A stretch of 64,000 nt of DNA from the NCBI RefSeq assembly GCF_010119975.1, contig NZ_CP048222.1, forward strand, positions 4,172,501 to 4,236,500, given 5' to 3'. This document shows positions 1 to 64,000 of the stretch, in pieces; the stretch's first letter is position 1; each line of letters opens with the position of its first letter. Both the position numbers and the translations under genes were made by a program. The notes under the pieces are model-generated. The model worked only from the letters and a program-made list of their open reading frames with translations. It was not told the origin of the DNA and did not search any database. This DNA is from Rhodocytophaga rosea. Lineage in GTDB: Bacteria > Bacteroidota > Bacteroidia > Cytophagales > 172606-1.

Positions 1-848
1 ATAGACAAGCCATAAATAAGAGCCTTTGTAATTCCCTGTTTACGGGTTCCGCTATGATTGGTAAAAAATGTAACGGTCATAGGGATCATGGGAAAAACGC
101 AAGGGGTAAGCAACGCAGCCAGACCTGCCAGAAAAGCAAATACCATAAAAGTTGCCAGAGAATAAGGATCATTATCTGCCGGCATGGTTACTCGTGAACT
201 AGTAATGGCTGGTGCCGGTTTTACTTCCTCTGCCTTTGGCGTTTCTGCTACTTTATCTGTTCCCTCATCACCCACATTAGGGCTTTTTGTATCAGCTGAA
301 CCATTTACAGTTTCTGTGTTTTCAGTTGAGGCATTTGAAAGCTGGCTACCATCTGAAGAGGTTGATCCGGCATCTGCCACAAATTTGATATTAGTAAAGC
401 TATATTCATCTTCAAACGGGATACACTTACCATCAATATCCGAGCAAACCTGGTACACATAACTGGCTTCAATTTTTGGATTATTCTTCAGGATTTTCAC
501 TGCCTGCCGGAATTCTCCCTTGCCAGTGAAATAGGTATAGTCACCATCAAAAATGTCACTATACTTTTTCTTAGGCTTCACTGGCTTTATGTCTCCTACC
601 AGCTGATAGGTATCATTGGGCTTAAACTTAAATGTAGTTACCTGAGGGCCCAGTTCAGGGTCAAAGTCAGAAGAATACAGATACCAGTCTTTATCAATGG
701 TGGCATAAAATATCAGTTCCGTTTGCTCACCAGCTTTTACCTCTTTTTTAGAAACATCATACGTCCATTTAGCCGGTTTTAATACCTGAGCCCAGGCAGT
801 TACGGTCGTTATCAACAACAAAAATATCAAAGGGGAGAAGCGTCTCAT
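1..848 (-). CDS. DsbD-family thiol:disulfide interchange protein (N-terminal part, runs off window)
   Basis: Reading the minus strand from the ATG at 848 gives an open frame of about 282 codons that continues past the left edge. It opens with a signal peptide (MRRFSPLIFLLLITTVTAWA), followed by a DsbD-alpha/Ig-like periplasmic domain of about 150 residues that contains two cysteines (VCSDIDGKCIPF). A Ser/Thr/Pro/Glu-rich linker comes next, then the first membrane segment with the family hallmark GLAALLTPCVFPMIPMTVTF. In this family the membrane cysteine pair carries electrons from cytoplasmic thioredoxin to periplasmic substrates such as c-type cytochromes or isomerases. The rest of the membrane part and any C-terminal thioredoxin domain lie outside the window. 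The family assignment is firm; the exact substrate is inferred. Confidence 0.9.
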   Translation of the reverse strand, partial: MRRFSPLIFLLLITTVTAWAQVLKPAKWTYDVSKKEVKAGEQTELIFYATIDKDWYLYSSDFDPELGPQVTTFKFKPNDTYQLVGDIKPVKPKKKYSDIFDGDYTYFTGKGEFRQAVKILKNNPKIEASYVYQVCSDIDGKCIPFEDEYSFTNIKFVADAGSTSSDGSQLSNASTENTETVNGSADTKSPNVGDEGTDKVAETPKAEEVKPAPAITSSRVTMPADNDPYSLATFMVFAFLAGLAALLTPCVFPMIPMTVTFFTNHSGTRKQGITKALIYGLS

Positions 849-1091
849 ACAAAAGGGAATATTTGCTTATGCTATAACAATACAATGTTAAAAAAATTTC
901 AATTAAGACTTATAAAAAGCTGGCGCTATGGTGTTTTGCTTTTTGAACCATTATTCACACACCTATCCATTGTCAGATACAACCACAGATTGTATAGATT
1001 TGTTGCGCTTTCTGCTAAACCTATCTTCTTTCTCACAGCCTCTGAAGAGGCCGGTTTGTAAAACTTACTGGCTGCTCTTAAATTTCTTAAA

Positions 1092-1270
1092 CTAGAGCAT
1101 AAGGTTTTCTTCCCATTGTTCGAATTGCAATAAACTTTCAGAATGATTGATGAGTGCTGCCTGGGAATTTTTTGCGGAAGAAAAACGAATGCCAGTAATA
1201 ATCAAGTCAGAGCGGTTTTTTAAATAAAAATTGCCTGAGAATGCAAGAGTTTGTCATACTGTTTGGGCAT
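1092..1270 (-). pseudogene. Possible degenerate coding remnant in the 849-1336 gap
   Basis: The 488-bp gap between the DsbD-like gene and the OmpA/PD40 gene has no intact gene. On the minus strand a start at 1270 begins MPKQYDKL, which resembles the N-terminus of Rpn-type PD-(D/E)XK nuclease/transposase proteins, but stops after 16 codons. A different frame then reads about 45 codons without a stop (including RSDLIITGIRFSSAKNSQAA) down to the TAG at 1092-1094. This pattern suggests a decayed gene with a frameshift, but it is short and may be chance. Confidence 0.2.
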
Positions 1271-1336
1271 GGATTAACCGCCAGCCAGGAGCAGCCGAAA
1301 TGTAAAGTTCCAGATAATTATTAATCAATATATTGT

Positions 1337-3664
1337 ATGAATCGTAAAACTTACACTTGTGCCTTCTTGTTGTTTTTTTCAACAATGGCATTTGATGCGC
1401 AGGATAGCTGGGCACAGAATGCAGAAATTGAGAAAAAAATTAAAAAGGCCGACGCTTTCTTAAACATCAAAGATTATGCGCAGGCGCTGCCCCTGTACTT
1501 AGAATTAGACCGTACAGCCCCCAAAGATCCTCAGACCAGCTATGCCATTGGTACATGTTATTTTAACATGCCAGGCGACATTTTAAAATCTATTCCTTAC
1601 TTCGAAACTGCCCTTCAGAGCAAAGACCCGAATATTCCGCCCAGAGCTTATTTTAATCTGGGAAAGGCATATCACCTGAATAATGATTTTGATAAAGCTA
1701 TCGAACAGTTTAACTATTACAAAACGGTAGCCAAAGAAGCCGAAAAACTGGCGGAAGCGACCAGGCAAATCCAGTTCTGTAATAATGCAAAAATACTTTC
1801 CAAAGCAGAGGCGATGGTTTTTGTGCAGAATATTGGCGCCCCTATCAACACCAAATACACTGAATATGGGCCGGTAATTTCTGCGGATGAAAAGCTGTTA
1901 ATTTATACAACGCTTAAACCTGGCACCCCAACTGCTTCAGGTGCTAAGGCACCAGAGTTCGAGGATATTCTCATTACCAATAAACTAGATAACAACTGGA
2001 CAACTCCTAAAAGTATAGGCATTAATCCTCCAGTTGTAAATAACATCAGAAGCAACATCGGTTCAGTAGGTCTTTCTCCGGATGGTCAGAAATTACTGGT
2101 GTATATGGGTACTACAGCTAACACAGGTGATATCTACCTCTCTACCTTACAAGGTGACAAATGGCAGGCTCCGGCTAAAATGGGCAAAGAAGTAAACTCT
2201 AATTCCCAGGAAAGCAGTGCCAGTCTTACTCCGGATGAGAAGGTAATGTATTTTGCCAGTAATCGTCCTGGTGGTATTGGAGGGATGGATGTTTACAAAG
2301 TAGAAAAGCAGGCCAGCGGAGAGTGGGGAGCACCCATTAACTTAGGTCCTACCATTAACACGCCTTACGACGAAGAAGCACCTTTTATTCACCCAGATAA
2401 AAAAACCTTATATTTTTCGTCAGATGGACATAATTCGATGGGCGGCGACGATATTTTTAAAGCCATTTATGATAAAGGCCGCTGGTCGGCTCCGGTAAAC
2501 ATGGGTGTTCCGATTAATACACCATATAACGACAGTTATTTTGCTTTGTCTGCCGATGGTAAAAAAGGCTATTTCTCCTCTGACCGTCCGGGCGGCTCAG
2601 GCGGACAGGATATCTACTTCCTGGGTATTCCGGAAGAACAAGGAATAGTGCCGCTTACGATGATGAAAGGAAAAATTCTGGCAGGGGTACCGGCTAAAGC
2701 GGTTCGCACCAAAATTAAAGTGGTAGACAAAGAAACGCAGGAGATTATTAAAGATGTATATAATCCGAATGCCAAAACCGGCGATTACCTGATCATTTTT
2801 CCTCCCGGCAAAAACTATGATATGATTATCGAGGCAGAAGGCTACAAGCCTTACCTGGTAAACATCCATGTACCCAACCAGAATTATTTCTACGAACTCT
2901 ACCAGGAAATTTTGTTGAATCCGGTAGTTGGCAAAAATGGGGAAGTAGTAGGTCAGGAAATTTCGGTAAAAAATGCCTTTTATGATGTAGAGAAACAAGG
3001 CGAAGCCAAAGCCAAACAGAATAACGCTGAAATTTATGCCTTAATGGGTAATATTATGTCGGCATCGGATTCGGCTGCGCTAAATTCACTACTCGATGTA
3101 GCTTATTCTGAGCCAGTGGATATGAAAACGATTGCTGCTACCGAACCTTCTGCCGGAGAGCGTTATATGTTTTCGGATGAAAGTGGCAAACTGGTACCTT
3201 TCGTAGTAGGGAAAGATACTTTATATACTATGGCTGCTGTTAATACCAATGATCCGGTGAAAAAAGCAGCGAATACCAGGAAGGAGCAAATAACCAAAGA
3301 AACGGTTCTGAAACCCAACCAGATTTATATTGTTTACTTCGATACCGACAAATCCAATTTGAAGGCCGATGCTATGCCTGAACTGGAAAAAGTATATGAC
3401 TTCCTGAAAAAGAACCCGAGTTTTGGCGTGAGTATTAGTGGCCATACGGATAATGTGGGTACACAAGACCGGAATCAACTTATTTCTGAGAACCGGGCTA
3501 AAGAAGTAGCAAAATATATGGTAACCAAAGGTATTTCGGGTGCCCGCACCTTATCAAAAGGGTATGGCCAGATGGACCCATTAAATAATAATGCAACTGA
3601 AGATGAGAAGAAAAAGAACCGCCGGGTAGAAATAACCCTGGTAGAGTTGAAAAAAGCCAATTAA
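1337..3664 (+). CDS. OmpA-family envelope protein with TPR and PD40 repeats
   Basis: 775 aa. A signal peptide (to about residue 26, ending SWAQ) is followed by a TPR region (about 30-150), several PD40/WD40-like beta-propeller repeats (about 165-430, with motifs such as LSPDGQKL, LTPDEKVMYF and LSADGKKGYF), a carboxypeptidase-regulatory-like segment (about 440-530) and a C-terminal OmpA peptidoglycan-binding domain (about 660-775). The OmpA domain has the expected GHTDNVG, ENRAKEVAKYM and KNRRVEI motifs, including the Asp and Arg that bind diaminopimelate. The architecture is typical of Bacteroidota proteins that anchor the outer membrane or gliding/secretion machinery to peptidoglycan. It is monocistronic, with a terminator-like hairpin about 45 bp downstream. 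The family call is firm; the specific role is unknown. Confidence 0.92.
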   Translation: MNRKTYTCAFLLFFSTMAFDAQDSWAQNAEIEKKIKKADAFLNIKDYAQALPLYLELDRTAPKDPQTSYAIGTCYFNMPGDILKSIPYFETALQSKDPNIPPRAYFNLGKAYHLNNDFDKAIEQFNYYKTVAKEAEKLAEATRQIQFCNNAKILSKAEAMVFVQNIGAPINTKYTEYGPVISADEKLLIYTTLKPGTPTASGAKAPEFEDILITNKLDNNWTTPKSIGINPPVVNNIRSNIGSVGLSPDGQKLLVYMGTTANTGDIYLSTLQGDKWQAPAKMGKEVNSNSQESSASLTPDEKVMYFASNRPGGIGGMDVYKVEKQASGEWGAPINLGPTINTPYDEEAPFIHPDKKTLYFSSDGHNSMGGDDIFKAIYDKGRWSAPVNMGVPINTPYNDSYFALSADGKKGYFSSDRPGGSGGQDIYFLGIPEEQGIVPLTMMKGKILAGVPAKAVRTKIKVVDKETQEIIKDVYNPNAKTGDYLIIFPPGKNYDMIIEAEGYKPYLVNIHVPNQNYFYELYQEILLNPVVGKNGEVVGQEISVKNAFYDVEKQGEAKAKQNNAEIYALMGNIMSASDSAALNSLLDVAYSEPVDMKTIAATEPSAGERYMFSDESGKLVPFVVGKDTLYTMAAVNTNDPVKKAANTRKEQITKETVLKPNQIYIVYFDTDKSNLKADAMPELEKVYDFLKKNPSFGVSISGHTDNVGTQDRNQLISENRAKEVAKYMVTKGISGARTLSKGYGQMDPLNNNATEDEKKKNRRVEITLVELKKAN

Positions 3665-3705
3665 TACCAATTCAGCATTACTTGTCGAGTATTCATACAT
3701 TCAAT

Positions 3706-3743
3706 AAAAAACCGGTCCGCTTTAGTGCAGGCCGGCTTTTTTA
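3706..3743. terminator. Bidirectional Rho-independent terminator
   Basis: AACCGGTC...GGCCGGCTT hairpin flanked by an A-run and a T-run. It lies between the convergent OmpA/PD40 gene and the Lrp-family gene and could serve both. Confidence 0.7.
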
Positions 3744-3800
3744 TTTGTACAGATTTGCGGAGTAGTTTTTAATTTTATTCAAAGCTATAGAATGCTGTGT

Positions 3801-4289
3801 TTAAGCAACATCTGGCATGGGAATCGGCATCACTTTACTGTCTTTCACTACAGAGAGCACGACCATTGATACCAGGTTGCTGATCTCTTCAATATTGCTC
3901 ATTTTTTCCATCAGCAATTCCTGAAACGAAGTAAGGTCTCTGGAAATCACTTTCAACAGGAAATTACCTGAACCAGTAATATGGTGGCATTCAATTACTT
4001 CATCGATCTGGTCGATCTTTTCAAGAAAAGCATCAATATGAGGTTTTTTATTGCTGGCCAATGAGATCTGAATAAAAAAAGTAATGCCTAAGCCTGCCTT
4101 TTTGGTATCGAGCTGTGCATAATAATTTTTGATCAGGCCACAGGCTTCCATTCGCTTTACCCGTTCAAAAACAGCCGCCTGTGAAAGACCAATTTCCTTA
4201 GAAAGATAAGCATTGGTCACTTTTGCATTGGTTTGCAATAATTCTAGCAAATGATAATCTATTTTATCGAGTTTAATGGCTGGATTCAT
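3801..4289 (-). CDS. Lrp/AsnC family transcriptional regulator
   Basis: 162 aa, the usual length for the family. The N-terminal AsnC-type helix-turn-helix (about 5-65) reads LDKIDYHLLELLQTNAKVTN followed by a recognition helix around GLSQAAVFERVKRME. The C-terminal RAM ligand-binding domain (about 70-150) has the characteristic GSGNFLLKVISRDL stretch. Such proteins sense amino acids and form octamers that bind AT-rich DNA. The gene stands alone. An AT-rich perfect dyad lies about 85-105 bp upstream and could be an autoregulatory site. Targets and effector amino acid cannot be told from sequence. Confidence 0.93.
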   Translation of the reverse strand: MNPAIKLDKIDYHLLELLQTNAKVTNAYLSKEIGLSQAAVFERVKRMEACGLIKNYYAQLDTKKAGLGITFFIQISLASNKKPHIDAFLEKIDQIDEVIECHHITGSGNFLLKVISRDLTSFQELLMEKMSNIEEISNLVSMVVLSVVKDSKVMPIPMPDVA

Positions 4290-4371
4290 ATGGGGTATAT
4301 TTTATAAGTTAGTTCGCAATACTTAGGTTTTATGATAATGTTTCTGACAACGCTTGATATATCATATAATC

Positions 4372-4393
4372 ACTTTTATAGTGTTATAAAAGT
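4372..4393. promoter_or_regulatory. AT-rich perfect dyad upstream of the Lrp-family gene
   Basis: ACTTTTATA-GTGT-TATAAAAGT: a perfect 9-bp inverted repeat with a 4-bp centre, in the roughly 300-bp gap between the two minus-strand genes at 3801 and 4591. Its spacing and AT-richness suit an Lrp-type operator, but it could also be a small hairpin. Nothing else stands out in the gap. Confidence 0.3.
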
Positions 4394-4590
4394 AGAAAGT
4401 ATTTATTTTGTCAGGCTACCACAGTATGGGTGATTTATTGGTAAATCATTAGAATACTTATAATTTTTTTGCTTTAAGCCTATATTTATTGTAAAATCTA
4501 TAATTTGTACAGGCATAAAATAAAAAAGTGACCTCTATTAATAGGAGGCCACTTTCAGAATATATGTATATATGGAGAGGATTTGCTCTG

Positions 4591-5019
4591 TTACTCATTG
4601 ATCTGCAGGGAACGGGCAGACAGCGTTTGTAAACTGATGGCTTTGGTATATGTTTCTTTGCGGTTTGATACTTCAAATGTATATTCACCATCGGCCATTG
4701 TACTGAAATCAAACTTACGGATGTATTTAGAAACATCTTTTACTTTATCCTGATAGATTACTTTGTTAGCTCCGTTCCTGATTTTAATAGTTACATCGTT
4801 GGTTGCATAGTTTTCCAGGTGTACTTTAAATTTTAGTGTGTTTTCTACCTGAAATACAGCCACGGCCAGGCTTTTAGGCGCTAACACAAGTGGACCTTTA
4901 GCGAGGGCTGTAGCCGAGTTAGCGGATGTGCCTTGTGCAAAAGTAGCACCTGTTCCTAATGTAAGCACCAGGGCTACCGCCATCATGCCTTTAAATACGT
5001 TATTGATTTGAGTTTTCAT
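4591..5019 (-). CDS. Small secreted protein, DUF3244/sorting-domain-like
   Basis: 142 aa from the ATG at 5019. An in-frame ATG four codons upstream overlaps the Shine-Dalgarno-like GGAGG, so the inner start is preferred. It has a signal peptide ending near GATFAQG, then a single beta-rich domain (about 50-140) with NDVTIKIRNGANKVIYQDKV and DFSTMADGEYTFEVSN. This pattern resembles the small beta-sandwich of DUF3244 and type IX sorting domains, but here it is the entire mature protein. The gene at 33009 is a clear paralogue in layout (RFDVSNLSDGVYKVEISDG). A -7 box TACCTTTG is 60 bp upstream. The function is unknown; export to the periplasm or beyond is inferred from the signal peptide. Confidence 0.7.
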   Translation of the reverse strand: MKTQINNVFKGMMAVALVLTLGTGATFAQGTSANSATALAKGPLVLAPKSLAVAVFQVENTLKFKVHLENYATNDVTIKIRNGANKVIYQDKVKDVSKYIRKFDFSTMADGEYTFEVSNRKETYTKAISLQTLSARSLQINE

Positions 5020-5078
5020 GGTATCCTCCAATTTTTTGTTTTTCTATTTTGTCGTTGTTTTTGTCTTGCTTGATGTAT

Positions 5079-5086
5079 CAAAGGTA
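5079..5086 (-). promoter_or_regulatory. -7 box (TACCTTTG) of the small secreted protein gene
   Basis: On the minus strand TACCTTTG matches the Bacteroidota -7 consensus TAnnTTTG exactly, leaving a 5' leader of about 55 nt before the ATG at 5019. No clear -33 TTTG was seen at 19-21 bp. Confidence 0.5.
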
Positions 5087-5279
5087 TGGAGCCCCCGAAG
5101 GGTTTCTATCCCCCTGTTTGAGGGATTAGACAGGAATGGACTACACTCAGGCCAAACGGCTTGCGGCTCACATGAATGGAATAGACTATGATGAACGGTT
5201 GTAAAAAAGGCCTGTAGGAGTAAATTTGGCCGATCTGCTATGTATAATGAGCTTTCTCGTACGGATAGACAGACTAGTA

Positions 5280-5356
5280 TCACCCAATTTGATAGGACAG
5301 GCATCACCCATCAGGACAGGCATCACCCATCCATTCGTTTTTCAATGTTATCACCC
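5280..5356. repeat. ATCACCC direct repeats, including an exact 19-bp tandem duplication
   Basis: TCACCC starts at 5280, 5304, 5323 and 5351. Two copies lie in an exact 19-bp tandem duplication, AGGACAGGCATCACCCATC, at 5294-5312 and 5313-5331. The repeats are about 190-270 bp upstream of the -7 box of the secreted-protein gene (read as GGGTGAT on its strand) and 110 bp left of the IS element. They could be regulator sites or slippage. The rest of the 5020-5469 gap shows no gene. Confidence 0.6.
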
Positions 5357-5469
5357 CTATTGAACCATACTATATACTCAGGTATAGCATAGAATTTAGG
5401 TATAAAATCCGCATGACCCGTTAGTGTGATGGTAAATTTTTACTATCTTCAGATATAGGAATGTCATTA

Positions 5470-6332
5470 GAGAACGTTTTGGAAGAATAAAAATAGGGTA
5501 AAAGAAAGAATCAGTGAGTAAACTTGAGGTGTCTAATCATCAAGTTTATGCAAGAAAAATTCTCTGCGCTCACTGACCCTGAATGGGAAGTTATCAAGGA
5601 AATAATTGATAACCAAAGAAAGATTAAACATGAAAAACGGGTGATAATCAATGCACTGCTTTGGCTGCTAACTACGGGCAGCCAATGGCGCAATATGGAA
5701 AGTAAGTACCCACCCTGGCAAACCATTTACTATTATTTCAGGCAGTGGAAAAAGCGGGGCATTATTGAAGAGTTGTTAGCTTTTTTAGCAGGCAGAGAAA
5801 GAAAAAAAGCAGGCAGACAAGCCCTGCCAAGCGTGTTGGCCATTGATAGCCAAAGTGTTAAGATTATACAATTTACCAGTCAGGATAAAGGCATAGATGG
5901 CAATAAAAAAGTGAATGGCAGAAAAAGACATCTGCCTGTGGACTGTTTAGGTATCCCCTGGGCGGTGCATATTACAGCTGCTAATATATCAGACACCACA
6001 GCAGGATATGAGTTAGCAGCTAAGTTGAAGGGCAAGTCCGCCCGCCTGCATACCCTGAAAGCAGATAATGGCTACACAGAGACTTTTGTGGAAGAAGTGA
6101 AAAAACAATATGGATGGAGTGTAGAAATTGTACAAAAGCCTGAAAGCGTGAAAGGCTTTGTCCCGGCAGGGGGCCGTTGGGTAGTGGAACGTAGCTACGG
6201 ATGGCTCAATTTTAAGCGTAGGTTGAGCCGTGATTTTGAAAAAAGCACAGAAAGTTCGGAAGCCATGCTACAATTAGCCTTTATTGATACTCTGCTCAAA
6301 AGAAAAACCGAATAATATTTCAAAACATTCTC
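5470..6332 (+). mobile_element. IS5-family element, IS1031-like group, complete
   Basis: 863 bp. The left end reads GAGAACGTTTTGGAA and the reversed right end GAGAATGTTTTGAAA, so the termini are imperfect inverted repeats beginning GAG. A 3-bp direct repeat TTA flanks the element (5467-5469 and 6333-6335). GAG ends, a TNA target duplication and this length fit the IS1031 subgroup of IS5. The single transposase frame is open, so the element appears intact. Confidence 0.88.
5548..6315 (+). CDS. IS5-family DDE transposase
   Basis: 255 aa from the ATG at 5548 (a TTG at 5524 would add eight residues). It starts with the DUF4096-type N-terminal region (FSALTDPEWEVI...GSQWRNM...YYYFRQWKKRG) and continues with a DDE catalytic core. 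Candidate acidic residues are in AIDSQSVK (first Asp), LKADNGYTE (second Asp) and WVVERSYGWLNFKRRLSRDF (Glu in the Y-rich signature). It fills almost the whole element between the inverted repeats. No frameshift or stop was found, so it is probably functional. Confidence 0.93.
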   Translation: MQEKFSALTDPEWEVIKEIIDNQRKIKHEKRVIINALLWLLTTGSQWRNMESKYPPWQTIYYYFRQWKKRGIIEELLAFLAGRERKKAGRQALPSVLAIDSQSVKIIQFTSQDKGIDGNKKVNGRKRHLPVDCLGIPWAVHITAANISDTTAGYELAAKLKGKSARLHTLKADNGYTETFVEEVKKQYGWSVEIVQKPESVKGFVPAGGRWVVERSYGWLNFKRRLSRDFEKSTESSEAMLQLAFIDTLLKRKTE

Positions 6333-6402
6333 TTAACAACGAGAGGTATGTCTCAATGATATGTATCATCTTTATAAATAGTGTCTTAATCTAATTCAAG
6401 CT

Positions 6403-6795
6403 ATGAAACTGAATCTGCTACATGTTTTTTTCTGTGTATCCGGCATTTTATTATCTGTTTCCAGTCTGGCGCAAACCGCAGAACAAGCCGCTTTTAACGA
6501 AAAAGAATCGTTGGCAAAAGCCAGAATGATCTATAAAAAACTCAAGCAAGGAGAGGATTTCGAAACATTGGCCCGCGTGTATTCTAACGACCCAGGATCG
6601 GCCAAAGTAGGAGGTGAATTAGGTTTTGCTAAACCTGGCAAGATGGTTCCGCCTTATGAAAAAGTAGCTTTGTCTTTAAATGAAGGAGAGATTTCTAAGC
6701 CGGTAAAAAGTGAATTTGGCTACCACATTATTCAATTACTTGAAAAAAGTTCTGATGGGTATAAAAGCCGTCATATCTTAATAAGGGCACAATGA
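6403..6795 (+). CDS. Secreted single-domain parvulin peptidyl-prolyl isomerase
   Basis: 130 aa. A signal peptide (to about residue 23, SSLAQ) is followed directly by one PpiC-type rotamase domain. The family motifs are present: LARVYSNDPGSAKVGGELGF, FAKPGKMVPPYEKVALSLNEGEIS and KSEFGYHIIQL, with SRHILI at the end where most parvulins have it at the start. The short circularly shifted look (the RHIL strand is C-terminal) suggests either a compact variant or a fragment of a tandem parvulin such as a PrsA/SurA protein. It lies 70 bp beyond the IS element. A periplasmic folding role is inferred from the family. Confidence 0.78.
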   Translation: MKLNLLHVFFCVSGILLSVSSLAQTAEQAAFNEKESLAKARMIYKKLKQGEDFETLARVYSNDPGSAKVGGELGFAKPGKMVPPYEKVALSLNEGEISKPVKSEFGYHIIQLLEKSSDGYKSRHILIRAQ

Positions 6796-6836
6796 TTTTA
6801 TTAGACGTAATCTTTTAGGCACTAGCATATATAAAG

Positions 6837-7346
6837 ATGATACAAATCATTACGCCAGATTTACGCTTTCAAAGCAGTTTTAGCAAAGTTTTTATAGAAA
6901 CAATGTTTGGTGCGTTAATATTTCCTTTAGGATTCTTCTTTGGCAAATATGCTCTCTTAATAAGGAAAAATAATCCAGAAGGGCACAATGAATCTTTAAT
7001 AAATTTCCTTTCCTCGAATATTTCCTACTTTTTAGGTAGCGTATTCGTCTTATTTATAATCAGATTCTGGTATTTTCTCAACAAAATAAAGCGCATCAGA
7101 GTGATTCATTATAATACACAAAGCGGCCTGATCCTAATAGAGTATACAAACCTAATAGGAAGAATAGTGAGAAAGGAAACAATCAGGAACAAAGATCTAC
7201 GGTTCCACTTCAATATTCACAAGCAAGAAGCAGAAATTTCAAATATATTGACAGAGCCTTTTCTATTAAATTCCAGAACCGGATTTAGCCTCGAAAAGCT
7301 TATCGAATTACAACATCTGATCAGTAGGGAAGTTAATTACGTATAA
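6837..7346 (+). CDS. Hypothetical membrane protein with two transmembrane segments
   Basis: 169 aa, not recognised. Two hydrophobic segments lie at about 24-43 (FGALIFPLGFFFGKYALLI) and 60-82 (ISYFLGSVFVLFIIRFWYFL). A charged C-terminal part of about 85 residues (KIKRIRVIHYNTQSGLILIE...) is probably cytoplasmic and beta-rich, reminiscent of small PH-like or bPH domains that report on membrane proteins. It is 41 bp after the parvulin gene and 48 bp before the acetyltransferase gene, so the three may be cotranscribed. Composition is more AT-rich than the flanking genes. Function unknown. Confidence 0.65.
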   Translation: MIQIITPDLRFQSSFSKVFIETMFGALIFPLGFFFGKYALLIRKNNPEGHNESLINFLSSNISYFLGSVFVLFIIRFWYFLNKIKRIRVIHYNTQSGLILIEYTNLIGRIVRKETIRNKDLRFHFNIHKQEAEISNILTEPFLLNSRTGFSLEKLIELQHLISREVNYV

Positions 7347-7394
7347 ATTTCAATTCCCTGCAGCTACTATTTAGGGAATCTCTCAACCCATACT

Positions 7395-7916
7395 ATGAAA
7401 CCTCTCTTGGCCACAGCAAGAACACACTTGCGTCAGTTTGCGCAATCTGATCTGAATGATTTGTATGAGCTAAACCGTGATCCGGAAGTAATGAAATATG
7501 TGGGCAGAAAACCATTAGTGAGTATTTATGAAGCGCAACTCGATCTTACCAGGTATCTCTCGTATTATGTACGGGCAAGTAAGTTGGGTGTATGGGCTTG
7601 TACAGAAAAGGAATCGGGCACTCTGATAGGTCTGGCTTTATTAAAGAAACTCGAACCAACAGAGGAAATTGAAGTAGGGTACCGTTTTCACCGCTCGTAC
7701 TGGGGTAAGGGATTTGCAACCGAAGTATGCAAGGCGCTTGTTGAATATGGGTTTACCCAAGTAGGTTTGAAAAAAATTGTTGGAATCACCCATCCCGATA
7801 ATCTGGCTTCGCAAAAAGTATTGAAGAAGTGCGGCTTATCTTTTGAGAGGAAATGGTTATATCAGCAAACGGAAATCAATTATTATTCCATTTATAAAAA
7901 TCAGTTTCAGGCTTAA
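7395..7916 (+). CDS. GNAT family N-acetyltransferase (RimJ/RimL-like)
   Basis: 173 aa. A typical acetyltransferase_3 fold: LATARTHLRQFAQSDLNDLY at the start, EEIEVGYRFHRSYWGKGFAT as the acetyl-CoA pyrophosphate-binding loop (motif A, Q/RxxGxG/A replaced by YWGKGFAT), and GITHPDNLASQKVLKKCGL as motif B. Relatives acetylate N-termini of ribosomal proteins, or amino groups on small molecules and antibiotics; the substrate here is unknown. It ends at a hairpin shared with the convergent trxB. Confidence 0.9.
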   Translation: MKPLLATARTHLRQFAQSDLNDLYELNRDPEVMKYVGRKPLVSIYEAQLDLTRYLSYYVRASKLGVWACTEKESGTLIGLALLKKLEPTEEIEVGYRFHRSYWGKGFATEVCKALVEYGFTQVGLKKIVGITHPDNLASQKVLKKCGLSFERKWLYQQTEINYYSIYKNQFQA

Positions 7917-7942
7917 TTCATCTGCTCGTTTATAAAAAAAAT

Positions 7943-7983
7943 TACAGCCTTACTTTGCCAGAAAAGAGCAAAATAAAGCTGTA
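7943..7983. terminator. Terminator-like hairpin between convergent genes
   Basis: TACAGCCTTACTTTGC pairs with GCAAAATAAAGCTGTA over 16 positions with two weak pairs. It lies between the stop codons of the acetyltransferase and trxB genes. It is stronger as a minus-strand RNA, where the two weak pairs become G-U. Confidence 0.5.
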
Positions 7984-8004
7984 TATGGATAATAACTTGA
8001 AAAA

Positions 8005-8955
8005 CTAGGCTACCACATTAGTAACCGGAGTTTCTATAGCTACCAGGTAACGTTCTGCTTCCAGAGCAGCCATACAACCAGAACCGGCAGCAGTAATGGC
8101 TTGCCGGTAATGTCTGTCCTGAACATCGCCACAGGCAAATACGCCAGGTATATTGGTTTTAGTAGAATCCGGCTGGGTAATAATATATCCTTGCTCATCA
8201 AGGGTAATATACTTGCTAAACACATGTGTATTCGGCTGATGGCCAATGGCCACAAAGAATCCATGAATTGGAATTTCCTGTGTTTCGCCTGTCACTGTAT
8301 TTTTGATACGTACCCCATTTACCGTAAAGTCTCCCAGAATTTCGTCTGTTTCGGTATTCCAATGTACAATTATATTAGGCGTATTCAATACCCGTTGCTG
8401 CATGATTTTAGAAGCACGCATAGTATCTCTCCGTATCAGCATATGCACCGTTTTACAAAGCTTAGATAAATATAAGGCTTCTTCACAAGCTGTATCTCCG
8501 GCACCTACAATGGCTACATCATGCCCCCGGTAAAAGAATCCGTCACACACAGCACAAGCAGATACGCCACTTCCATTCAGTTTTGACTCGGAAGGAATAC
8601 CCAGCCACTTGGCAGTAGCGCCGGTAGCAATAATCACAGTATCCGCAGAAACTGTTTTCTCATCGTCAATGACAACTTTGTGAGGATGGCTGGAGAAATC
8701 TACAGCTGTTACTACCCCATACTGTACATCTGTACCAAACCGCTCTGCCTGTTTTTTGAATAATTCCATCATTTCAGGGCCAGTTACGCCATCCGGGAAA
8801 CCAGGATAATTTTCTACATCATTGGTAGTGGTAAGCTGGCCTCCCGGCTGATTGCCCACATACATGACAGGTTTAAGGTTAGCTCTGGAAGCGTAAATAG
8901 CCGCTGTATATCCGGCAGGGCCGGCACCAATTATCAAGCATTGAAGATGTTCCAT
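8005..8955 (-). CDS. trxB: Thioredoxin-disulfide reductase
   Basis: 316 aa, full family length. It has an N-terminal FAD-binding motif (LIIGAGPAGYTAAIYASRA, about 7-25), a redox-active CAVC pair (Cys134 and Cys137, followed by DGFFYRGHDVAIVGAGD), an NADPH-binding GAGDTACEEA motif (about 151-160), and the C-terminal FAD segment GVFACGDVQDRHYRQAITAA. It transfers electrons from NADPH to thioredoxin in the cytoplasm. It is 42 bp downstream of arsM in the same direction. That placement suggests it may supply reducing power for ArsM and other thiol systems, although this could equally be the general cellular copy. Confidence 0.96.
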   Translation of the reverse strand: MEHLQCLIIGAGPAGYTAAIYASRANLKPVMYVGNQPGGQLTTTNDVENYPGFPDGVTGPEMMELFKKQAERFGTDVQYGVVTAVDFSSHPHKVVIDDEKTVSADTVIIATGATAKWLGIPSESKLNGSGVSACAVCDGFFYRGHDVAIVGAGDTACEEALYLSKLCKTVHMLIRRDTMRASKIMQQRVLNTPNIIVHWNTETDEILGDFTVNGVRIKNTVTGETQEIPIHGFFVAIGHQPNTHVFSKYITLDEQGYIITQPDSTKTNIPGVFACGDVQDRHYRQAITAAGSGCMAALEAERYLVAIETPVTNVVA

Positions 8956-8997
8956 ATATGTATTTTTCTATATAACAATTTTTTACCTATGATTGGT

Positions 8998-9891
8998 TTA
9001 TTTGCAACACCCTGCATCACAGCCGCAAGTAGTATCTGCTGCCAGGGTTTCTGCTTCTTGTAAACCTGTTTTCTCAAACTGGATTTGTGGTTTCTCAGCG
9101 TACAAAGTTATACTGTAAATACCTGTACCAGATTCTTTGAAGGATTTTAGTTCTTCCCCAGAAATATAGTTTAATAACGTTTCATCAGGCAAACGGATCA
9201 GTTTTTCTTTCTGCACCTGAATGTTTACAAAACCAGTTTCCTTCACAATATCCAGGTATTCCTCTTTATTAATTGCCCCGGATACACAACCGGCATACAT
9301 TTCTGCTTCCTGTTTTAAAGTTTCCGGCAACTCTCCCTTGATAACTACATCCGAAATGCTAAAATGCCCGCCTGGTTTTAGTACCCGGAAAGTTTCGCTG
9401 AACGCACGTTTTTTGTCTGGCACTAGGTTTAATACGCAATTACTCACCACCACATCGGCCAGATTATCAGCAACAGGCAGGTTTTCTATATCACCCAACC
9501 GGAACTCTACATTGTTGTAACCTAGTTTGTCTGCATTCAAACGGGCTTTGGCAATCATAGCTTCCGTTATATCTACGCCTATCACTTTCCCTGCTGCACC
9601 AGTTTCCGCCCGGGCTACAAAGCTATCATTTCCGGCACCAGAACCCAAATCTATTACAGTATCTCCCGGTTTAATCTGCGCAAATTGTGTGGGCAATCCA
9701 CACCCTAAGCCTAAGTCTGCTTCTTCCGTATAACCTGCCAGGCTTGAGTAATCTTCGGCAAAGGGAATGGCATCTGTCGGACTGCAACAGCCAGAACCAC
9801 AACAGGAAGTCTGGTTGGTTTCCTTACTTTGCAGCGCAATTTCGCTGTACTTTTCTTTTACAATTTGTTTGAGTTGATCTGATGTTTGCAT
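8998..9891 (-). CDS. arsM: Arsenite S-adenosylmethionine methyltransferase
   Basis: 297 aa. The class I Rossmann SAM-binding motif (VIDLGSGAGNDSFVAR) is at about 79-94. The three conserved ArsM cysteines are recognisable at C64 (LGLGCGLP), C152 (VSNCVLNL) and C202 (YAGCVSGA), which coordinate As(III). Extra cysteine clusters lie near the N-terminus (SCCGSGCC, 29-36) and at the C-terminus (CGCDAGCCK), as in many bacterial ArsM. It methylates arsenite stepwise to mono-, di- and trimethyl species. An ArsR-type palindrome (9914-9929) lies just upstream of its start, between arsR and arsM, so it is probably arsenite-inducible. No arsenite efflux gene (acr3/arsB) or reductase (arsC) is nearby. Confidence 0.95.
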   Translation of the reverse strand: MQTSDQLKQIVKEKYSEIALQSKETNQTSCCGSGCCSPTDAIPFAEDYSSLAGYTEEADLGLGCGLPTQFAQIKPGDTVIDLGSGAGNDSFVARAETGAAGKVIGVDITEAMIAKARLNADKLGYNNVEFRLGDIENLPVADNLADVVVSNCVLNLVPDKKRAFSETFRVLKPGGHFSISDVVIKGELPETLKQEAEMYAGCVSGAINKEEYLDIVKETGFVNIQVQKEKLIRLPDETLLNYISGEELKSFKESGTGIYSITLYAEKPQIQFEKTGLQEAETLAADTTCGCDAGCCK

Positions 9892-9913
9892 GGAAGTAGG
9901 GTTTAATTGTTAT

Positions 9914-9929
9914 AATGTAATATTACGAT
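9914..9929. promoter_or_regulatory. ArsR-type operator upstream of arsM
   Basis: The core GTAATATTAC is palindromic and followed by GAT. It matches the better copy at 10294-10309 (ATCGCAATATTACGAT) at most positions. It sits 23 bp before the arsM start, as expected for an internal ArsR-controlled promoter. Confidence 0.65.
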
Positions 9930-9948
9930 TAATGAATGTAAAAAATTT

Positions 9949-10278
9949 TTAACAACAGTTTTTGGCTGGAACATACAAATCAAATAAGCCATTTAAGGCT
10001 GTCTTTATTTCGTTCCATACCTGCTCATTTAAGCAATAACAAACACTGGTTCCTTCTACTTCGCCTTTTAAAATCCCAACCTGTTTGAGTTCTTTCAAAT
10101 GTTGCGAAACCGTAGCCTGTGCCAATGGTAATTCATCCACCAGATCACCGCAGATACAAGTCTGGTTTTTGAGCAGGTATTCAATAATGGCAATTCTAGC
10201 CGGATGAGCTAGTGCTTTGGCATAAGTGGCCAGCTGATTTTGCTGGCTGGTAAAATTCTCTGTTTTGGTTACGCCCAT
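9949..10278 (-). CDS. arsR: ArsR/SmtB family transcriptional repressor
   Basis: 109 aa. The winged helix-turn-helix reads [17 protein letters not shown], then [21 protein letters not shown] and a wing around [13 protein letters not shown]. Likely metalloid-binding cysteines are in TCICGD (about 41-44, before the recognition helices), CYC in the wing (about 80-82) and the terminal CC. Such repressors release DNA on binding As(III). Its own start is 16 bp from a perfect-core palindrome at 10294-10309, which indicates autoregulation. It heads the arsR-arsM-trxB cluster, with a second operator before arsM. Confidence 0.93.
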
Positions 10279-10293
10279 CTTCTTAATTATTAT

Positions 10294-10309
10294 ATCGCAA
10301 TATTACGAT
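10294..10309. promoter_or_regulatory. ArsR-type operator upstream of arsR
   Basis: ATCGCAATATTACGAT is a 16-bp palindrome with one asymmetric pair, centred on AATATT. The same core recurs upstream of arsM. It is immediately before the arsR start, the expected place for an autorepressor site. Confidence 0.75.
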
Positions 10310-10360
10310 AAAAGTAAATGTATAGCAAATGTACTTATAAATATATTTTTCGTGCATGTG

Positions 10361-11164
10361 CTATTTGCTTACTGCCATACTAGAATAGCATAGGTCACAA
10401 AATTGCGATACAATCAATACTGTCTCTCGGGGACGTTCAAACATGCCCATGTGCGCCGTTTCGGGGAGTATGTGTACAATACTCCGTTTGGGGAGAAAAA
10501 ACTGAGATTTGGCTGCTTCGAGTGGAACGGCTTCATCTTCACGCCCGGCAATGAACAGCACCGGATAATTGGCTTCCTTCAACACCTGTGTCCGATCTGG
10601 CCGATCCCGCATGGCTTTGGTAACGGCTACGGCTGTTTCTTTAGGCGTTTGTATTACCATCTGGCGGGCTTTCTCCATATCAGGGGCAAGAGTTTCACGT
10701 TTTCCTTTAAAGAATAAGGGTGGTACAAAACTTTCTGCAAAAGGTTCAAGACCATTTTTTTCGATAAAATCGGCGGTTTTATTCCGGGTATGTTTCTTTT
10801 CCTCACTATCGGCATAGGCTGTAGAATGAAACAGACACAAACCTTTTACTAGTAACGGATGCTTTTCAGCCAGGGCAAGCGCTACATAGCCACCCAGAGA
10901 ATGGGCAACGATCACACAAGAATTAATCGAAAGTGTTGCAAGAAGTTTAGCCACTTCTCCAGCCATCTCCTCCACATTTGTATAATGGGTATTGCCTGTG
11001 CTTTCTCCAAATCCTGGCATATCCGGAATGAGTGTAGTAAAAGTTTCCTGAAGGTTAGGAGCAAAATTTTCCCAGACTTGTTTGCTCTCGCAGAAACCAT
11101 GTAGAAACACAACCGGATATCCCTTTCCGGAAAGTTGGTAAGCCAGATCAGCGTTTGATGACAT
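10361..11164 (-). CDS. Alpha/beta hydrolase
   Basis: 267 aa. The alpha/beta hydrolase fold is clear: oxyanion motif VVFLHGFCESKQVWENF (about 19-35), nucleophile elbow VAHSLGGYVALALAE (Ser in the SxG turn, about 107), acid Asp in AGREDEAVPLEAA (about 212) and catalytic His in LPETAHMGMFERP (about 239). The lid region (about 130-185) is helical. Similar proteins include esterases, epoxide hydrolases and MhpC-like C-C hydrolases; the substrate is not predictable. It lies 82 bp upstream of arsR in the same orientation, but the arsR operator suggests it is not part of the arsenic unit. Confidence 0.9.
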   Translation of the reverse strand: MSSNADLAYQLSGKGYPVVFLHGFCESKQVWENFAPNLQETFTTLIPDMPGFGESTGNTHYTNVEEMAGEVAKLLATLSINSCVIVAHSLGGYVALALAEKHPLLVKGLCLFHSTAYADSEEKKHTRNKTADFIEKNGLEPFAESFVPPLFFKGKRETLAPDMEKARQMVIQTPKETAVAVTKAMRDRPDRTQVLKEANYPVLFIAGREDEAVPLEAAKSQFFLPKRSIVHILPETAHMGMFERPRETVLIVSQFCDLCYSSMAVSK

Positions 11165-11254
11165 ATAGTATGGATGGTTATTTCTGGGTTATACTTTACT
11201 AAGCCGGGTTAAGTTACAGAGAATCAAATACGTATTAATCTACTTATTATACTG

Positions 11255-12631
11255 TTAAAATACCTGAAAAATGCCATACAAAGCCGTGAGCACAATCACA
11301 ACAGCACTTAACCAGAAAGTGGCATCATACCATTTACCCGGATAAAGATTTGCAGGCAACCTGTGGTAACGAAAATGAATGGCCGCATATACAACCACCA
11401 ATAAGAGTATAGAAGTAACAAATCCTCCAATCAAGATCATCAGAACCGGAAGTTGTATAAAGAGGAATAAGATGGTCCAGGTAGCCGGAAAGATCCAGGC
11501 AAGCCATGCCATTACCTTTTTTCTGGTACCTGGGTTGTAAAAATTAATCCAGCCCATTTGTCCGAAATTATCTGAAAAAATACGTATCCAGGCAGCAGCA
11601 GCAGCAAATAAGGTAGAGTAAAGTACCACAAAAGCACCTGCCAGAAAAATAGATCTTGCCCAGCTGCCCAGGGTTTCTGTGTACATTTGGGAGAGGGTTT
11701 CCACCATGGCATATCCTTCGGGAATACTTCCTTTGGCATGTAAAACAGCTGCACCCAATAGATAAAAGGCAGCCGTTACAGAAGTGTATACAACCATAGC
11801 AAACAGGGCGTCAATATACATTACTTTTATCCAGCCTCTTGCCCTATGTTCCCATTCGGGCGTATTCTGATAAGAACCAGTATAGGCGGCATAACCTTTT
11901 TCCAGGCACCAGTAGTTATAGTACATAATTTCGTCGCCACCCACGCCTGTAATTCCAAAGGCTGCTACTGCCACTGCTACGGTAGCCGGAGGCAAACGAA
12001 AACTTAGCCCTTCCTGTAATTGCGGCCAGGTAATGGCATAGCTGGTGTATTGTAAGAAAAATAAGGAAGCCAGTGTGAAAATGGTAAAAATCCCAATCAT
12101 CACCAGGGAGGCCTTTTCTACTATTGTATAATAGCCTTTGTATACTAGCAAAGAAGTAATAACCGTTACAATAATAGCCCAGAAGGTAATTGTAATGGCA
12201 GGAAAGATGATATTTAAGATAATTGCTACGCCGCCCACTATGCCACCTACCTGCAAAAATTTAAATAGCTGAATAAACAACCAAACCCACAACGACCAGT
12301 TGGCTTTTGCCTTTCCAAACCTGGGCCCAGGCAACTGGTTAAGCGAATACATGGTAGATTCTCCGCTGTGGATGGCATGTTTGCCGAATTCCAGTTGCAA
12401 AGCCACTTTTACCAGACAGCTTACAATAATCACCCAGAAGGTAACAAAGCCAGCTTTTGCCCCTAATGTAGTCGTAGCAATGAGTTCGCCAGAGCCTACA
12501 ATAGCCGCCGATAATACAAAGCCTGGACCTAAATACCGCAGGGTTTCTGTAAATGTTTTTGGAGGTTCCCTCAGGGTAAGGTCCGTTCGTTGATAGGGGT
12601 CGGTTTGCGGTTGTTTGGTTTGTGTGGACAT
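11255..12631 (-). CDS. Nramp-family transporter, divergent metal site
   Basis: 458 aa with about 11 hydrophobic segments. The N-terminal helix follows the Nramp pattern (LRYLGPGFVLSAAIVGSGEL), but the canonical DPGN metal-binding motif of TM1 is replaced by GSGE (about 46-49). The TM6 MPH motif is replaced by GVGGDEIMYYNYW. Residues that contact manganese or iron in classical Nramp are therefore missing, as also reported for Nramp-related magnesium transporters, although I cannot say this protein moves magnesium. It is a single gene with no metal regulator or riboswitch apparent. Family membership is reasonably firm; substrate unknown. Confidence 0.85.
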   Translation of the reverse strand: MSTQTKQPQTDPYQRTDLTLREPPKTFTETLRYLGPGFVLSAAIVGSGELIATTTLGAKAGFVTFWVIIVSCLVKVALQLEFGKHAIHSGESTMYSLNQLPGPRFGKAKANWSLWVWLFIQLFKFLQVGGIVGGVAIILNIIFPAITITFWAIIVTVITSLLVYKGYYTIVEKASLVMIGIFTIFTLASLFFLQYTSYAITWPQLQEGLSFRLPPATVAVAVAAFGITGVGGDEIMYYNYWCLEKGYAAYTGSYQNTPEWEHRARGWIKVMYIDALFAMVVYTSVTAAFYLLGAAVLHAKGSIPEGYAMVETLSQMYTETLGSWARSIFLAGAFVVLYSTLFAAAAAWIRIFSDNFGQMGWINFYNPGTRKKVMAWLAWIFPATWTILFLFIQLPVLMILIGGFVTSILLLVVVYAAIHFRYHRLPANLYPGKWYDATFWLSAVVIVLTALYGIFQVF

Positions 12632-12729
12632 AAAGGTCTGGCTTTGTGTAATACTGGGTAGGTGGCTATTATCTTAAAAGGTAATATATTTCAGATAAAA
12701 TAGCTGTTAATGCATTTAGGAATATACCT

Positions 12730-13482
12730 TTATTTATCAATATAGCCGATCCGCATAAACAAAGGAAAGGTCACTTGCTTTTTCTCTTCTGGTAGTAACC
12801 AGTGCGTCCTTAATTCAAGCAGTAATGCCTGCACCGGATTTTCACCATGGGCAAATATATATTTTTGCACACTCGACCAGGTTTGTAGATAGCCTGTCAG
12901 TTCGGATAAATCCCATTGCACTTGAATCGCAAAAGTAGGTGCCTGTATTTCCCGGAAAGGAAAAGGAATGGTCTGATAATGGTCGTCTATGTATTTTCTT
13001 TCCTTATCCCAGTAAGGGCCAATTTTTTCTTTATAGAAAGGCATCAACACACGATCAATCTCCGGATTTACCTGCAATAATCCATATCCCCACACAGCAA
13101 GTATGCCACCTTTCCGGCCAGTGCGGTTTACTTCCTGATAAAAACGCTCAAAGTCGAACCAGTGAATGGCCTGGGCTACGGTGATCAGGTCGAAAGAATC
13201 GGGTTCAAAAGGAGTTTGTTCGGCTCTGGTTTGCAAATAGGTTAAATTTGGCAATGCAGGTGCCTGGCTGAGTTGTGCAGCACTAATATCTGTAGCACTT
13301 ACCCGGCCAAATGAACTGGCTAGTTGTATGGCTACCTGCCCGTTTCCAGTACCACAATCCCAGGCTGCTTTCTTCGAATGAACCTGGGTAATTACAAAAT
13401 CGAGCAAAGCTTGTGGATACACTGGCCGGAATTGTAGGTACTGTGCCGATTGTGCAGAAAAATTATCTATCAGGGGTTTCAT
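12730..13482 (-). CDS. Class I SAM-dependent methyltransferase
   Basis: 250 aa, Methyltransf_11-type. The SAM-binding glycine loop is AAWDCGTGNGQVAIQLAS (about 38-55), followed by the acidic loop ATDISAAQLSQAP and FDLITVAQAIHWFDFERFYQ (motif post-II/III). The NGQVA and AIHWFD signatures are common in yeast Crg1/TMT1-like methyltransferases that act on small acids. The methyl acceptor is unknown. It is monocistronic, 98 bp upstream of the Nramp-like gene. Confidence 0.88.
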   Translation of the reverse strand: MKPLIDNFSAQSAQYLQFRPVYPQALLDFVITQVHSKKAAWDCGTGNGQVAIQLASSFGRVSATDISAAQLSQAPALPNLTYLQTRAEQTPFEPDSFDLITVAQAIHWFDFERFYQEVNRTGRKGGILAVWGYGLLQVNPEIDRVLMPFYKEKIGPYWDKERKYIDDHYQTIPFPFREIQAPTFAIQVQWDLSELTGYLQTWSSVQKYIFAHGENPVQALLLELRTHWLLPEEKKQVTFPLFMRIGYIDK

Positions 13483-13631
13483 CAGACAATAATTAATGGA
13501 TGGAAGCAGAAAAATTCTTTACCAGCGTATGGAATTTCAAGGTTTACTGCCAACAAATTAAAAACTTTTTCTGGTATAGCTAAACATTTACAATCTTTGT
13601 CCGATTGTTTTGATACTCACTTACTCTTTTT

Positions 13632-14150
13632 ATGAAGGCTGGATATTTGATGTTGCGGTTTATGAAGTTTCTGTCGCTGGCCGCTTTTCTTATTACGTTA
13701 TTCCTGGCATATTACTATCTGCCGTCGAAAGTAGCTATTCACTATACTGAATTTGACCGCCCGGATGCTTTTATTGATAAGCCAACCCTGTTTTATGCCA
13801 CAGGTATTTTTGTAGTCATTTTTTATATGGCTGTTTCTTTACTGGCCAGATTAATTTTTTCGGTTCCGGCAAAACTGTTTCCTATGCCTAACCGTACTTA
13901 TTGGTTAAGAGACCAGGATAATCAGGAGGAGTTTCGCGAAATTTTGCGTGACTGGCTGAATAGCCTTGTTGTGATTGTAGTGCTGTGGGTAATTCTCTGC
14001 ATATATGCGCTGCTGCGTTTGAATACCTCAGAAGATGCTGATGTCTCACAATATACCTGGATTTTAACTGTTGGAGCTATCGGGCTGGTTGTATGGATTT
14101 TATTTTTACCTCTCAGACTGCTGGTCAAGAAAAACTCGTTATTAGATTAG
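13632..14150 (+). CDS. DUF1648-like integral membrane protein
   Basis: 172 aa with about four hydrophobic segments (16-30, 52-72, 112-130, 143-160). After the first helix comes LPSKVAIHYTEFDRPDAFIDK, which follows the DUF1648 pattern (LPxxIxxHxxxxGxPDxxxxK) seen at the start of SdpI-like and related proteins. Several in-frame Met codons near the start (MKAGYLMLRFMKFL) leave the exact N-terminus uncertain. The next gene begins 22 bp downstream, so they are likely cotranscribed. Function unknown. Confidence 0.7.
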   Translation: MKAGYLMLRFMKFLSLAAFLITLFLAYYYLPSKVAIHYTEFDRPDAFIDKPTLFYATGIFVVIFYMAVSLLARLIFSVPAKLFPMPNRTYWLRDQDNQEEFREILRDWLNSLVVIVVLWVILCIYALLRLNTSEDADVSQYTWILTVGAIGLVVWILFLPLRLLVKKNSLLD

Positions 14151-14172
14151 GCCACTCATACATATATTTTTT

Positions 14173-14694
14173 ATGACTAAGTTTCTTCTTTTATTCACTT
14201 TTTCCCTGCTTTATCTGTTTCCGGCTACTGCCCAGGATAATATGACCCGTTTGCTCAAAGAGAGAGATGAATTGTACAAATCTTACGACCATTTTAACCA
14301 GCAAAACAGTTCCTTATTCGGGAAAAAATCTAAAAAGGATCTGCTCAATATCATTACTACGCTCAAGGAAATCATCAATAAGGATACTGAGATCATCCGG
14401 GAAGTGCGTCTGCAAAGCTCCCAGGTAAGATTACAAAGCACCCAGAAAGAATCTAGTTTTATAAATAACAACCGGGAGTATATAGAACGGATCGGTACAT
14501 TAAAAGATGAACAGGAAAAGCTGGAAGCCCAGGTAAAGCTCAAAACCAGCGAACTGCAAACCCAGCAGGAAACTTTCGAGTCGCAGGCCAAAACTTTGTC
14601 TGTATTCAAAATCATTACAGGGATTCTGGCAGTAACCGTGCTGGGATTGTTCTGGTATATACGCCGGTTGAAAGTACTGGTGCCGCAAAAATAA
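14173..14694 (+). CDS. Secreted/membrane coiled-coil protein
   Basis: 173 aa, not recognised. A signal peptide (to about 20, FPATAQ) precedes a long predicted coiled coil (about 30-140) rich in Gln, Lys, Glu and Ser with short internal repeats (VRLQSSQVRLQSTQ). A C-terminal membrane helix follows (about 145-163, KIITGILAVTVLGLFWYI) with a basic tail. The topology suggests a periplasmic coiled coil anchored in the inner membrane by its C-terminus. It lies 22 bp after the DUF1648-like gene. Confidence 0.65.
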   Translation: MTKFLLLFTFSLLYLFPATAQDNMTRLLKERDELYKSYDHFNQQNSSLFGKKSKKDLLNIITTLKEIINKDTEIIREVRLQSSQVRLQSTQKESSFINNNREYIERIGTLKDEQEKLEAQVKLKTSELQTQQETFESQAKTLSVFKIITGILAVTVLGLFWYIRRLKVLVPQK

Positions 14695-14717
14695 GCAGGC
14701 ATAGCTTACAGGTAATT

Positions 14718-14939
14718 TTATTCGTTTTCAGCAGGTTTTTCTCCGGTCAGGTATTGTATGTTGAGTTCGGCCTGGCTCAGATACTGCTGGCTCTGCTGAA
14801 TCAGTTTTTCTCCTTCTTCAAACAGTCGTAATGATTCCTCAAAGGGGAGGGCTCCGCCTTGTAATAAAGTCTGAATTTCTTTAATCCGTTTAAAAGCATG
14901 TTCCAGTGAAAAATTGGCTGGCTGGTTTGGCTGTTCCAT
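14718..14939 (-). CDS. xseB: Exodeoxyribonuclease VII small subunit
   Basis: 73 aa from the ATG at 14939 (an upstream ATG at 14966 would add nine residues with a non-family sequence). The XseB pattern is present: FSLEHAFKRIKEIQTLLQGG, then LPFEESLRLFEEGEKLIQQS and the helix QQYLSQAELNIQYL. It forms the helical stalk of exonuclease VII with XseA, which degrades single-stranded DNA. The xseA partner is not in the window. It runs convergently with the coiled-coil gene, 23 bp apart. Confidence 0.85.
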   Translation of the reverse strand: MEQPNQPANFSLEHAFKRIKEIQTLLQGGALPFEESLRLFEEGEKLIQQSQQYLSQAELNIQYLTGEKPAENE

Positions 14940-15074
14940 ATGGCAATATACACAGGCTTTATACAATAATTGCTACATGTTACGCTTAATCTCTATTCTG
15001 CAATAGCGTGAATCGGTTATGATTTTAGGGCAGAAAAGGATACCTTTCATTTATAGTAACGACGCTATACAGGC

Positions 15075-15743
15075 ATGGAAATAATTACACCTTCGGAAGG
15101 GGAGGCACCCATACAGTCACAACCAGGTAAGCCTTCAGGAAAGAAATTTGGCAAAAGCAAGGAAGAATACCTGGCTGATGCACTACTCATTGTATTCAGC
15201 GTATTGCTTGCGCTGATCCTGAATGAAATCCGCAATAACTGGATGGAAAGAAGCCAAACCCGGGAAATGCTGCGGAATGTACGAACCGAATTGATCAATA
15301 ATAAGCAATTACTCCAGCAACAATATGAATATCACCTGCTGGTATTGCATAACATCGATTCTGCCCTGGTGAATGAAGCGTATTCCAAACAGTTCATTTC
15401 TCAAGGCGAACTTCACCTGGAAGCATTTGCTCCCGATGGTATTATGCTGGAAGATTTCGACTGGACGGCCTGGGAAACGGCCAAAAGCAACAACATATCA
15501 TCGAAAATAGACCCAGCCACCATGTCGCTTCTCAATAATATTTCCCGACAGCACCAGAGAATTGAGAAAATAGAAGATGAAATAGCCAAAGTCTTACTCA
15601 CCAGGGAATCGAGGCGGCCTGAAAACCTACGGCAATCGCTGATTCTGGTAAAAGATAATTATAAGGGCTGGGCCATAGATCGTACGCCTGGTTTACTAAA
15701 CACTTATGCCGAAGCCATTGAAAAGCTAAAAGATTTTCAGTGA
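15075..15743 (+). CDS. Hypothetical single-pass membrane protein (DUF6090-like)
   Basis: 222 aa. A basic N-terminal stretch (KFGKSKEEYLADALLIVFSV) leads into one transmembrane helix (about 36-53, LIVFSVLLALILNEIRNNW), followed by a helical soluble domain of about 165 residues. The helix plus NEIRNNW and LRNVRTELINNKQLL resembles Bacteroidota DUF6090-type proteins, whose function is unknown. It is a single gene. A 21-bp repeat array begins 52 bp after its stop. Confidence 0.6.
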   Translation: MEIITPSEGEAPIQSQPGKPSGKKFGKSKEEYLADALLIVFSVLLALILNEIRNNWMERSQTREMLRNVRTELINNKQLLQQQYEYHLLVLHNIDSALVNEAYSKQFISQGELHLEAFAPDGIMLEDFDWTAWETAKSNNISSKIDPATMSLLNNISRQHQRIEKIEDEIAKVLLTRESRRPENLRQSLILVKDNYKGWAIDRTPGLLNTYAEAIEKLKDFQ

Positions 15744-15795
15744 TGTAGCTGTAAACAGACTGTTTTCCAGAATGGTTTAAGACCTTAGCAGTTTT

Positions 15796-15984
15796 GTTAT
15801 GCCCGCTTACAAGCTTGTTCTATTGGTTTACAGGTTTGTTCTTTGAGTTAACAAAACTGTTCTGACTATTTACACTGCCGCTCTGTCAGCTTACAACCTT
15901 GTTCTGCTTGTTTACATTATCGTTCTGGCAGGTTACAGGTTTGTTCTGGCTGCTTGCATAGCCGATATAGTTATTTACAAGCTT
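15796..15984. repeat. Nine-unit degenerate 21-bp tandem array
   Basis: Nine consecutive 21-bp units begin at 15796, 15817, 15838, 15859, 15880, 15901, 15922, 15943 and 15964. The forward consensus is GTTCTnnnnnnTTACAnnnTT; the first part and the TTACA core are kept while the rest varies. Read on the minus strand, each unit is seven codons with a heptapeptide pattern like KxVNxQN, but stop codons interrupt units 5 and 2 (forward order). It fills most of the 287-bp gap before the HD/GHKL gene. Confidence 0.85.
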
Positions 15985-16030
15985 TTTATAACATAATATT
16001 GGCTATATTAGATAATATTTTAGCCTAAAA

Positions 16031-18612
16031 ATGTCAATAGATAGAATAATTAATACCTCTCTTTGGAGAAATTCACTTGCAGCAAAGCCTAATGACATAC
16101 CTAATGATTTAGTTTCTTTAAAGAAAGATGAGCTTCGATCTTCTTTTATTAAATTTAGAGAGAATACAGCTCAACTTGTTTCCAGAATAGCTGCTCATCT
16201 ACCAGGGCTGACCCAACATGAAATTAGTCATTTAGATGCATTATGGGAAACAGCTAGTTTGATAGCTGGGGATCAATTTCCGTTAAACCCTATTGAAGGA
16301 TTTGTACTAGGTGGTGCAATCTTACTCCACGATTCTGCATTGTGCTTTGAAGCTTATGATAATGGAATTGAAGGTGTTCGGGAAACAACTACTTGGAAAG
16401 ATGCTTATACAGCTTTATTAGACAGCAAAAGAAATATCCTTGATACTGAGTTAAAGGCTGAAGCAGATTTTGCTTCATTACGTCACTTACATGCCAGTCA
16501 AGCTGAAGTCCTTACAGAGAAAAAATGGACTGATCCGGATACACAACAAGCTGTTTATCTTATAGAAAATGCGACTCTACGTAAGCACCTAGGTCCATTG
16601 ATAGGACAGATAGCAGCAAGCCATCATTGGGATATAGAAAAAGTAGCAAATGTTTTGCCTGAACAAGTAAATTCTCTTAGTGGATTTCCCAGAGATTGGA
16701 GAATTGATCCGGTTAAAATAGCCTGCTTACTGAGATGTGCTGATGCTGCTCATATTGATAATGAAAGAGCACCAGATTTTCTACATGCTCTGTTAAAAAG
16801 GAAAGGAATATCTTTCAATCATTGGCAGGCACAAAATAGATTGGCTTGCGTGGATTTAGATCAGTCTGATCCAAACCAAAATACTATTTTGTTTACTTCG
16901 ACAAGAAGCTTTAAAGAATCTGAATCTGAATCCTGGTGGGTTGCATTTGATGCAATAGTTTTAGTTGATAAAGAGATTCGTGCATGTAACGCATTATTAG
17001 AGAACAAAAATAAAAGCTCTTTTCAAGTTAAAAGAGTTAAAGGTGTAGAATCGCCAGAATTAATGGCCAAATTTATTAAGGTGGATGGCTGGACTCCTTG
17101 CACAGCAGAGATTCATGTTGGAAATATTGAGAAATTAATACAAAACTTGGGAGGTGAAAAACTCTATGGTGCTGGTGTAGATATATTGGAAATTACTATA
17201 AGGGAGCTTATACAAAATGCCCGAGATGCGATCAAAGCGAGAGAAGTAATAGAAACATGCTTTAATGGTAAGATAACAGTAAAAATACTTCAGGAAAAAG
17301 AGGAGACTTGGCTAATAGTTGAAGATAATGGGGTAGGTATGACTGAGCGTGTTCTTACTGGACCCTTTCTAGATTTTGGGACTAGCTTTTGGACTTCCTC
17401 ACTTGTTCAAAGTGAATTTCCAGGACTACGATCTTCAAAATTTAAAGCGGTTGGTCAATTTGGTATTGGTTTTTATTCTGTCTTCATGGTTGCAGAAGAA
17501 GTATATGTGACAACAAAGCCCTGGAAAGATGGATCATCAAACGCTCATCAACTCCTATTTAAAAATGGACTTTCACTTCGGCCATTACTCAAAAAAGGTC
17601 CATCTGAAAATTTTAACTCAGCAATATCAACCCAAATAAAACTCAAATTAAAATCGAATGTCTTACCTCATAATTTACAAATTGAAATTAAACTAAATAT
17701 TATAAATGAAGTTAATTTCAATGTCCCTTTTGAAGATTATGTATCTGCAATCTGTGCAGGATTAGATGTATCTGTTTATTTTTCAAATGAAAAAACTGAA
17801 ACTCTAATACATCATAATATAGAAGATAGCGAATTTGATCCTAATGTTTGGTTAAATAGAATCTCTTTTTCAAAGTATAGGAATCCAAATACAGTTTCTA
17901 ATTATATTGATACATATGTTAGCCGGTTACGGCCTATTAAAGAAAATGGGAAAGTATTGGGATTAGCAACCATTTCCACAGAATTTGCTAATGAGCTAAG
18001 ATTTCTAAATATTAGAACAATTGGGGTTTAGCCAGCTCTGTTCATGAACGAGATAATTTATTATTTACTGGTTTCATTGATTATACTCCTAAATCCGCAA
18101 AAAGAGAGGGTGTTAATTATGCAATATCAGAAAATGTGCTGTTAGCTTGGGCGCAAGAACAATTTGATATTTTAATATCATTAGATCTTAATCCTAGGCA
18201 AAGATTTATAGCTGCTTCAGGATTAGCTCAATTTAAAATTGATCCTACACCAATCGCTTATATACCGGTGATAATTGATAGAAAGTCCCAATACTTAACC
18301 TTCGAACAACTTGCTGAAACTGTTAATAAAATAAGTATAGTCATTTTAAAATCTAGTTTTGCAGATATACCTGAATCTCATCATAGTATTTCACATCTTG
18401 ATGGTTATGCTTTAATCAAAACACTTATTGGCAATTTTTTTACTTTAGTAATGAATGGAAATATCCCACAAAATAACAATAGTATTATTGATTGTCTTCA
18501 TCGAGCTATTCTAAAGAAGGGTAAAACACCTATATGGACTTTAAAAAAATCATTCGCTCCATCGCATTTTGGAGGACATATGGATGCCTTAATAGTATCA
18601 GTAGAGAAATAA
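16031..18612 (+). pseudogene. HD-domain plus Hsp90-type (GHKL) ATPase, interrupted by one frameshift
   Basis: The first frame runs 666 codons to a TAG at 18029-18031. The frame one base back continues without stop through 18612 for about 195 codons, reading GLASSVHERDNLLFTGFIDY. Joining them at the GGGG run near 18023-18026 gives a protein of about 860 aa. The N-terminal part looks like an HD phosphohydrolase domain: H67, H100-D101 (ILLHDSAL) and LLRCADAAHID (about 233-243). The middle is an Hsp90/GHKL ATPase: N-box RELIQNARDA (391-400), G1 EDNGVGM (431-437), G2 GQFGIGFYSVF (475-485). HD-plus-Hsp90-like ATPase proteins are known from predicted conflict or defence systems. The locus is AT-rich next to its neighbours and close to an IS, suggesting transfer. 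It is either a recent loss-of-function, a sequencing error in a G run, or much less likely programmed frameshifting. Confidence 0.78.
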
Positions 18613-18625
18613 CCAGTGATACCTA

Positions 18626-19393
18626 CTAAAATCCCTCATCAACACCCAATCCAAACAAGGCAAAGTCATATTTTACTGGGTCTGTGGGGTCAAGCTGGCG
18701 GAGGTTGGCGGTAAGTTCGAGCGCTGTGAGCCAGTCGGTTTGTTTGCGGGTGATGAGATTGAGTTTTCGGGCTACTCTATCTACATGCACATCACAGGGG
18801 CATACCAGTTGCGAAGGCTTAATCCGTTGCCATATGCCAAAATCCACTCCGTTATTGTCTTTTCGTACCATCCAGCGTAGAAACATATTGAGGCGTTTGC
18901 AGGCGGAGTTAAGTGCCGGGGTAGAAATATGCTTTCGGGTACGCTGTGGGGCATATTCCAGACTAAAAAACAAGTTGCGGAAACCGATCAATCCTTTCTC
19001 AATGGTAATATCATCCGGCTGTAAAAATTGAGCAAATCCATCTTCCAGAGATATATACTGGCTGTAATACTCCTTGAAAAAGGCGATAAAATATAAAGCA
19101 TCAATGGCGTTAAACGTGCGGTGTTTAAAGTCTAGAAAACGTTTCAAGTCATTTTCCTGGTGCTGGGTAATAAACTGGTAAGGCGCTCCCTCCATCAGGC
19201 TGATGAGTTCTTTGCACTTATTAATAATGGTCTTGCGCTGCCCCCAGGCCAGTACCGATGCCCACAACCCCATAATCTCTATATCCTGTTTGCTGGTGAA
19301 CAGATGCGGAATACTTACCGGATCGTTGGCAATAAAACTGGGCTGATTATAATGGGCTACTTTTTCGTCGAGAAAATGCTGAAGTGAATGCAA
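18626..19393 (-). CDS. TIGR02757 (DUF2400) family protein
   Basis: 255 aa, usual family length. Recognisable features are YNQPSFIANDPVSIPHLF near the N-terminus, IEIMGLWASVLAWGQRKTII, and the C-terminal SQLVCPCDVHVDRVARKLNL followed by LELTANLRQLDPTDPVKYDF and ALFGLG. The DPVKYDFALFGLG ending is highly typical. Helix-hairpin-helix-like elements suggest a DNA- or nucleic-acid-related role, but the family has no firm function. It ends 13 bp from the convergent HD/GHKL gene. Confidence 0.9.
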   Translation of the reverse strand: MHSLQHFLDEKVAHYNQPSFIANDPVSIPHLFTSKQDIEIMGLWASVLAWGQRKTIINKCKELISLMEGAPYQFITQHQENDLKRFLDFKHRTFNAIDALYFIAFFKEYYSQYISLEDGFAQFLQPDDITIEKGLIGFRNLFFSLEYAPQRTRKHISTPALNSACKRLNMFLRWMVRKDNNGVDFGIWQRIKPSQLVCPCDVHVDRVARKLNLITRKQTDWLTALELTANLRQLDPTDPVKYDFALFGLGVDEGF

Positions 19394-19469
19394 TGGAGTT
19401 TAGTAGATACTGGGCTCAAAACTGAGCAAAATCAGCGGATAAATGAAAGCCTTAGCAATACTTTTATTA

Positions 19470-20478
19470 ACGTGAGATCGGAGATAGTTAAGCGACCATA
19501 GCATTTTGAGCAATCATCCACTGCTGGGGATAAATACTGACAGCCGGTTTTGTAGGATAAAAACAGTAAGCCACCAAAGCGGCCATCCTATGGGCAAAGG
19601 CATTCACCGGCGAGCGATGCCTGCTATGTTCAATGTTGGCTACTTGTTTGTGAAGGGCGATCACCGATGCAATCATGCCCCTTTTTGCCAGATAATCTTT
19701 TTGATAAATGTCCATAGAAGGGGGCTGTTTGCTGTTTTTTCTTGCTTTTGTGATCAATTGTAAGCCTTCCTGTTCAACAAAGGCTTTCTTTTCAGCATTG
19801 ACTATATAGCCTTTATCAGCAAAGATACTACCCTGCAAACCTTTGGTGAGAAAAAACAATACTTTGGGTCTGGTGTCTGAAACCGATGCCTTACTAAAGT
19901 AAAAGCGCAGCAGTTCTCCTTGGTGGTTGAGCAGGATATGGTATTTGAAACCGTAGAACCAGCCTACAGAAGTCTTGCCCCAATCAGCTAAGCCCTTGAA
20001 GGTGCGATGCTGATGCACCCGTTTGGGATGGCAGACTTGCAGAGGGGAAGAATCCATGTAGTAAATGCCTGTGTGGGAAGCCTGCCCACAGCGGCTTTTC
20101 AGCAACAAACTCATAGGCAACATCGCTCTGGGGATGAGTTCTAAAAAACGGTGGTAAGCCACCAGATCGGGAAAATCCCTGCGTAATTGTTTGCTTACCA
20201 TTTGTATATAGTAGCTTTTAAAGGTTTTATAGCCTGAATAGTGATAGTAAATCAGGATGGTCATCACTTCACTCAAGGTTAATTGACAAGGGTAAGGCTT
20301 TGTGTAGTAGCCTTGCTCTTTGAGGAGTTGCAGCAGAAAAAGAGAATTTTGTTTGCAGAATTCATCCACTTCAAAGTATATTTCTGTAAGCATAGCAGCA
20401 AGGCTTAGAGTGATTAACATCTTAAGACAATGCTAATTTACTCTTTCTCTCTGCTATGGCATATCTCCGATCTCACGT
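19470..20478 (-). mobile_element. IS982-family element, complete, with 8-bp target duplication
   Basis: 1,009 bp. Both termini read ACGTGAGATCGGAGATA inward (19470-19486 and the reverse of 20462-20478), a perfect 17-bp inverted repeat. An 8-bp direct repeat TTTTATTA flanks it (19462-19469 and 20479-20486). Length, AC-initial ends and target duplication of 7-9 bp fit IS982. It inserted about 12 bp beyond the stop of the gene at 20491, apparently without breaking a gene. The clean duplication suggests a recent insertion. Confidence 0.9.
19488..20393 (-). CDS. IS982-family transposase
   Basis: 301 aa from the ATG at 20393 (an upstream ATG at 20420 would add nine residues). The start MLTEIYFEVDEFCKQNSLF matches family habit. 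A DDE core follows, with YYMDSSPLQVCHPKRVHQHR (first Asp, and the His/Arg-rich region typical of IS982), SIFADKGYIVNAEKK (second Asp) and NIEHSRHRSPVNAFAHRMAA (Glu). The frame is uninterrupted and the element ends are intact, so it may be active. Confidence 0.92.
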   Translation of the reverse strand: MLTEIYFEVDEFCKQNSLFLLQLLKEQGYYTKPYPCQLTLSEVMTILIYYHYSGYKTFKSYYIQMVSKQLRRDFPDLVAYHRFLELIPRAMLPMSLLLKSRCGQASHTGIYYMDSSPLQVCHPKRVHQHRTFKGLADWGKTSVGWFYGFKYHILLNHQGELLRFYFSKASVSDTRPKVLFFLTKGLQGSIFADKGYIVNAEKKAFVEQEGLQLITKARKNSKQPPSMDIYQKDYLAKRGMIASVIALHKQVANIEHSRHRSPVNAFAHRMAALVAYCFYPTKPAVSIYPQQWMIAQNAMVA

Positions 20479-20490
20479 TTTTATTAATGA

Positions 20491-20937
20491 TTAATTCGAT
20501 AATCTTTTCCTGAATACCAAATCAAAGATTACACCCAAAATAAATATCATAATACTGGCCAATGGACCTGAAAAAATAACACCAAACGCAGTTTGTCCGT
20601 CTCCATAACAACAGTTATTTATCCCTACAATGCTGATAAATAGATAAGTATTAATCAATATATATTGATTGAGACAGAAAAATCTAAATTGTGCTTTGAA
20701 ATTCTCCTTATTTCTAGACTCATACTGGTTAATTTTAATATAATATGCAATGGCGTAAATGATAGAAATCAGGAAAGCCATAATGCCTACCATAAGAATT
20801 GATGATTCACAAGGAATAAATTTTTCTAATATACCTGCTGTTATAGCTCCAGGGAATATTGACCAGGCAGGAAAGATAGGAATCAGAGATAGTAATCCGT
20901 TGATGAAACCGAAGTAGGTGCCTGTACTTCTATTCAT
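20491..20937 (-). CDS. Hypothetical four-helix membrane protein
   Basis: 148 aa, not recognised. Four hydrophobic segments lie at about 12-35, 45-68, 90-108 and 115-140. It contains Gly/Pro-rich turns (IFPAWSIFPGAITAGI) and a loop NNCCYGDGQTA. The next gene in the same direction starts 33 bp upstream. Composition is AT-rich. It survived the nearby IS982 insertion, which landed just after its stop codon. Confidence 0.6.
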   Translation of the reverse strand: MNRSTGTYFGFINGLLSLIPIFPAWSIFPGAITAGILEKFIPCESSILMVGIMAFLISIIYAIAYYIKINQYESRNKENFKAQFRFFCLNQYILINTYLFISIVGINNCCYGDGQTAFGVIFSGPLASIMIFILGVIFDLVFRKRLSN

Positions 20938-20970
20938 TTTTTGTGTTTATACTTAACTGGCAATGGAGAA

Positions 20971-21216
20971 TCAGGAGTGGGCAGAAGTAGAAGGAAGAGT
21001 AGGATCTACTTTCTCCTCATTTTTTACAGAAGTAGGTTTAGCACTAAACAATTGAATGAGCTTAAATAGCAGTTTGGATAAGCCGGAGAACAACAGCAAA
21101 ATACTGGTAAAAAGCAAGGAAAACGTAACCAGAACCGGGTACAGCAATATAAAAAACACATACCATATCTTTTTGGCCAGAGAGTCGGTAGGTTTAGGAA
21201 ATGCTTGATGAGGCAT
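20971..21216 (-). CDS. Small membrane protein
   Basis: 81 aa, not recognised. One or two membrane helices span about 15-60 (IWYVFFILLYPVLVTFSLLF, ILLLFSGLSKLLFKLIQLF) between a short polar N-terminus and a polar tail (KPTSVKNEEKVDPTLPSTS). It lies between a minus-strand terminator and the four-helix membrane protein gene, with which it may be cotranscribed. Function unknown; the codon pattern and clean start support a real gene. Confidence 0.5.
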   Translation of the reverse strand: MPHQAFPKPTDSLAKKIWYVFFILLYPVLVTFSLLFTSILLLFSGLSKLLFKLIQLFSAKPTSVKNEEKVDPTLPSTSAHS

Positions 21217-21232
21217 AATAATTAGATTTAAT

Positions 21233-21264
21233 AAACCCGCAACGTCTTAAAACCTTGCGGGTTT
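21233..21264 (-). terminator. Rho-independent terminator of the LysM gene operon
   Basis: AAACCCGCAA and TTGCGGGTTT form a perfect 10-bp stem with a 12-base loop, 12 bp after the stop of the LysM gene on the minus strand. Confidence 0.75.
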
Positions 21265-21276
21265 GATGAGTATTCA

Positions 21277-22512
21277 CTAAGGCATATAGGACAATTCTAC
21301 CCGGAACCGTTTGTCAAGAGCCGCCAGCCTCTCGTAGGCTTTCTTAGATAATTTTACAATCACCTTGTCATTGGCACCGGTATCCGGCAGTTTGCCTATC
21401 ACTTTAACAAATACACTTAAATCGTTCATTTGGTTTCGTACCTGCATGATTGTTCCAACCGGAGCGGTACGGTGCAAGGCTAAAAACATATCACTGCTGC
21501 CACTTTCAATTACTTCTGCCATACCAGTTTCTACTTTTTTTACATAGCCGCTTGTATTGGCAATGGTATAACTTTCGGGCTTATCTTCTTTTTTAACAGC
21601 CGTTTTCTCTGACGGTCTGGTTTCGGTGGAAGCGACAGGTTCACCAGGTTCTTCGCGGTTAGTTTCCACTTCAGCAGCTTCCGTTTGAGTTTCTGCTTCT
21701 TTTTCTTCGGCTTGTTTGCGTTCTTTCCGGCTCTGTTCTTTCTCCTTAGGTTTTTCGGGTTCTTTTGCCGGCGGCGTTTGTACGGTTTCCTGTCTGGAGG
21801 CTTGGGCTAGGGCTTGTTCTGGTTCTTCCAGCAACAGTTCCTGTCCTAATTTCAGGTTGTCACTGGTGAGGTTATTCCACTTTCTAAGCTTTTCTACCGG
21901 AATATTATATGATCTGGCAATAGAGAACAATCCCTGCTGCGCTTCCACCACATGCACTTTTTTACCAGCTGCATTAGTAGAAGGAGTAGCCGGTTGCACA
22001 CCCGCCGTTTCTTCAACGGCAGTCTCTGTTTTGGCAGTAGTATTTACCTGGGCGCCGGAAACAGTATTCTTATCTTCTCCCACCACTAATTGCTGACCAA
22101 GGCTAATTTCATTGGAAGTGAGGTTATTCCATTTCTTAATGTCTTCCAGTGTTACATTGTATTGGCGTGCGATAGAATAGAGGGTTTGAGAAGCGCCTAC
22201 CGTATGCACTTTTTTGCCAGCATACGATGCTTTGGCTGTATAGGGCACTTTAATAACATCGCCCAATTTTAATCCGCTGCTCAAACTATTTTCTGCCCGG
22301 ATGGCCTCTACATTTGTGTTGTATTTCCGGGAGATAGAACTCAGAGTTTCACCTGCCTCTACTTTATACAATACTAATATTTTGTTTCCTTTCTTTTCTA
22401 CGCCAATAGAATCTGCTGGCATATTACCCGCCATACCTACAGATGGAGCAAAAAATAAGGGAAGAGATAAGAAAGGAAGGGCGTAAAAAAATCTGGGAAA
22501 TTTATAATTCAT
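21277..22512 (-). CDS. LysM-repeat protein with C-terminal double-psi beta-barrel
   Basis: 411 aa from the ATG at 22512 (MNYKFPRFFYALPFLSLPLF, a good signal peptide); a longer frame reading would start 10 codons earlier but lacks that fit. Three LysM domains follow: about 45-90 (YKVEAGETLSSISRKYN), 102-146 (HTVGASQTLYSIARQYNVTL) and 182-226 (HVVEAQQGLFSIARSYNIPV). A Glu/Lys/Thr-rich linker (about 230-315) precedes a C-terminal RlpA-like DPBB domain (about 320-411, ALHRTAPVGTIMQVRN and GANDKVIVKLSKKAYERLAA). LysM binds peptidoglycan; DPBB proteins often process it. The start overlaps the upstream stop by 11 bp, which suggests translational coupling. Confidence 0.88.
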   Translation of the reverse strand: MNYKFPRFFYALPFLSLPLFFAPSVGMAGNMPADSIGVEKKGNKILVLYKVEAGETLSSISRKYNTNVEAIRAENSLSSGLKLGDVIKVPYTAKASYAGKKVHTVGASQTLYSIARQYNVTLEDIKKWNNLTSNEISLGQQLVVGEDKNTVSGAQVNTTAKTETAVEETAGVQPATPSTNAAGKKVHVVEAQQGLFSIARSYNIPVEKLRKWNNLTSDNLKLGQELLLEEPEQALAQASRQETVQTPPAKEPEKPKEKEQSRKERKQAEEKEAETQTEAAEVETNREEPGEPVASTETRPSEKTAVKKEDKPESYTIANTSGYVKKVETGMAEVIESGSSDMFLALHRTAPVGTIMQVRNQMNDLSVFVKVIGKLPDTGANDKVIVKLSKKAYERLAALDKRFRVELSYMP

Positions 22513-23302
22513 AACTGAGTAATTCTTTTTTTTCTCTGACAAAAATCAGGTGATTGTTCATAATACAGAATGTATCTAATCCGGTACCGGAAAGCTGTGT
22601 GGCGATCGATTCATGCAATAAAATACCGGTTTGCCGGTCTATCACTACCAAAAAATTAGACAAGGTATTATGATCGTAAAGATAATAAGAAATAATAAGT
22701 AAATGCTGGTATTCTGCATAATCTACGGCCTTTTCTGCTTTAATTCCCAGCTTTTGGTTCAGGAATGAAACGATAGCCGGGAAGTATTTATTTTCTGAAG
22801 TATAGTGCCTGGGAAAGATAATTTTTGAATCAGCAGAGATTCCGGTTTCATCCAGAGGAGAGTATCTTGCCAAATCTGATGTTTTGCCTGTTTTTAAGTT
22901 AATCAACCGGTATATTTGCCCGTCATTCGTAGATTCGGTGGCTATCACAGCTGATTGTAGTATACTAAATCCTGCATAGTTCAGTTGTGGATGTTGCCAG
23001 ATTATATTTGCCGAACGCACATCCAGTGCTAGTATGCCCTTGGGAACTGGTGTCTGACTATCCGGAAAGGTTTGTAAAAGAAGTATACCTTGCTGTAAAG
23101 CTACGGCACTGATCCACCAGGTTTCTGGCAAGGGCACCGATTCATACAAAAGCTTGTTCTGGTAAATAGCGGCAAAATCCGTTTTCCGCTGGTTGCCATC
23201 CCTGGTTTCTGCTACAATAATTCCGGTTTCTGCTTCTGTTAGCAAGCGCCAGATCTGACCGGAAAAGGAATAAGAAAAGTTGAGACGGAGCTTTTTTGAC
23301 AC
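22502..23302 (-). CDS. DUF4905-like beta-propeller protein
   Basis: 266 aa. No signal peptide is visible, but repeated beta-strand blades are, e.g. GQIWRLLTEAETGIIVAETR, WWISAVALQQGILLLQTF, ILALDVRSANIIWQHPQL, QIYRLINLKTGKTSDL and FLVVIDRQTGILLHES. This fits the Bacteroidota DUF4905 family, whose function is unknown; the name is by recollection of pattern. It overlaps the start of the LysM gene by 11 bp, so the two are translationally coupled. That association suggests an envelope-related job. Confidence 0.65.
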   Translation of the reverse strand: MSKKLRLNFSYSFSGQIWRLLTEAETGIIVAETRDGNQRKTDFAAIYQNKLLYESVPLPETWWISAVALQQGILLLQTFPDSQTPVPKGILALDVRSANIIWQHPQLNYAGFSILQSAVIATESTNDGQIYRLINLKTGKTSDLARYSPLDETGISADSKIIFPRHYTSENKYFPAIVSFLNQKLGIKAEKAVDYAEYQHLLIISYYLYDHNTLSNFLVVIDRQTGILLHESIATQLSGTGLDTFCIMNNHLIFVREKKELLSYEL

Positions 23303-23393
23303 ATGAATTTATCGTAAGTTGAGCTAGCAAATTAGCAGAATTATATACAGAAAAGTACAAATTTTCTGTATCCCACCTCTAAACAGAAATAGC

Positions 23394-24752
23394 ATGCGAC
23401 TATATAAACAATTAGGATTTATTGTATGCTGGGTAAGCAGCCTGTTTGTACCCGCATGGGCACAGCAAAAAGCAGCAACGCAGCCCACCGTGTTTGTGAT
23501 GGAGATCCGCTCGGAAATAGACCCACGAACTTCCCGCTATGTAACCTTAGCTTTAGCTGAAGCCGAAAAAAATAAAGCAGATTATGTTGTGATCGACATG
23601 GATACCTATGGTGGTACGCTCAACGATGCAGATGCTATCCGGTCGAAACTGTTAACCTTTTCAAAGCCAGTTTTTGTATTTATCAATCCGAATGCTGCTT
23701 CTGCTGGTGCCCTGATTTCCATTGCCTGCGACAGCATTTATATGAGCAGTGGTGCCAGTATTGGTGCGGCCACCGTAGTAACCGGCCAGGGAGAAGCTGC
23801 TCCCGACAAATACCAGTCCTATATGCGTTCGCTGATGCGTTCTACAGCTGAAGCCAATGGCCGAAATCCCAGAATTGCTGAAGCGATGGTAGACCAGACA
23901 ATCGAACTGGATAGTATTAAGGAAGATGGCAAAGTAATTACGCTGACAACCTCAGAAGCTATTAAATACGATTTCTGCGATGGCCAGGTAGGCTCCGTAG
24001 AGGAAATTCTGAAGAAAAATAATATTTCTGGATACAAACTCGTCAAATATGAGCTCTCGGCGATTGAGAAGTTTATTGCCCTATTCCTTAACCCGTATAT
24101 CAGTGGTTTATTAATTCTGGCTATTATGGGTGGCATTTATTTTGAACTCCAATCACCCGGCATTGGATTTCCTCTGGTTATCGCCATTATTGCCGCCGTT
24201 CTATATTTTGTGCCTTATTACCTGAATGGACTGGCTGCCAACTGGGAAATTATCGCCTTCATTATTGGACTAGGTTTGCTGGCGGTAGAAATATTTGTAT
24301 TACCAGGATTTGGAATAGCTGGCATCTCCGGATTAGTACTCATTTTCGGTTCTCTCGTACTCATTATGCTGGACAATGACTGGTTTGACTTCTCTAGAAT
24401 TGGTGCTGATTCCGTAAGTAATTCATTAGTTGCTGTTGGTCTGGGCATGACAGGTGCTTTGGTGACTATTATTGTAGGCGGAGCCAGGTTCGTAAAGTCT
24501 AAACGTTTTCAGAAAATTACCCTGCAACATACCCTGGAAAAGGAAGATGGGTATACTTCCAATTTTAACCGCCAGCCGATGATTGGTAAACTGGGAACAG
24601 CTTATACTGTTCTTCGCCCCAGTGGGAAAGTACTGATCGAGGACGTAATTTATGATGCGTTTACCAGAGGTGATTATGTGGAAAAAGGCACCCCCATTGT
24701 AGTTGTTGACCAAACAGGTACATCTATTAAGGTAAAAAAAGTAGGAGAGTAA
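23394..24752 (+). CDS. NfeD-family membrane serine protease
   Basis: 452 aa. After a signal peptide (to about 24, VPAWAQ) comes a ClpP-like serine protease domain (about 35-215) with NPNAASAGALISIACDSIYM, in which the Ser of ASAG is the likely nucleophile, and YMSSGASIGAATVV. Four or five membrane helices follow (about 230-360) and a C-terminal NfeD OB-fold (about 375-452, IGKLGTAYTVLRPSGKVLIE, VDQTGTSIKVKKV). Relatives cleave stomatin-type proteins or act in membrane quality control. It is monocistronic; the stomatin partner is not in the window. Confidence 0.92.
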   Translation: MRLYKQLGFIVCWVSSLFVPAWAQQKAATQPTVFVMEIRSEIDPRTSRYVTLALAEAEKNKADYVVIDMDTYGGTLNDADAIRSKLLTFSKPVFVFINPNAASAGALISIACDSIYMSSGASIGAATVVTGQGEAAPDKYQSYMRSLMRSTAEANGRNPRIAEAMVDQTIELDSIKEDGKVITLTTSEAIKYDFCDGQVGSVEEILKKNNISGYKLVKYELSAIEKFIALFLNPYISGLLILAIMGGIYFELQSPGIGFPLVIAIIAAVLYFVPYYLNGLAANWEIIAFIIGLGLLAVEIFVLPGFGIAGISGLVLIFGSLVLIMLDNDWFDFSRIGADSVSNSLVAVGLGMTGALVTIIVGGARFVKSKRFQKITLQHTLEKEDGYTSNFNRQPMIGKLGTAYTVLRPSGKVLIEDVIYDAFTRGDYVEKGTPIVVVDQTGTSIKVKKVGE

Positions 24753-24876
24753 GTAGCTAATAGTCAATTGTTAAACTATTTAAAGTATTGTTCTCTGCTC
24801 ACAATATGTATACTTTGAAAATAATATGATAAACTTGCCTTCGTTTACGAATGACTATTGATAATTAACACATTCC

Positions 24877-25485
24877 TTGACAGAATTCCTTCAGACAACT
24901 TTTCAATACCTGCAACAAAACTGGCTCGAAGTAAGCGGCGTAATTACCGGTTTTATTTGTGTGTACCTGAATGCCAGGGAAAATATATGGGGATGGCCTA
25001 TGGGCATCATTAGTTGTTTTCTGTATATTTTTATTATGTATCAGGCGCAGTTTTACGCCGATATGTGGCTGCAGGTCGTATATGTGTTTTTGAATGCTTA
25101 TGGGTGGTACGAATGGCTGTATGGCGGTGCTAACAAACAGGCACTTACAGTAAGTCATATTTTACCCAAAGAAATACTCATATTACTGCCTGCCGGAATT
25201 CTGTTAATAGGTGGTGCCTATTATTACTTCGACACACAAACAGATGCTGTTCAACCTTTCTGGGATTCATTTAATACGGCTTTTAGCCTCGTAGCTATTT
25301 ATCTGCAAGCCAAAAAAAGACTGGAAAGCTGGCTGGTCTGGATTACAGTGGATATTATTTACATACCGCTCTTTTACTTCCGTGGACTTTATCCTACAGC
25401 AGGGTTATACCTTGCCTATCTGGTGCTAGCTGCTGTAGGTTATCTCTTGTGGCGAAAAAGCATGTTGAAACAAGTATCTGCTTAA
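24877..25485 (+). CDS. pnuC: Nicotinamide riboside transporter PnuC
   Basis: 202 aa with about seven membrane helices. Family motifs: NWLEVSGVITGFICVYLNAR, ENIWGWPMGIISCFLYIFIM, YADMWLQVVYVFLNAYGWYEW, FWDSFNTAFSLVAIYLQAKK and ESWLVWITVDIIYIPLFYF. The open frame contains no ATG before conserved sequence; the upstream stop is at 24862-24864, so translation probably starts at the TTG at 24877. A nearby ATG would remove the first helix. It imports nicotinamide riboside for NAD synthesis. No partner gene (nadR-like kinase) or riboswitch was seen. Confidence 0.9.
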   Translation: MTEFLQTTFQYLQQNWLEVSGVITGFICVYLNARENIWGWPMGIISCFLYIFIMYQAQFYADMWLQVVYVFLNAYGWYEWLYGGANKQALTVSHILPKEILILLPAGILLIGGAYYYFDTQTDAVQPFWDSFNTAFSLVAIYLQAKKRLESWLVWITVDIIYIPLFYFRGLYPTAGLYLAYLVLAAVGYLLWRKSMLKQVSA

Positions 25486-25636
25486 ACAGTTTATGAGTTC
25501 AATAATTTTACTTCTATATTATAGCCTTTTCCAACTTTTGTCCTCTTACTCTTAGCATCTTTTTAGGTAATCATTACTTAAAACAGCTATAATTTAGTTC
25601 TAGGCTTAAAATCTGTACTCAATCTGGCTAACCTGG

Positions 25637-25810
25637 ATGGATGAAACGAAATTGCAGATAAACATTATAGTAAGTCTGGAAAAGCCAGCAGACAATGTTA
25701 AGATTGCTACGCCAAACCGCAATGAAAACAGGAAATGTTTAGCCAGTTTGAGATTGTTCCAAATATATAGATCTTTAAAACATTATATTGATTCACACAT
25801 TGCTAAATAA
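25637..25810 (+). CDS. Doubtful 57-codon ORF in the pnuC downstream gap
   Basis: The 421-bp gap 25486-25906 has no convincing gene. One open frame of 57 codons starts MDETKLQINIIVSLEKPADN and ends at TAA 25808-25810. There is no clear ribosome binding site, no recognisable motif and no strong codon signal. It could be a remnant or chance; it is listed for completeness. Confidence 0.15.
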   Translation: MDETKLQINIIVSLEKPADNVKIATPNRNENRKCLASLRLFQIYRSLKHYIDSHIAK

Positions 25811-25906
25811 AGGAAACTCAGCAGATATACCTATCAGGAGTAATTCCTTCCTCAAGCTTTTATATCAAACTTAATTGTTACTGATTAAGTAAATAACAAT
25901 TAAGTA

Positions 25907-26830
25907 TTATTCCACCAGAGTAACTTTTCCACCCACAGAAAACATATCTGTAATCCCCAGTCGCTCCGCCAGATAATACGCCATAAAGTTAAAAGGGATA
26001 ATATTGGTTAGTACCGAAAAAAGCTCTGGAGTATCAGGTTCTTCTACAAAGAGTACTTTCGCTCCTGCATTTTGAATCTGTTTTGCCAGTGTATGACTAC
26101 GTTCATAGGTTGGACCTTTTGCCAGAATCATAATCACTACACTTCCAGGAGCAGTTTCCTTTGGCCCGTGGTCATACTGGGCTATAGTTAATCCATGAAA
26201 GTTACGTCTGGTGGTTTCACTTAAAATCAATCCTGCTTCTAAGGCGGTAGCCATATTAGGGCCATTTCCCAGAACATATAAGCCGCTCACCGGACCTTTT
26301 TTCAGCACAGTATACACTTCTTCTGCCATTGTCCGTCCTTGTTGAATATATTGCTCAAAACGATTTTCCAGCGTTTTTACAACTGGAGAAGCATCCAGAC
26401 CAAAGCCCCGGAACAAGGCCAGAAGGGTATTAATATATGTTTTGGAAGAAGAGAAATGTTCTGGTCCGGCTTGTATGGATATAGCCTGGGTAGCCTGCGG
26501 CCGGGTGGCAAGCGAACTTGCCAGATTATTGGTAATTGCTACATACTGTTTGCACAAATCTGCACACCAGAGTGTTTCGCTGCTCTCTCCTGATTGCGAA
26601 AGAATCACAGCTTTATCTACCGGCTTATTTTGGGAAAGATAATAGAAATACTCTGAGGCAATTTCAGGTTGAATATTGATACCCCAGTACCGGAAAGCCA
26701 GGGTAGCAAAATAGGAAGAACCCATTCCAAAATAAGGCACACCCAGAGGTAGGGAATAAGGTGTCGACTGTTGCCAGAAATCACGGGCACGTACAGGAAT
26801 CTCATGAATTTCCTGCAGGATTTTGTCCAT
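25907..26830 (-). CDS. SIS-domain phosphosugar isomerase/aminotransferase-like protein
   Basis: 307 aa from the ATG at 26830 (further ATGs at 26833 and 26839). Two SIS domains: the first (about 25-145) has PLGVPYFGMGSSYFATLAFR and KAVILSQSGESSETLW, the phosphate-binding Ser/Thr loop; the second (about 165-290) has GLYVLGNGPNMATALEAGLI and SETTRRNFHGLTIAQYDHG. This resembles the isomerase half of GlmS or AgaS-like deaminases, without a glutaminase domain. It likely acts on an aminosugar phosphate. It is followed 53 bp away by the upstream neighbour sialidase-like gene in the same direction, so the two probably act together on aminosugar-containing glycans. Confidence 0.85.
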   Translation of the reverse strand: MDKILQEIHEIPVRARDFWQQSTPYSLPLGVPYFGMGSSYFATLAFRYWGINIQPEIASEYFYYLSQNKPVDKAVILSQSGESSETLWCADLCKQYVAITNNLASSLATRPQATQAISIQAGPEHFSSSKTYINTLLALFRGFGLDASPVVKTLENRFEQYIQQGRTMAEEVYTVLKKGPVSGLYVLGNGPNMATALEAGLILSETTRRNFHGLTIAQYDHGPKETAPGSVVIMILAKGPTYERSHTLAKQIQNAGAKVLFVEEPDTPELFSVLTNIIPFNFMAYYLAERLGITDMFSVGGKVTLVE

Positions 26831-26892
26831 CATAAGCATGTGTATGGGTTACTTTGGTGCTTTTTGTTCTTAGATAGAGTATAATATGCGTA

Positions 26893-28041
26893 TTATTTCA
26901 ATGTTCCTATCCAGAAAGCAATTCGCTGGCGTTTCCAGGTATAGGTCACAGCAACGGTATCACCAAAACTCACGATAGCTGGATAAGAGAATTCGTCTCC
27001 TTTTATACCTGTTTCCACATCCAGAGAAATAGGCCACGTTTTTCCGTTATCCTGTGAAACAGCCACCGTCAGCGGCCTGCGTTCGCCCCAATTTTTTCCA
27101 TCCCGGTTATAAACCAGCGCTAAATCTCCATTGTCTAATCTGCTTAGGTCAATACCACTATTTGGATTAGGAAGGGTTGTTTTATATACTTTCGACCAGG
27201 TTTTGCCATAATCTTCAGAGTCGCTGCGGCACACAAAACCAGCGGAACTTCTCAGCAGCATATGCACCTTTCCGGGAGCAGATTCCCAGAGCGTAGGTTG
27301 AATAATTCCTTCTCCTTTGATTATATTCCGGTCGAGGGTAAGAAAATCCGACTGCTTCCAGGTTTTACCCCCATCTTCGCTTCTATCCACAAACGCATTC
27401 CAGACCTTATTCTTTTCATCAGATGCAGGGGCAAGCCACGTTCCATTGGAAAGAACAATGGGTTTGTTTTTTACAGGGCCTCTGCCTCCTTTATCCCCTG
27501 GAACCAATTCCTTCGCTTCTGTCCAGGTTTTTCCCTGATCGCTAGAAGTGATGTACCAGGTTTCCCATAAGTCAATAGTAGCACCCACTTTAAAATACAG
27601 AATAATAGTGCCATCCGTTTTTTTAAATAATACAGGGTTCCAGTGGGCATCTTCCCGTATTTTAGCAACTTCAATAGGCTGGCTCCATTTACCTGGGTTT
27701 CCTTTCGATAACCAGATCCCTACATCACTATGTTTTTCACGAGTGCCTCCAAACCAGGCAATTAAAAAATTCCCATCACCGGTGCGAACCAGCGTCGAAG
27801 CATGACATTGGGCAAAAGGGCGCTGATCTCCAAAAACAAAATCTTTAGCTACTTCCTGCAAACCAGTTGCGGGCATGATGGATTCTCCGCTATTTATCTG
27901 CCTGGAAGATATAGCTGGTAATGTGCTCTTTTCGGGCAAGGATTCTTTGTTGAACCAGTAAGGCAACAGAGGGATACCGGCCAAACTGATGAGTAACAAA
28001 CTATACAGGGGCAGGTTTACAAGCAAAGAGAATGGCTTCAT
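26893..28041 (-). CDS. Sialidase-like BNR-repeat exoglycosidase
   Basis: 382 aa. An N-terminal hydrophobic signal/anchor (about 8-27) is followed by a six-bladed BNR propeller. Asp-box motifs are SSDQGKTWTEA, SEDGGKTWKQS, SEDYGKTWSKV and SQDNGKTWPIS. The start FAQCHASTLVRTGDGNFLIAW then FGGTREKHSDVGIWLSKG is characteristic of the BNR_2 (neuraminidase/rhamnosidase-like) group. Actual substrate could be sialic acid, rhamnose or another acidic sugar. It ends 53 bp (by gene order) before the SIS-domain gene, consistent with a small glycan-use operon. Confidence 0.85.
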   Translation of the reverse strand: MKPFSLLVNLPLYSLLLISLAGIPLLPYWFNKESLPEKSTLPAISSRQINSGESIMPATGLQEVAKDFVFGDQRPFAQCHASTLVRTGDGNFLIAWFGGTREKHSDVGIWLSKGNPGKWSQPIEVAKIREDAHWNPVLFKKTDGTIILYFKVGATIDLWETWYITSSDQGKTWTEAKELVPGDKGGRGPVKNKPIVLSNGTWLAPASDEKNKVWNAFVDRSEDGGKTWKQSDFLTLDRNIIKGEGIIQPTLWESAPGKVHMLLRSSAGFVCRSDSEDYGKTWSKVYKTTLPNPNSGIDLSRLDNGDLALVYNRDGKNWGERRPLTVAVSQDNGKTWPISLDVETGIKGDEFSYPAIVSFGDTVAVTYTWKRQRIAFWIGTLK

Positions 28042-28164
28042 AGATTCAGTTTAGGGATTTTTTGATGAAATCATCAAATTAGTATCGTTCCCTATTATAA
28101 AGAAGAGAATTGCCATTTTATTTTCAAATAATAACCCGAAAGTTGACTATTGCCCCTTCCGGCA

Positions 28165-29730
28165 CTAATCTGATGTTTCCAGCAATTTCTGAAAACGGAC
28201 ATCCGATTGTAAGGATACGAGGTCTGGGTCATTCTGGAACTCCTGTCTGGCATTGAGGCCAAGTGCGACGGCTTTATATAAATGCTCCAATGCTTTATCT
28301 TTTTCACCAATATGTGCCAGCTTACGGGCTCGCCTCAGGTATTCATAGCCATTTGAATGAATCGCAATTGCTTTTTCAAAGTAGGCATCGCTTAAATTAA
28401 ACTTTTTCATATCGAGCAGCGAATTCGACAGATACATATATCGATCCCGCAACCGGGCGCTTTCCTGCAATAGGGGGGCTAATAACGTTCTGGCTGCGTC
28501 GTCTTTGTTTAATCCGAACTTTACTAGTGCCTTTTCCATCAGGATGCTTACATTCTTATTCCAATCAGGGGCAGTATTGTTGAGCAATTTCTCAGCTTCT
28601 GCATAATTTTTCTGCTTTCGCAGCACTGAACTATAAATTACGATAGCGTCCAGGCTGTTGGGATAACTACTGAGCCACTTTTTTAACCCAACCTCAGAAC
28701 GATCCACTTCATTTTTATACAATGCATCAATGAGTTCTTCTCCAAGAGCCTGTTCAATCGCAGTTTGAGATATTTCATTATTTCTCAGTTCATCAATCAC
28801 TTTCGCATCAATCCAGAATATATCAAATCCCCAGTTTTCAGCCGACATATTGCGGTTGCTGCCAAAGAATAAATATTTTCCATCAGGCGATAGTTTGGCA
28901 AACCTTTCGGAGCTTTTGGAATTAATTGTTGGACCCATATTCACTGGCAGGCTCCACTGGCCGTCTTTTAACTTAAATGAAATATATAAGTCCAGGCTGC
29001 CTTCTATTCCTTCGGGCCTTTGCGATTCAAAAATCAGGAAACTTTCATCCGGAGAAATATAGGGTCCATCTTCATAATCTACACTATTGATGCTGAATGG
29101 AATCAGAGCTAAAGGCATATACTTGCCATTCTGGCTTTCCGTCTTTTGAATATTCATATTTGTGCCCCCGCCTAAGGGAGAAGAAAAATAAACGGCACCA
29201 TTAGCTGCGATAGAATGTGCATACTCAATTCCTTTCGAAGCCACTGTATCAAACGGAATAGGCACTCCCCAGCCATCTGCTGTTCGTTCCACTTCCCAGA
29301 TGCGCATGTCGCTGGTTGGAGTATAGCCGGAAGGTACTTTTCTTCTGGAGCTGAAATATAGTTTCTTTCCATCTGCCGAAAAGGAAGGATAATAATCATC
29401 GGCAGTAGTATCGGCAAACGAAGGCCGGTGTGGCGCTGACCATTTCCCATTTACATAGGTCATTTCAAAGAGAGAACCACGGTACGTTTTGTTAACAACC
29501 GTCCAGAGAACAGTGGTGCCATCTGGTGAAAAAGCCGGGGCGCTATGCTCATAATTATTAGTGCTGATTAGATCAGGCGCAAACAACTCAGCCTGCATAC
29601 CTGGCGGTGTCTGTCCCAGATAATCGATAGAATGCGATTCAGATGTACATGCCGTTATCCATAGCGCTGGTAGAATGGCGATCAGCCTGCCGAAGAAGTT
29701 AGGAATTGGAGAGGAAATTCGCATTGGCAA
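28165..29730 (-). CDS. PD40/TPR lipoprotein
   Basis: 521 aa. The N-terminus is a lipoprotein signal (IAILPALWITACTSE, Cys at the lipobox, about residue 28). Then come PD40 beta-propeller repeats (about 55-320: HSAPAFSPDGTTVLWTV, DDYYPSFSADGKKLYFSSR, ISPDESFLIFESQRPEG, FAKLSPDGKYLFFGSNR), followed by a helical TPR region (about 340-521, with NYAEAEKLLNN and LSDAYFEKAIAIHSNGYEYL). It resembles the OmpA/PD40 protein at 1337 but lacks the OmpA domain. A periplasmic-facing or surface role is inferred. The damaged IS5 element lies 28 bp upstream of its start and may have separated it from its promoter. Confidence 0.82.
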   Translation of the reverse strand: MPMRISSPIPNFFGRLIAILPALWITACTSESHSIDYLGQTPPGMQAELFAPDLISTNNYEHSAPAFSPDGTTVLWTVVNKTYRGSLFEMTYVNGKWSAPHRPSFADTTADDYYPSFSADGKKLYFSSRRKVPSGYTPTSDMRIWEVERTADGWGVPIPFDTVASKGIEYAHSIAANGAVYFSSPLGGGTNMNIQKTESQNGKYMPLALIPFSINSVDYEDGPYISPDESFLIFESQRPEGIEGSLDLYISFKLKDGQWSLPVNMGPTINSKSSERFAKLSPDGKYLFFGSNRNMSAENWGFDIFWIDAKVIDELRNNEISQTAIEQALGEELIDALYKNEVDRSEVGLKKWLSSYPNSLDAIVIYSSVLRKQKNYAEAEKLLNNTAPDWNKNVSILMEKALVKFGLNKDDAARTLLAPLLQESARLRDRYMYLSNSLLDMKKFNLSDAYFEKAIAIHSNGYEYLRRARKLAHIGEKDKALEHLYKAVALGLNARQEFQNDPDLVSLQSDVRFQKLLETSD

Positions 29731-29757
29731 TATTGCTTTGAGCCAGATAAATACTAT

Positions 29758-30675
29758 GAAGCTGTTTAGGATTTAGTTTTTAGTTTGATTTTGCGTAAAA
29801 AGCGAACTGAAAAAGCAAGCAGCAGTAAGGCCACCCAATTGATGGCTTTCTTTTCAAATCTAATTAATAGTGCTTTAAAGCTGTCCATCCAAGCATTAGC
29901 GTGTTCAATAACGGTTCGATATTTATATAGCTCTTCATCAAAATACTGATAATAAACAGTTTCTACTGCCCCATTTCTTGGATAGTGGCAATGTTAGCTT
30001 CTATTTCTTTTTCCTTGCATAGTTTTCTCAACTCTTGTGAATCAAAACCTGCATCTGCATTCAAAAACAAACCTTTTATCTCTATACCTGCTTTGGAGAG
30101 CATCTCACAGAGTTCTTCAAATAAAGTCTCAATATTAAATAGATCATGGTGCTGACCTTCTTGTGGGCTGGCACAAGCTAACATTTGCCCCTGATTATCA
30201 GCTAAAAACAAAGAATTAGTCGTCTTAGCCGCTTTTCTCCCTTGATAACCCACTGCTTCTCCTCCTTGCTTACAAATGGTATGGCTGCCATCCAACTGCC
30301 CACTTGACAAATCTAATTTATCCTTATGGGCCGATAAAATGGCTATCCATACTTTGGTCCAACTTCCGTCTTTGACCCATTCATTATAATGATAATACAC
30401 TCCCTGCCAGGTAAGGCTTTCTGCGGTAAAAAATTGTTGTAAGGGCAATAATCTCCATTGGCAACCTGTTTTTAACCGATATAAAATCAAGCCTACCACT
30501 GCTCTCATCAATTCTGTACTACATTCTTTGCCCCGCAAGCCTACCGAAAGATTTGCTAATATGTATTTATCTATGCTATCTTTATCTAAGATTTCCATTG
30601 AGTATGTTATTTTATGCTTTGCAACACAAAATTCACACTTGTTTGGAAATCTTTTTCATTATCCTAAACAGCTTC
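29758..30675 (-). mobile_element. IS5-family element, inactivated
   Basis: About 918 bp. Perfect 15-bp inverted repeats GAAGCTGTTTAGGAT at 29758-29772 and the reverse of 30661-30675 bound the transposase remnant. No clean target duplication is visible (left flank ...ATACTAT, right flank GATACTT...). The element sits directly upstream of the PD40/TPR lipoprotein gene. Confidence 0.82.
29766..30598 (-). pseudogene. IS5-family transposase with single-base frameshift
   Basis: The first frame runs from ATG 30598 for 211 codons and ends at 29963 after NIATIQEMGQ. The continuation is in the frame one base back: HYPRNGAVETVYYQYFDEEL, then VIEHANAWMDSFKALLIRFE and a stop at 29766-29768. One base lost around ACT-ATC-CAA-GAA would explain it. 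The DDE residues are in SSGQLDGSHT (Asp), LFLNADAGFDS (Asp) and VIEHANAW (Glu, now out of frame). It is therefore inactive unless frameshifted on purpose, for which I see no slippery A-run. Confidence 0.85.
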
Positions 30676-30831
30676 GATACTTATTCCGGCAATAAAATCA
30701 CTTTATGAACAGAAATATGTAATTCCGATAGGAATGGGAATAAAAAAGGAGAGAATAATTAATATTGAAGCCTCTTGATCCGCACCGAATGAGAAATACA
30801 ACTATAAAAATTTCTGCTTAGGTATATTGGG

Positions 30832-31590
30832 TTAGCTTGTCCAGCGGCTGAGGAACTGGCTGAATGCATCCTTGTACTGGTCGCTTACGGTGATGGTAAT
30901 ATCTCCTATTTGTACGCTATTTTTGGTAATGGCTTTTACTTGTTCCAGGGAAACAATAAAAGACCGGTGAATCCGCATAAACCGCCTGGCTGGCAGCTTT
31001 TCTTCCAATGCTTTGAGGCTGGTTAAAGTAAGAATAGGATTTTTATTTCCCTGTACATACACTTTTACATAATCTTTTAATCCTTCAATATAAAGAATGT
31101 CTTTAAAGGCTACCCGTACCAGCTGGTATTCTACTTTCAAAAACAAATATTCTTCCTCCGGTTCTTCCTTTGCGGGAAGTGCCAATGGTATAGTTGGTTG
31201 CTGGAAGCGCTCTGCATAAGAACGGGCTTTGTTGGCGGCTCTTAAAAACTCATCATAGCCAAAGGGTTTCAACAGATAATCGAGGGCATCTACTTTATAT
31301 CCTTCTATGGCATACTGGTTAAAAGCAGTAGTAAAAATAATTCTAGGACCTGTATTGGCTCCACTGCGGTCTAGTACCCTGGCGAGTTCGATCCCATTCA
31401 GATCAGGCATTTGAATATCTAAAAAAATAAGGTCTACCGCTTGTTCATGTAGTCCACGCAAGGCTTCTATCGCACTGCTGTAACGGCCTGCCAGCTTTAA
31501 AAAAGGCGTTTGCTCAATAAACGCACACACCAGGCCCAAAGCCAGGGGTTCATCATCTACAGCAATACAACTGAGGGTAATAAGGGTCAT
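30832..31590 (-). CDS. LytTR-family response regulator
   Basis: 252 aa. Receiver domain (about 6-125): the acidic pocket VDDEP (11-15), phospho-acceptor D58 in LIFLDIQMPDLNG, switch Thr in FTTAF, and Lys in LLKPFG. LytTR DNA-binding domain (about 145-250): FLKVEYQLVRVAFKDILYIE and RFMRIHRSFIVSLEQVKAIT. LytTR domains bind pairs of short direct repeats about 21 bp apart; such repeats occur in the promoters to the right (see the four regulatory features). It overlaps the kinase stop codon by 4 bp, so the pair is translationally coupled. Confidence 0.95.
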   Translation of the reverse strand: MTLITLSCIAVDDEPLALGLVCAFIEQTPFLKLAGRYSSAIEALRGLHEQAVDLIFLDIQMPDLNGIELARVLDRSGANTGPRIIFTTAFNQYAIEGYKVDALDYLLKPFGYDEFLRAANKARSYAERFQQPTIPLALPAKEEPEEEYLFLKVEYQLVRVAFKDILYIEGLKDYVKVYVQGNKNPILTLTSLKALEEKLPARRFMRIHRSFIVSLEQVKAITKNSVQIGDITITVSDQYKDAFSQFLSRWTS

Positions 31591-32687
31591 GACAGATCAA
31601 GGGTTAGGTGAACCAGATATTCATGTTGGGTAGTATCTTCAGCTACAGATAAATTATAATGATCAGGATACAGCAAATCTAGCCGGCGGCGGGTGTTAAC
31701 TAAACCAATGCCATTGCCTTGCTCCAGAGATTTGTTTTGTTCGGAGAACATAGTATTACGAACCTTTACTTCCAGCTGGCCGGGTTGCTGCTGCAATGCA
31801 ATACTAATGCGGCTGGCATGCAAGGAACTTACGCCATGTTTAAAGGCATTTTCTACAAAAGGAAGCAGGATCATAGGCGCAATTTGTACATCTCTCAGGG
31901 GAGTAGGTTTCTGAAATGAAATTTCCACCTTATCTGTCAGGCGCAATTGCATGAGCTCGATATAATCCTGGATAAAAGCAATTTCCTGGCTCAGCAATAC
32001 CATATCTTTTTGGGTATCATACAGCACATAGCGCATCATGCGGGAGAGTTTAAGCAAGGCTTGCCTGGACGATTCCACATTGAGCATGGTGAGCGCATAA
32101 ATATTGTTGAGGGTATTAAAAAAGAAGTGCGGATTGATCTGTGCTTTCAGAAATGAAAGTTCGGAATTAGTCCGCTGCTGTTCCAGGGTTTTGCGAAGCA
32201 AGGCTTCTTCCTGCCGCAGCAAGGTATCTTTCTGAGACTTCTGTACGGCAGCTATGGTAGTACCAATGCCTAAGGCCATTAAAGTACTGAAAAAGGGAAA
32301 GGTTAATGCCCACAAAGGAACGCTTTTGCTTTCACCGGGAATATGCTTTTCCGGATGAAACGCCTGGTGCATCAATGTTGGCAAATTCAGGGAGTATTCG
32401 GTTAACCAGATCAGGGCGATCACGACAAGAGTGGTTCCAAAAGCAGATAAAACGAACAGATTGATTTTATTTTCGAATAAAAATTTTGGCACCCAAATCA
32501 ATATATTTATATAGAAAGCTCCTATCCACAAACAGAACAATATTCCTTGCTTTATCCAGAACTCGGCAGGCAGGGTCACATTCATATTGAGTGGCGAAAA
32601 TACCAGCAGCATTAATCCCAATAATACCCATACTAATCCGTGAACCAGGAATAAAGGAAGACGACTGAAAATACTTGCCATGGCCAT
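31587..32687 (-). CDS. LytS-type sensor histidine kinase
   Basis: 366 aa. Four membrane helices (about 12-32, 47-66, 77-97, 125-147) with short loops and no large sensor domain, then a coiled segment and a His_kinase (PF06580-type) domain: phospho-acceptor H187 in AQINPHFFFNTLNNIY, followed by HATPase motif LLPFVENAFKHGVSSLHA and GNGIGLVNTRRRL. Signals are probably sensed in the membrane. It is the first gene of the kinase-regulator unit; its promoter carries a -7 box TACCTTTG at 32725-32718 and an upstream CCATCGGTA at 57 bp, the shared motif described below, which points to autoregulation. Confidence 0.95.
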   Translation of the reverse strand: MAMASIFSRLPLFLVHGLVWVLLGLMLLVFSPLNMNVTLPAEFWIKQGILFCLWIGAFYINILIWVPKFLFENKINLFVLSAFGTTLVVIALIWLTEYSLNLPTLMHQAFHPEKHIPGESKSVPLWALTFPFFSTLMALGIGTTIAAVQKSQKDTLLRQEEALLRKTLEQQRTNSELSFLKAQINPHFFFNTLNNIYALTMLNVESSRQALLKLSRMMRYVLYDTQKDMVLLSQEIAFIQDYIELMQLRLTDKVEISFQKPTPLRDVQIAPMILLPFVENAFKHGVSSLHASRISIALQQQPGQLEVKVRNTMFSEQNKSLEQGNGIGLVNTRRRLDLLYPDHYNLSVAEDTTQHEYLVHLTLDLS

Positions 32688-32717
32688 TCAAGTTTATCTA
32701 AGTAAATAAATTACACG

Positions 32718-32804
32718 CAAAGGTACAAGCACTAACATTCAGAAGGGAAATTAATCTACCACTTCCCCATATCTACCGATGGCAGGGCAGTTTTTTACCT
32801 ATTA
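32718..32804 (-). promoter_or_regulatory. Kinase-operon promoter with TCGG-core site (regulon copy 4)
   Basis: On the minus strand the -7 box TACCTTTG is at 32725-32718 and CCATCGGTA is at 32782-32774, so the site begins 57 bp upstream of the box. A weaker copy, TAATAGGTA, is at 32804-32796 (22 bp apart rather than 21). The block at the TCTAT offset reads TAGAT. Confidence 0.6.
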
Positions 32805-32843
32805 TCTGGCTGTAACCTGTTATCAAACAGCGTAAATCACCGC

Positions 32844-32929
32844 TTATCGGCCCAAATCTGTAGATGGTCGGCATTTGACGGCAGCAGGTCTATCGCATTT
32901 TTTCTATACAAAAGCAGGCGTTTACTTTG
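32844..32929 (+). promoter_or_regulatory. Promoter of the small secreted protein gene, TCGG-core direct repeats (regulon copy 1)
   Basis: Repeats TTATCGGCC (32844-32852) and TGGTCGGCA (32865-32873) are 21 bp apart. TCTAT-nnn-ATTTTT follows at 32889-32902, and the -7 box TTACTTTG is at 32922-32929, 57 bp from the second repeat start. It lies in the 321-bp divergent gap 32688-33008, where nothing else of note was found. Confidence 0.65.
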
Positions 32930-33008
32930 GTTCATCAATCAGCCGGAACAGGCACTGATACAATCAAATTTAAAACACGAATCATACACATTTTAAACAA
33001 CGAAACTT

Positions 33009-33398
33009 ATGAAAACGCTATTTGCCTCCCTATTCATTGCCCTTACTGTAAGTGCTTCTTCTCTTACTTTTGCCCATTCTTCCAGCGATCCACTTCCATT
33101 AGATGCTGCTGTGGTGGTTCGTGCGCAGGACATGAAAATTGATGTAATTACCCAGGCCGGTACACAGGAAAACATAGTGATCCGCTTAAAGGATGCGGAT
33201 GGCCACACCCTGACCAAAACAACGGTAGAACAAAGTGAGAAGGCTTCTCTTTCCCGTTTTGATGTATCAAACCTTTCCGATGGCGTGTACAAAGTAGAGA
33301 TCAGCGATGGCATAACTAAGCAGGTAAAAGATTTCACCATTCAAACGACCATACCAACTACGTCTGTTGAGCGTACTATATCGCTTCCTGCACTCTAA
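33009..33398 (+). CDS. Small secreted protein, DUF3244/sorting-domain-like
   Basis: 129 aa. A signal peptide (to about 23, ASSLTFAHSS) is followed by a single beta-rich domain: ENIVIRLKDADGHTLTKTTV, LSRFDVSNLSDGVYKVEISD, KDFTIQ. It parallels the protein at 4591-5019 over the entire mature part. Divergent from the LytS/LytTR genes and carrying the shared promoter motif, it is the most likely primary target of that system. A near-perfect terminator hairpin follows at 33413. Function unknown. Confidence 0.75.
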   Translation: MKTLFASLFIALTVSASSLTFAHSSSDPLPLDAAVVVRAQDMKIDVITQAGTQENIVIRLKDADGHTLTKTTVEQSEKASLSRFDVSNLSDGVYKVEISDGITKQVKDFTIQTTIPTTSVERTISLPAL

Positions 33399-33412
33399 TC
33401 ACCTTTAGAAAT

Positions 33413-33453
33413 TTACATACAGCCAGGTTATTAGTAGACCTGGCTGTATGTAA
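33413..33453 (+). terminator. Rho-independent terminator after the secreted protein gene
   Basis: TTACATACAGCCAGGT and ACCTGGCTGTATGTAA form a perfect 16-bp stem with a 9-base loop, 14 bp after the stop codon. It separates the gene from the receptor gene's own promoter. Confidence 0.75.
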
Positions 33454-33487
33454 ATAAAGCACAAATTCCTGATTTTATCCCATCCGG

Positions 33488-33573
33488 TCATCGGTTAAAA
33501 CAGGCTAGTCGTCGGTGTCTCCCGGTAAGCAGTCTATTGTATTTTTTTGCGATAAGCCCTACTTGTACCTTTG
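33488..33573 (+). promoter_or_regulatory. Receptor gene promoter with TCGG-core direct repeats (regulon copy 2)
   Basis: Repeats TCATCGGTT (33488-33496) and TCGTCGGTG (33509-33517) have a 12-bp spacer and 21-bp period. TCTAT-nnn-ATTTTTTT is at 33533-33548, and the perfect -7 box TACCTTTG is at 33566-33573, again 57 bp from the second repeat start. The receptor ATG (33618) is 45 bp further on. Confidence 0.7.
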
Positions 33574-33617
33574 TTTTATTCCATCACGAAATATATAAAA
33601 AGCTAAAATACCCATCC

Positions 33618-36563
33618 ATGAAAAAGGTTTTAATTCTGCTGACTTTCCTAGGCTACTGTCAGTTTCTGTTGGCACAAACTCCCGCTGGCAATGGCCAGCC
33701 TGGTGCCGAAGCCACAGCCAGATTAGTAACAGCAGGTAAAGGACGAATTTCTGGAACCGTAACGGATGCCAGTAATAGCGAACCTGTTGCTTATGCGACT
33801 GTTGCCCTGATGCAGCCATCCAGCAAAACACCTGTGGATGGAGCTGTAGCAGATGAGAACGGTAAATTTTCTATTACTAAAGTAGCAGAGGGAGACTATA
33901 AAGTAGTGATTTCTTTTATAGGTTATGAAGACAAAGTGATAGACAATATCAAGGTTTCCGATAACAAAGCAGAAATCAACTTAGGAACCATTAAAGTAAG
34001 CCCTACGGTGCAGGAATTAAATGAAGTGACTGTACAAGGGCAAAAAGACCTGATTGAAGAAAAAGTAGACCGCACTGTATATAATGCCGAAAATGATGCC
34101 ACCAACAGAGGAGGCGATGCTACCGATGTATTGCGGAAAGTACCCATGTTATCCGTTGATTTAGATGGCAATGTGTCTATGAGAGGCAGCCAGAACCTGA
34201 AAGTATTAATTAACAACCGTCCTTCCACCATTACAGCCGGAAGTGTAGCAGATGCTTTAAAACAAATTCCTTCCGACATGATTAAATCCGTAGAGGTGAT
34301 CACTTCGCCTTCTGCTAAATATGATGCCGAAGGTTCAGGCGGTATTATCAACATCATCACCAAGAAGAATAATTTACAAGGCTTTTCGCTGAATGTAGAT
34401 GGCAGCGCTGGTACCAGAGGTTCTGATCTGCGGATGCAAGGCAGTTATAATAAAGGCAAGATGGGCTTTACCTTAGGTGGTGGCGGAAGATTTGGATATA
34501 ACATCAAAGGAGAATTTGACAATACCCAGCAAACCTATTCCTACGATGAAAGTGGTATTCTGACAGGTACATTCTTAAATACCCAGCAGGCATCTACCAG
34601 AAATCAGTTTTTGTTTGGCCGCTATAACTTCGGATGGGACTACAATATCAATAAGAATAATTACCTCAACGCTTCCGTTCAGTTTGGTGCCCGTAACCGC
34701 AATACCTACCAGGATAATTTATTTACCCAATCGTATCAGAATGATGCCTTTATTGGGAGCGGCCTTCGTAATGTAGATGTATCGGATTTATCCAATAATG
34801 TAGACGTGAACCTGAACTATACTCATAATTTCAGTAAGCCCGGACAGGAACTGAGCATCCTTTCTCAGTATAGCCGGAATAATGCCACTAACAATTTTAT
34901 AAATTCCGTTTTACAGGAGGATGATTTATCGATAACAAGCCGGTTAAAAAACCTCAATGAAAGCTATAACCAGGAAACTACTGTTCAGATCGATTATCAG
35001 ACACCGCTTGCTAAAAATCAAATGCTGGAACTGGGTGCAAAAGACATTATCCGCCAGGTAACCAGTAATTTTACCTACTATGCGGCTGATGGCCCTACCG
35101 GAGAATATGTTCCTTTAACAGACACCAGGCTTACTAATGTGTTTAATTACGATCAGAATGTAACCTCAGGATATTTGTCGTATACGCTTAACTTTTTAAA
35201 GGATTATACTCTAAAAGCAGGCTCCAGATATGAATATACGACCATCAATGCTAAGTTTCAGCAGGAACAGGATGAGATTACCATTCCTTCGTATGGAACC
35301 CTGGTGCCTAGTGTAAATATTTCTAAAAAGTTGAAAAATGGTAATACATTAAAAGCCGCTTATAACCGTCGTATTCAGCGTCCTTCCCTGCAATTTTTAA
35401 ATCCCAATGTGCAGGCTTCCAATCCGCTTTCCGAAACGGTGGGTAATCCTGACCTGAGACCAGAGTTTACCAATAACTATGAAGTAGGCTATAATACTTA
35501 TATCAAAAAAACATCTTTGTCCTTTTCGGCCTTCATGCGCAATACCACTGGGTCTATCCAGGCAAACAGAACCCCGGTTGGAGATGTGATTCGTACCACG
35601 TATGAAAACATTGGGAAAGAAGATGCCTATGGGTTGAGTGTATTCGGCAATGTGAGTCTTTCCAACAAACTGAGCTTTAATGCAGGCACAGATATGTATT
35701 ATGCAGTGCTGAATAACAATGTATCGAATGCTATGTACAAGGCAAGCAACGAAGGATTTGTGTACAATATCCGGGGGATGGGTAGTTATACCATTGGCGA
35801 TGGCTGGGGATTACAATTATTCGGATTTTACCGCGGCCGGCAAGTGCAGTTACAAGGTTTTCAGGGAGGATTTGGTATCTATAGCCTGAGTTTGCGGAAA
35901 GAGTTCAACGATAAAAAGGCAAGCATTGGCTTCGGTGCTGAGAACTTCTTTACTACGGCTGTGAAAATGCGCAGTGAACTCGCTTCTCCCATACTTACTC
36001 AATCTAGTGTAAATACCATGCGCAATATGAGCTTTAAAGTTACGTTCAGCTACCGTATCGGTAAAATGACCATGAATACCAGACGTAGTAAATCGGTAAC
36101 AAATGATGATTTAAAAGGCAATGAAGGCGGCGGAAATGCACAGGAAAGTGGCGCACAAATGGGAGGCGGACAGCCGCAAACACCCAGAGGCACACAAGGA
36201 CAAATGCCTGCTGTACTGCCTAAAGGAACACAAAACACTAAGCCCAATACTACGCCTGCAGATAGTACCCAGACAGAAAACGCTGCTCCGGCAGAACTGA
36301 GCGGAAAATGGGCTGGCAAAATGGGTATGTTTGATGCTACCTTCAACCTGAAAGCAGCAGGTGATCAGTTAACCGGCACTATGTCTACTCAAATGGGAGA
36401 AACTCCGATTACCAATGGAAAAATAACCGGCAATACCTTTTCCTTCACGGTATCTGTAAATGGCAATGAAATTCCTTTTCAGGGAAAACTGGAAGGTGGT
36501 CAACTGTTAATAGATACTGAATTCAGAGGCAATCCTGTTAGAGGAAATTTTATCAAGCAATAA
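33618..36563 (+). CDS. Outer-membrane beta-barrel receptor (TonB-dependent type) with extra C-terminal domain
   Basis: 981 aa from the ATG at 33618. The longer frame would begin at 33537, upstream of the promoter box, so the inner start is right. Signal peptide (to about 20), carboxypeptidase-regulatory-like domain (about 43-125, RISGTVTDASNSEPVAYATV), plug (about 140-250, VDRTVYNAENDATNRGGDAT, SGGIINIITKKNN), then OMP_b-brl_3 type barrel (about 260-830, ending FKVTFSYRIGK). After the barrel come a Gly/Gln/Pro-rich linker (about 845-895) and an extra domain of about 85 residues, LSGKWAGKMGMFDATFNLKA to GNFIKQ, which looks like a calycin-like beta fold. Substrate unknown. It is under the shared LytTR-type promoter motif. 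Confidence 0.88.
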   Translation: MKKVLILLTFLGYCQFLLAQTPAGNGQPGAEATARLVTAGKGRISGTVTDASNSEPVAYATVALMQPSSKTPVDGAVADENGKFSITKVAEGDYKVVISFIGYEDKVIDNIKVSDNKAEINLGTIKVSPTVQELNEVTVQGQKDLIEEKVDRTVYNAENDATNRGGDATDVLRKVPMLSVDLDGNVSMRGSQNLKVLINNRPSTITAGSVADALKQIPSDMIKSVEVITSPSAKYDAEGSGGIINIITKKNNLQGFSLNVDGSAGTRGSDLRMQGSYNKGKMGFTLGGGGRFGYNIKGEFDNTQQTYSYDESGILTGTFLNTQQASTRNQFLFGRYNFGWDYNINKNNYLNASVQFGARNRNTYQDNLFTQSYQNDAFIGSGLRNVDVSDLSNNVDVNLNYTHNFSKPGQELSILSQYSRNNATNNFINSVLQEDDLSITSRLKNLNESYNQETTVQIDYQTPLAKNQMLELGAKDIIRQVTSNFTYYAADGPTGEYVPLTDTRLTNVFNYDQNVTSGYLSYTLNFLKDYTLKAGSRYEYTTINAKFQQEQDEITIPSYGTLVPSVNISKKLKNGNTLKAAYNRRIQRPSLQFLNPNVQASNPLSETVGNPDLRPEFTNNYEVGYNTYIKKTSLSFSAFMRNTTGSIQANRTPVGDVIRTTYENIGKEDAYGLSVFGNVSLSNKLSFNAGTDMYYAVLNNNVSNAMYKASNEGFVYNIRGMGSYTIGDGWGLQLFGFYRGRQVQLQGFQGGFGIYSLSLRKEFNDKKASIGFGAENFFTTAVKMRSELASPILTQSSVNTMRNMSFKVTFSYRIGKMTMNTRRSKSVTNDDLKGNEGGGNAQESGAQMGGGQPQTPRGTQGQMPAVLPKGTQNTKPNTTPADSTQTENAAPAELSGKWAGKMGMFDATFNLKAAGDQLTGTMSTQMGETPITNGKITGNTFSFTVSVNGNEIPFQGKLEGGQLLIDTEFRGNPVRGNFIKQ

Positions 36564-36582
36564 TATATTCATATACCACGCT

Positions 36583-36819
36583 ATGTCTTTACCCTGGATA
36601 CATTCGCCTTACTTAGATATTGATTCGATTGCCAGTAGAATTTATGGAACCACCAGCAAGTGGCATACCTATCGTCTGCGCCAGAAAATACAAGGAAGCC
36701 TTCCTTTCGAATCCTGGGAAATTGAACTGCTGAATGAAGTCAAGGAAGAGTTGCTTTCTTATGTAGCACCCAGTTCAACCAGTCTGGGGATACAAACAGA
36801 AGCAAACCGGCAATCATAG
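36583..36819 (+). CDS. Small conserved helical protein
   Basis: 78 aa, no known domain. The sequence MSLPWIHSPYLDIDSIASRI, with KIQGSLPFESWEIELLNEVK, matches a type of short Bacteroidota protein in which a hydrophobic start precedes a helical pair. It is 19 bp after the receptor stop, so it is almost surely cotranscribed with it and would fall under the same regulation. No signal peptide is seen. Function unknown. Confidence 0.65.
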   Translation: MSLPWIHSPYLDIDSIASRIYGTTSKWHTYRLRQKIQGSLPFESWEIELLNEVKEELLSYVAPSSTSLGIQTEANRQS

Positions 36820-36899
36820 CATGGGGTAATTGCGCTTTCTGGTAGAAACAGCAGTAGCTATTCAGGTAAAGTTCCAGTTGACAGTGAGAACAATTCAAG

Positions 36900-36985
36900 C
36901 TATCGGCTGAAAACGGCAAATGATCGATTTTTGTGGTCAAGCCATCTATTTCATTTTTAATATTTCCAATAAGATTGTTAATTTG
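36900..36985 (+). promoter_or_regulatory. YceI gene promoter with TCGG-core direct repeats (regulon copy 3)
   Basis: CTATCGGCT (36900-36908) and TGATCGATT (36921-36929) have a 21-bp period. TCTAT-nnn-ATTTTT is at 36945-36957, and the -7 box TTAATTTG is at 36978-36985, 57 bp from the second repeat start. The geometry equals that of copies 1 and 2. The second repeat is the weakest match of the three. Confidence 0.55.
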
Positions 36986-37079
36986 GTAAGATCCTGTTAT
37001 ATATTATAAGTCAGTAACAAGAACTCCAATTTAAATTCATTTTTTCTCTATTTACCCTTTTAATCAATTTAAACTAAGT

Positions 37080-37736
37080 ATGAAAACATTTAGAATTTTC
37101 TTGAGTGTATGGGCTTTAGCCTTCATTTTTAACTATAGCAACCTGGTTGCCGGAGTTGATCCTGGTAAAAATCCAGCCAAAGGTTCAAGCCTGGCTGTAG
37201 ATCCTGCAAAAAGCACATTGACCTGGAATGCTAAAAAAGTAGGTGGTGAACATACCGGCAATGTAAAACTCGCCAAAGGCACACTCGACGTAAAATCTAA
37301 TAAACTGACCGGCGGTACTTTTACCATGGATATGCCTAGCATCACTGTTACGGACGTTACCAATGAGGGCATGAATGGCAAATTAACCGGTCACCTGAAG
37401 TCTGAAGATTTCTTTTCCGTAGAGAAAAACCCAACTTCTACTTTTACCATCACCAAAGCAGAACCTATTGCAAAAGCCAAAGCAGGGGAAGCCAATTACA
37501 AGATCACAGGCAATCTGACTATTAAAGGCATTACCAATACCCTTACTTTTCCGGCAACCGTAAACCTGACCGGAAACAGTGCTCAGGCTACTGCTAAAAT
37601 TGAAATTGACAGAACCAAATATGATATTAAATACCGGGCGGCTATTATCGGAACAGCCGCTGATAAAATTATTGATGATGTATTCACCCTTGATGTGAAA
37701 CTCGTAGCCGGTAAATCTGAAACAGCCAGCAGATAA
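37080..37736 (+). CDS. YceI-family periplasmic protein
   Basis: 218 aa. Signal peptide (to about 25) followed by a YceI lipocalin-like barrel (about 38-215): LAVDPAKSTLTWNAKKVGGE at the start, KLTGGTFTMDMPSITVTDVT, GKLTGHLKSEDFFSVEKNPT, and KYDIKYRAAIIGTAADKII. YceI proteins bind isoprenoid-like lipids in a hydrophobic cavity and are often induced by stress. A strong terminator-like hairpin follows 19 bp after the stop. It shares the promoter motif of the LytTR group, so it may respond to the same signal. Confidence 0.92.
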   Translation: MKTFRIFLSVWALAFIFNYSNLVAGVDPGKNPAKGSSLAVDPAKSTLTWNAKKVGGEHTGNVKLAKGTLDVKSNKLTGGTFTMDMPSITVTDVTNEGMNGKLTGHLKSEDFFSVEKNPTSTFTITKAEPIAKAKAGEANYKITGNLTIKGITNTLTFPATVNLTGNSAQATAKIEIDRTKYDIKYRAAIIGTAADKIIDDVFTLDVKLVAGKSETASR

Positions 37737-37755
37737 AAAATCGCTGCTTTGGTTT

Positions 37756-37797
37756 CCAAAATTCCGTTATCTCATTACAGGTTTAACGGAATTTTGG
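37756..37797 (+). terminator. Terminator hairpin after the YceI gene
   Basis: CCAAAATTCCGTTA and TAACGGAATTTTGG form a perfect 14-bp stem with a 14-base loop, followed by CTTTAT. The remainder of the 37737-38370 gap holds one further palindrome and no gene. Confidence 0.65.
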
Positions 37798-38152
37798 CTT
37801 TATAGAAGATATTCATTGCCTATAAGTAAGTGAACAGTTTAAAGTATAAAGTTGAAAGCGGTTAATCCATTATATAGCACATCATTATTGCTCGTAAATT
37901 TTAGACTTATAGATAGAGAATCAAGTAGCGTATAGTTCACTGGATTAGTATAATATACCTTAGGCAATTGAGTTTGCATATTTTTTAGGATAGTTTTGAA
38001 ACCATATTACTTACATATTTATAATAAGCAAAAGTGCGGCTGGTAGTGCAGCAATAGCGCGGACTTTTTTGGCTTTGTGCGTGAGCCGGAGGATGGCGCG
38101 ATGATTTTATCTGGCGTAAAAAAGTCTCTATTGGTGCTGCCTTTTTCTTTTG

Positions 38153-38186
38153 TTACTTTTCTTTTGGGCATGCAAAAGAAAAGTAA
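38153..38186. repeat. Perfect 14-bp palindrome in intergenic repeat-like sequence
   Basis: TTACTTTTCTTTTG-GGCATG-CAAAAGAAAAGTAA: a perfect 14-bp inverted repeat with 6-base loop. The surrounding sequence from about 38030 (TGCGGCTGGTAGTGCAGC, GCGCGGACTTTTTTGGC) is of a different composition from the flanks and looks like a dispersed intergenic repeat; similar hairpins recur in many Bacteroidota genomes. It is not a simple terminator, because it is about 390 bp past the hairpin of the YceI gene. Confidence 0.55.
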
Positions 38187-38370
38187 GATGGCGTAAGTAC
38201 TTGACATACACATTACTTAAAAGAAACCGTAGTTTAAGAAGCTTTTTATGCAAACTCTATTGGCATATAAGTAGCGAGCTATTTAAATCATAAAGTTTAA
38301 ATCCCGGTAATGTGCAAGTAATTGATAAATAATTACTAAATTATACCTTCAAACCATTCCTTTACCTGAT

Positions 38371-39489
38371 ATGAAAAAAATATATTACCTCCTGATGGCA
38401 GCAGCTTTTTGCACTACCCTGCTGCTGATGGGCGCTAACCGCTCCGTTAAAAATGCGTATGGCTTTGAGAATGGAACACCTGCGATCCAGTCCATGAATG
38501 CGCTCGCCTTCGGACCAGATGGAATTCTGTTCATTGGTGATTCTAAAAGCACAGCTGTGTTTGCCGTTGACACCAAAGACAAGATGGCGGTAGCAAAAGC
38601 CACTGCTGTTGAAATCAAAAATCTGGATCAGAAAATAGCCGCCCATTTAGGTACGGAAGCCAAAAATATTACTATCCAGGATATGGTAGTAAATCCGGTA
38701 TCCAAGAAAATATATTGTGCGGTACAACACAGCGATGGTACCCCTGTACTGCTTAGTTTGGAAGGAGATAAGATACAAGCGGTTAGTTTAAAGAACGTGA
38801 TGTATAGCCGGGTTTCTATCGCCAATGCACCAGCCGCAGATGCAAAAGATAGGGGTGGCCGTTCCTTACGGGAAATGGTGATCTCAGATCTGAACTTTGC
38901 CGACGGAAGTATCATGGTAAGCGGACTTTCTAACCAGGAATTCAGCTCTACCTTCCGGAAAATTCCATTTCCTTTCTCAGACAAACAAGAACAGGCTTCC
39001 CTGGAAATATATCATGCTGCCCATGGAAAGTATGAAACCAATGCTCCGATCAGAACTTTTACCACAGCTGAGTTGAATGGAAAAAAATACCTGGTCGCCA
39101 GCTATACCTGCACCCCACTTGTATTATTCCCTCTAGATGAATTAAAGCCTGGCAAACATGTAAAAGGCAGAACCGTTGCTGAATTTGGTGCTGGAAATTC
39201 GCCTCTTGATATGATTACCATGAAGAAAGGAGATGATACATTTCTGGTAATGGCAAACAGCAACCGTCCGGTAATGCGGGTAAAATATAAAAGTATTGAA
39301 GCTTATGAAGGTTCACTTACCGAACCCATCAAAGAGAGTTATGCCACTGCCGGCGTGGATTTTGTAAATCTGCCTGCGGTGAATGTGGTGCAACTCGACA
39401 AATTAGACGATAGCCAGGTAATGGTACTCCAGCGCAGAGCCAATGGCGACCTTGACCTATGGACTGCCTCTGCGGAAAGATGGTTTTAA
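38371..39489 (+). CDS. Secreted protein, probable beta-propeller
   Basis: 372 aa. Signal peptide (to about 22) then blades reading SMNALAFGPDGILFIGDSKS, ITIQDMVVNPVSKKIYCAVQ, LREMVISDLNFADGSIMVSG, KYLVASYTCTPLVLFPLDEL and DTFLVMANSNRPVMRVKYKS. The pattern of FGPDG-like loops suggests a propeller related to NHL or SMP-30-like proteins, but no catalytic residues are clear. The stop overlaps the next start by 10 bp, so the two are translationally coupled. Together they precede a sugar-processing cluster. Function unknown. Confidence 0.7.
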   Translation: MKKIYYLLMAAAFCTTLLLMGANRSVKNAYGFENGTPAIQSMNALAFGPDGILFIGDSKSTAVFAVDTKDKMAVAKATAVEIKNLDQKIAAHLGTEAKNITIQDMVVNPVSKKIYCAVQHSDGTPVLLSLEGDKIQAVSLKNVMYSRVSIANAPAADAKDRGGRSLREMVISDLNFADGSIMVSGLSNQEFSSTFRKIPFPFSDKQEQASLEIYHAAHGKYETNAPIRTFTTAELNGKKYLVASYTCTPLVLFPLDELKPGKHVKGRTVAEFGAGNSPLDMITMKKGDDTFLVMANSNRPVMRVKYKSIEAYEGSLTEPIKESYATAGVDFVNLPAVNVVQLDKLDDSQVMVLQRRANGDLDLWTASAERWF

Positions 39490-40592
39490 ATAGAAACATA
39501 CAGATCAGGTTCTTTTTAGCGCAGAGCCTGATCTTTTATTTTTTACTCAGTAGTTGTTCCAGCAATAGTGATCAGCCCTCCTCTATCTCCATTCGGTGGG
39601 AGCAAGACAAAGCTACCGGTTTGCATGTTCCGCTGAGTTTGCTAGCCCATACATCTAAAGATTCAATTAATAAGTTGTTGCACGTTCATGTAGATAGCGA
39701 AAAAGCCCAGCCTGCCATACTTGGCGAATGGAGTAATATGGATGAAACCCTCTTGTTTGAACCATTGATTCCGTTCACCCGTGGTTTAACGTATGAAGTC
39801 CGCTTAGGAGAGCAATCACTGGAAAAAATTCAAATTCCTTCAACTGAGGCCGCCGATGCGCCTATGGTTGTATCGGTATATCCTACTTCAGATACATTGC
39901 CGCACAACTTGCTGAAGATGTATGTGCAGTTTTCACAACCCATGCAGGAAGGCCAGGCATTAAAGTATATACAATTAATCAAGAATGAGACGGATACGGT
40001 TCGATCAGTATTTTTGGATTTGCAACCTGAATTATGGAATACCGACCGGACCTTGCTTACCCTCTGGCTTGATCCAGGTAGAGTTAAACGCGATCTTCAG
40101 CCTAATAAAACGATGGGTGAGCCGCTGCAAAAAGACGCTCGTTATCAATTATTCATCCAGCCAGACTGGCAAGACGTGAATGGTGCTGCTTTACAACAAA
40201 AGTATCGTAAAGATTTTGTGGTCATGCAACGGGATAGCTTGTCTCCGGATATTACAAAGTGGGCTATACAGGTACCTAAAGCCGGGAGTACAGCACCGGT
40301 AGAAGTGGAATTTCAGGAATCTCTGGATTATGCATTACTCAATCATGCAGTACATATTATAGATCAGAATGGCAATCTGGTTGAAGGTAAAGTAGATGTA
40401 AGCAGCAATGAAACTATATTAAATTTTACTCCTGCTTTCCCCTGGAAAACTGGCACATACCAACTGGAATGCGAAGCCAGGCTGGAAGATATAGCCGGAA
40501 ATAACCTGAACCGTGTGTTCGACAGGGATATTAATCTGGTAAAGTCAGATTCTTCTAAAGAAGTTTTTACAAGAACATTTCAAATTCAATAA
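39480..40592 (+). CDS. Lipoprotein with Ig-like (SbsA/Big_5-type) domains
   Basis: 370 aa from the ATG at 39480 (ATGGTTTTAAATAG overlaps the upstream TAA). The N-terminus is a lipoprotein signal, SLIFYFLLSSCSSNSDQ (Cys about 28). The body shows SbsA-type Ig-like features: VYPTSDTLPHNLLKMYVQFS, PMQEGQALKYIQLIKNETDT and a terminal stretch NETILNFTPAFPWKTGTYQL with AGNNLNR. Such modules occur in extracellular sugar-processing proteins. It is likely membrane-anchored in the periplasm or on the surface. It forms an operon-like pair with the propeller-like protein. Confidence 0.7.
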   Translation: MVLNRNIQIRFFLAQSLIFYFLLSSCSSNSDQPSSISIRWEQDKATGLHVPLSLLAHTSKDSINKLLHVHVDSEKAQPAILGEWSNMDETLLFEPLIPFTRGLTYEVRLGEQSLEKIQIPSTEAADAPMVVSVYPTSDTLPHNLLKMYVQFSQPMQEGQALKYIQLIKNETDTVRSVFLDLQPELWNTDRTLLTLWLDPGRVKRDLQPNKTMGEPLQKDARYQLFIQPDWQDVNGAALQQKYRKDFVVMQRDSLSPDITKWAIQVPKAGSTAPVEVEFQESLDYALLNHAVHIIDQNGNLVEGKVDVSSNETILNFTPAFPWKTGTYQLECEARLEDIAGNNLNRVFDRDINLVKSDSSKEVFTRTFQIQ

Positions 40593-40632
40593 AATAAATA
40601 CAATTCGATTAAACCTAAACTCAATTCACATC

Positions 40633-41679
40633 ATGAAAAACCATGACATTTCCAGGCGGCAATTTTTAGGCACGACCGCTCTATCCTTAGCAGGCATTGG
40701 GCTAGCCACTTCCTCTACTTTTGGTATGCCGGCCATCATAAAAAACCTGGGCAAACCCAATTCAAAAATCAACGGGGTACAAATAGGGGTGATTACCTAT
40801 TCATTCCGGGATTTGCCTGATCAGAGTGCAGAAGCAACATTACAATATATTTTAGACTGTGGAATCAGTGCGGTTGAATTGATGGGCGGTCCGGCAGAGT
40901 CATTTGCAGGTGCTCCAAAAAATCCGGTGAATATGCAGGCTATTTTTCCCCTGATGCGGAAGCGGTACGAAAAACAGGAACTTACGGCAGATGAAACAAA
41001 ACAATTAGATGAAGCAGATGCCCAGCGGAAAGCTTATCAGCAGGAAGTAACCAAATGGCGGCTCTCTGCCCCAATGAATAAGTTTGAACAAATGCGCAAA
41101 ATGTACAATCAGGCGGGCGTTCAGATTTATTGCTTTAAACCAGATGCTTTTAATATACAAAGTTCCGATGCGGAGATTGAATATGGCTTGAAGGCTGCTA
41201 AATTACTTGGAGCCAGTCATGTTTCGCTGGAACACCCAAGTAACGATGCACATACCCTGAAATTAGGTACCATGGCTCAAAAGCATGGAATGAAAGTGGC
41301 TTACCATGGACATGAGCAGCAAACGCCTACTTTCTGGGATACGGCACTTACTCAGTCGCCAGCCAATGCTTTAAACCTGGACATCGGCCATTATACAGCC
41401 GCTGGCTACAATGCGGTTGAGCTCGTGCAGGCCAAACACGACCGCATTCTCAGCATGCATATAAAAGACCGCCAGAATCCTGCAAATGGAAAAGGGAATT
41501 TGCCCTGGGGAACCGGAGACACACCCATCGCTCAGGTACTGCAATTGATGAAAAAAAACAAATATACTTTCCCGGCTACCGTTGAACTGGAATACAAAGT
41601 TCCGGAAGGTTCTACTTCTGTAAAAGAGGTAACCAAATGTGTGGAATACTGCAGAAAGGCATTAGAAAAAAACACTTAG
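40633..41679 (+). CDS. Tat-exported sugar phosphate isomerase/epimerase-like protein
   Basis: 348 aa. A twin-arginine signal (SRRQFLGTTALSLAGIGL, 8-25) is followed by an AP endonuclease 2-type TIM barrel (about 45-345). Barrel motifs: QIGVITYSFRDL-like start (VQIGVITYSFRDLPDQS), CGISAVELMGGPAES, ASHVSLEHPSN, MKVAYHGHEQQTPTF, LNLDIGHYTAAG and RILSMHIKDRQNPANGK, including the metal-binding Glu/His/Asp set. Exported proteins of this sort are common in Bacteroidota next to soluble dehydrogenases, and act on 3-keto sugars or sugar acids. It is 40 bp after the Ig-like lipoprotein gene. Confidence 0.85.
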   Translation: MKNHDISRRQFLGTTALSLAGIGLATSSTFGMPAIIKNLGKPNSKINGVQIGVITYSFRDLPDQSAEATLQYILDCGISAVELMGGPAESFAGAPKNPVNMQAIFPLMRKRYEKQELTADETKQLDEADAQRKAYQQEVTKWRLSAPMNKFEQMRKMYNQAGVQIYCFKPDAFNIQSSDAEIEYGLKAAKLLGASHVSLEHPSNDAHTLKLGTMAQKHGMKVAYHGHEQQTPTFWDTALTQSPANALNLDIGHYTAAGYNAVELVQAKHDRILSMHIKDRQNPANGKGNLPWGTGDTPIAQVLQLMKKNKYTFPATVELEYKVPEGSTSVKEVTKCVEYCRKALEKNT

Positions 41680-41704
41680 GATTCAATCATTCCTTCATCT
41701 TTTC

Positions 41705-41727
41705 AAGCACCTTAGCGGTGCTTTTTT
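41705..41727 (+). terminator. Small Rho-independent terminator
   Basis: AAGCACC-TTAGC-GGTGCTT followed by a T-run, 26 bp after the isomerase-like gene. It may give partial termination before the dehydrogenase gene. Confidence 0.65.
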
Positions 41728-41769
41728 ATTCAAGAAAGCAATCATTATTAACCTAACTTATTTAATTGA

Positions 41770-44685
41770 ATGGCAAAACAAATGTATTCGATCAAAACGC
41801 TCTTGTATGGGCTTGGATTGTTGTTGCTGGTGGTTGGCTTTTGGTCTTTCACTTCAAAGCCAGGTAAGATTCAAGTTTCGCAGGAGAAGCCGGAAGAGAA
41901 CCGTTTCACCAAGACTATTCTCGCCGAAAAACTCGATGAACCAATGGAGTTTATTATACTGGAAACAGGAAAAATCATGTTTGTAGAGCGTAAGGGTAAT
42001 TTGAAAATGTATAATCCGGAAACCAGGCAGGTAAAAACCATTGCTTCTATTCCGGTAAATACCAAATATACCAGCAAAGAAGGCAGAGTAACAGAAGGAG
42101 AAGATGGCCTGCTGGGCATTGTACAAGACCCTAATTTTACACAAAACCACTGGATCTACCTGTATTATTCACTTCCCGGAAGCGAAGCAAAAAATATATT
42201 AACCCGTTATGAACTGAGGGGCGAAGAACTGGTGATGGATTCTAAGAAAGTGCTGTTGGAGATTCCTACACAACGGGAGCAGTGCTGCCATACCGGAGGC
42301 GGAATGGTATTCGATGCCAAAGGAAATCTCTATCTTTCTACCGGCGATAATACCAGTCCCAGAGCTACTGGTTTCGATCCTATTGATGAACGGCCTGAGC
42401 GCGGCCCCTGGGATGCCCAGAAGTCTTCAGGCAATACCAATGATCTACGCGGCAAAATTATCCGTATTCATCCGGAAGCAGATGGAAGTTATACCATTCC
42501 GGAAGGCAATTTATTCCCGAAAGGCACTGCCAAAACCCGTCCGGAGATTTACACCATGGGACACCGGAACCCATGGCGTTTAAGTATCGACAGCAAAACC
42601 GGCTATATATACTGGGGCGAAGTAGGCCCGGATGCCAGTCAGGATTCTCTGCACAGGGGGCCCAGAGGGCATGATGAATTTAACCAGGCCCGCAAAGCTG
42701 GTAATTTTGGATGGCCGCATTTTATTGGAGACAATAAAGCCTACATTGATTTCGATTTTGCTACCAACACTTCGAAAGCTCCTTTTGACCCGGCCAAGCC
42801 TGAGAATAATTCACCCAATAATACAGGTTTAACGCAGTTGCCACCAGTACAAAAAGCGTTTATCTGGTATCCGTATGGTGCCTCTTCAGAATTTCCTATG
42901 CTGGGCAGTGGTGGCCGCAGTGCGACCGGAGGACCTGTTTTCCGGAAAGCAGACTTTGTTGGTGCCAAACGGCCATTTCCAGATTATTATGAGGGCAAAT
43001 GGTTCATTGTAGATTTTATGCGGGGATGGATCATGGTGGTTACAATGGACGAACAAGGCAATTACCAGTCGATGGAGCGTTTTATGCCCAATGAGAAATT
43101 TTCCAGTGCCATTGATATGAAGTTTGGTCCGGATGGAGACTTGTATATTCTGGAATACGGCAGTGCCTGGTTCCAGGGCAATGATAATGCTCGTATTGTG
43201 CGCATTGATTATAATGCCGGAAATAGAAAGCCCATTGTACAAGCCTCTTTAGATAAAAAAGCCGGTTCGCTGCCGCTTAAAATACAGTTATCGTCTAAAG
43301 GTACAAAGGATTATGACCGGGATGCATTGACCTATAAGTGGGAAATTACTTCCAACAAAAAGGCTTTTAAAACGTTTGCTGAGCCTAATCCAACAGTTAC
43401 TTTCGATAAGCCCGGTGTGTACATGGCTACCTTAACCGTTACCGATACAAAAGGAGAAACAAATAGCCAGACGCTGGAAATAAAAGCAGGAAATGAGCCG
43501 CCGGTTGTAAACTTAACCATTACCAAAGGCAATAAAACTTTCTTTTTCCCCAATCAGAATATCGGATATACAGTTACAGTCAGTGATAAAGAGGATGGTT
43601 CACTGTCCAATAGCAAAATTACGCCTGCCCAGGTATCCATGAGCATTGATTATACGCCAGAAGGATTTGACCAAGTGGAAATAGCCATGGGTCACCGCAG
43701 TGCCGATGAATCTGCTGGTTTAGCTACCGGACAAAAACTGATGGATGCCAGCGATTGTAAATCCTGCCATACCGTAGACAAAAAGTCGGTAGGACCTTCT
43801 TTCAAACAGATCGCCCTCAAATACAAAAATGAAGCAAGTTCTACAGATTATCTGGCCAAGAAGATCATTTCCGGAGGTGCAGGTGTTTGGGGCGAAGTAG
43901 CCATGAGCGCCCATCCGCAACTCTCTGTGGCTGATGCAACGGAGATGGCCAAATACATTCTGAGTTTGTCTGAAGAAAAACAGGTTGCCAAAAAGCTTCC
44001 TTTAAAAGGTAACTATGTAACTGCTATTCCTGCTGGAGAAAGTGATAAAGGTAATTACCTGCTAAGAGCGGCTTATACAGATAAAGGCACCAGTAATGTT
44101 CCTGGCATCACGACAGAAAAAGTGATACTACTTCGCAATCCGGCAGTGCAGCCAGAAACAGCCGACACGGCCAAAGGAACCCAGCTCAATACCACGCCAA
44201 CAAAATCTTTTCAACTCATAGGTTCAGGTTCTTATGTTGGTTTCCGGAAAGTAGATCTGACAGATGTGAAAGCGATAGAATTTCTTGCAGTGGCTTCTTC
44301 GCGGAATGAAGCTGCCGGTGGAATGGTGGAAGTGCGTTTAGGTTCGCCAACAGGAAAACTCTTGGGGCAAACGCCGGTAATTGAAGTAACCGATCCCATC
44401 AGAGCGATGCAAAATGCACAAGCGAGCGCTGCTACAACAGCAAAACCAAATACGCCAACACCAGCTTCAACCGCACCTCCGGCTGGAGGCGGAATAAGTG
44501 CTATGATGCGGCGGCTGGCAAAAAATTTACAAGCGCCTATTCCGGCTACTACCGGCATACATGATGTGTATTTTGTCTTCACCAACGATAAGGCCCGCAA
44601 AGACCAGGTGATTATGCAAGTAGTCGAAATTCGTTTTGCAAATAATACTGATACTAATTCCGCTTCTGCTCCAGCGGTAAAATAA
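41770..44685 (+). CDS. Soluble sugar dehydrogenase fused to PKD, cytochrome c and C-terminal carbohydrate-binding-like domain
   Basis: 971 aa. A membrane anchor or signal (about 8-27) precedes a GSDH beta-propeller (about 55-470: EGEDGLLGIVQDPNFTQNHW, REQCCHTGGGMVFDAKGNLY, IYTMGHRNPWRLSIDSKTGY, SGGRSATGGPVFRK). A PKD domain follows (about 485-575, TLTVTDTKGETNSQT). A class I cytochrome c domain (about 640-735) has heme motif CKSCH (663-667). The C-terminus (about 810-970) resembles CBM6-type sequence (FQLIGSGSYVGFRKVDLT, EVRLGSPTGKLLG). The fusion suggests a periplasmic PQQ-type oxidation whose electrons go to an attached heme. It sits last in the 38-45 kb cluster. Confidence 0.87.
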   Translation: MAKQMYSIKTLLYGLGLLLLVVGFWSFTSKPGKIQVSQEKPEENRFTKTILAEKLDEPMEFIILETGKIMFVERKGNLKMYNPETRQVKTIASIPVNTKYTSKEGRVTEGEDGLLGIVQDPNFTQNHWIYLYYSLPGSEAKNILTRYELRGEELVMDSKKVLLEIPTQREQCCHTGGGMVFDAKGNLYLSTGDNTSPRATGFDPIDERPERGPWDAQKSSGNTNDLRGKIIRIHPEADGSYTIPEGNLFPKGTAKTRPEIYTMGHRNPWRLSIDSKTGYIYWGEVGPDASQDSLHRGPRGHDEFNQARKAGNFGWPHFIGDNKAYIDFDFATNTSKAPFDPAKPENNSPNNTGLTQLPPVQKAFIWYPYGASSEFPMLGSGGRSATGGPVFRKADFVGAKRPFPDYYEGKWFIVDFMRGWIMVVTMDEQGNYQSMERFMPNEKFSSAIDMKFGPDGDLYILEYGSAWFQGNDNARIVRIDYNAGNRKPIVQASLDKKAGSLPLKIQLSSKGTKDYDRDALTYKWEITSNKKAFKTFAEPNPTVTFDKPGVYMATLTVTDTKGETNSQTLEIKAGNEPPVVNLTITKGNKTFFFPNQNIGYTVTVSDKEDGSLSNSKITPAQVSMSIDYTPEGFDQVEIAMGHRSADESAGLATGQKLMDASDCKSCHTVDKKSVGPSFKQIALKYKNEASSTDYLAKKIISGGAGVWGEVAMSAHPQLSVADATEMAKYILSLSEEKQVAKKLPLKGNYVTAIPAGESDKGNYLLRAAYTDKGTSNVPGITTEKVILLRNPAVQPETADTAKGTQLNTTPTKSFQLIGSGSYVGFRKVDLTDVKAIEFLAVASSRNEAAGGMVEVRLGSPTGKLLGQTPVIEVTDPIRAMQNAQASAATTAKPNTPTPASTAPPAGGGISAMMRRLAKNLQAPIPATTGIHDVYFVFTNDKARKDQVIMQVVEIRFANNTDTNSASAPAVK

Positions 44686-44786
44686 ATTGTAAAACACAGC
44701 CGGCAATCTATACCCTGGCTGCGCTTTTAGAGGCTATGCCAAATTATTAATAAAGTGTTGGGTTTGAGTTGAAGTTATGATTAAAT

Positions 44787-44816
44787 AAAGAGAGGTGCTT
44801 TCAGGCACCTCTCTTT
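44787..44816. terminator. Bidirectional Rho-independent terminator
   Basis: AAAGAGAGGTGC and GCACCTCTCTTT form a perfect 12-bp stem with a 6-base loop, between the convergent dehydrogenase and E2 genes. Confidence 0.8.
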
Positions 44817-44862
44817 ATTCATTGTTGGATCAATTGTCTATCATTATCAATTAACCAAATTA

Positions 44863-46314
44863 TTAAAACACTTTTCTATGTAAGTCATAACCTTCCAGAT
44901 AATCGGCTACCTTCCGGACGAACATTCCACCTAATGCACCATCTACTACCCGGTGGTCATAGGAATGAGAAAGAAACATAAAATGACGGATACCAATGGT
45001 ATCGCCTAAGGGAGTTTCAATCACCGCCGGCTTTTTCTGAACCGTGCCGAAAGCCATAATGGCGATCTGAGGCTGCACAATAATAGGCGTACCCATTACA
45101 TTTCCGAAAGAACCTACATTGGACATGGTATAGGTTCCTCCAGACAGGTCATCAGCGGTCAGTTTGTTTTCACGGGCCCGGCGTGCCAGATCATTCACCC
45201 GCTTGGTTAACCCTACGATATTAAGCTGATCTGCATTTTTAATTACTGGCACAATCAGGTTTCCGCTTGGTAAAGCCACGGCCATTCCTATATTTATATC
45301 TTTTTTCACAATGATTTTATCGCCCTCTACAGAAGCATTCACCATCGGATAATCTTTCAGGGCTTTGGCTAGCGCTTCTATGAAGATAGGAGTAAAGGTA
45401 ATGGCATCTCCTTCTTTGGCTTTAAACTCATTTTTAATCCGGTTGCGCCAGAAAACAATATTGGTTACATCGGCCTCTACAAAAGAAGTAACATGCGGAG
45501 AAATCCTCTTTGAATCTACCATGCGCTGGGCAATCATTTTACGCATACGGTCCATCTCAATAATATCAGCCTGGCCACTGTAAGAAACAGTAGGCGCAAG
45601 CACAGCCGGCTGACTGTCTACAGATTTATTAACTTTTTCAGGTACTGGCGTAACAGATGGTTTAGAAGTTTCTGGCTGGGGAACTTCGTTAACCTGTGAA
45701 TTTATTTGCTTATTTTCATAATCTGCCTCTTTAGTTGCTGGAACTGCAATTTCTGTAATAGCCGGTATATCGTTCGGGCGATTAGCAATATAGTTTAGAA
45801 TGTCTTTTTTTGTTACCCGTTTATCTGCTCCGGAACCAGGAATATATTCCAATTCTTGCATAGGAATATTCTCCTCTCTGGCAATAGTGAGTACCAATGG
45901 AGAGTAAAAACGTCCGGAAGCGGGCTTAGAAAGGGGGCTAAATCCATTGCTGGCGGTCATACTGGTAATTTGTGATTCGAGTATGCTGGCTTGTTTTTCT
46001 TCTTCCTTGGTTTCCTGCTGAGCTGTTGTAGTTACAGGAGCAACTATTCCATTACTTCCATTTGAAGCTTCAACATCTGTACTGATAATAGCAATGGCTT
46101 TACCTATTTCCACCACCTGTCCCTCCTGAGCGAGTATTTCCTTTAATATACCTCCATGAATAGCAGGCACTTCCGTATCAACTTTATCGGTAGCCACTTC
46201 CAGTACTGATTCGTCCTGTTCAATTTTGTCACCTACTTTCTTAAGCCATTTCAGAATAGTTCCCTCCATGATACTTTCACCCATTTTGGGCATCAACATT
46301 TCGATTTGTGCCAT
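44863..46314 (-). CDS. Dihydrolipoamide acyltransferase (E2) of a 2-oxoacid dehydrogenase complex
   Basis: 483 aa. One lipoyl domain (about 2-77) with lipoylated K44 in LEVATDKVDTEVPA, a flexible linker, an E3-binding domain (about 140-175, YSPLVLTIAREENIPMQELE, then GADKRVTKKDILNYI), a Glu/Pro/Asn-rich linker and the catalytic acyltransferase core (about 250-483) with the active-site motif SHSYDHRVVDGALGG (His about 454). The domain layout matches branched-chain or pyruvate E2; the first is more common with MAQIEMLMPKMGES. E1 and E3 genes are not in the window, so the particular substrate complex is not certain. Confidence 0.93.
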   Translation of the reverse strand: MAQIEMLMPKMGESIMEGTILKWLKKVGDKIEQDESVLEVATDKVDTEVPAIHGGILKEILAQEGQVVEIGKAIAIISTDVEASNGSNGIVAPVTTTAQQETKEEEKQASILESQITSMTASNGFSPLSKPASGRFYSPLVLTIAREENIPMQELEYIPGSGADKRVTKKDILNYIANRPNDIPAITEIAVPATKEADYENKQINSQVNEVPQPETSKPSVTPVPEKVNKSVDSQPAVLAPTVSYSGQADIIEMDRMRKMIAQRMVDSKRISPHVTSFVEADVTNIVFWRNRIKNEFKAKEGDAITFTPIFIEALAKALKDYPMVNASVEGDKIIVKKDINIGMAVALPSGNLIVPVIKNADQLNIVGLTKRVNDLARRARENKLTADDLSGGTYTMSNVGSFGNVMGTPIIVQPQIAIMAFGTVQKKPAVIETPLGDTIGIRHFMFLSHSYDHRVVDGALGGMFVRKVADYLEGYDLHRKVF

Positions 46315-46452
46315 ATCTTTATTGACAATTACAAGTTTAACTAATGAACAAGCTTTTTTAAAATATAGCTAGTTTAGCCTGATACATTATAATTTTACAG
46401 GTGTACAAAAGTAGTATTATTTATAATCAAAATAAGAATTGCCTTTCAATAG

Positions 46453-47706
46453 CTACTGCTGTATACCTAATGTTTGCCTGATTAAATTGAGTACGTGCAA
46501 GGCAGTTAATTGAATAGTTAGCATACGGTCAGTACCCAGTTGTAATTTCTTAGCTACCGTTTGTGTCTCATCTGCATAGGCAATCCATACGGTTCCAACC
46601 GGTTTTTCAGTTGTACCTCCATCCGGCCCTGCAATACCTGTACTGGCCACTCCTACGGATGTACTGAATACGCTGCGTACATTTTCGGCCATTTCTCTGG
46701 CTGTTTCCTCACTTACGGCTCCATAGGCTGAAAGGGTTTCTGCTTTTACGCCTAATTGATTTATTTTCGCCTGGTTATGATAAGCTACTATACTTCCCAT
46801 CAAATACCTCGAACAACCCGGTATCTGTCCGATGCTGTAGGTAACATATCCTACAGAACAGCTTTCGGCAATAGCAATGGTTTTCTGTTGTGAAACAAGT
46901 AAGTTGCCTACAATTGTTTCTAAGGTATCCTCATCATACCCATAAATATATTCAGTAACCAGGGTTTTCAATACCTCGATTTGCTGTTGTACCTGGTTTT
47001 GCAATATTTCTGCATTTTCGCCGGTAGCAGTAAGCCGCAACCGGACCTGGCCTGTCGTAGGTAAATATGCTAATTTTATATGTGATGGTAGGTTATCTTC
47101 CCACTGTTCAATTTTAGTTGCCAGTACCGACTCTCCGATAGCTACGGTTTTTATCATTTTATGGTAAATGACCGGGGTTCGGAAATATTGCTGTAGTTTC
47201 CCCAGAATAGGATCGCTCATCATCGCTTTCATTTCATGAGGGACTCCAGGCATAGAAACAAATACTTTCCCGTTTTTCTCGAACCACATTCCGGGTGCTG
47301 TCCCTCTTTTGTTAGAAATAAAGGTACAATTATCTGGTAATTCAGCCTGCTTGCGGTTAATCTCTGTTAGTTCTTTACCTCTATTCCTAAAAAAAGCGGT
47401 TACATCTTCCAATGCCTGCTGGTGTATCGTTAATCCAGAATTAAAATATTCAGCCAGTATATGTTTGGTCAGGTCGTCTTTAGTTGGACCCAAACCACCG
47501 GTGATGATAATTATATCTGCCCTGGATTCTGCTTCCTGTAGTATTTCCAGTATTCTCGCCCTTTGGTCGCCCACAGAAGATTTTCTGACAGTTTTTACGC
47601 CTATCTTATCCAGTTCTGCACTGATCCACTGGGTATTGGTATCGGTAATTTGCCCATACAGAATTTCATCGCCAATAGTAATTACTTCTGCTAGAATCTC
47701 TTTCAT
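46453..47706 (-). CDS. cinA: CinA family protein (nicotinamide-nucleotide amidohydrolase/competence-damage)
   Basis: 417 aa, full length. The N-terminal MoCF-like domain (about 1-170: EVITIGDEILYGQITDTN, IIIITGGLGPTKDDLTKHIL, PGMWFEKNGKVFVSMPGVPH) is followed by the C-terminal CinA deamidase domain (about 255-410: SQQKTIAIAESCSVGYVTYS, GSIVAYHNQAKINQLGV, GVASTGIAGPDGGTTEKPVG). It removes the amide from NMN in NAD recycling and may have ADP-ribose pyrophosphatase activity. It heads a short minus-strand unit before the divergent uvsE-type gene. Confidence 0.94.
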   Translation of the reverse strand: MKEILAEVITIGDEILYGQITDTNTQWISAELDKIGVKTVRKSSVGDQRARILEILQEAESRADIIIITGGLGPTKDDLTKHILAEYFNSGLTIHQQALEDVTAFFRNRGKELTEINRKQAELPDNCTFISNKRGTAPGMWFEKNGKVFVSMPGVPHEMKAMMSDPILGKLQQYFRTPVIYHKMIKTVAIGESVLATKIEQWEDNLPSHIKLAYLPTTGQVRLRLTATGENAEILQNQVQQQIEVLKTLVTEYIYGYDEDTLETIVGNLLVSQQKTIAIAESCSVGYVTYSIGQIPGCSRYLMGSIVAYHNQAKINQLGVKAETLSAYGAVSEETAREMAENVRSVFSTSVGVASTGIAGPDGGTTEKPVGTVWIAYADETQTVAKKLQLGTDRMLTIQLTALHVLNLIRQTLGIQQ

Positions 47707-47823
47707 ACATTGTATTTAAAGGGTACACACAAAACAGCGCTCAAAATTACTAATTTCTTCTGTTTTCAAACCTCTATCGTCGGGAATCGTTATTTATATA
47801 CTCACGCTCTTAACATCTATCTC

Positions 47824-48729
47824 ATGAAATTACGTCATATCGGCTATGCATGTATAAATCTGGGTATCAACGAAACCACCAATCATACCTTTAGGCTGGC
47901 CAATTTATCTGAGGAACAGGCCGCTATTACCATCGCCAAGAATATTGATAGCCTGAAAAAGATTTTGGCCTGGAATGTAAGCCAGGGGATTAAATTGTTC
48001 CGGGTAGGTTCCTCTATGATTCCCTTTGCCTCTCACACTTCATTTACGTTGGACTGGCAGCGCATTTTCAGGGCTGAACTCAATGAAATCCGTACATTTG
48101 TACAAGACAATGGATTAAGATTGTCAATGCATCCTGGCCAGTATACCGTACTGAATTCATTCAATTCGAAAGTAGTGTCAGATTCAGTCCGTGAACTGGA
48201 GTGGCAAGCTGAGTTGATCTCGATACTAGACCCTCAGCAGGGATTACTTGTATTACACTTAGGGGGTGCCTATGGTAATAAGGAAGAATCGGTCCGACGG
48301 TTTGAAGAAAATTTTTATAAATATGCCAGTCCTCTGGTACAACAGAGGTTAACCCTGGAAAATGACGATACCACGTATTCTGTAGATGATGTATTGCCGG
48401 TTTGCCAGCGCCTGAACATTCCGATGATATTTGACTTGTTTCATCATAAATGTTTGCATACAGCACCCAACTGGCAAGATGGTTTAGAAGAAAAACTGGA
48501 GCAAATAGTGGCTACCTGGAAAGGCAAAGTGCCTAAAATGCATTTATCTTCTCAGAAACCCAATACCCGAACCTCACATGCGGATTATATTGAGCAGAAT
48601 GATTTTGATGAAATGCAAGACTGGATGGAGAAAATTCGTCCTGAAGGAGAATACGACCTGATGATTGAAGCCAAGCTGAAAGAAAAAGCGGTTCAAGCCT
48701 TGCAGTTCCGGGCTGTACACAATGGGTAA
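47824..48729 (+). CDS. uvsE: UV DNA damage endonuclease
   Basis: 301 aa from the ATG at 47824 (MKLRHIGYACINLGINETTN); a frame extension to 47710 reads a non-family sequence. A TIM barrel with family motifs: QGIKLFRVGSSMIPFASHTS, RLSMHPGQYTVLNSFNSKVV, LLVLHLGGAYGNKEESVRRF, LTLENDDTTYSVDDVLPVCQ, IPMIFDLFHHKCLHTAPNWQ and VPKMHLSSQKPNTRTSHADY. Metal-binding His, Glu and Asp residues are visible. It nicks DNA 5' of cyclobutane dimers and 6-4 photoproducts, an excision route independent of UvrABC. Confidence 0.94.
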   Translation: MKLRHIGYACINLGINETTNHTFRLANLSEEQAAITIAKNIDSLKKILAWNVSQGIKLFRVGSSMIPFASHTSFTLDWQRIFRAELNEIRTFVQDNGLRLSMHPGQYTVLNSFNSKVVSDSVRELEWQAELISILDPQQGLLVLHLGGAYGNKEESVRRFEENFYKYASPLVQQRLTLENDDTTYSVDDVLPVCQRLNIPMIFDLFHHKCLHTAPNWQDGLEEKLEQIVATWKGKVPKMHLSSQKPNTRTSHADYIEQNDFDEMQDWMEKIRPEGEYDLMIEAKLKEKAVQALQFRAVHNG

Positions 48730-48775
48730 GTGATTCTCAGTTTATTTCCTTATCCAAAATATATTCTGTATTTTA

Positions 48776-48809
48776 TTGTACATTCTGGTTATCAAATGGG
48801 GTACATTTG
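48776..48809 (+). promoter_or_regulatory. Promoter of the acyl-CoA dehydrogenase gene
   Basis: TACATTTG at 48802-48809 matches TAnnTTTG. A TTG at 48776-48778 lies 23 bp upstream. The leader before the ATG at 48853 is about 37 nt. Confidence 0.5.
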
Positions 48810-48852
48810 TATAAATATTGCTATTTAAAGTTTTTATATAAACAATTAATGT

Positions 48853-49992
48853 ATGCAAATTGAAGTGAGTGAGAATCAGGAGATGATTGCACAAACAATA
48901 CGGGAGTTTGGAGCAAAATTTATACAACCCTATGTGCGGAAGTGGGATGAAACACAAGAGTTTCCTATTGAGATTTTCCAAAAACTGGGTGAACTTGGGT
49001 TAATGGGTGTCCTGGTACCAGAGCAATATGGCGGTGCAGGCCTGGGATATAAAGAATATGTGACAGCCATCGCAGAACTTTCTAAAATAGATGGCGCCAT
49101 TGGTTTGTCTATGGCCGCACATAATTCTTTGTGTACCAATCATATATTATTGTTTGGCAATGAGGCTCAGAAACAAAAATACCTGCCGAAACTAGCTACC
49201 GCCCAATGGATTGGTGCATGGGGGTTAACCGAACCCAATACTGGTTCTGATGCTGGTAATATGCGTACGGTGGCCAAACCAGACGGAGATTACTGGATTA
49301 TCAATGGATCTAAAAACTTCATTACCCACGGTAAATCCGGCAATGTAGCTGTAGTAATTGCACGTACTGGCGAAGCCGGAGATACAAAAGGAGCTACCGC
49401 CTTTATTATTGAAAAAGGAACGCCAGGCTTTTCAGCTGGGAAAAAAGAAGATAAATTAGGCATGCGAGCCTCTGAAACGACCGAGCTTATTTTTCAGGAT
49501 TGCCGGATACATGCTGATTGTATGCTGGGTAAACCTGGAGAAGGTTTCATTCAAGCCTTAAAAATACTGGATGGCGGTCGTATTTCTATTGCGGCCTTAA
49601 GTCTGGGAATTGCACAAGGAGCGTTTGAGGCGGCAGTAGCCTATTCCAAAGAACGTACACAGTTTAATCAGCCTATTGCCCAATTCCAGGGTATTGCCTT
49701 TAAACTGGCGGATATGGCAACTGAAATTGAAGCGGCCAGTTTACTTACCTTCCGGGCTGCCGAAAAAAAAGACTTGGGGCTGGATGTGCGCAAAGAATCA
49801 GCTATGGCCAAATATTATGCCTCAGAAGTAGCCGTAAAAGTATCTACAGAAGCAGTACAGGTATTTGGCGGCTATGGCTATACAAAAGATTTCCCGGTGG
49901 AGAAATTTTTCCGTGACTCTAAGCTCTGCACGATTGGCGAAGGCACTTCTGAAATACAAAAACTGGTGATTTCCAGGTCTATACTAAAATAA
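48853..49992 (+). CDS. Acyl-CoA dehydrogenase
   Basis: 379 aa, standard length for short- or medium-chain acyl-CoA dehydrogenases. N-terminal helical domain, GLMGVLVPEQYGGAGLGYKE, LTEPNTGSDAGNMRTVAKPD (FAD and substrate region), middle beta-domain, then IAALSLGIAQGAFEAAVAYS, GGYGYTKDFPVEKFFRDSKL and CTIGEGTSEIQKLVISRSIL, which includes the catalytic Glu. It oxidises acyl-CoA to enoyl-CoA and passes electrons to ETF. No ETF, thiolase or hydratase genes adjoin. Confidence 0.95.
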   Translation: MQIEVSENQEMIAQTIREFGAKFIQPYVRKWDETQEFPIEIFQKLGELGLMGVLVPEQYGGAGLGYKEYVTAIAELSKIDGAIGLSMAAHNSLCTNHILLFGNEAQKQKYLPKLATAQWIGAWGLTEPNTGSDAGNMRTVAKPDGDYWIINGSKNFITHGKSGNVAVVIARTGEAGDTKGATAFIIEKGTPGFSAGKKEDKLGMRASETTELIFQDCRIHADCMLGKPGEGFIQALKILDGGRISIAALSLGIAQGAFEAAVAYSKERTQFNQPIAQFQGIAFKLADMATEIEAASLLTFRAAEKKDLGLDVRKESAMAKYYASEVAVKVSTEAVQVFGGYGYTKDFPVEKFFRDSKLCTIGEGTSEIQKLVISRSILK

Positions 49993-50034
49993 ATCTGGTC
50001 TGTAGGATAAAACTCAATTAAGATAAAAATCCTT

Positions 50035-50065
50035 TTTGAAATTAAGGATCAGCTCCTTATATTTG
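50035..50065 (+). promoter_or_regulatory. rpsU promoter
   Basis: TTTG at 50035-50038 and TATATTTG at 50058-50065 are 19 bp apart, an essentially perfect Bacteroidota -33/-7 pair. The leader to the rpsU ATG is about 20 nt. Confidence 0.75.
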
Positions 50066-50091
50066 CAGTCCTCAAAAAACAAGGAAAAGCA

Positions 50092-50286
50092 ATGATTATT
50101 ATTAATATTAAAGAGAACGAATCAATAGATAAAGCATTAAAAAGATTCAAAAAGAAATTTGAGCGTACCGGAGTTTTGAAAGAGCTTAGGTCACGTACGT
50201 ACTTTGAAAAACCCTCTATAAAAAGAAGGACTGAGAAGATAAAAGCTGCCTATAAGCAGACTATGTTTATGTCAGAAAATTCCTAA
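50092..50286 (+). CDS. rpsU: 30S ribosomal protein S21
   Basis: 64 aa. [20 protein letters not shown], then [20 protein letters not shown] and [17 protein letters not shown] follow the S21 pattern. It joins the 30S subunit near the anti-Shine-Dalgarno end of 16S rRNA; in Bacteroidota this region is thought to sequester that end. It is first in a cluster with xerC/D and hpf, a common Bacteroidota order, and has a strong promoter. Confidence 0.96.
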
Positions 50287-50354
50287 GTTTTCATTTACTT
50301 TATATTCCTTTTTGATTATGTTAGTACTACGAAGCCCACACTTCTGGTACTAAC

Positions 50355-51236
50355 ATGGTCGATTCTTTCCTGCAATACATACAGTACGAAAAACGGTGTA
50401 GCCCACATACGCTGACTTCTTATCAAACTGATTTACTTCAGTTTACCCAGTTTCTGGATACTGTATATGAATGCAAAACCCCTGAAGCAGCTATTTTCCC
50501 AATGATCCGCTCCTGGATCGTAAGTCTGGTAGAAGAAAAGCGCACTCCTACTTCTGTTAACCGCAAAATTGCTACCCTTCGTACTTTTTTTAAATTTCTG
50601 CTTCGACGCAATATAATCAGCCATGATCCTATGCTGAAGGTGAAAGCGTTAAAGGTGAACAAAGCACTGCCTCAATTTGTGGATGAACAAAGCTTGAACC
50701 AACTGCTGGATACATTCGAGTTTACTGATGATTTTGCCGGCACCAGAGACAAGCTGGTGATGGAATTATTGTATGGCTCTGGTATGAGATTAGCAGAAAT
50801 GATTTCTTTGCAGGAATCAGACGTAAGTACCTATGAGCAAACTATTAAGGTAACAGGCAAAAGAAATAAGCAAAGAATTATTCCTATCAGTAAGCGGCTT
50901 ATTGATTTAATTAATACTTATATTCAAAGCAAAAAAAACACTTTTTTTAACAATCATTCTTCATTTTTAATCGTTACAGATCAAGGAGAAACAATTTATC
51001 CTATGATGGTATACCGGATTGTACGCAAATACTTGGACCTGGCTACAACCGTAGAAAAGCGAAGCCCTCATGTGCTCCGGCATACATTCGCTACTCATCT
51101 GTTAAATAAAGGCGCTGACCTGAATGCCATTAAAGACCTGCTTGGGCATAGCAGTCTGGCGGCTACACAGGTATATACGCACAATTCGCTTGAAAAGCTG
51201 AAAACGATTTTCGAGCAGGCACATCCTAAAGCATAA
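50355..51236 (+). CDS. Tyrosine recombinase XerC/XerD
   Basis: 293 aa, standard length. N-terminal SAM-like domain (FLQYIQYEKRCSPHTLTSYQ), catalytic domain with Arg in LLYGSGMRLAEMISLQESDV, Lys in KVTGKRNKQRIIPI, His-x-x-Arg in SPHVLRHTFATHLLNKGADL, His in IKDLLGHSSLAATQVYTHNS with the Tyr nucleophile. It resolves chromosome dimers at dif with its Xer partner. Whether this copy is XerC or XerD cannot be told without an alignment. It lies between rpsU and hpf and is probably cotranscribed. Confidence 0.93.
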   Translation: MVDSFLQYIQYEKRCSPHTLTSYQTDLLQFTQFLDTVYECKTPEAAIFPMIRSWIVSLVEEKRTPTSVNRKIATLRTFFKFLLRRNIISHDPMLKVKALKVNKALPQFVDEQSLNQLLDTFEFTDDFAGTRDKLVMELLYGSGMRLAEMISLQESDVSTYEQTIKVTGKRNKQRIIPISKRLIDLINTYIQSKKNTFFNNHSSFLIVTDQGETIYPMMVYRIVRKYLDLATTVEKRSPHVLRHTFATHLLNKGADLNAIKDLLGHSSLAATQVYTHNSLEKLKTIFEQAHPKA

Positions 51237-51268
51237 TTAAATCAAGTTCCACTTTAATTTTTAATCCT

Positions 51269-51589
51269 ATGAAACTTCAAATGCACTCTATCCACTTCGA
51301 TGCTGACCAGAAGCTGATCTCTTTCATCCAGAAAAAAGCTGATAAATTGGATACTTTTTATGGACGAATCATTGATGGAGAAGTAACCTTACGAATTAGA
51401 AAAGATGAAACACAGGAAAATAAATTAGTTGAATTAAAAGTGAGAATACCCGGACAGCTTTTATTCGTAAGTGAAAATGCCCGTACATTTGAAGAAGCTA
51501 CTGATTTGGCAGTAGATGCTATGAGCAAACAACTGAAAAAGAAAAAAGAAAAAGAGACGGCACATGCTGCTGTAAATGTGCTCAAATAA
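51269..51589 (+). CDS. hpf: Ribosome hibernation-promoting factor (HPF/RaiA family)
   Basis: 106 aa, short form. The sigma-54 modulation/S30EA fold is visible as MKLQMHSIHFDADQKLISFI, QKKADKLDTFYGRIIDGEVT and KVRIPGQLLFVSENARTFEE, with LAVDAMSKQLKKKKEK at the end. It binds the 30S decoding site in stationary phase and shuts down translation. It is 32 bp after the xer gene and ends at a strong terminator. Absence of the long C-terminal dimerisation domain implies the short, non-dimerising type. Confidence 0.92.
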   Translation: MKLQMHSIHFDADQKLISFIQKKADKLDTFYGRIIDGEVTLRIRKDETQENKLVELKVRIPGQLLFVSENARTFEEATDLAVDAMSKQLKKKKEKETAHAAVNVLK

Positions 51590-51607
51590 ATAATATATTA
51601 TGCAAAC

Positions 51608-51638
51608 AAAAAGGCGCTTATTCAATAAGCGCCTTTTT
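51608..51638. terminator. Bidirectional terminator between hpf and metK
   Basis: AAAAAGGCGCTTATT and AATAAGCGCCTTTTT form an almost uninterrupted stem (about 13 bp with a small loop) between convergent genes. Confidence 0.85.
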
Positions 51639-51657
51639 AATTTATGTTGAATACGTA

Positions 51658-52965
51658 TTATAAGCCAAATGCAGCTTTTACTTTATCTACATAATCGAGT
51701 TTTTCCCAGGTAAAGAATTCTACTTCGCGCTGCTCTTCTTTTCTCACTTCCTCTTTACCATTTCCATTTTGCTTGATTTTCACCAGTTCCAGCTTTACTT
51801 TATCACTGAAAGCATCTCTTCCCATATGGCCATAAGCAGCAGTTTTAGAGAAGATCGGATTTTTCAAACCTAATCTTTCTACAATAGCTTTGGGACGCAT
51901 ATCAAAGATATCCAGCACTTTCGCAGCAATCTGTCCATCAGTTAGTTTTACTTTGGCTGTTCCGTAGGTGTTTATAGTAAGAGAAACTGGCTTGGCTACA
52001 CCAATCGCATAGGAGACCTGCACCAGCATTTCATCAGCCACACCGGCGGCTACCATATTTTTGGCAATATGACGGGCAGCATAAGCAGCGCTTCTGTCTA
52101 CTTTAGAAGAATCTTTACCAGAGAATGCACCACCCCCATGCGCACCTTTTCCACCGTAGGTATCTACAATGATCTTTCGGCCTGTTAAGCCAGAATCACC
52201 ATGCGGGCCGCCGATTACAAATTTACCGGTAGGATTGATATGATAGATCGTTTTTTCGTCGAGCAGGTTAGCAGGGATTACTTTTTTAATGACGTGTTCA
52301 ATAATATCCTGCTTAATTTTTTCCAGCATTTGCTTATCTGCGGCCAGATTAGCTTCAGGCGTGTTATCTTTCGGCTTTACAAAATCATCGTGCTGGGTAG
52401 AGATTACAATGGTATGTACCCGAACTGGTTTATGGTTATCGTCGTATTCAATAGTAACCTGAGATTTTGCATCTGGGCGGAGGTAATTGATTACATTGCT
52501 TTCCTTTTTGCGGATATCAGACAGGCGTTTTACCAGGCGGTGAGAATACGCCAGGGCCATCGGCATATATTCTTCGGTTTCTTTGGAGGCATACCCGAAC
52601 ATCATTCCCTGGTCACCAGCACCTTGCTCCTTATTTTCGGCCTCATCTACACCACGGGCAATATCTGCAGACTGGCTGTGCAATGTATTGATAATTCCGC
52701 AAGAGTTTGCTTCAAACTGGTATTCAGCTTTATTATAACCAATTTCATTAATAGCTTTTCTCACAACCGCATGAATATCAACATAGGCATTGGTTGTAAT
52801 TTCGCCGGCTACCACTACCAGACCGGTAGTAACTAATGTTTCGCAGGCAACCCTTGAGTTAGGATCTTGAGCCAGCATGGCATCGAGAATGGCATCGGAA
52901 ATTTGGTCGGCTACTTTATCCGGATGACCTTCGGATACTGATTCTGAGGTGAATAGATATGACAT
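51658..52965 (-). CDS. metK: S-adenosylmethionine synthetase
   Basis: 435 aa. Motifs: [20 protein letters not shown] (N-terminal, ATP), [80 protein letters not shown] and [20 protein letters not shown]. There is a family-typical insertion of about 40 residues relative to the E. coli enzyme, as in other Bacteroidota. It makes SAM from Met and ATP. The upstream 53-bp gap has a -7 box but no SAM riboswitch. Confidence 0.97.
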
Positions 52966-53002
52966 TATTTGTTTATTGTTGTTTCATTTTTTTGAATGGT
53001 GG

Positions 53003-53010
53003 CAAAATTA
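53003..53010 (-). promoter_or_regulatory. metK -7 box
   Basis: On the minus strand TAATTTTG matches TAnnTTTG. A TTTG lies 16 bp upstream, a little short for the usual spacing. The leader to the metK ATG (52965) is about 30-35 nt. Confidence 0.5.
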
Positions 53011-53018
53011 CTACTTTT

Positions 53019-54233
53019 TTATTTTACAAATAAATTTATCTTCTTAAAAAACAATACATTAAATAAGCTTTTGAACACAGCCCGTTTGTTGTGCCAGCAT
53101 ACATCAGAAAGTGCCTTAAGGAAAGGGAGGTAAGGAGTAGTAGACATAATCTTCAAATCTTCTGCAAAGGTAGTACGCTCATCGAGAAACTTTAAAATCG
53201 TACCTGGCTTGTTTTTTTTGAACAGCACTGTAAAAATATCTTTAACTGAATGCCGGTTCTTAACCATAATATTAAGCAGCAAACTATCGTATATATTGTA
53301 TCTACCCGGCGCTAAAGAAGACACATAAGGTTCGCCGGTTTTGACAAGAGATTCTACAATGGCCTGGGTTTGCTGCTGAATACGGAGAAAAGTATAACCG
53401 GTAGAAGCTTTGGTTTGTCCGCCGGCCGTGCCAATGTGTATAATGTGTTTACCAGTAGTACGCGGAAACTGATGATCAGTCATAGGAATTACTCCAAACT
53501 CTTCGTGTACTACTCTATAAGCTGGTAGGTGTAAATATTCTTTTACGTATGCTTGTAGCTGAGCAGTATAGATATCGGCAGGTAACAGATTACCTGAAAA
53601 AACAGTAAACTCAATTAAAGCCCGGCGTTTATCTAATGGCAATACATAAAAAAATCTCGTTTCCTTTTCTTGCTCAATCCTAAAATCCATTAGGGTGGCT
53701 TTTGCCGGATCGAAAAAATCTGTTTCAGTTTGAACTTCCCAGCCTTTAAAATGCTGTAAGAGGTAATGATTTCCGGCTTTTTTCGGCTGGTTCTGCCAGT
53801 TATACAAACTACTGAATACAAAATCTGCTTCGTAGATTTTTCCGTCTACATTTACGGCTGCACCCTTTGATTCGTCATAAATAGCTAAAATATTTCCGTA
53901 AACAAATTTGATAGTAGTATAAGGTTGAAGGTGTTGCTGCACATACTGGTAAAAATCAATACCCCGTATCATTTTGTATTGATAGGGCTCCAGGGGAAGC
54001 GTAGCATGAAAATCTGTACCATAGAAATCTACTACCGGCCACTGGCGGTATACTAAATCCTCAAATGGATTAGGCTTGTTTTCCCAGAAACACCAGGTAC
54101 GGTCATTTTGAGTTTTGGGTGCCTTATCAATCAGTAAAATAGATTTATGCTGTAAAGGGCTTTGCGAAAGATGATATGCCAAACTTAATCCGGCACAACC
54201 AGCACCAGCTATAATAAAATCAAATTTTTCCAT
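53019..54233 (-). CDS. crtY: Lycopene beta-cyclase
   Basis: 404 aa, matches the CrtY-type length. FAD-binding MEKFDFIIAGAGCAGLSLAY, RTWCFWENKPNPFEDLVYRQ, YKMIRGIDFYQYVQQHL, DFRIEQEKETRFFYVLPLDK, LIEFTVFSGNLL, IPMTDHQFPRTTGKHIIHIG and TAGGQTKASTGYTFLRIQQQ follow the bacterial lycopene cyclase pattern. It cyclises both ends of lycopene to beta-carotene. Other carotenoid genes (crtB, crtI, crtZ) are not in the window. The organism is therefore predicted to make cyclic carotenoids. Confidence 0.93.
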   Translation of the reverse strand: MEKFDFIIAGAGCAGLSLAYHLSQSPLQHKSILLIDKAPKTQNDRTWCFWENKPNPFEDLVYRQWPVVDFYGTDFHATLPLEPYQYKMIRGIDFYQYVQQHLQPYTTIKFVYGNILAIYDESKGAAVNVDGKIYEADFVFSSLYNWQNQPKKAGNHYLLQHFKGWEVQTETDFFDPAKATLMDFRIEQEKETRFFYVLPLDKRRALIEFTVFSGNLLPADIYTAQLQAYVKEYLHLPAYRVVHEEFGVIPMTDHQFPRTTGKHIIHIGTAGGQTKASTGYTFLRIQQQTQAIVESLVKTGEPYVSSLAPGRYNIYDSLLLNIMVKNRHSVKDIFTVLFKKNKPGTILKFLDERTTFAEDLKIMSTTPYLPFLKALSDVCWHNKRAVFKSLFNVLFFKKINLFVK

Positions 54234-54391
54234 ATACAGGAACAGCCTGATATAATCTTAAATATATATTTATCGGCTATACTTTATCATACCATCCTTA
54301 CCTGGTTTTTGTTTTGTAAATAACTGGTTTTGAAGTACAAGTATCCAACTCATCTGTGTATTTTGGTGTCACACTAAGCAGACAGCGTATT

Positions 54392-54808
54392 TTAAATTGA
54401 GATAGTATCCATAATTTTTACGATCTTTTCTTCTGTAAGCGGTTTTTCAATGTAGGCACTTACCTGGTAACGTTTGGCTTTTTCAATGTCCCTCACATTA
54501 GTAGAAGTTGTAAGCAGAAATATGGGAATTGGATTTTTCTTAATATGCTCAATTTTTTCAAATTCCTCCAGAAACTCGAAGCCATCCATAACTGGCATGT
54601 TGATATCTAAAAAAATCAGTTGTGGACAGGGTTTGGAGGCAGGCTGCTGGTCGTACTGGCAATAATCTTTGATTAAATCCAGTGCTTCTTTTCCATTTCT
54701 GGCCAGATAAATATGTTCAGTTATTTGTAAATCCTGCAATATCATTTCTGTAAGATAATTGCTGGCATAATCATCATCTACAATTAATATACTTCCAAAC
54801 TTCGGCAT
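54392..54808 (-). CDS. Single-domain response regulator (CheY-like)
   Basis: 138 aa from the ATG at 54808 (an upstream ATG at 54847 would add 13 residues). Receiver motifs: SILIVDDDYASNYLTEM, the phospho-acceptor Asp in PQLIFLDINMPVMDGFEF, LLTTST and the Lys in AYIEKPLTEEKI. There is no output domain, so it may relay phosphate or bind a partner kinase. No kinase gene is nearby. The 257-bp stretch 54848-55104 holds no gene. Confidence 0.92.
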   Translation of the reverse strand: MPKFGSILIVDDDYASNYLTEMILQDLQITEHIYLARNGKEALDLIKDYCQYDQQPASKPCPQLIFLDINMPVMDGFEFLEEFEKIEHIKKNPIPIFLLTTSTNVRDIEKAKRYQVSAYIEKPLTEEKIVKIMDTISI

Positions 54809-55104
54809 GGGATATATGACAAAAGGTGTATTTAATTTGAACGGCAAAACTAAGGTTTAGTCTGATTTTTCCGTACTTATTTCGATGAAATTGTATTTTA
54901 TTTCGGTTATTGCCATACTGCTCTCCCGATTAGTGTCAATTCTATGAATGTCTCGATAATTTTTTATCTGTAGCTTGTTTAGCTTGAAAACAATTTACAT
55001 TTTAGCAATATTTATTTTCACTTTTCTAAACCAGCACAATTCATCATAACAAATTTTTCCTACCCTTCAACTTTTACCTTTTCACGCGATAATTTTTAAA
55101 ATAA

Positions 55105-56775
55105 ATGGGACTACAAACCTTAGACTATGTTATCTTTTTTGTGTACTTCTGTATTGTGGCCGGATACGGATATTGGATTTATCAACGAAAAAAATCTAAA
55201 GAAACCAGTTCCACCGATTTCTTCTTAGCTGAGGGTTCGCTTACCTGGTGGGCTATTGGCGCATCGCTCATCGCTTCAAATATTTCTGCTGAACAGTTTA
55301 TCGGAATGTCAGGTAACGGCTTTTCAATGGGTTTGGCTATATCTACGTATGAATGGATGGCGGCTGCTACACTAATAATTGTAGCAGTTTTTTTTATGCC
55401 TATCTACCTTAAGAACAGGATTTTTACCATGCCACAGTTCTTACGGCAACGTTATAACGAAACTGTAGCGATGATTATGGCTATCTTCTGGCTATTCCTC
55501 TACATTCTGGTAAACCTGACATCTATTTTATTCCTGGGTGCGCTAGCCGTATCTACCATATCAGGGGTTGATTTCTGGTTTTGTATGATTGGATTAGCTG
55601 TTTTTGCCATCATCATTACACTTGGAGGTATGAAAGTAATTGGGTACACAGATGTAATTCAAGTATTCTTTCTTATACTGGGCGGATTAGCCACTACATA
55701 CTTAGCTTTAAATAAAGTTTCTGAACACTTCGGAAGTGAGGGTCTTAGCCGGGGCTTTGAATTAATGTTTTCCCAATCATCTGATCATTTCCATATGATT
55801 TTCCCGCAAGGGCATCCTTTTTATTCCTCTTTGCCAGGGCTTACTATTTTAATTGGAGGTATGTGGATTGTTAACCTTAATTACTGGGGCTGTAATCAGT
55901 ACATTACCCAGCGGGCATTAGGTGCTGATCTGCCCACCGCCCGGAATGGAATCTTGTTTGCTGCATTTTTGAAACTGCTTATGCCAGTAATTGTGGTGTT
56001 GCCAGGTATTGCTGCCTATACTTTGTGGAAAGAAGGACTATTTCAGCAGGAAATGCTGACTAATGGTGAATTAAATCAGGACCGGGCTTATCCGGTGCTC
56101 CTTAATTTACTACCAGAGGGATTAAAAGGGCTTTCATTTGCAGCACTCACAGCGGCAGTAGTTGCTTCTTTAGCAGGCAAGGCCAATTCAATTTCTACGA
56201 TTTTTACCCTGGATATTTACCAAAAATATATATCGAAAAATGCCTCCGAATCACAACTGGTATGGACCGGACGATTGGTGGTAGTAGTATCTATGGTTTT
56301 GGCTATCGTTTTATCACCTTATATGGGCATCGATAAAAAAGGGGGATTCCAGTTTATACAAGAGATGACCGGCCTTGTTTCACCAGGCGTATTTGCGGCT
56401 TTTATTATGGGATTTTTCTGGAAACGTACCAATTCAGCAGGGGCTATGTTTGCCATTGTGGGTGGCTTTTTATTGTCCTTGTTCTTTAAATTTGTGTTAC
56501 CTGAAATAGTTAATCTGGCTCCGCTGGCTTCTTACGGTTTTGCTTTCCAAAATGCAGAAGGTGTGTATGAAATCCCTTTTCTGGACACAATGGGTTTTGT
56601 ATTTCTTATTTGTGTAGTAGTTATGGTCGCCTTAGGTTTATCTGATTCGAAAACAACCACTAACCCGAAAGGACTCCGTATTGATGCGTCTATGTTCCGT
56701 ACCCATTCTGGCTTTACTATAGGAGCACTTGTAATTGGTTGTGTTATAGTTACGTTATACGCTGTATTCTGGTAA
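55105..56775 (+). CDS. Sodium/solute symporter (SSS family, SGLT-like)
   Basis: 556 aa with about 14 membrane segments. Family features: STDFFLAEGSLTWWAIGASL, IASNISAEQFIGMSGNGFSM (TM1-2), MPQFLRQRYNETVAMIMAIF, WIVNLNYWGCNQYITQRALG and GLSFAALTAAVVASLAGKAN, SISTIFTLDIYQKYISKNAS. The NYWGCNQYITQRALGA block is very typical of sugar-transporting SGLT-type members in Bacteroidota. Sodium-driven uptake of a sugar is therefore the most likely role. It ends 22 bp before a very strong hairpin. It is monocistronic. Confidence 0.93.
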   Translation: MGLQTLDYVIFFVYFCIVAGYGYWIYQRKKSKETSSTDFFLAEGSLTWWAIGASLIASNISAEQFIGMSGNGFSMGLAISTYEWMAAATLIIVAVFFMPIYLKNRIFTMPQFLRQRYNETVAMIMAIFWLFLYILVNLTSILFLGALAVSTISGVDFWFCMIGLAVFAIIITLGGMKVIGYTDVIQVFFLILGGLATTYLALNKVSEHFGSEGLSRGFELMFSQSSDHFHMIFPQGHPFYSSLPGLTILIGGMWIVNLNYWGCNQYITQRALGADLPTARNGILFAAFLKLLMPVIVVLPGIAAYTLWKEGLFQQEMLTNGELNQDRAYPVLLNLLPEGLKGLSFAALTAAVVASLAGKANSISTIFTLDIYQKYISKNASESQLVWTGRLVVVVSMVLAIVLSPYMGIDKKGGFQFIQEMTGLVSPGVFAAFIMGFFWKRTNSAGAMFAIVGGFLLSLFFKFVLPEIVNLAPLASYGFAFQNAEGVYEIPFLDTMGFVFLICVVVMVALGLSDSKTTTNPKGLRIDASMFRTHSGFTIGALVIGCVIVTLYAVFW

Positions 56776-56796
56776 AAAACAGTCTTAAAAACAAAA

Positions 56797-56851
56797 AATA
56801 ACAAAGCGTATCAGATTGGGTCAAAAATGCCTGCTGATACGCTTTGTTATT
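56797..56851. terminator. Strong bidirectional terminator
   Basis: AATAACAAAGCGTATCAG and CTGATACGCTTTGTTATT form an 18-bp perfect stem with a 19-base loop between convergent symporter and isoaspartyl peptidase genes. Confidence 0.8.
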
Positions 56852-56880
56852 TCCTCTATTTTAGGAGGTAGATTTAAAAT

Positions 56881-57918
56881 CTATTTATAGATCAATACTT
56901 CAGAGGTGCCATCTGCTTTGATATATCCCCGGTACATACCTTCCGAATTAAATGGCATGGCTATATTACCATTTTTATCTAAAGCAATAATACCACCTTC
57001 ACCGCCCATTTTTACCAGCTTTTTCATTACTACTTCGTCTGCTGCCTCCTTTACAGAGAGGCCCTTATAAGCCATTAAAGCTGCTACATCATACGCCACT
57101 ACCGCCCTGATAAAATATTCCCCATGCCCAGTTGCCGAAACAGCACAGGTCTGGTTATCGGCGTAGGTTCCGGCACCAATAATAGGGGAGTCGCCCACCC
57201 TGCCATAACGTTTGTTTGTCATGCCACCGGTGGAGGTAGCTGCTGCCAGATTACCGAACTGGTCTAAGGCAACTGCACCCACTGTTCCGAATTTTTTACC
57301 TTCAAAAATAGATTGTTCTTCATCCAGACTTCCTTTATCTTCCGAATGATCGAGCTGGGTTTTTTCTTCCTGTTTGATTTTTTGTAATTGCTGGTAGCGT
57401 TGTTCAGTATAAAAATAGGAGGGATCTACGATTTCGGCCCCTTTTTCTTTGGCAAACTGCTCGGCTCCTTTTCCTGTCATGAGCACATGTTCCGATTTTT
57501 CCATCACCATCCTGGCTGTAGAAATAGGATTTTTTATGGTTGTTACGCCGGCGATTGCACCGGCTTTTAAGGTTTTGCCATCCATAATAGAAGCATCGAG
57601 TTCATTTTTGCCGGCATTGGTGAAAACAGCCCCTTTCCCAGCGTTAAATAATGGGGAATCTTCCATTATCCGAATAGTAGCTTCAACGGCATCCAGACTA
57701 CTTCCCCCTTTTTTTAATACAGCATACCCTACCTGCAGGGCTTCATTCAGCTTATCTTTATAAGCTTTTTCTTTCTCCGGCGTCATGCTTTTCCGGGTAA
57801 TGGTTCCGGCCCCTCCATGAATGACTAATGTGATTCTACTCATATCTGCCGACTGATTCTGGGCAATAGTAAATGTAGTGGTTACAAGAACCAGAAAAGT
57901 TATTACTACGTATTTCAT
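56881..57918 (-). CDS. Isoaspartyl peptidase/L-asparaginase (plant-type, Ntn hydrolase)
   Basis: 345 aa. Signal peptide (to about 20, FTIAQ). The Ntn-hydrolase pattern is LVIHGGAGTITRKSMTPEKE, LDAVEATIRIMEDSPLFNAG, KGAVFTNAGKNELDASIMDG, then KFGTVGAVALDQFGNLAAAT where the Thr of GTVG is the nucleophile exposed by autocleavage, followed by STGGMTNKRYGRVGDSPIIG. It hydrolyses beta-aspartyl dipeptides and asparagine. The signal peptide implies periplasmic location. It is followed on the same strand by no close partner. Confidence 0.94.
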   Translation of the reverse strand: MKYVVITFLVLVTTTFTIAQNQSADMSRITLVIHGGAGTITRKSMTPEKEKAYKDKLNEALQVGYAVLKKGGSSLDAVEATIRIMEDSPLFNAGKGAVFTNAGKNELDASIMDGKTLKAGAIAGVTTIKNPISTARMVMEKSEHVLMTGKGAEQFAKEKGAEIVDPSYFYTEQRYQQLQKIKQEEKTQLDHSEDKGSLDEEQSIFEGKKFGTVGAVALDQFGNLAAATSTGGMTNKRYGRVGDSPIIGAGTYADNQTCAVSATGHGEYFIRAVVAYDVAALMAYKGLSVKEAADEVVMKKLVKMGGEGGIIALDKNGNIAMPFNSEGMYRGYIKADGTSEVLIYK

Positions 57919-57966
57919 AGTTTTTGTATATGAGTGTGGAAGTAATATCGAATAAAGAAATCCTAG

Positions 57967-58404
57967 CTAGGATCGCCAGGCATTCCAGGGAATACGGCTC
58001 AGTAACAATACTAACGCAATCAGATACATAATCGTAAGTGTTTTAAACTTACTATTATCTGTAGGAAGACGTTTGGCTCTGGAATACCCGATAGTAATAA
58101 GCACAATGGCAATGATATTAACCAGAGGATGTTCTACTACATATAGCCGGAGGCCAGGGTTTTTCATAGCTTCACCCATATTTGAGAGATTTCTTGCTCC
58201 AAGTGGAGAAACGAAATAGAGAACAAGGCCTATCAATAATTGAGTATGGGCAGCGATCAACGCAAATAAAGCGAGAAAGCGGTCTCTGGATGTAAAGGTT
58301 TTATTGCCAGCTAAGCCAATAATGGCATTTACAACCGCAATAAGTAGGGTAAGAAGTACGAGATAGGCCCAGTACGAATGAAAGTGTTTAAGTCCGGTTT
58401 CCAT
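57967..58404 (-). CDS. Four-helix membrane protein (cytochrome-b-like annotation type)
   Basis: 145 aa with four membrane helices (about 10-32, 42-64, 92-112, 122-140). His residues at the helix starts (LKHFHSYWAYLVLL; ALIAAHTQLLIGLVLYFVSP; YVVEHPLVNIIAIVLITIGY) make a heme-binding or quinone-related role possible. Proteins like this are often called cytochrome B in Bacteroidota, without proof. It lies 48 bp upstream of the isoaspartyl peptidase gene in the same direction and may be cotranscribed. Confidence 0.7.
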   Translation of the reverse strand: METGLKHFHSYWAYLVLLTLLIAVVNAIIGLAGNKTFTSRDRFLALFALIAAHTQLLIGLVLYFVSPLGARNLSNMGEAMKNPGLRLYVVEHPLVNIIAIVLITIGYSRAKRLPTDNSKFKTLTIMYLIALVLLLSRIPWNAWRS

Positions 58405-58567
58405 AAGGAGTTTATTTGTTATACAATCGAATATTCATTCCACTTCTTTCCTATTGTCTGCTTAATTTTATTTATCACGCAGACTTACAGGAAGGTTTTG
58501 CAGGAAAGATGAGATTCTGCAAATAAACAAAATTATTAGGGAAAGCCATTAGAAAAGCATTATAAAG

Positions 58568-58601
58568 AAAAAGCCAGCTTATTATATATAAGCTGGCTTT
58601 T
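58568..58601 (-). terminator. Terminator of the PpiD-like gene
   Basis: AAAAGCCAGCTTA and TAAGCTGGCTTTT form a 13-bp stem with a short AT-rich loop, 19 bp after the stop codon of the 58620 gene on the minus strand. Confidence 0.8.
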
Positions 58602-58619
58602 AAAATATTTACTTAACGA

Positions 58620-60734
58620 TTAATAGAATTTATAGCGTTTGTCTTCAATCTTGGCGAAATCTTTCACTGCCTCATTTACATAATAAGAAGTTCTGGACTT
58701 ATAGGTTTGTGCCAGTTGATTTTTATACTGAGAGTAATCTGCAATGTCAGGAGCCGCAGTATATTTAGTCATTTCAATTACCAGTACACCATTTTCGCCA
58801 GAGAAAGGTTTTGTGCGCTGTCCTTGTTTCAGACCAAAAATCTTTCCTACCGCCACCGGATCAAAACCCACATTTTGAAGCGTATTGCTGCTTAAGGTTA
58901 CATCCGTTGCTGTATTTACTTGTGCCTGGTCGCCATAGGCTTTAGCAGCAGCATCAATATTAGTTACGTTTGCTAACTTTTTAGTGATCTGTTCTGCCTT
59001 TAATTCATTTCTCACTTTTGAGGTCAGTTCAGTACGGAAATCTTCAACCGTTGCATCGCCTTTTTCTGTTTTACCAGTTAAAGTAGCCACTACATACTGA
59101 TTGTCGAGCCGGAATACTTCTTTAGAAACATCACCAACTTTAGTATCCTCACTGAAAGCCCATCTTACAATTTCTCTGGCATTTTGCAGGGCATTAACAT
59201 TATTGTCGTTCGGACGGAGTTTTTCAGCTGTAAAAGAAGTTAATGTTTTGTCTTTTTTCAGATTCTCCCTGAATTGCTCTCTATTTTCAGTAGTACCGGC
59301 AAACTGATCGGCTTTGCGGAAAGCTTCTTCTTCGGTAGCATCACCGGCAGAAATTACTTTCTTGATAGTAGCCAGTTTGTATTTGCGGTTGGTTTTAGGC
59401 TGCGTTACTTTAATGAGATGGTATCCGAATTCTGTTTCAACTGGATTAGGCAATAATCCGATTCCATTAAAGCTGAAGAGTGCATTTTCGAACGACTTCA
59501 CAAAACCACCCCCCTGGGTATACCAACCTAAATCTCCTCCTTGTTGTGCTGTTCCATCTGTACCATGTACACGGGCCATTTCTTCAAAGCTGGCACCACC
59601 TTTAATCTGTTGCAGCACTTCACGGGCTTTTTTCAGCGCTTCTGCTTTGCCGGCATCTGTACTATCGGCACGGAACAAAATATGACTGGCACGTACAGAA
59701 TATACGGTATCATCTTTAATATCAGATAATTTATAGATAGAATAGGTGTCGCCTTCACGGTAAGGGCCATACATACCTCCTTCGATGAAAGTAGCAATAT
59801 CTCCCTGAAGTTGTTGTGGAATTTCAGATAGCGTTACATACCCTCCGTCAGCGGGCACATCTGTATTGGTTTTGGCAAAGGTAGAATCGTCCTGTGCAGA
59901 AGCTAGGCCTTTGGCTAAGTTCTTAATCTCATCATAAAAAAAGGCACTGTCCTGTGCAGAAGGCAGTACAGGAAAAGTAACATACTCGATAGTACGGGTT
60001 TCTTCTCCTTCATACTTATCCCGGTTGCGGTTCAGGTAATCTTCCAGCTGGGCATCTGTTACTTTAATGGTAGAATCAGGAATGCTGAAGAAAGGCACAT
60101 ACAGGAATTTCACGTCTGCTTTGGCTGTTTGAGATACATAGTCTCTTTTGGCTTCCTCCTTTGTTACATAAGAAGATAAACTCAACAGATTCTCATATTT
60201 GGTTCTCAGCCTTTGCGGACCTAACTGGTTTTCAAAATTGATCCATGCTGCTTGTTGCTGAGCAGGTAATGTATCAATCCCTTTCAGGTAATTGATCACA
60301 AGACTCTTATCAAACTGATTGGTTGCCGGATTAGTGAACGCCTGCTTAACGGCCGGGTGTACATTATCGCCTTGCACCATATCTTCCAGTTCATCATCAG
60401 ATACCGCCAATCCTAATTTCTCATATTGTTTCTGGTATGCAATTTTTTCGATCAACTGATTCCAGGCTTGTTCCCGAAGACCAGCCATTTCTTCCTCTGT
60501 TGGATTTTTGCCGGTATTATTGGTGTAATTGTACTTCATTACTTCCAGTTCCTGGCTGTATTCCTTAATAGAAATATCTTCTCCGGCTATCTCACCTACA
60601 TCCTGTGAGTTATTGCCGAGTATCACTGAGTTTGGACCCAAAATGTCTCCGCCCACTACAAACAAGCCTAAACTGATGGCAATTAAGCCAATAGCCCAGC
60701 CTGATTTTTCTTTAATTTTACCAATTAATGCCAT
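58620..60734 (-). CDS. Membrane-anchored SurA/PpiD-like peptidyl-prolyl isomerase
   Basis: 704 aa from the ATG at 60734 (MALIGKIKEKSGWAIGLIAI). The N-terminal helix (about 12-30) anchors it in the inner membrane. A SurA-N-like region (about 35-210) follows, then a parvulin domain (about 335-440: ASHILFRADSTDAGKAEALK, GGASFEEMARVHGTDGTAQQ, GGDLGWYTQGGGFVKSFENA, TEFGYHLIKV) and a C-terminal segment with a second, weaker rotamase-like stretch. It is a periplasmic foldase that assists outer-membrane protein folding. A good -33/-7 promoter lies immediately upstream. It is divergent from pheS. Confidence 0.92.
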   Translation of the reverse strand: MALIGKIKEKSGWAIGLIAISLGLFVVGGDILGPNSVILGNNSQDVGEIAGEDISIKEYSQELEVMKYNYTNNTGKNPTEEEMAGLREQAWNQLIEKIAYQKQYEKLGLAVSDDELEDMVQGDNVHPAVKQAFTNPATNQFDKSLVINYLKGIDTLPAQQQAAWINFENQLGPQRLRTKYENLLSLSSYVTKEEAKRDYVSQTAKADVKFLYVPFFSIPDSTIKVTDAQLEDYLNRNRDKYEGEETRTIEYVTFPVLPSAQDSAFFYDEIKNLAKGLASAQDDSTFAKTNTDVPADGGYVTLSEIPQQLQGDIATFIEGGMYGPYREGDTYSIYKLSDIKDDTVYSVRASHILFRADSTDAGKAEALKKAREVLQQIKGGASFEEMARVHGTDGTAQQGGDLGWYTQGGGFVKSFENALFSFNGIGLLPNPVETEFGYHLIKVTQPKTNRKYKLATIKKVISAGDATEEEAFRKADQFAGTTENREQFRENLKKDKTLTSFTAEKLRPNDNNVNALQNAREIVRWAFSEDTKVGDVSKEVFRLDNQYVVATLTGKTEKGDATVEDFRTELTSKVRNELKAEQITKKLANVTNIDAAAKAYGDQAQVNTATDVTLSSNTLQNVGFDPVAVGKIFGLKQGQRTKPFSGENGVLVIEMTKYTAAPDIADYSQYKNQLAQTYKSRTSYYVNEAVKDFAKIEDKRYKFY

Positions 60735-60758
60735 TGATTTTAAATTGAAATAGAGGTG

Positions 60759-60791
60759 CAAAAGTACTAATATTAACAGGTAAAATCAAAA
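60759..60791 (-). promoter_or_regulatory. Promoter of the PpiD-like gene
   Basis: On the minus strand TTTG within 60791-60787 and TACTTTTG at 60766-60759 are about 20 bp apart, a canonical Bacteroidota pair. The leader to the ATG at 60734 is about 18 nt. Confidence 0.7.
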
Positions 60792-60940
60792 TTTTACGTG
60801 CGTAGAATCTTATATTTTAGCCGCTTGCGTAAGGTTTAGAACATTATAAAATGAAAAGCTTGTTTTACCTACACCTGCCAGCTTTAAATTTTGCAACAGA
60901 CAAATTCTAAGTGGTTGAGAGACTTTTGATATATTTGCAT

Positions 60941-61972
60941 ATGCTACTAGATAAGGTAAAAGAAATTCAGGGGCAAGTTGCCTCATTCCCGATTACGACT
61001 CCAGCTGAACTTGAACAGTTTAGGATTGCTTATGTTGGCCGGAAAGGAGTGATTGGTGATTTATTCGACGCTTTAAAAACAGTTCCTCAGGACGAACGTA
61101 AAGCCCTTGGTGCTGAATTGAATACCCTCAAAAACTTTGCACAAACCCGGTTTAACGAATTTCAGGCCTTACTGGAAAATCAGCATACTAACGGGTCGGC
61201 ACAAGCGCCACTGGATCTTACTTTACCTACTATACCGAATGAACTAGGTTCCAGGCATCCGCTGAGCATTGTGCGTAACCGCATTATTGAAATATTTGAA
61301 CGGATCGGATTTAATGTATCTGAAGGGCCGGAAATTGAAGACGACTGGCATAATTTTACAGCCCTCAATTTCCCTGAAAACCACCCTGCCCGTGATATGC
61401 AGGATACTTTTTTTATTGAGAAGAATCCGGATATTGCCTTGCGTACACATACCTCTTCGGTACAGGTTCGCTTAATGGAAACCCAAAAACCTCCTATCCG
61501 TTCGCTTATGCCCGGACGGGTGTTCCGAAATGAAGCTATTTCTGCCAGGGCGCATTGTATTTTCCATCAGGTAGAAGGTTTATATGTAAATACCGATGTA
61601 AGCTTTGCCGATTTAAAGCAGACTTTGTATCATTTTGCAAAAGAAATGTTTGCAAAGGACATAAAAATTCGCTTCCGCCCTTCATTTTTCCCTTTTACCG
61701 AACCCAGTGCAGAGATTGATATTTCCTGTCTGATTTGTAAAGGAAAAGGTTGTAATATCTGTAAATATACTGGCTGGGTGGAAATTGGTGGTTCTGGTAT
61801 GGTAGACCCCAATGTGCTGGAAAATTGCGGCATTGATTCGCAGAAATATACAGGCTTTGCTTTTGGAATGGGTATTGAACGGATCACGATGCTCGCCTAC
61901 CAGATAAAAGACCTGCGCTTATTTACTGAAAATGATATCCGGTTTTTACGTCAGTTTAGCCAGTTAAGCTAA
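60941..61972 (+). CDS. pheS: Phenylalanine-tRNA ligase, alpha subunit
   Basis: 343 aa from the ATG at 60941 (MLLDKVKEIQGQVASF); a GTG 10 codons upstream is less likely. Class II motifs: motif 1-like RHPLSIVRNRIIEIFERIGF, FTALNFPENHPARDMQDTFF, motif 2 PGRVFRNEAISARAHCIFHQ, CKGKGCNICKYTGWVEIGGS and GMVDPNVLENCGIDSQKYTG, motif 3 GFAFGMGIERITMLAYQI. It charges tRNA-Phe together with PheT, which is not in the window. Confidence 0.97.
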   Translation: MLLDKVKEIQGQVASFPITTPAELEQFRIAYVGRKGVIGDLFDALKTVPQDERKALGAELNTLKNFAQTRFNEFQALLENQHTNGSAQAPLDLTLPTIPNELGSRHPLSIVRNRIIEIFERIGFNVSEGPEIEDDWHNFTALNFPENHPARDMQDTFFIEKNPDIALRTHTSSVQVRLMETQKPPIRSLMPGRVFRNEAISARAHCIFHQVEGLYVNTDVSFADLKQTLYHFAKEMFAKDIKIRFRPSFFPFTEPSAEIDISCLICKGKGCNICKYTGWVEIGGSGMVDPNVLENCGIDSQKYTGFAFGMGIERITMLAYQIKDLRLFTENDIRFLRQFSQLS

Positions 61973-62165
61973 GATCATTCAATTCACATATTTGGGTAAG
62001 CTTCCGGATGAATTCTACTCACTTTGGTATCACCCAAATTGCGAAGTTATAAAACTTACATACTAAAAATCAGCCGTTTGTCAATATCTGGTTGATGGTG
62101 GAATACTTTTTGATTAAACTTATATTACTAAGTTTTTCTTAGTTGATAAAGGTTTAATAGATTAA

Positions 62166-62192
62166 GAGGGAGGTGCTTCACTTCCCTTTTTC
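62166..62192 (+). terminator. Terminator after pheS
   Basis: GGGAGGTG and CACTTCCC pair (one G-U) over a 3-base loop, followed by TTTTTC. It is about 195 bp after pheS and also close to the glycerate kinase stop. The rest of 61973-62210 has no gene. Confidence 0.5.
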
Positions 62193-62210
62193 TTTTTATA
62201 AAAAAGCTCA

Positions 62211-63545
62211 TTAATAGATCAGGGCCATCATAATATCCATCACATTGGTTCTCGTAGGTCCGGTGATAATATGTCCGCCAGCCTGTCGGAAAAAATGATA
62301 TGAATCGTTGTTTGCTAGAAAATCTTTCTCATCTAAACCTTTAGTAGCGGCTTTAATCATTGTATTTGAATCGACAACAGCACCAGCAGCATCCGTAGGA
62401 CCATCCGTTCCGTCGGTACCTGCTGATAAAATTACAATAGGCTCATTTGCTTCTAATTCCAGAGCCGCTGCCAGAGCCAATTCCTGGTTTCTGCCTCCGA
62501 CTCCGGTTCCCTGTACCCTTACGGTAGTTTCACCTCCTGATAGTAAACAGGCTGGTTTTGGAATCGTAGTATCTATACCTGCCTTTCTGGCAGTACTTAC
62601 CAATTCTTTGGCTGCTATTGCAGCTTCTCCTTCAATATTCAATCCAGTAATTACAGCATGAAAACCCATTTCAGTTGCTTTCTGTCTGGCTGCTTCCAAG
62701 GCAATAGAGTTGCTGCCAATAATGTAATTATTTACCCTTGAAAAAATAGCATCTCCTGACTTGGGTGTTTCCGGCAAATTTCCGGCTATGCCTTGTTGCA
62801 GATGATAATGAATAGAATAAGGTATTTTATCTTCAAGGCCGTATTTTTGTACTATAGACCAGGCATCAGCAAAGGTAGTAGGATCGGGTACGGTAGGGCC
62901 GGATGCAATTACATCCAGCGGATCACCTATCACATCAGATAAAATCAGCGTAAAGAGTCTGGCAGGAAATATTTGTCTGGCAAGCCCCCCACCTTTTACA
63001 TGAGACAAATGTTTACGCACCGTATTTATTTCAGTAATACTTGCCCCAGATTTTAACAACAGATCAAAACAGGTTTGTAATTCTTCCAATATACAATGCT
63101 GAGGAAGATCAATCAATAAGGCTGAACCGCCGCCGGAAATCAATATAATGATAAGGTCATTTGGTTTCGTTTCTTTTACAAGCTGGAGTAATTGCTGCGT
63201 GCCAGAAATTCCATTCTCATCCGGAACTGGATGGCCAGCTTCTATCGTCTGAATTTTAATGAGAGGAACGGAATGCCCGTGTTTTACGATGATTAAGCCA
63301 CTATCAATTATATCACCCATTATTTCTTCTATAGCTTGTGCCATAGGAGCTGTTGCTTTTCCGGCACCGATTACAATAATGCGGTTAAGCTGAGTTAAAT
63401 CAATTTCCTGATGCTGAATATATAAACGATTACCTTTTCTGGAAACTGCCTTGTATACCAGCTTTTCCGGCTCAACAGATTCCAAAGCATATCTAAAAAT
63501 TTCTTCAGCAGCTTTACGGTAATATAATGATTGGTTATTTGTCAT
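62211..63545 (-). CDS. Glycerate kinase type 2 (GckA/TtuD family)
   Basis: 444 aa. The N-terminal GCK domain (DUF4147, about 5-240) has IVIGAGKATAPMAQAIEEIM, GHSVPLIKIQTIEAGHPVPD, LIIILISGGGSALLIDLPQH and ARLFTLILSDVIGDPLDVIA with SGPTVPDPTTFADAW. The MOFRL domain (about 320-435) has ACLLSGGETTVRVQGTGVGG, RNQELALAAALELEANEPIV and ILSAGTDGTDGPTDAAGAVV. It phosphorylates D-glycerate to 2-phosphoglycerate, linking sugar acid breakdown to glycolysis. It may use intermediates from the sugar genes nearby, but it is not adjacent to them. Confidence 0.94.
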   Translation of the reverse strand: MTNNQSLYYRKAAEEIFRYALESVEPEKLVYKAVSRKGNRLYIQHQEIDLTQLNRIIVIGAGKATAPMAQAIEEIMGDIIDSGLIIVKHGHSVPLIKIQTIEAGHPVPDENGISGTQQLLQLVKETKPNDLIIILISGGGSALLIDLPQHCILEELQTCFDLLLKSGASITEINTVRKHLSHVKGGGLARQIFPARLFTLILSDVIGDPLDVIASGPTVPDPTTFADAWSIVQKYGLEDKIPYSIHYHLQQGIAGNLPETPKSGDAIFSRVNNYIIGSNSIALEAARQKATEMGFHAVITGLNIEGEAAIAAKELVSTARKAGIDTTIPKPACLLSGGETTVRVQGTGVGGRNQELALAAALELEANEPIVILSAGTDGTDGPTDAAGAVVDSNTMIKAATKGLDEKDFLANNDSYHFFRQAGGHIITGPTRTNVMDIMMALIY

Positions 63546-63618
63546 TGGCCAATAGTCTTTGATAAAAGATTATCTCATATACTTTAAGCAGAAGAAATCA
63601 CTAAAAATGTGTATTTGC

Positions 63619-64000
63619 TTAGACATAGTTTTCAAACAAGTTCAAATTCCCACCTCTCCGGAACAACGAATAATTGTAGGCTGGCATCTGATTCTCTTTC
63701 ATATATTTATGTCTGGATACTGAGAATAACTGCTTAATCATATCAGCAATGGGACCTTCACCGGTCATACGCCGGCCAAAATGAGAATCATTCACCTGTC
63801 CGCCATGCATCTCACGAATCAGGTTCCATACTTTAGCAGCCCGGTCAGGAAAATTCTTTTGCAGCCAGTCGTAAAAAATTTCCTTTATTGCTCCATTCAA
63901 CCGCACCACTGTGTAACCTGCTGTAATAGCTCCATGTGCGGCGGCTTCCTTCAAAATAGCGGGTATTTCAGTATGATTCAATCCTGGTACTAAAGGTGCC
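63619..64000 (-). CDS. PA0069-like radical SAM protein, C-terminal part (runs off window)
   Basis: The minus-strand frame ends at 63619 and stays open to the right edge. The visible about 127 residues begin APLVPGLNHTEIPAILKEAA, then AGYTVVRLNGAIKEIFYDWL, NFPDRAAKVWNLIREMHGGQ and DSHFGRRMTGEGPIADMIKQ. This is the C-terminal part of the PA0069 (SPL-like) radical SAM family; the iron-sulfur Cys motif would be beyond the window. The first Met (63981) is therefore internal, not the start. The function of this family is not settled. Confidence 0.85.
   Translation of the reverse strand, partial: APLVPGLNHTEIPAILKEAAAHGAITAGYTVVRLNGAIKEIFYDWLQKNFPDRAAKVWNLIREMHGGQVNDSHFGRRMTGEGPIADMIKQLFSVSRHKYMKENQMPAYNYSLFRRGGNLNLFENYV

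Follow-up and report, generated by a model that had tools for sequence, protein, structure and literature searches.

The window analyzed here, a stretch of 64,000 nucleotides from Rhodocytophaga rosea (assembly GCF_010119975.1, contig NZ_CP048222.1, positions 4,172,501 to 4,236,500 of the forward strand), harbors genes for a LytS-like sensor kinase and a LytTR response regulator and, divergent from them, genes for a small secreted protein, an outer-membrane beta-barrel receptor, a small helical protein, and a YceI-family protein (Table 1). The kinase and regulator genes overlap by 4 bp. Pfam places Response_reg and LytTR on a single 252-aa protein, as in two-domain regulators, and the kinase joins the PF06580 domain and a conserved His to about four hydrophobic segments (19-residue windows spanning about residues 4-39, 47-71, 74-97, and 123-148), which groups it with LytS/LytTR membrane kinases. 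Of 291 genomes sampled from the order, 91 contain an ortholog of the kinase (E ≤ 1e-58). The loci examined were 81 of 108 kinase places, chosen largely by rank with manual thinning, without the motif described below as a criterion. The position corresponding to D58 of the regulator (the phospho-acceptor) is Asp in 81/81 of these loci and that corresponding to H187 of the kinase is His in 81/81; hence, a phosphorelay between the two proteins is plausible. An IS4/5-type transposase match (DUF4096, 29963-30598) lies directly downstream of the regulator gene. In Flavobacterium johnsoniae coevolved with Burkholderia thailandensis, genes for a LytTR-domain protein and a histidine kinase, bearing neighboring locus tags, were mutated in several lines (PMC10197871).

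The 129-aa small secreted protein gave matches to Por_Secre_tail (1.1e-5) and DUF3244 (2e-4), neither of which reached the Pfam cut-off, and has a 52% homolog in genome G001 of the same genus. For the 78-aa helical protein, there was no Pfam match at E 0.001 or at E 1, its 13 homologs gave only four weak Pfam matches (best E 0.052), and the best Foldseek hit had an E of 1.8; no family was assigned. Its AlphaFold2 model (mean pLDDT 76.8) contains helices at residues 13-21, 26-36, and 44-61, which are possibly HTH-like. Homologs of this protein were found in 7 of 98 genomes, all from family f1, and a receptor or kinase/regulator gene lay within ∼1.5 kb in 7 of the 13 matches, the window's own counted. 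An inverted repeat with 14-bp arms (33415-33451), terminator-like by eye, is present between the small-protein gene and the receptor array. Genes coding for a TIM-barrel protein (AP_endonuc_2) and a GSDH-PKD-cytochrome c-CBM6 protein are located near the module, at 40633-44685.

Table 1. Genes, operator arrays, and -7 boxes of the module and its second copy (window positions unless a locus is given).
Feature	Position	Strand	Remarks
LytTR response regulator (receiver + LytTR domain)	30832-31590	-	Pfam Response_reg 5.5e-20, LytTR 4.8e-19
LytS-like sensor kinase	31587-32687	-	Pfam His_kinase PF06580 4e-25
Kinase -7 box, TACCTTTG	32718-32725	-	76 bp after first half-site; same offset in orthologs
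Kinase-promoter array	32753-32801	-	ATAGG 32801-32797, ATCGG 32780-32776, GTAGATT 32759-32753
Small-secreted-protein array	32846-32894	+	ATCGG 32846, GTCGG 32867, GTCTATC 32888; conserved in G001
Small-secreted-protein -7 box, TTACTTTG	32922-32929	+	
Small secreted protein, 129 aa	33009-33398	+	Resembles a type-9-secretion sorting-domain fragment
Receptor-promoter array	33490-33538	+	ATCGG 33490, GTCGG 33511, GTCTATT 33532
Receptor -7 box, TACCTTTG	33566-33573	+	
Outer-membrane beta-barrel receptor	33618-36563	+	Pfam OMP_b-brl_3 8.9e-96, CarboxypepD_reg, Plug
Small helical protein, 78 aa	36583-36819	+	19 bp after receptor gene
YceI-promoter array	36902-36950	+	ATCGG 36902, ATCGA 36923, ATCTATT 36944
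YceI -7 box, TTAATTTG	36978-36985	+	
YceI-family secreted protein	37080-37736	+	Pfam YceI 5.2e-30
Second cassette copy, same genome	L278 (G000:C1:1980000-1992000), 3475-9565		Kinase-regulator, divergent OMP_b-brl_3, small protein, YceI

The original prediction described pairs of 9-mers 21 bp apart in the three plus-strand promoters, followed at a fixed 57 bp by a -7 box. The repeats were recovered with starts at 32844/32865, 33488/33509, and 36900/36921, and the distance from the second repeat start to the box is 57 bp each time (boxes at 32922, 33566, and 36978). The same 57 bp separates CCATCGGTA (start 32782, minus strand) from TACCTTTG (start 32725, minus strand) in the kinase promoter. 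The 21-bp period of the two-repeat model therefore stands, whereas its number of repeats does not: there are three half-sites, the third lying 21 bp further on, and the TCTAT word noted at a constant offset before each box is this third half-site. Similarly, the site named in the kinase promoter is present, though not as a single site, since it forms part of a whole array (ATAGG, ATCGG, GTAGATT) on the minus strand. Alignment of the window promoters gave the element RTCGG, 21 bp, RTCGR, 21 bp, RTCTATT, T-tract, TnnnTTTG, in which the first half-site precedes the -7 box by 76 bp and the ATTTTT following the third half-site sits near the -33 position. The -7 element of the Bacteroidota housekeeping promoter is TAnnTTTG, and the boxes found at the fixed offset are TTnnTTTG-like at the receptor and TAnnTTTG-like at the kinase. 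In repeat geometry, the arrays are candidate LytTR operators, as the 21-bp period agrees with the ∼9-bp direct repeats and 11-13 bp spacers near a promoter that mark such operators. Direct repeats about 21 bp apart had been taken as known for LytTR regulators, in agreement with the 9-11 nt repeats and 11-13 nt spacers that are usual for them (PMC4847170). Triplet operators at 18-21 bp also exist, as in the case of CoxC (PMC11347149), and the arrays of the window likewise show three evenly spaced half-sites, the third of which has diverged (RTCTATT or GATT type).

A genome-wide motif search, a check of the kind proposed along with the original prediction but with the three-half-site pattern, found RTCGGY-N16-TCGR-N16-RTCTATY exactly three times in 8.98 Mb, all in the plus-strand promoters of the window. 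At up to two mismatches, there were 30 matches in the whole genome vs. 58 for the reversed pattern, indicating that the weaker matches are background, and a looser pattern lacking the third half-site gave 14 matches (two of them window promoters) vs. 71 reversed. When the -7 box was included, two window promoters matched without mismatch and one with a single mismatch, and elsewhere two places had 2 mismatches and 29 had 3, a genome total of 34 vs. 65 reversed. A weight matrix trained solely on four sites from other genera scored the window sites at 45.3, 34.8, and 34.6, with 12.5 at the next-best place in the window and a best of 14.9 in 96 kb of other DNA from the same genome (26 stretches, most of them chosen for a weak match to the pattern). 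The kinase array of the window scored 8.4 with a leave-genus-out matrix vs. -14.4 at the next place. The constant distance to the -7 box in most copies would also be expected of a core-promoter architecture, i.e., a sigma-factor or UP-type element in place of an operator. This is very improbable, as the genome holds only three exact copies and the repeats start 76 bp upstream of the -7 box, past the core promoter.

Across the 291 genomes, the exact pattern had 44 matches vs. 40 reversed (summed controls), and the string itself is thus not enriched. Eighteen of the 44 matches, however, are found no more than 500 bp upstream of a kinase ortholog and in divergent orientation to it, where ∼0.0008 would be expected, and 3 further exact matches lie within 5 kb of one. 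The occurrence of three arrays inside about 4 kb could suggest a chance likeness or one recently duplicated promoter. Such an origin is scarcely credible in view of the 18 matches beside kinase orthologs, the spacers that differ among the three promoters, and the other-genera matrix, which puts all three well above background.

A divergent receptor homolog is present at 54 of the 81 kinase loci, and these 54 represent 19 genera and five families by genome labels. Alignment of these orthologous promoters showed the array (≤2 mismatches) at 47 of the 54 loci, the window included, the best receptor-side array having 0, 1, 2, 3, and 4 mismatches at 15, 25, 7, 3, and 4 loci, respectively. Reversed sequences of the same regions gave none below 3 mismatches. 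The opposite-strand control was unclean (10/54 with ≤2 mismatches), which is attributed to the kinase array and the near-palindromic half-site being read on that strand. Loci without a receptor carried the array (≤2 mismatches) in 3 of 27 cases (Fisher p 2e-11 against 47/54), although 23 of the 27 belong to one genus (g14), so that gene loss and site loss are confounded by ancestry. The 21/21 spacing fits 45 of 52 receptor loci (window and G001 set aside); side peaks, 24 loci at 17/25 and 11 at 24/18, probably stem from imperfect copies of the word (one or two mismatches) lying next to the half-sites. The strongest columns of the alignment are the half-sites and the -7 box, and 11 of the 16 columns in each 16-bp spacer hold at most 0.45 bit. 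TTTG was found exactly 38 bp after the third half-site in 48 of the 54 receptor promoters, i.e., the 57-bp geometry of the original prediction is kept across genera. At two of the three receptor-less loci that carry the array, it faces a 141-aa protein with a signal-like start (G035) and a 412-aa protein (G203); the third, G014, is described below. The small-protein array was seen within this genus only (window and G001), and the YceI array in the window only.

Kinase-side counts were made after masking of the receptor array. RTCGR pairs (≤1 mismatch) at a spacing of 21 were present at 35 of the 54 receptor-bearing and 21 of the 27 receptor-less loci (reversed, 3 and 2), followed by a spacing of 25 at 26 and 11 loci (reversed, 1 and 2), a peak that probably reflects a one-mismatch word adjoining the third half-site. 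The triple RTMGR-21-RTCGR-21-RNNGATT (≤2 mismatches) occurred at 33/54 and 8/27 loci, with none in either reversed set. Owing to these pairs and triples, self-regulation seems to persist at loci where the receptor is absent, with a looser third half-site. The fitted kinase-side alignment was trained on the same sequences, and the fairer test is a leave-genus-out scan, in which, for 47 of 57 loci, the best place led the next by 10 bits or more, not all of the best places being clean arrays. A separate set of 47 kinase arrays was hand-picked from the 57, ten ambiguous or overlapping rows being dropped (L212, L213, L214, L220, L225, L233, L238, L256, L263, and L275) and the positions for L240 and L251 being taken from a separate scan of array distances; in this set, 12 arrays have TTTG itself at the same 38-bp offset and 44 have it there with at most one mismatch. 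The receptor and kinase promoters both keep the array in many loci beside orthologs of the pair. Comparative genomics hence supports the regulon proposed originally, comprising the regulator's own operon, the small secreted protein, the receptor with its small gene, and the YceI protein.

Several genomes contain many paralogous pairs, and the LytTR match is by geometry; it could be argued that another transcription factor binds the arrays and that their linkage to the LytTR pair is indirect. This is improbable because the array stays beside the pair across genera, in the kinase promoter also where the receptor is gone, and because a paralogous pair has a shifted operator, as described below. 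Five receptor homologs (48-52% identity) on Spirosoma/Siphonobacter contigs, where the stretch lacks a close kinase ortholog, showed no array. In addition, the 21-bp direct-repeat geometry fits LytTR domains (PMC4847170).

Other LytS/LytTR pairs in family f1 are likewise accompanied by the receptor and the 78-aa protein. YceI completes such cassettes in a second copy in the same genome (L278), in G001 (L279), and in G006 (L280), while in G005 and G003 (L281 and L282), the receptor and the 78-aa protein occur beside a GSDH gene, and the pairs have diverged (33% identity for the kinase and 27-28% for the regulator). A variant operator, GTCGA-20-GTCGA-21-GTATAAT, is present in L278 and L279, i.e., in two species, as would follow from operators changing along with their regulators; a search with this pattern did not find it in L280, L281, or L056. 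The last of these (G000:C1:3551000-3570000) carries, at 8745-11127, a further LytS/LytTR pair after a homolog of the 78-aa protein, and its array-like stretch has 3 mismatches, which is at background level genome-wide.

Among the matches listed, array-like sites remote from the pair were found at a TIM-barrel/GSDH operon (G235) and an alpha-L-rhamnosidase gene (G222). A GSDH gene in G016 has such a site with 3 mismatches to the pattern that includes the box, a TIM-barrel gene in G283 has one with 2 mismatches, and a second OMP_b-brl_3 gene in G289 has one with 1 mismatch. Two more of the listed matches precede genes for a receiver-only protein (G040) and an 892-aa protein (G050). As homologs of the TIM-barrel and GSDH genes are present downstream in the window, conservation of this site was evaluated at 26 TIM-barrel loci, the window's own included (gene found in 25 of 30 genomes searched). 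Only two of the 26 had the array upstream at ≤2 mismatches, promoter-like in G283 only, and the TIM-barrel gene of the window has no upstream array; an extended regulon was hence rejected as a general feature.

From the arrays, their geometry, their conservation, and their linkage to the pair, all obtained by computation, we infer that the LytTR regulator is the array binder and that it activates instead of repressing; all that is said of the signal is of the same nature. The module is likely to be an autoregulated LytS/LytTR system in which the regulator binds three half-sites and activates its own operon and the receptor operon. Stimulation of the membrane kinase would lead to phosphorylation of the regulator, which would then occupy the array adjoining RNA polymerase. 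With a half-site every 21 bp (two helical turns), three LytTR domains would line up along the same face of the DNA. In both promoters, the TnnnTTTG-like -7 box follows at a fixed distance after the proximal half-site, which is GATT-type at the kinase and RTCTATT at the receptor, where it ends just upstream of the T-rich -33 region. The kinase-regulator operon and, in the opposite direction, the receptor operon would be activated by the bound regulator, and the extra copies of the array would add the small secreted protein in this genus and the YceI protein in this genome.

Judged from site position, activation is more likely than repression, as a proximal half-site adjoining the -33 region corresponds to the position of an activator touching the polymerase. 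The -33 element of Bacteroidota promoters has the consensus TTG, which the T-tract matches poorly, as would suit an activated promoter. The same regulator on the same arrays could instead act mainly as a repressor, with phosphorylation releasing or strengthening the binding, in the manner of CoxC, which represses via three direct repeats over the -35 box (PMC11347149). The proximal half-site is indeed immediately upstream of the T-rich -33 region, but it ends before the T-tract and does not cover it. According to the same paper, RcoM1 and the majority of LytTR regulators work as activators bound upstream of -35 (PMC11347149), and a mainly repressive role is considered unlikely.

Within the activation model, it is possible, though on the whole doubtful, that the kinase and receptor arrays constitute one six-half-site operator with a set helix face that couples both promoters. 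Across genomes, the two divergent arrays have their first half-sites mostly 32-34, 42-45, 53-54, or 63-64 bp apart, with a few cases near 93 and 107 bp, and these steps of about one helical turn would fit a single complex. Helical phasing gave R = 0.92 at 10.5 bp with 13 collapsed values (0.85 at 9.5 bp) and is only suggestive, 27 of the 57 rows having been removed by the filter and related genomes not being independent. Among the 13 values, that of 128 reflects a slip of 21 bp in register at a locus otherwise read as 107, and other rows yielded distances (17, 23, 55, 65, and 132) that are likewise slipped or else ambiguous. Offsets of -47 were rejected, the receptor array having been read on the other strand. 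In G014 (L055, 4824-9290), an RND efflux operon with HlyD and ACR_tran domains takes the place of the receptor opposite the array, at the same 43 bp, which suggests that the pair can exchange its divergent partner. If the two arrays do act as one operator, the receptor and the sensor, which may monitor it, would be made in fixed proportion.

Conservation of the exact operator and promoter geometry across genera provides a consensus for target prediction. The operator is tied to an outer-membrane receptor, and a kinase-receptor pair sharing a divergent operator offers a handle on what such receptors sense. Among the literature matches listed, no LytTR control of an OMP_b-brl_3 receptor, the family to which the present receptor belongs (8.9e-96), was found, and titles and abstract starts among those matches revealed no described system or regulon of this composition. 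The kinase family is widespread in the order, yet no defined LytTR operator from Bacteroidota was found among the matches listed.

LytTR regulators of the PlnC, VirR, and AgrA type have Gram-positive hosts. Their classic sites resemble the present arrays in repeat length (9-11 nt) and spacers (11-13 nt) (PMC4847170) and differ in consisting of two half-sites. YpdA/YpdB of E. coli, similar to the pair described here, combines a LytS-type kinase with a LytTR regulator and direct repeats in the promoter, to which YpdB binds as monomers (PMC4847170). Unlike the present arrays, YpdB has two sites (A and B) with GGCATTTCAT in the yhjX promoter, and the available part of that report does not mention a divergent second array (PMC4847170). 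The closest likeness in repeat number is to RcoM1 of Paraburkholderia and CoxC of Afipia, whose LytTR domain likewise binds three direct repeats spaced by about two helical turns (PMC11347149). These proteins, however, sense CO as one-component regulators, use TTCNNGCA/TTNNNGCN repeats, and have cox targets; the promoter at coxB is of the sigma-70 type, and CoxC acts as a repressor (PMC11347149). The module of the window instead combines a two-component pair and a 21/21 array with a promoter of Bacteroidota type and would target an outer-membrane receptor. In place of the TTNNNGCN half-site and a one-component CO sensor, it shows RTCGG/RTCGR half-sites and a receiver-LytTR regulator, and hence it is not a member of the RcoM1/CoxC type. 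LytTR direct repeats, triplet operators, and Bacteroidota promoters are all known parts; the system and regulon that combine them here are a new variant.
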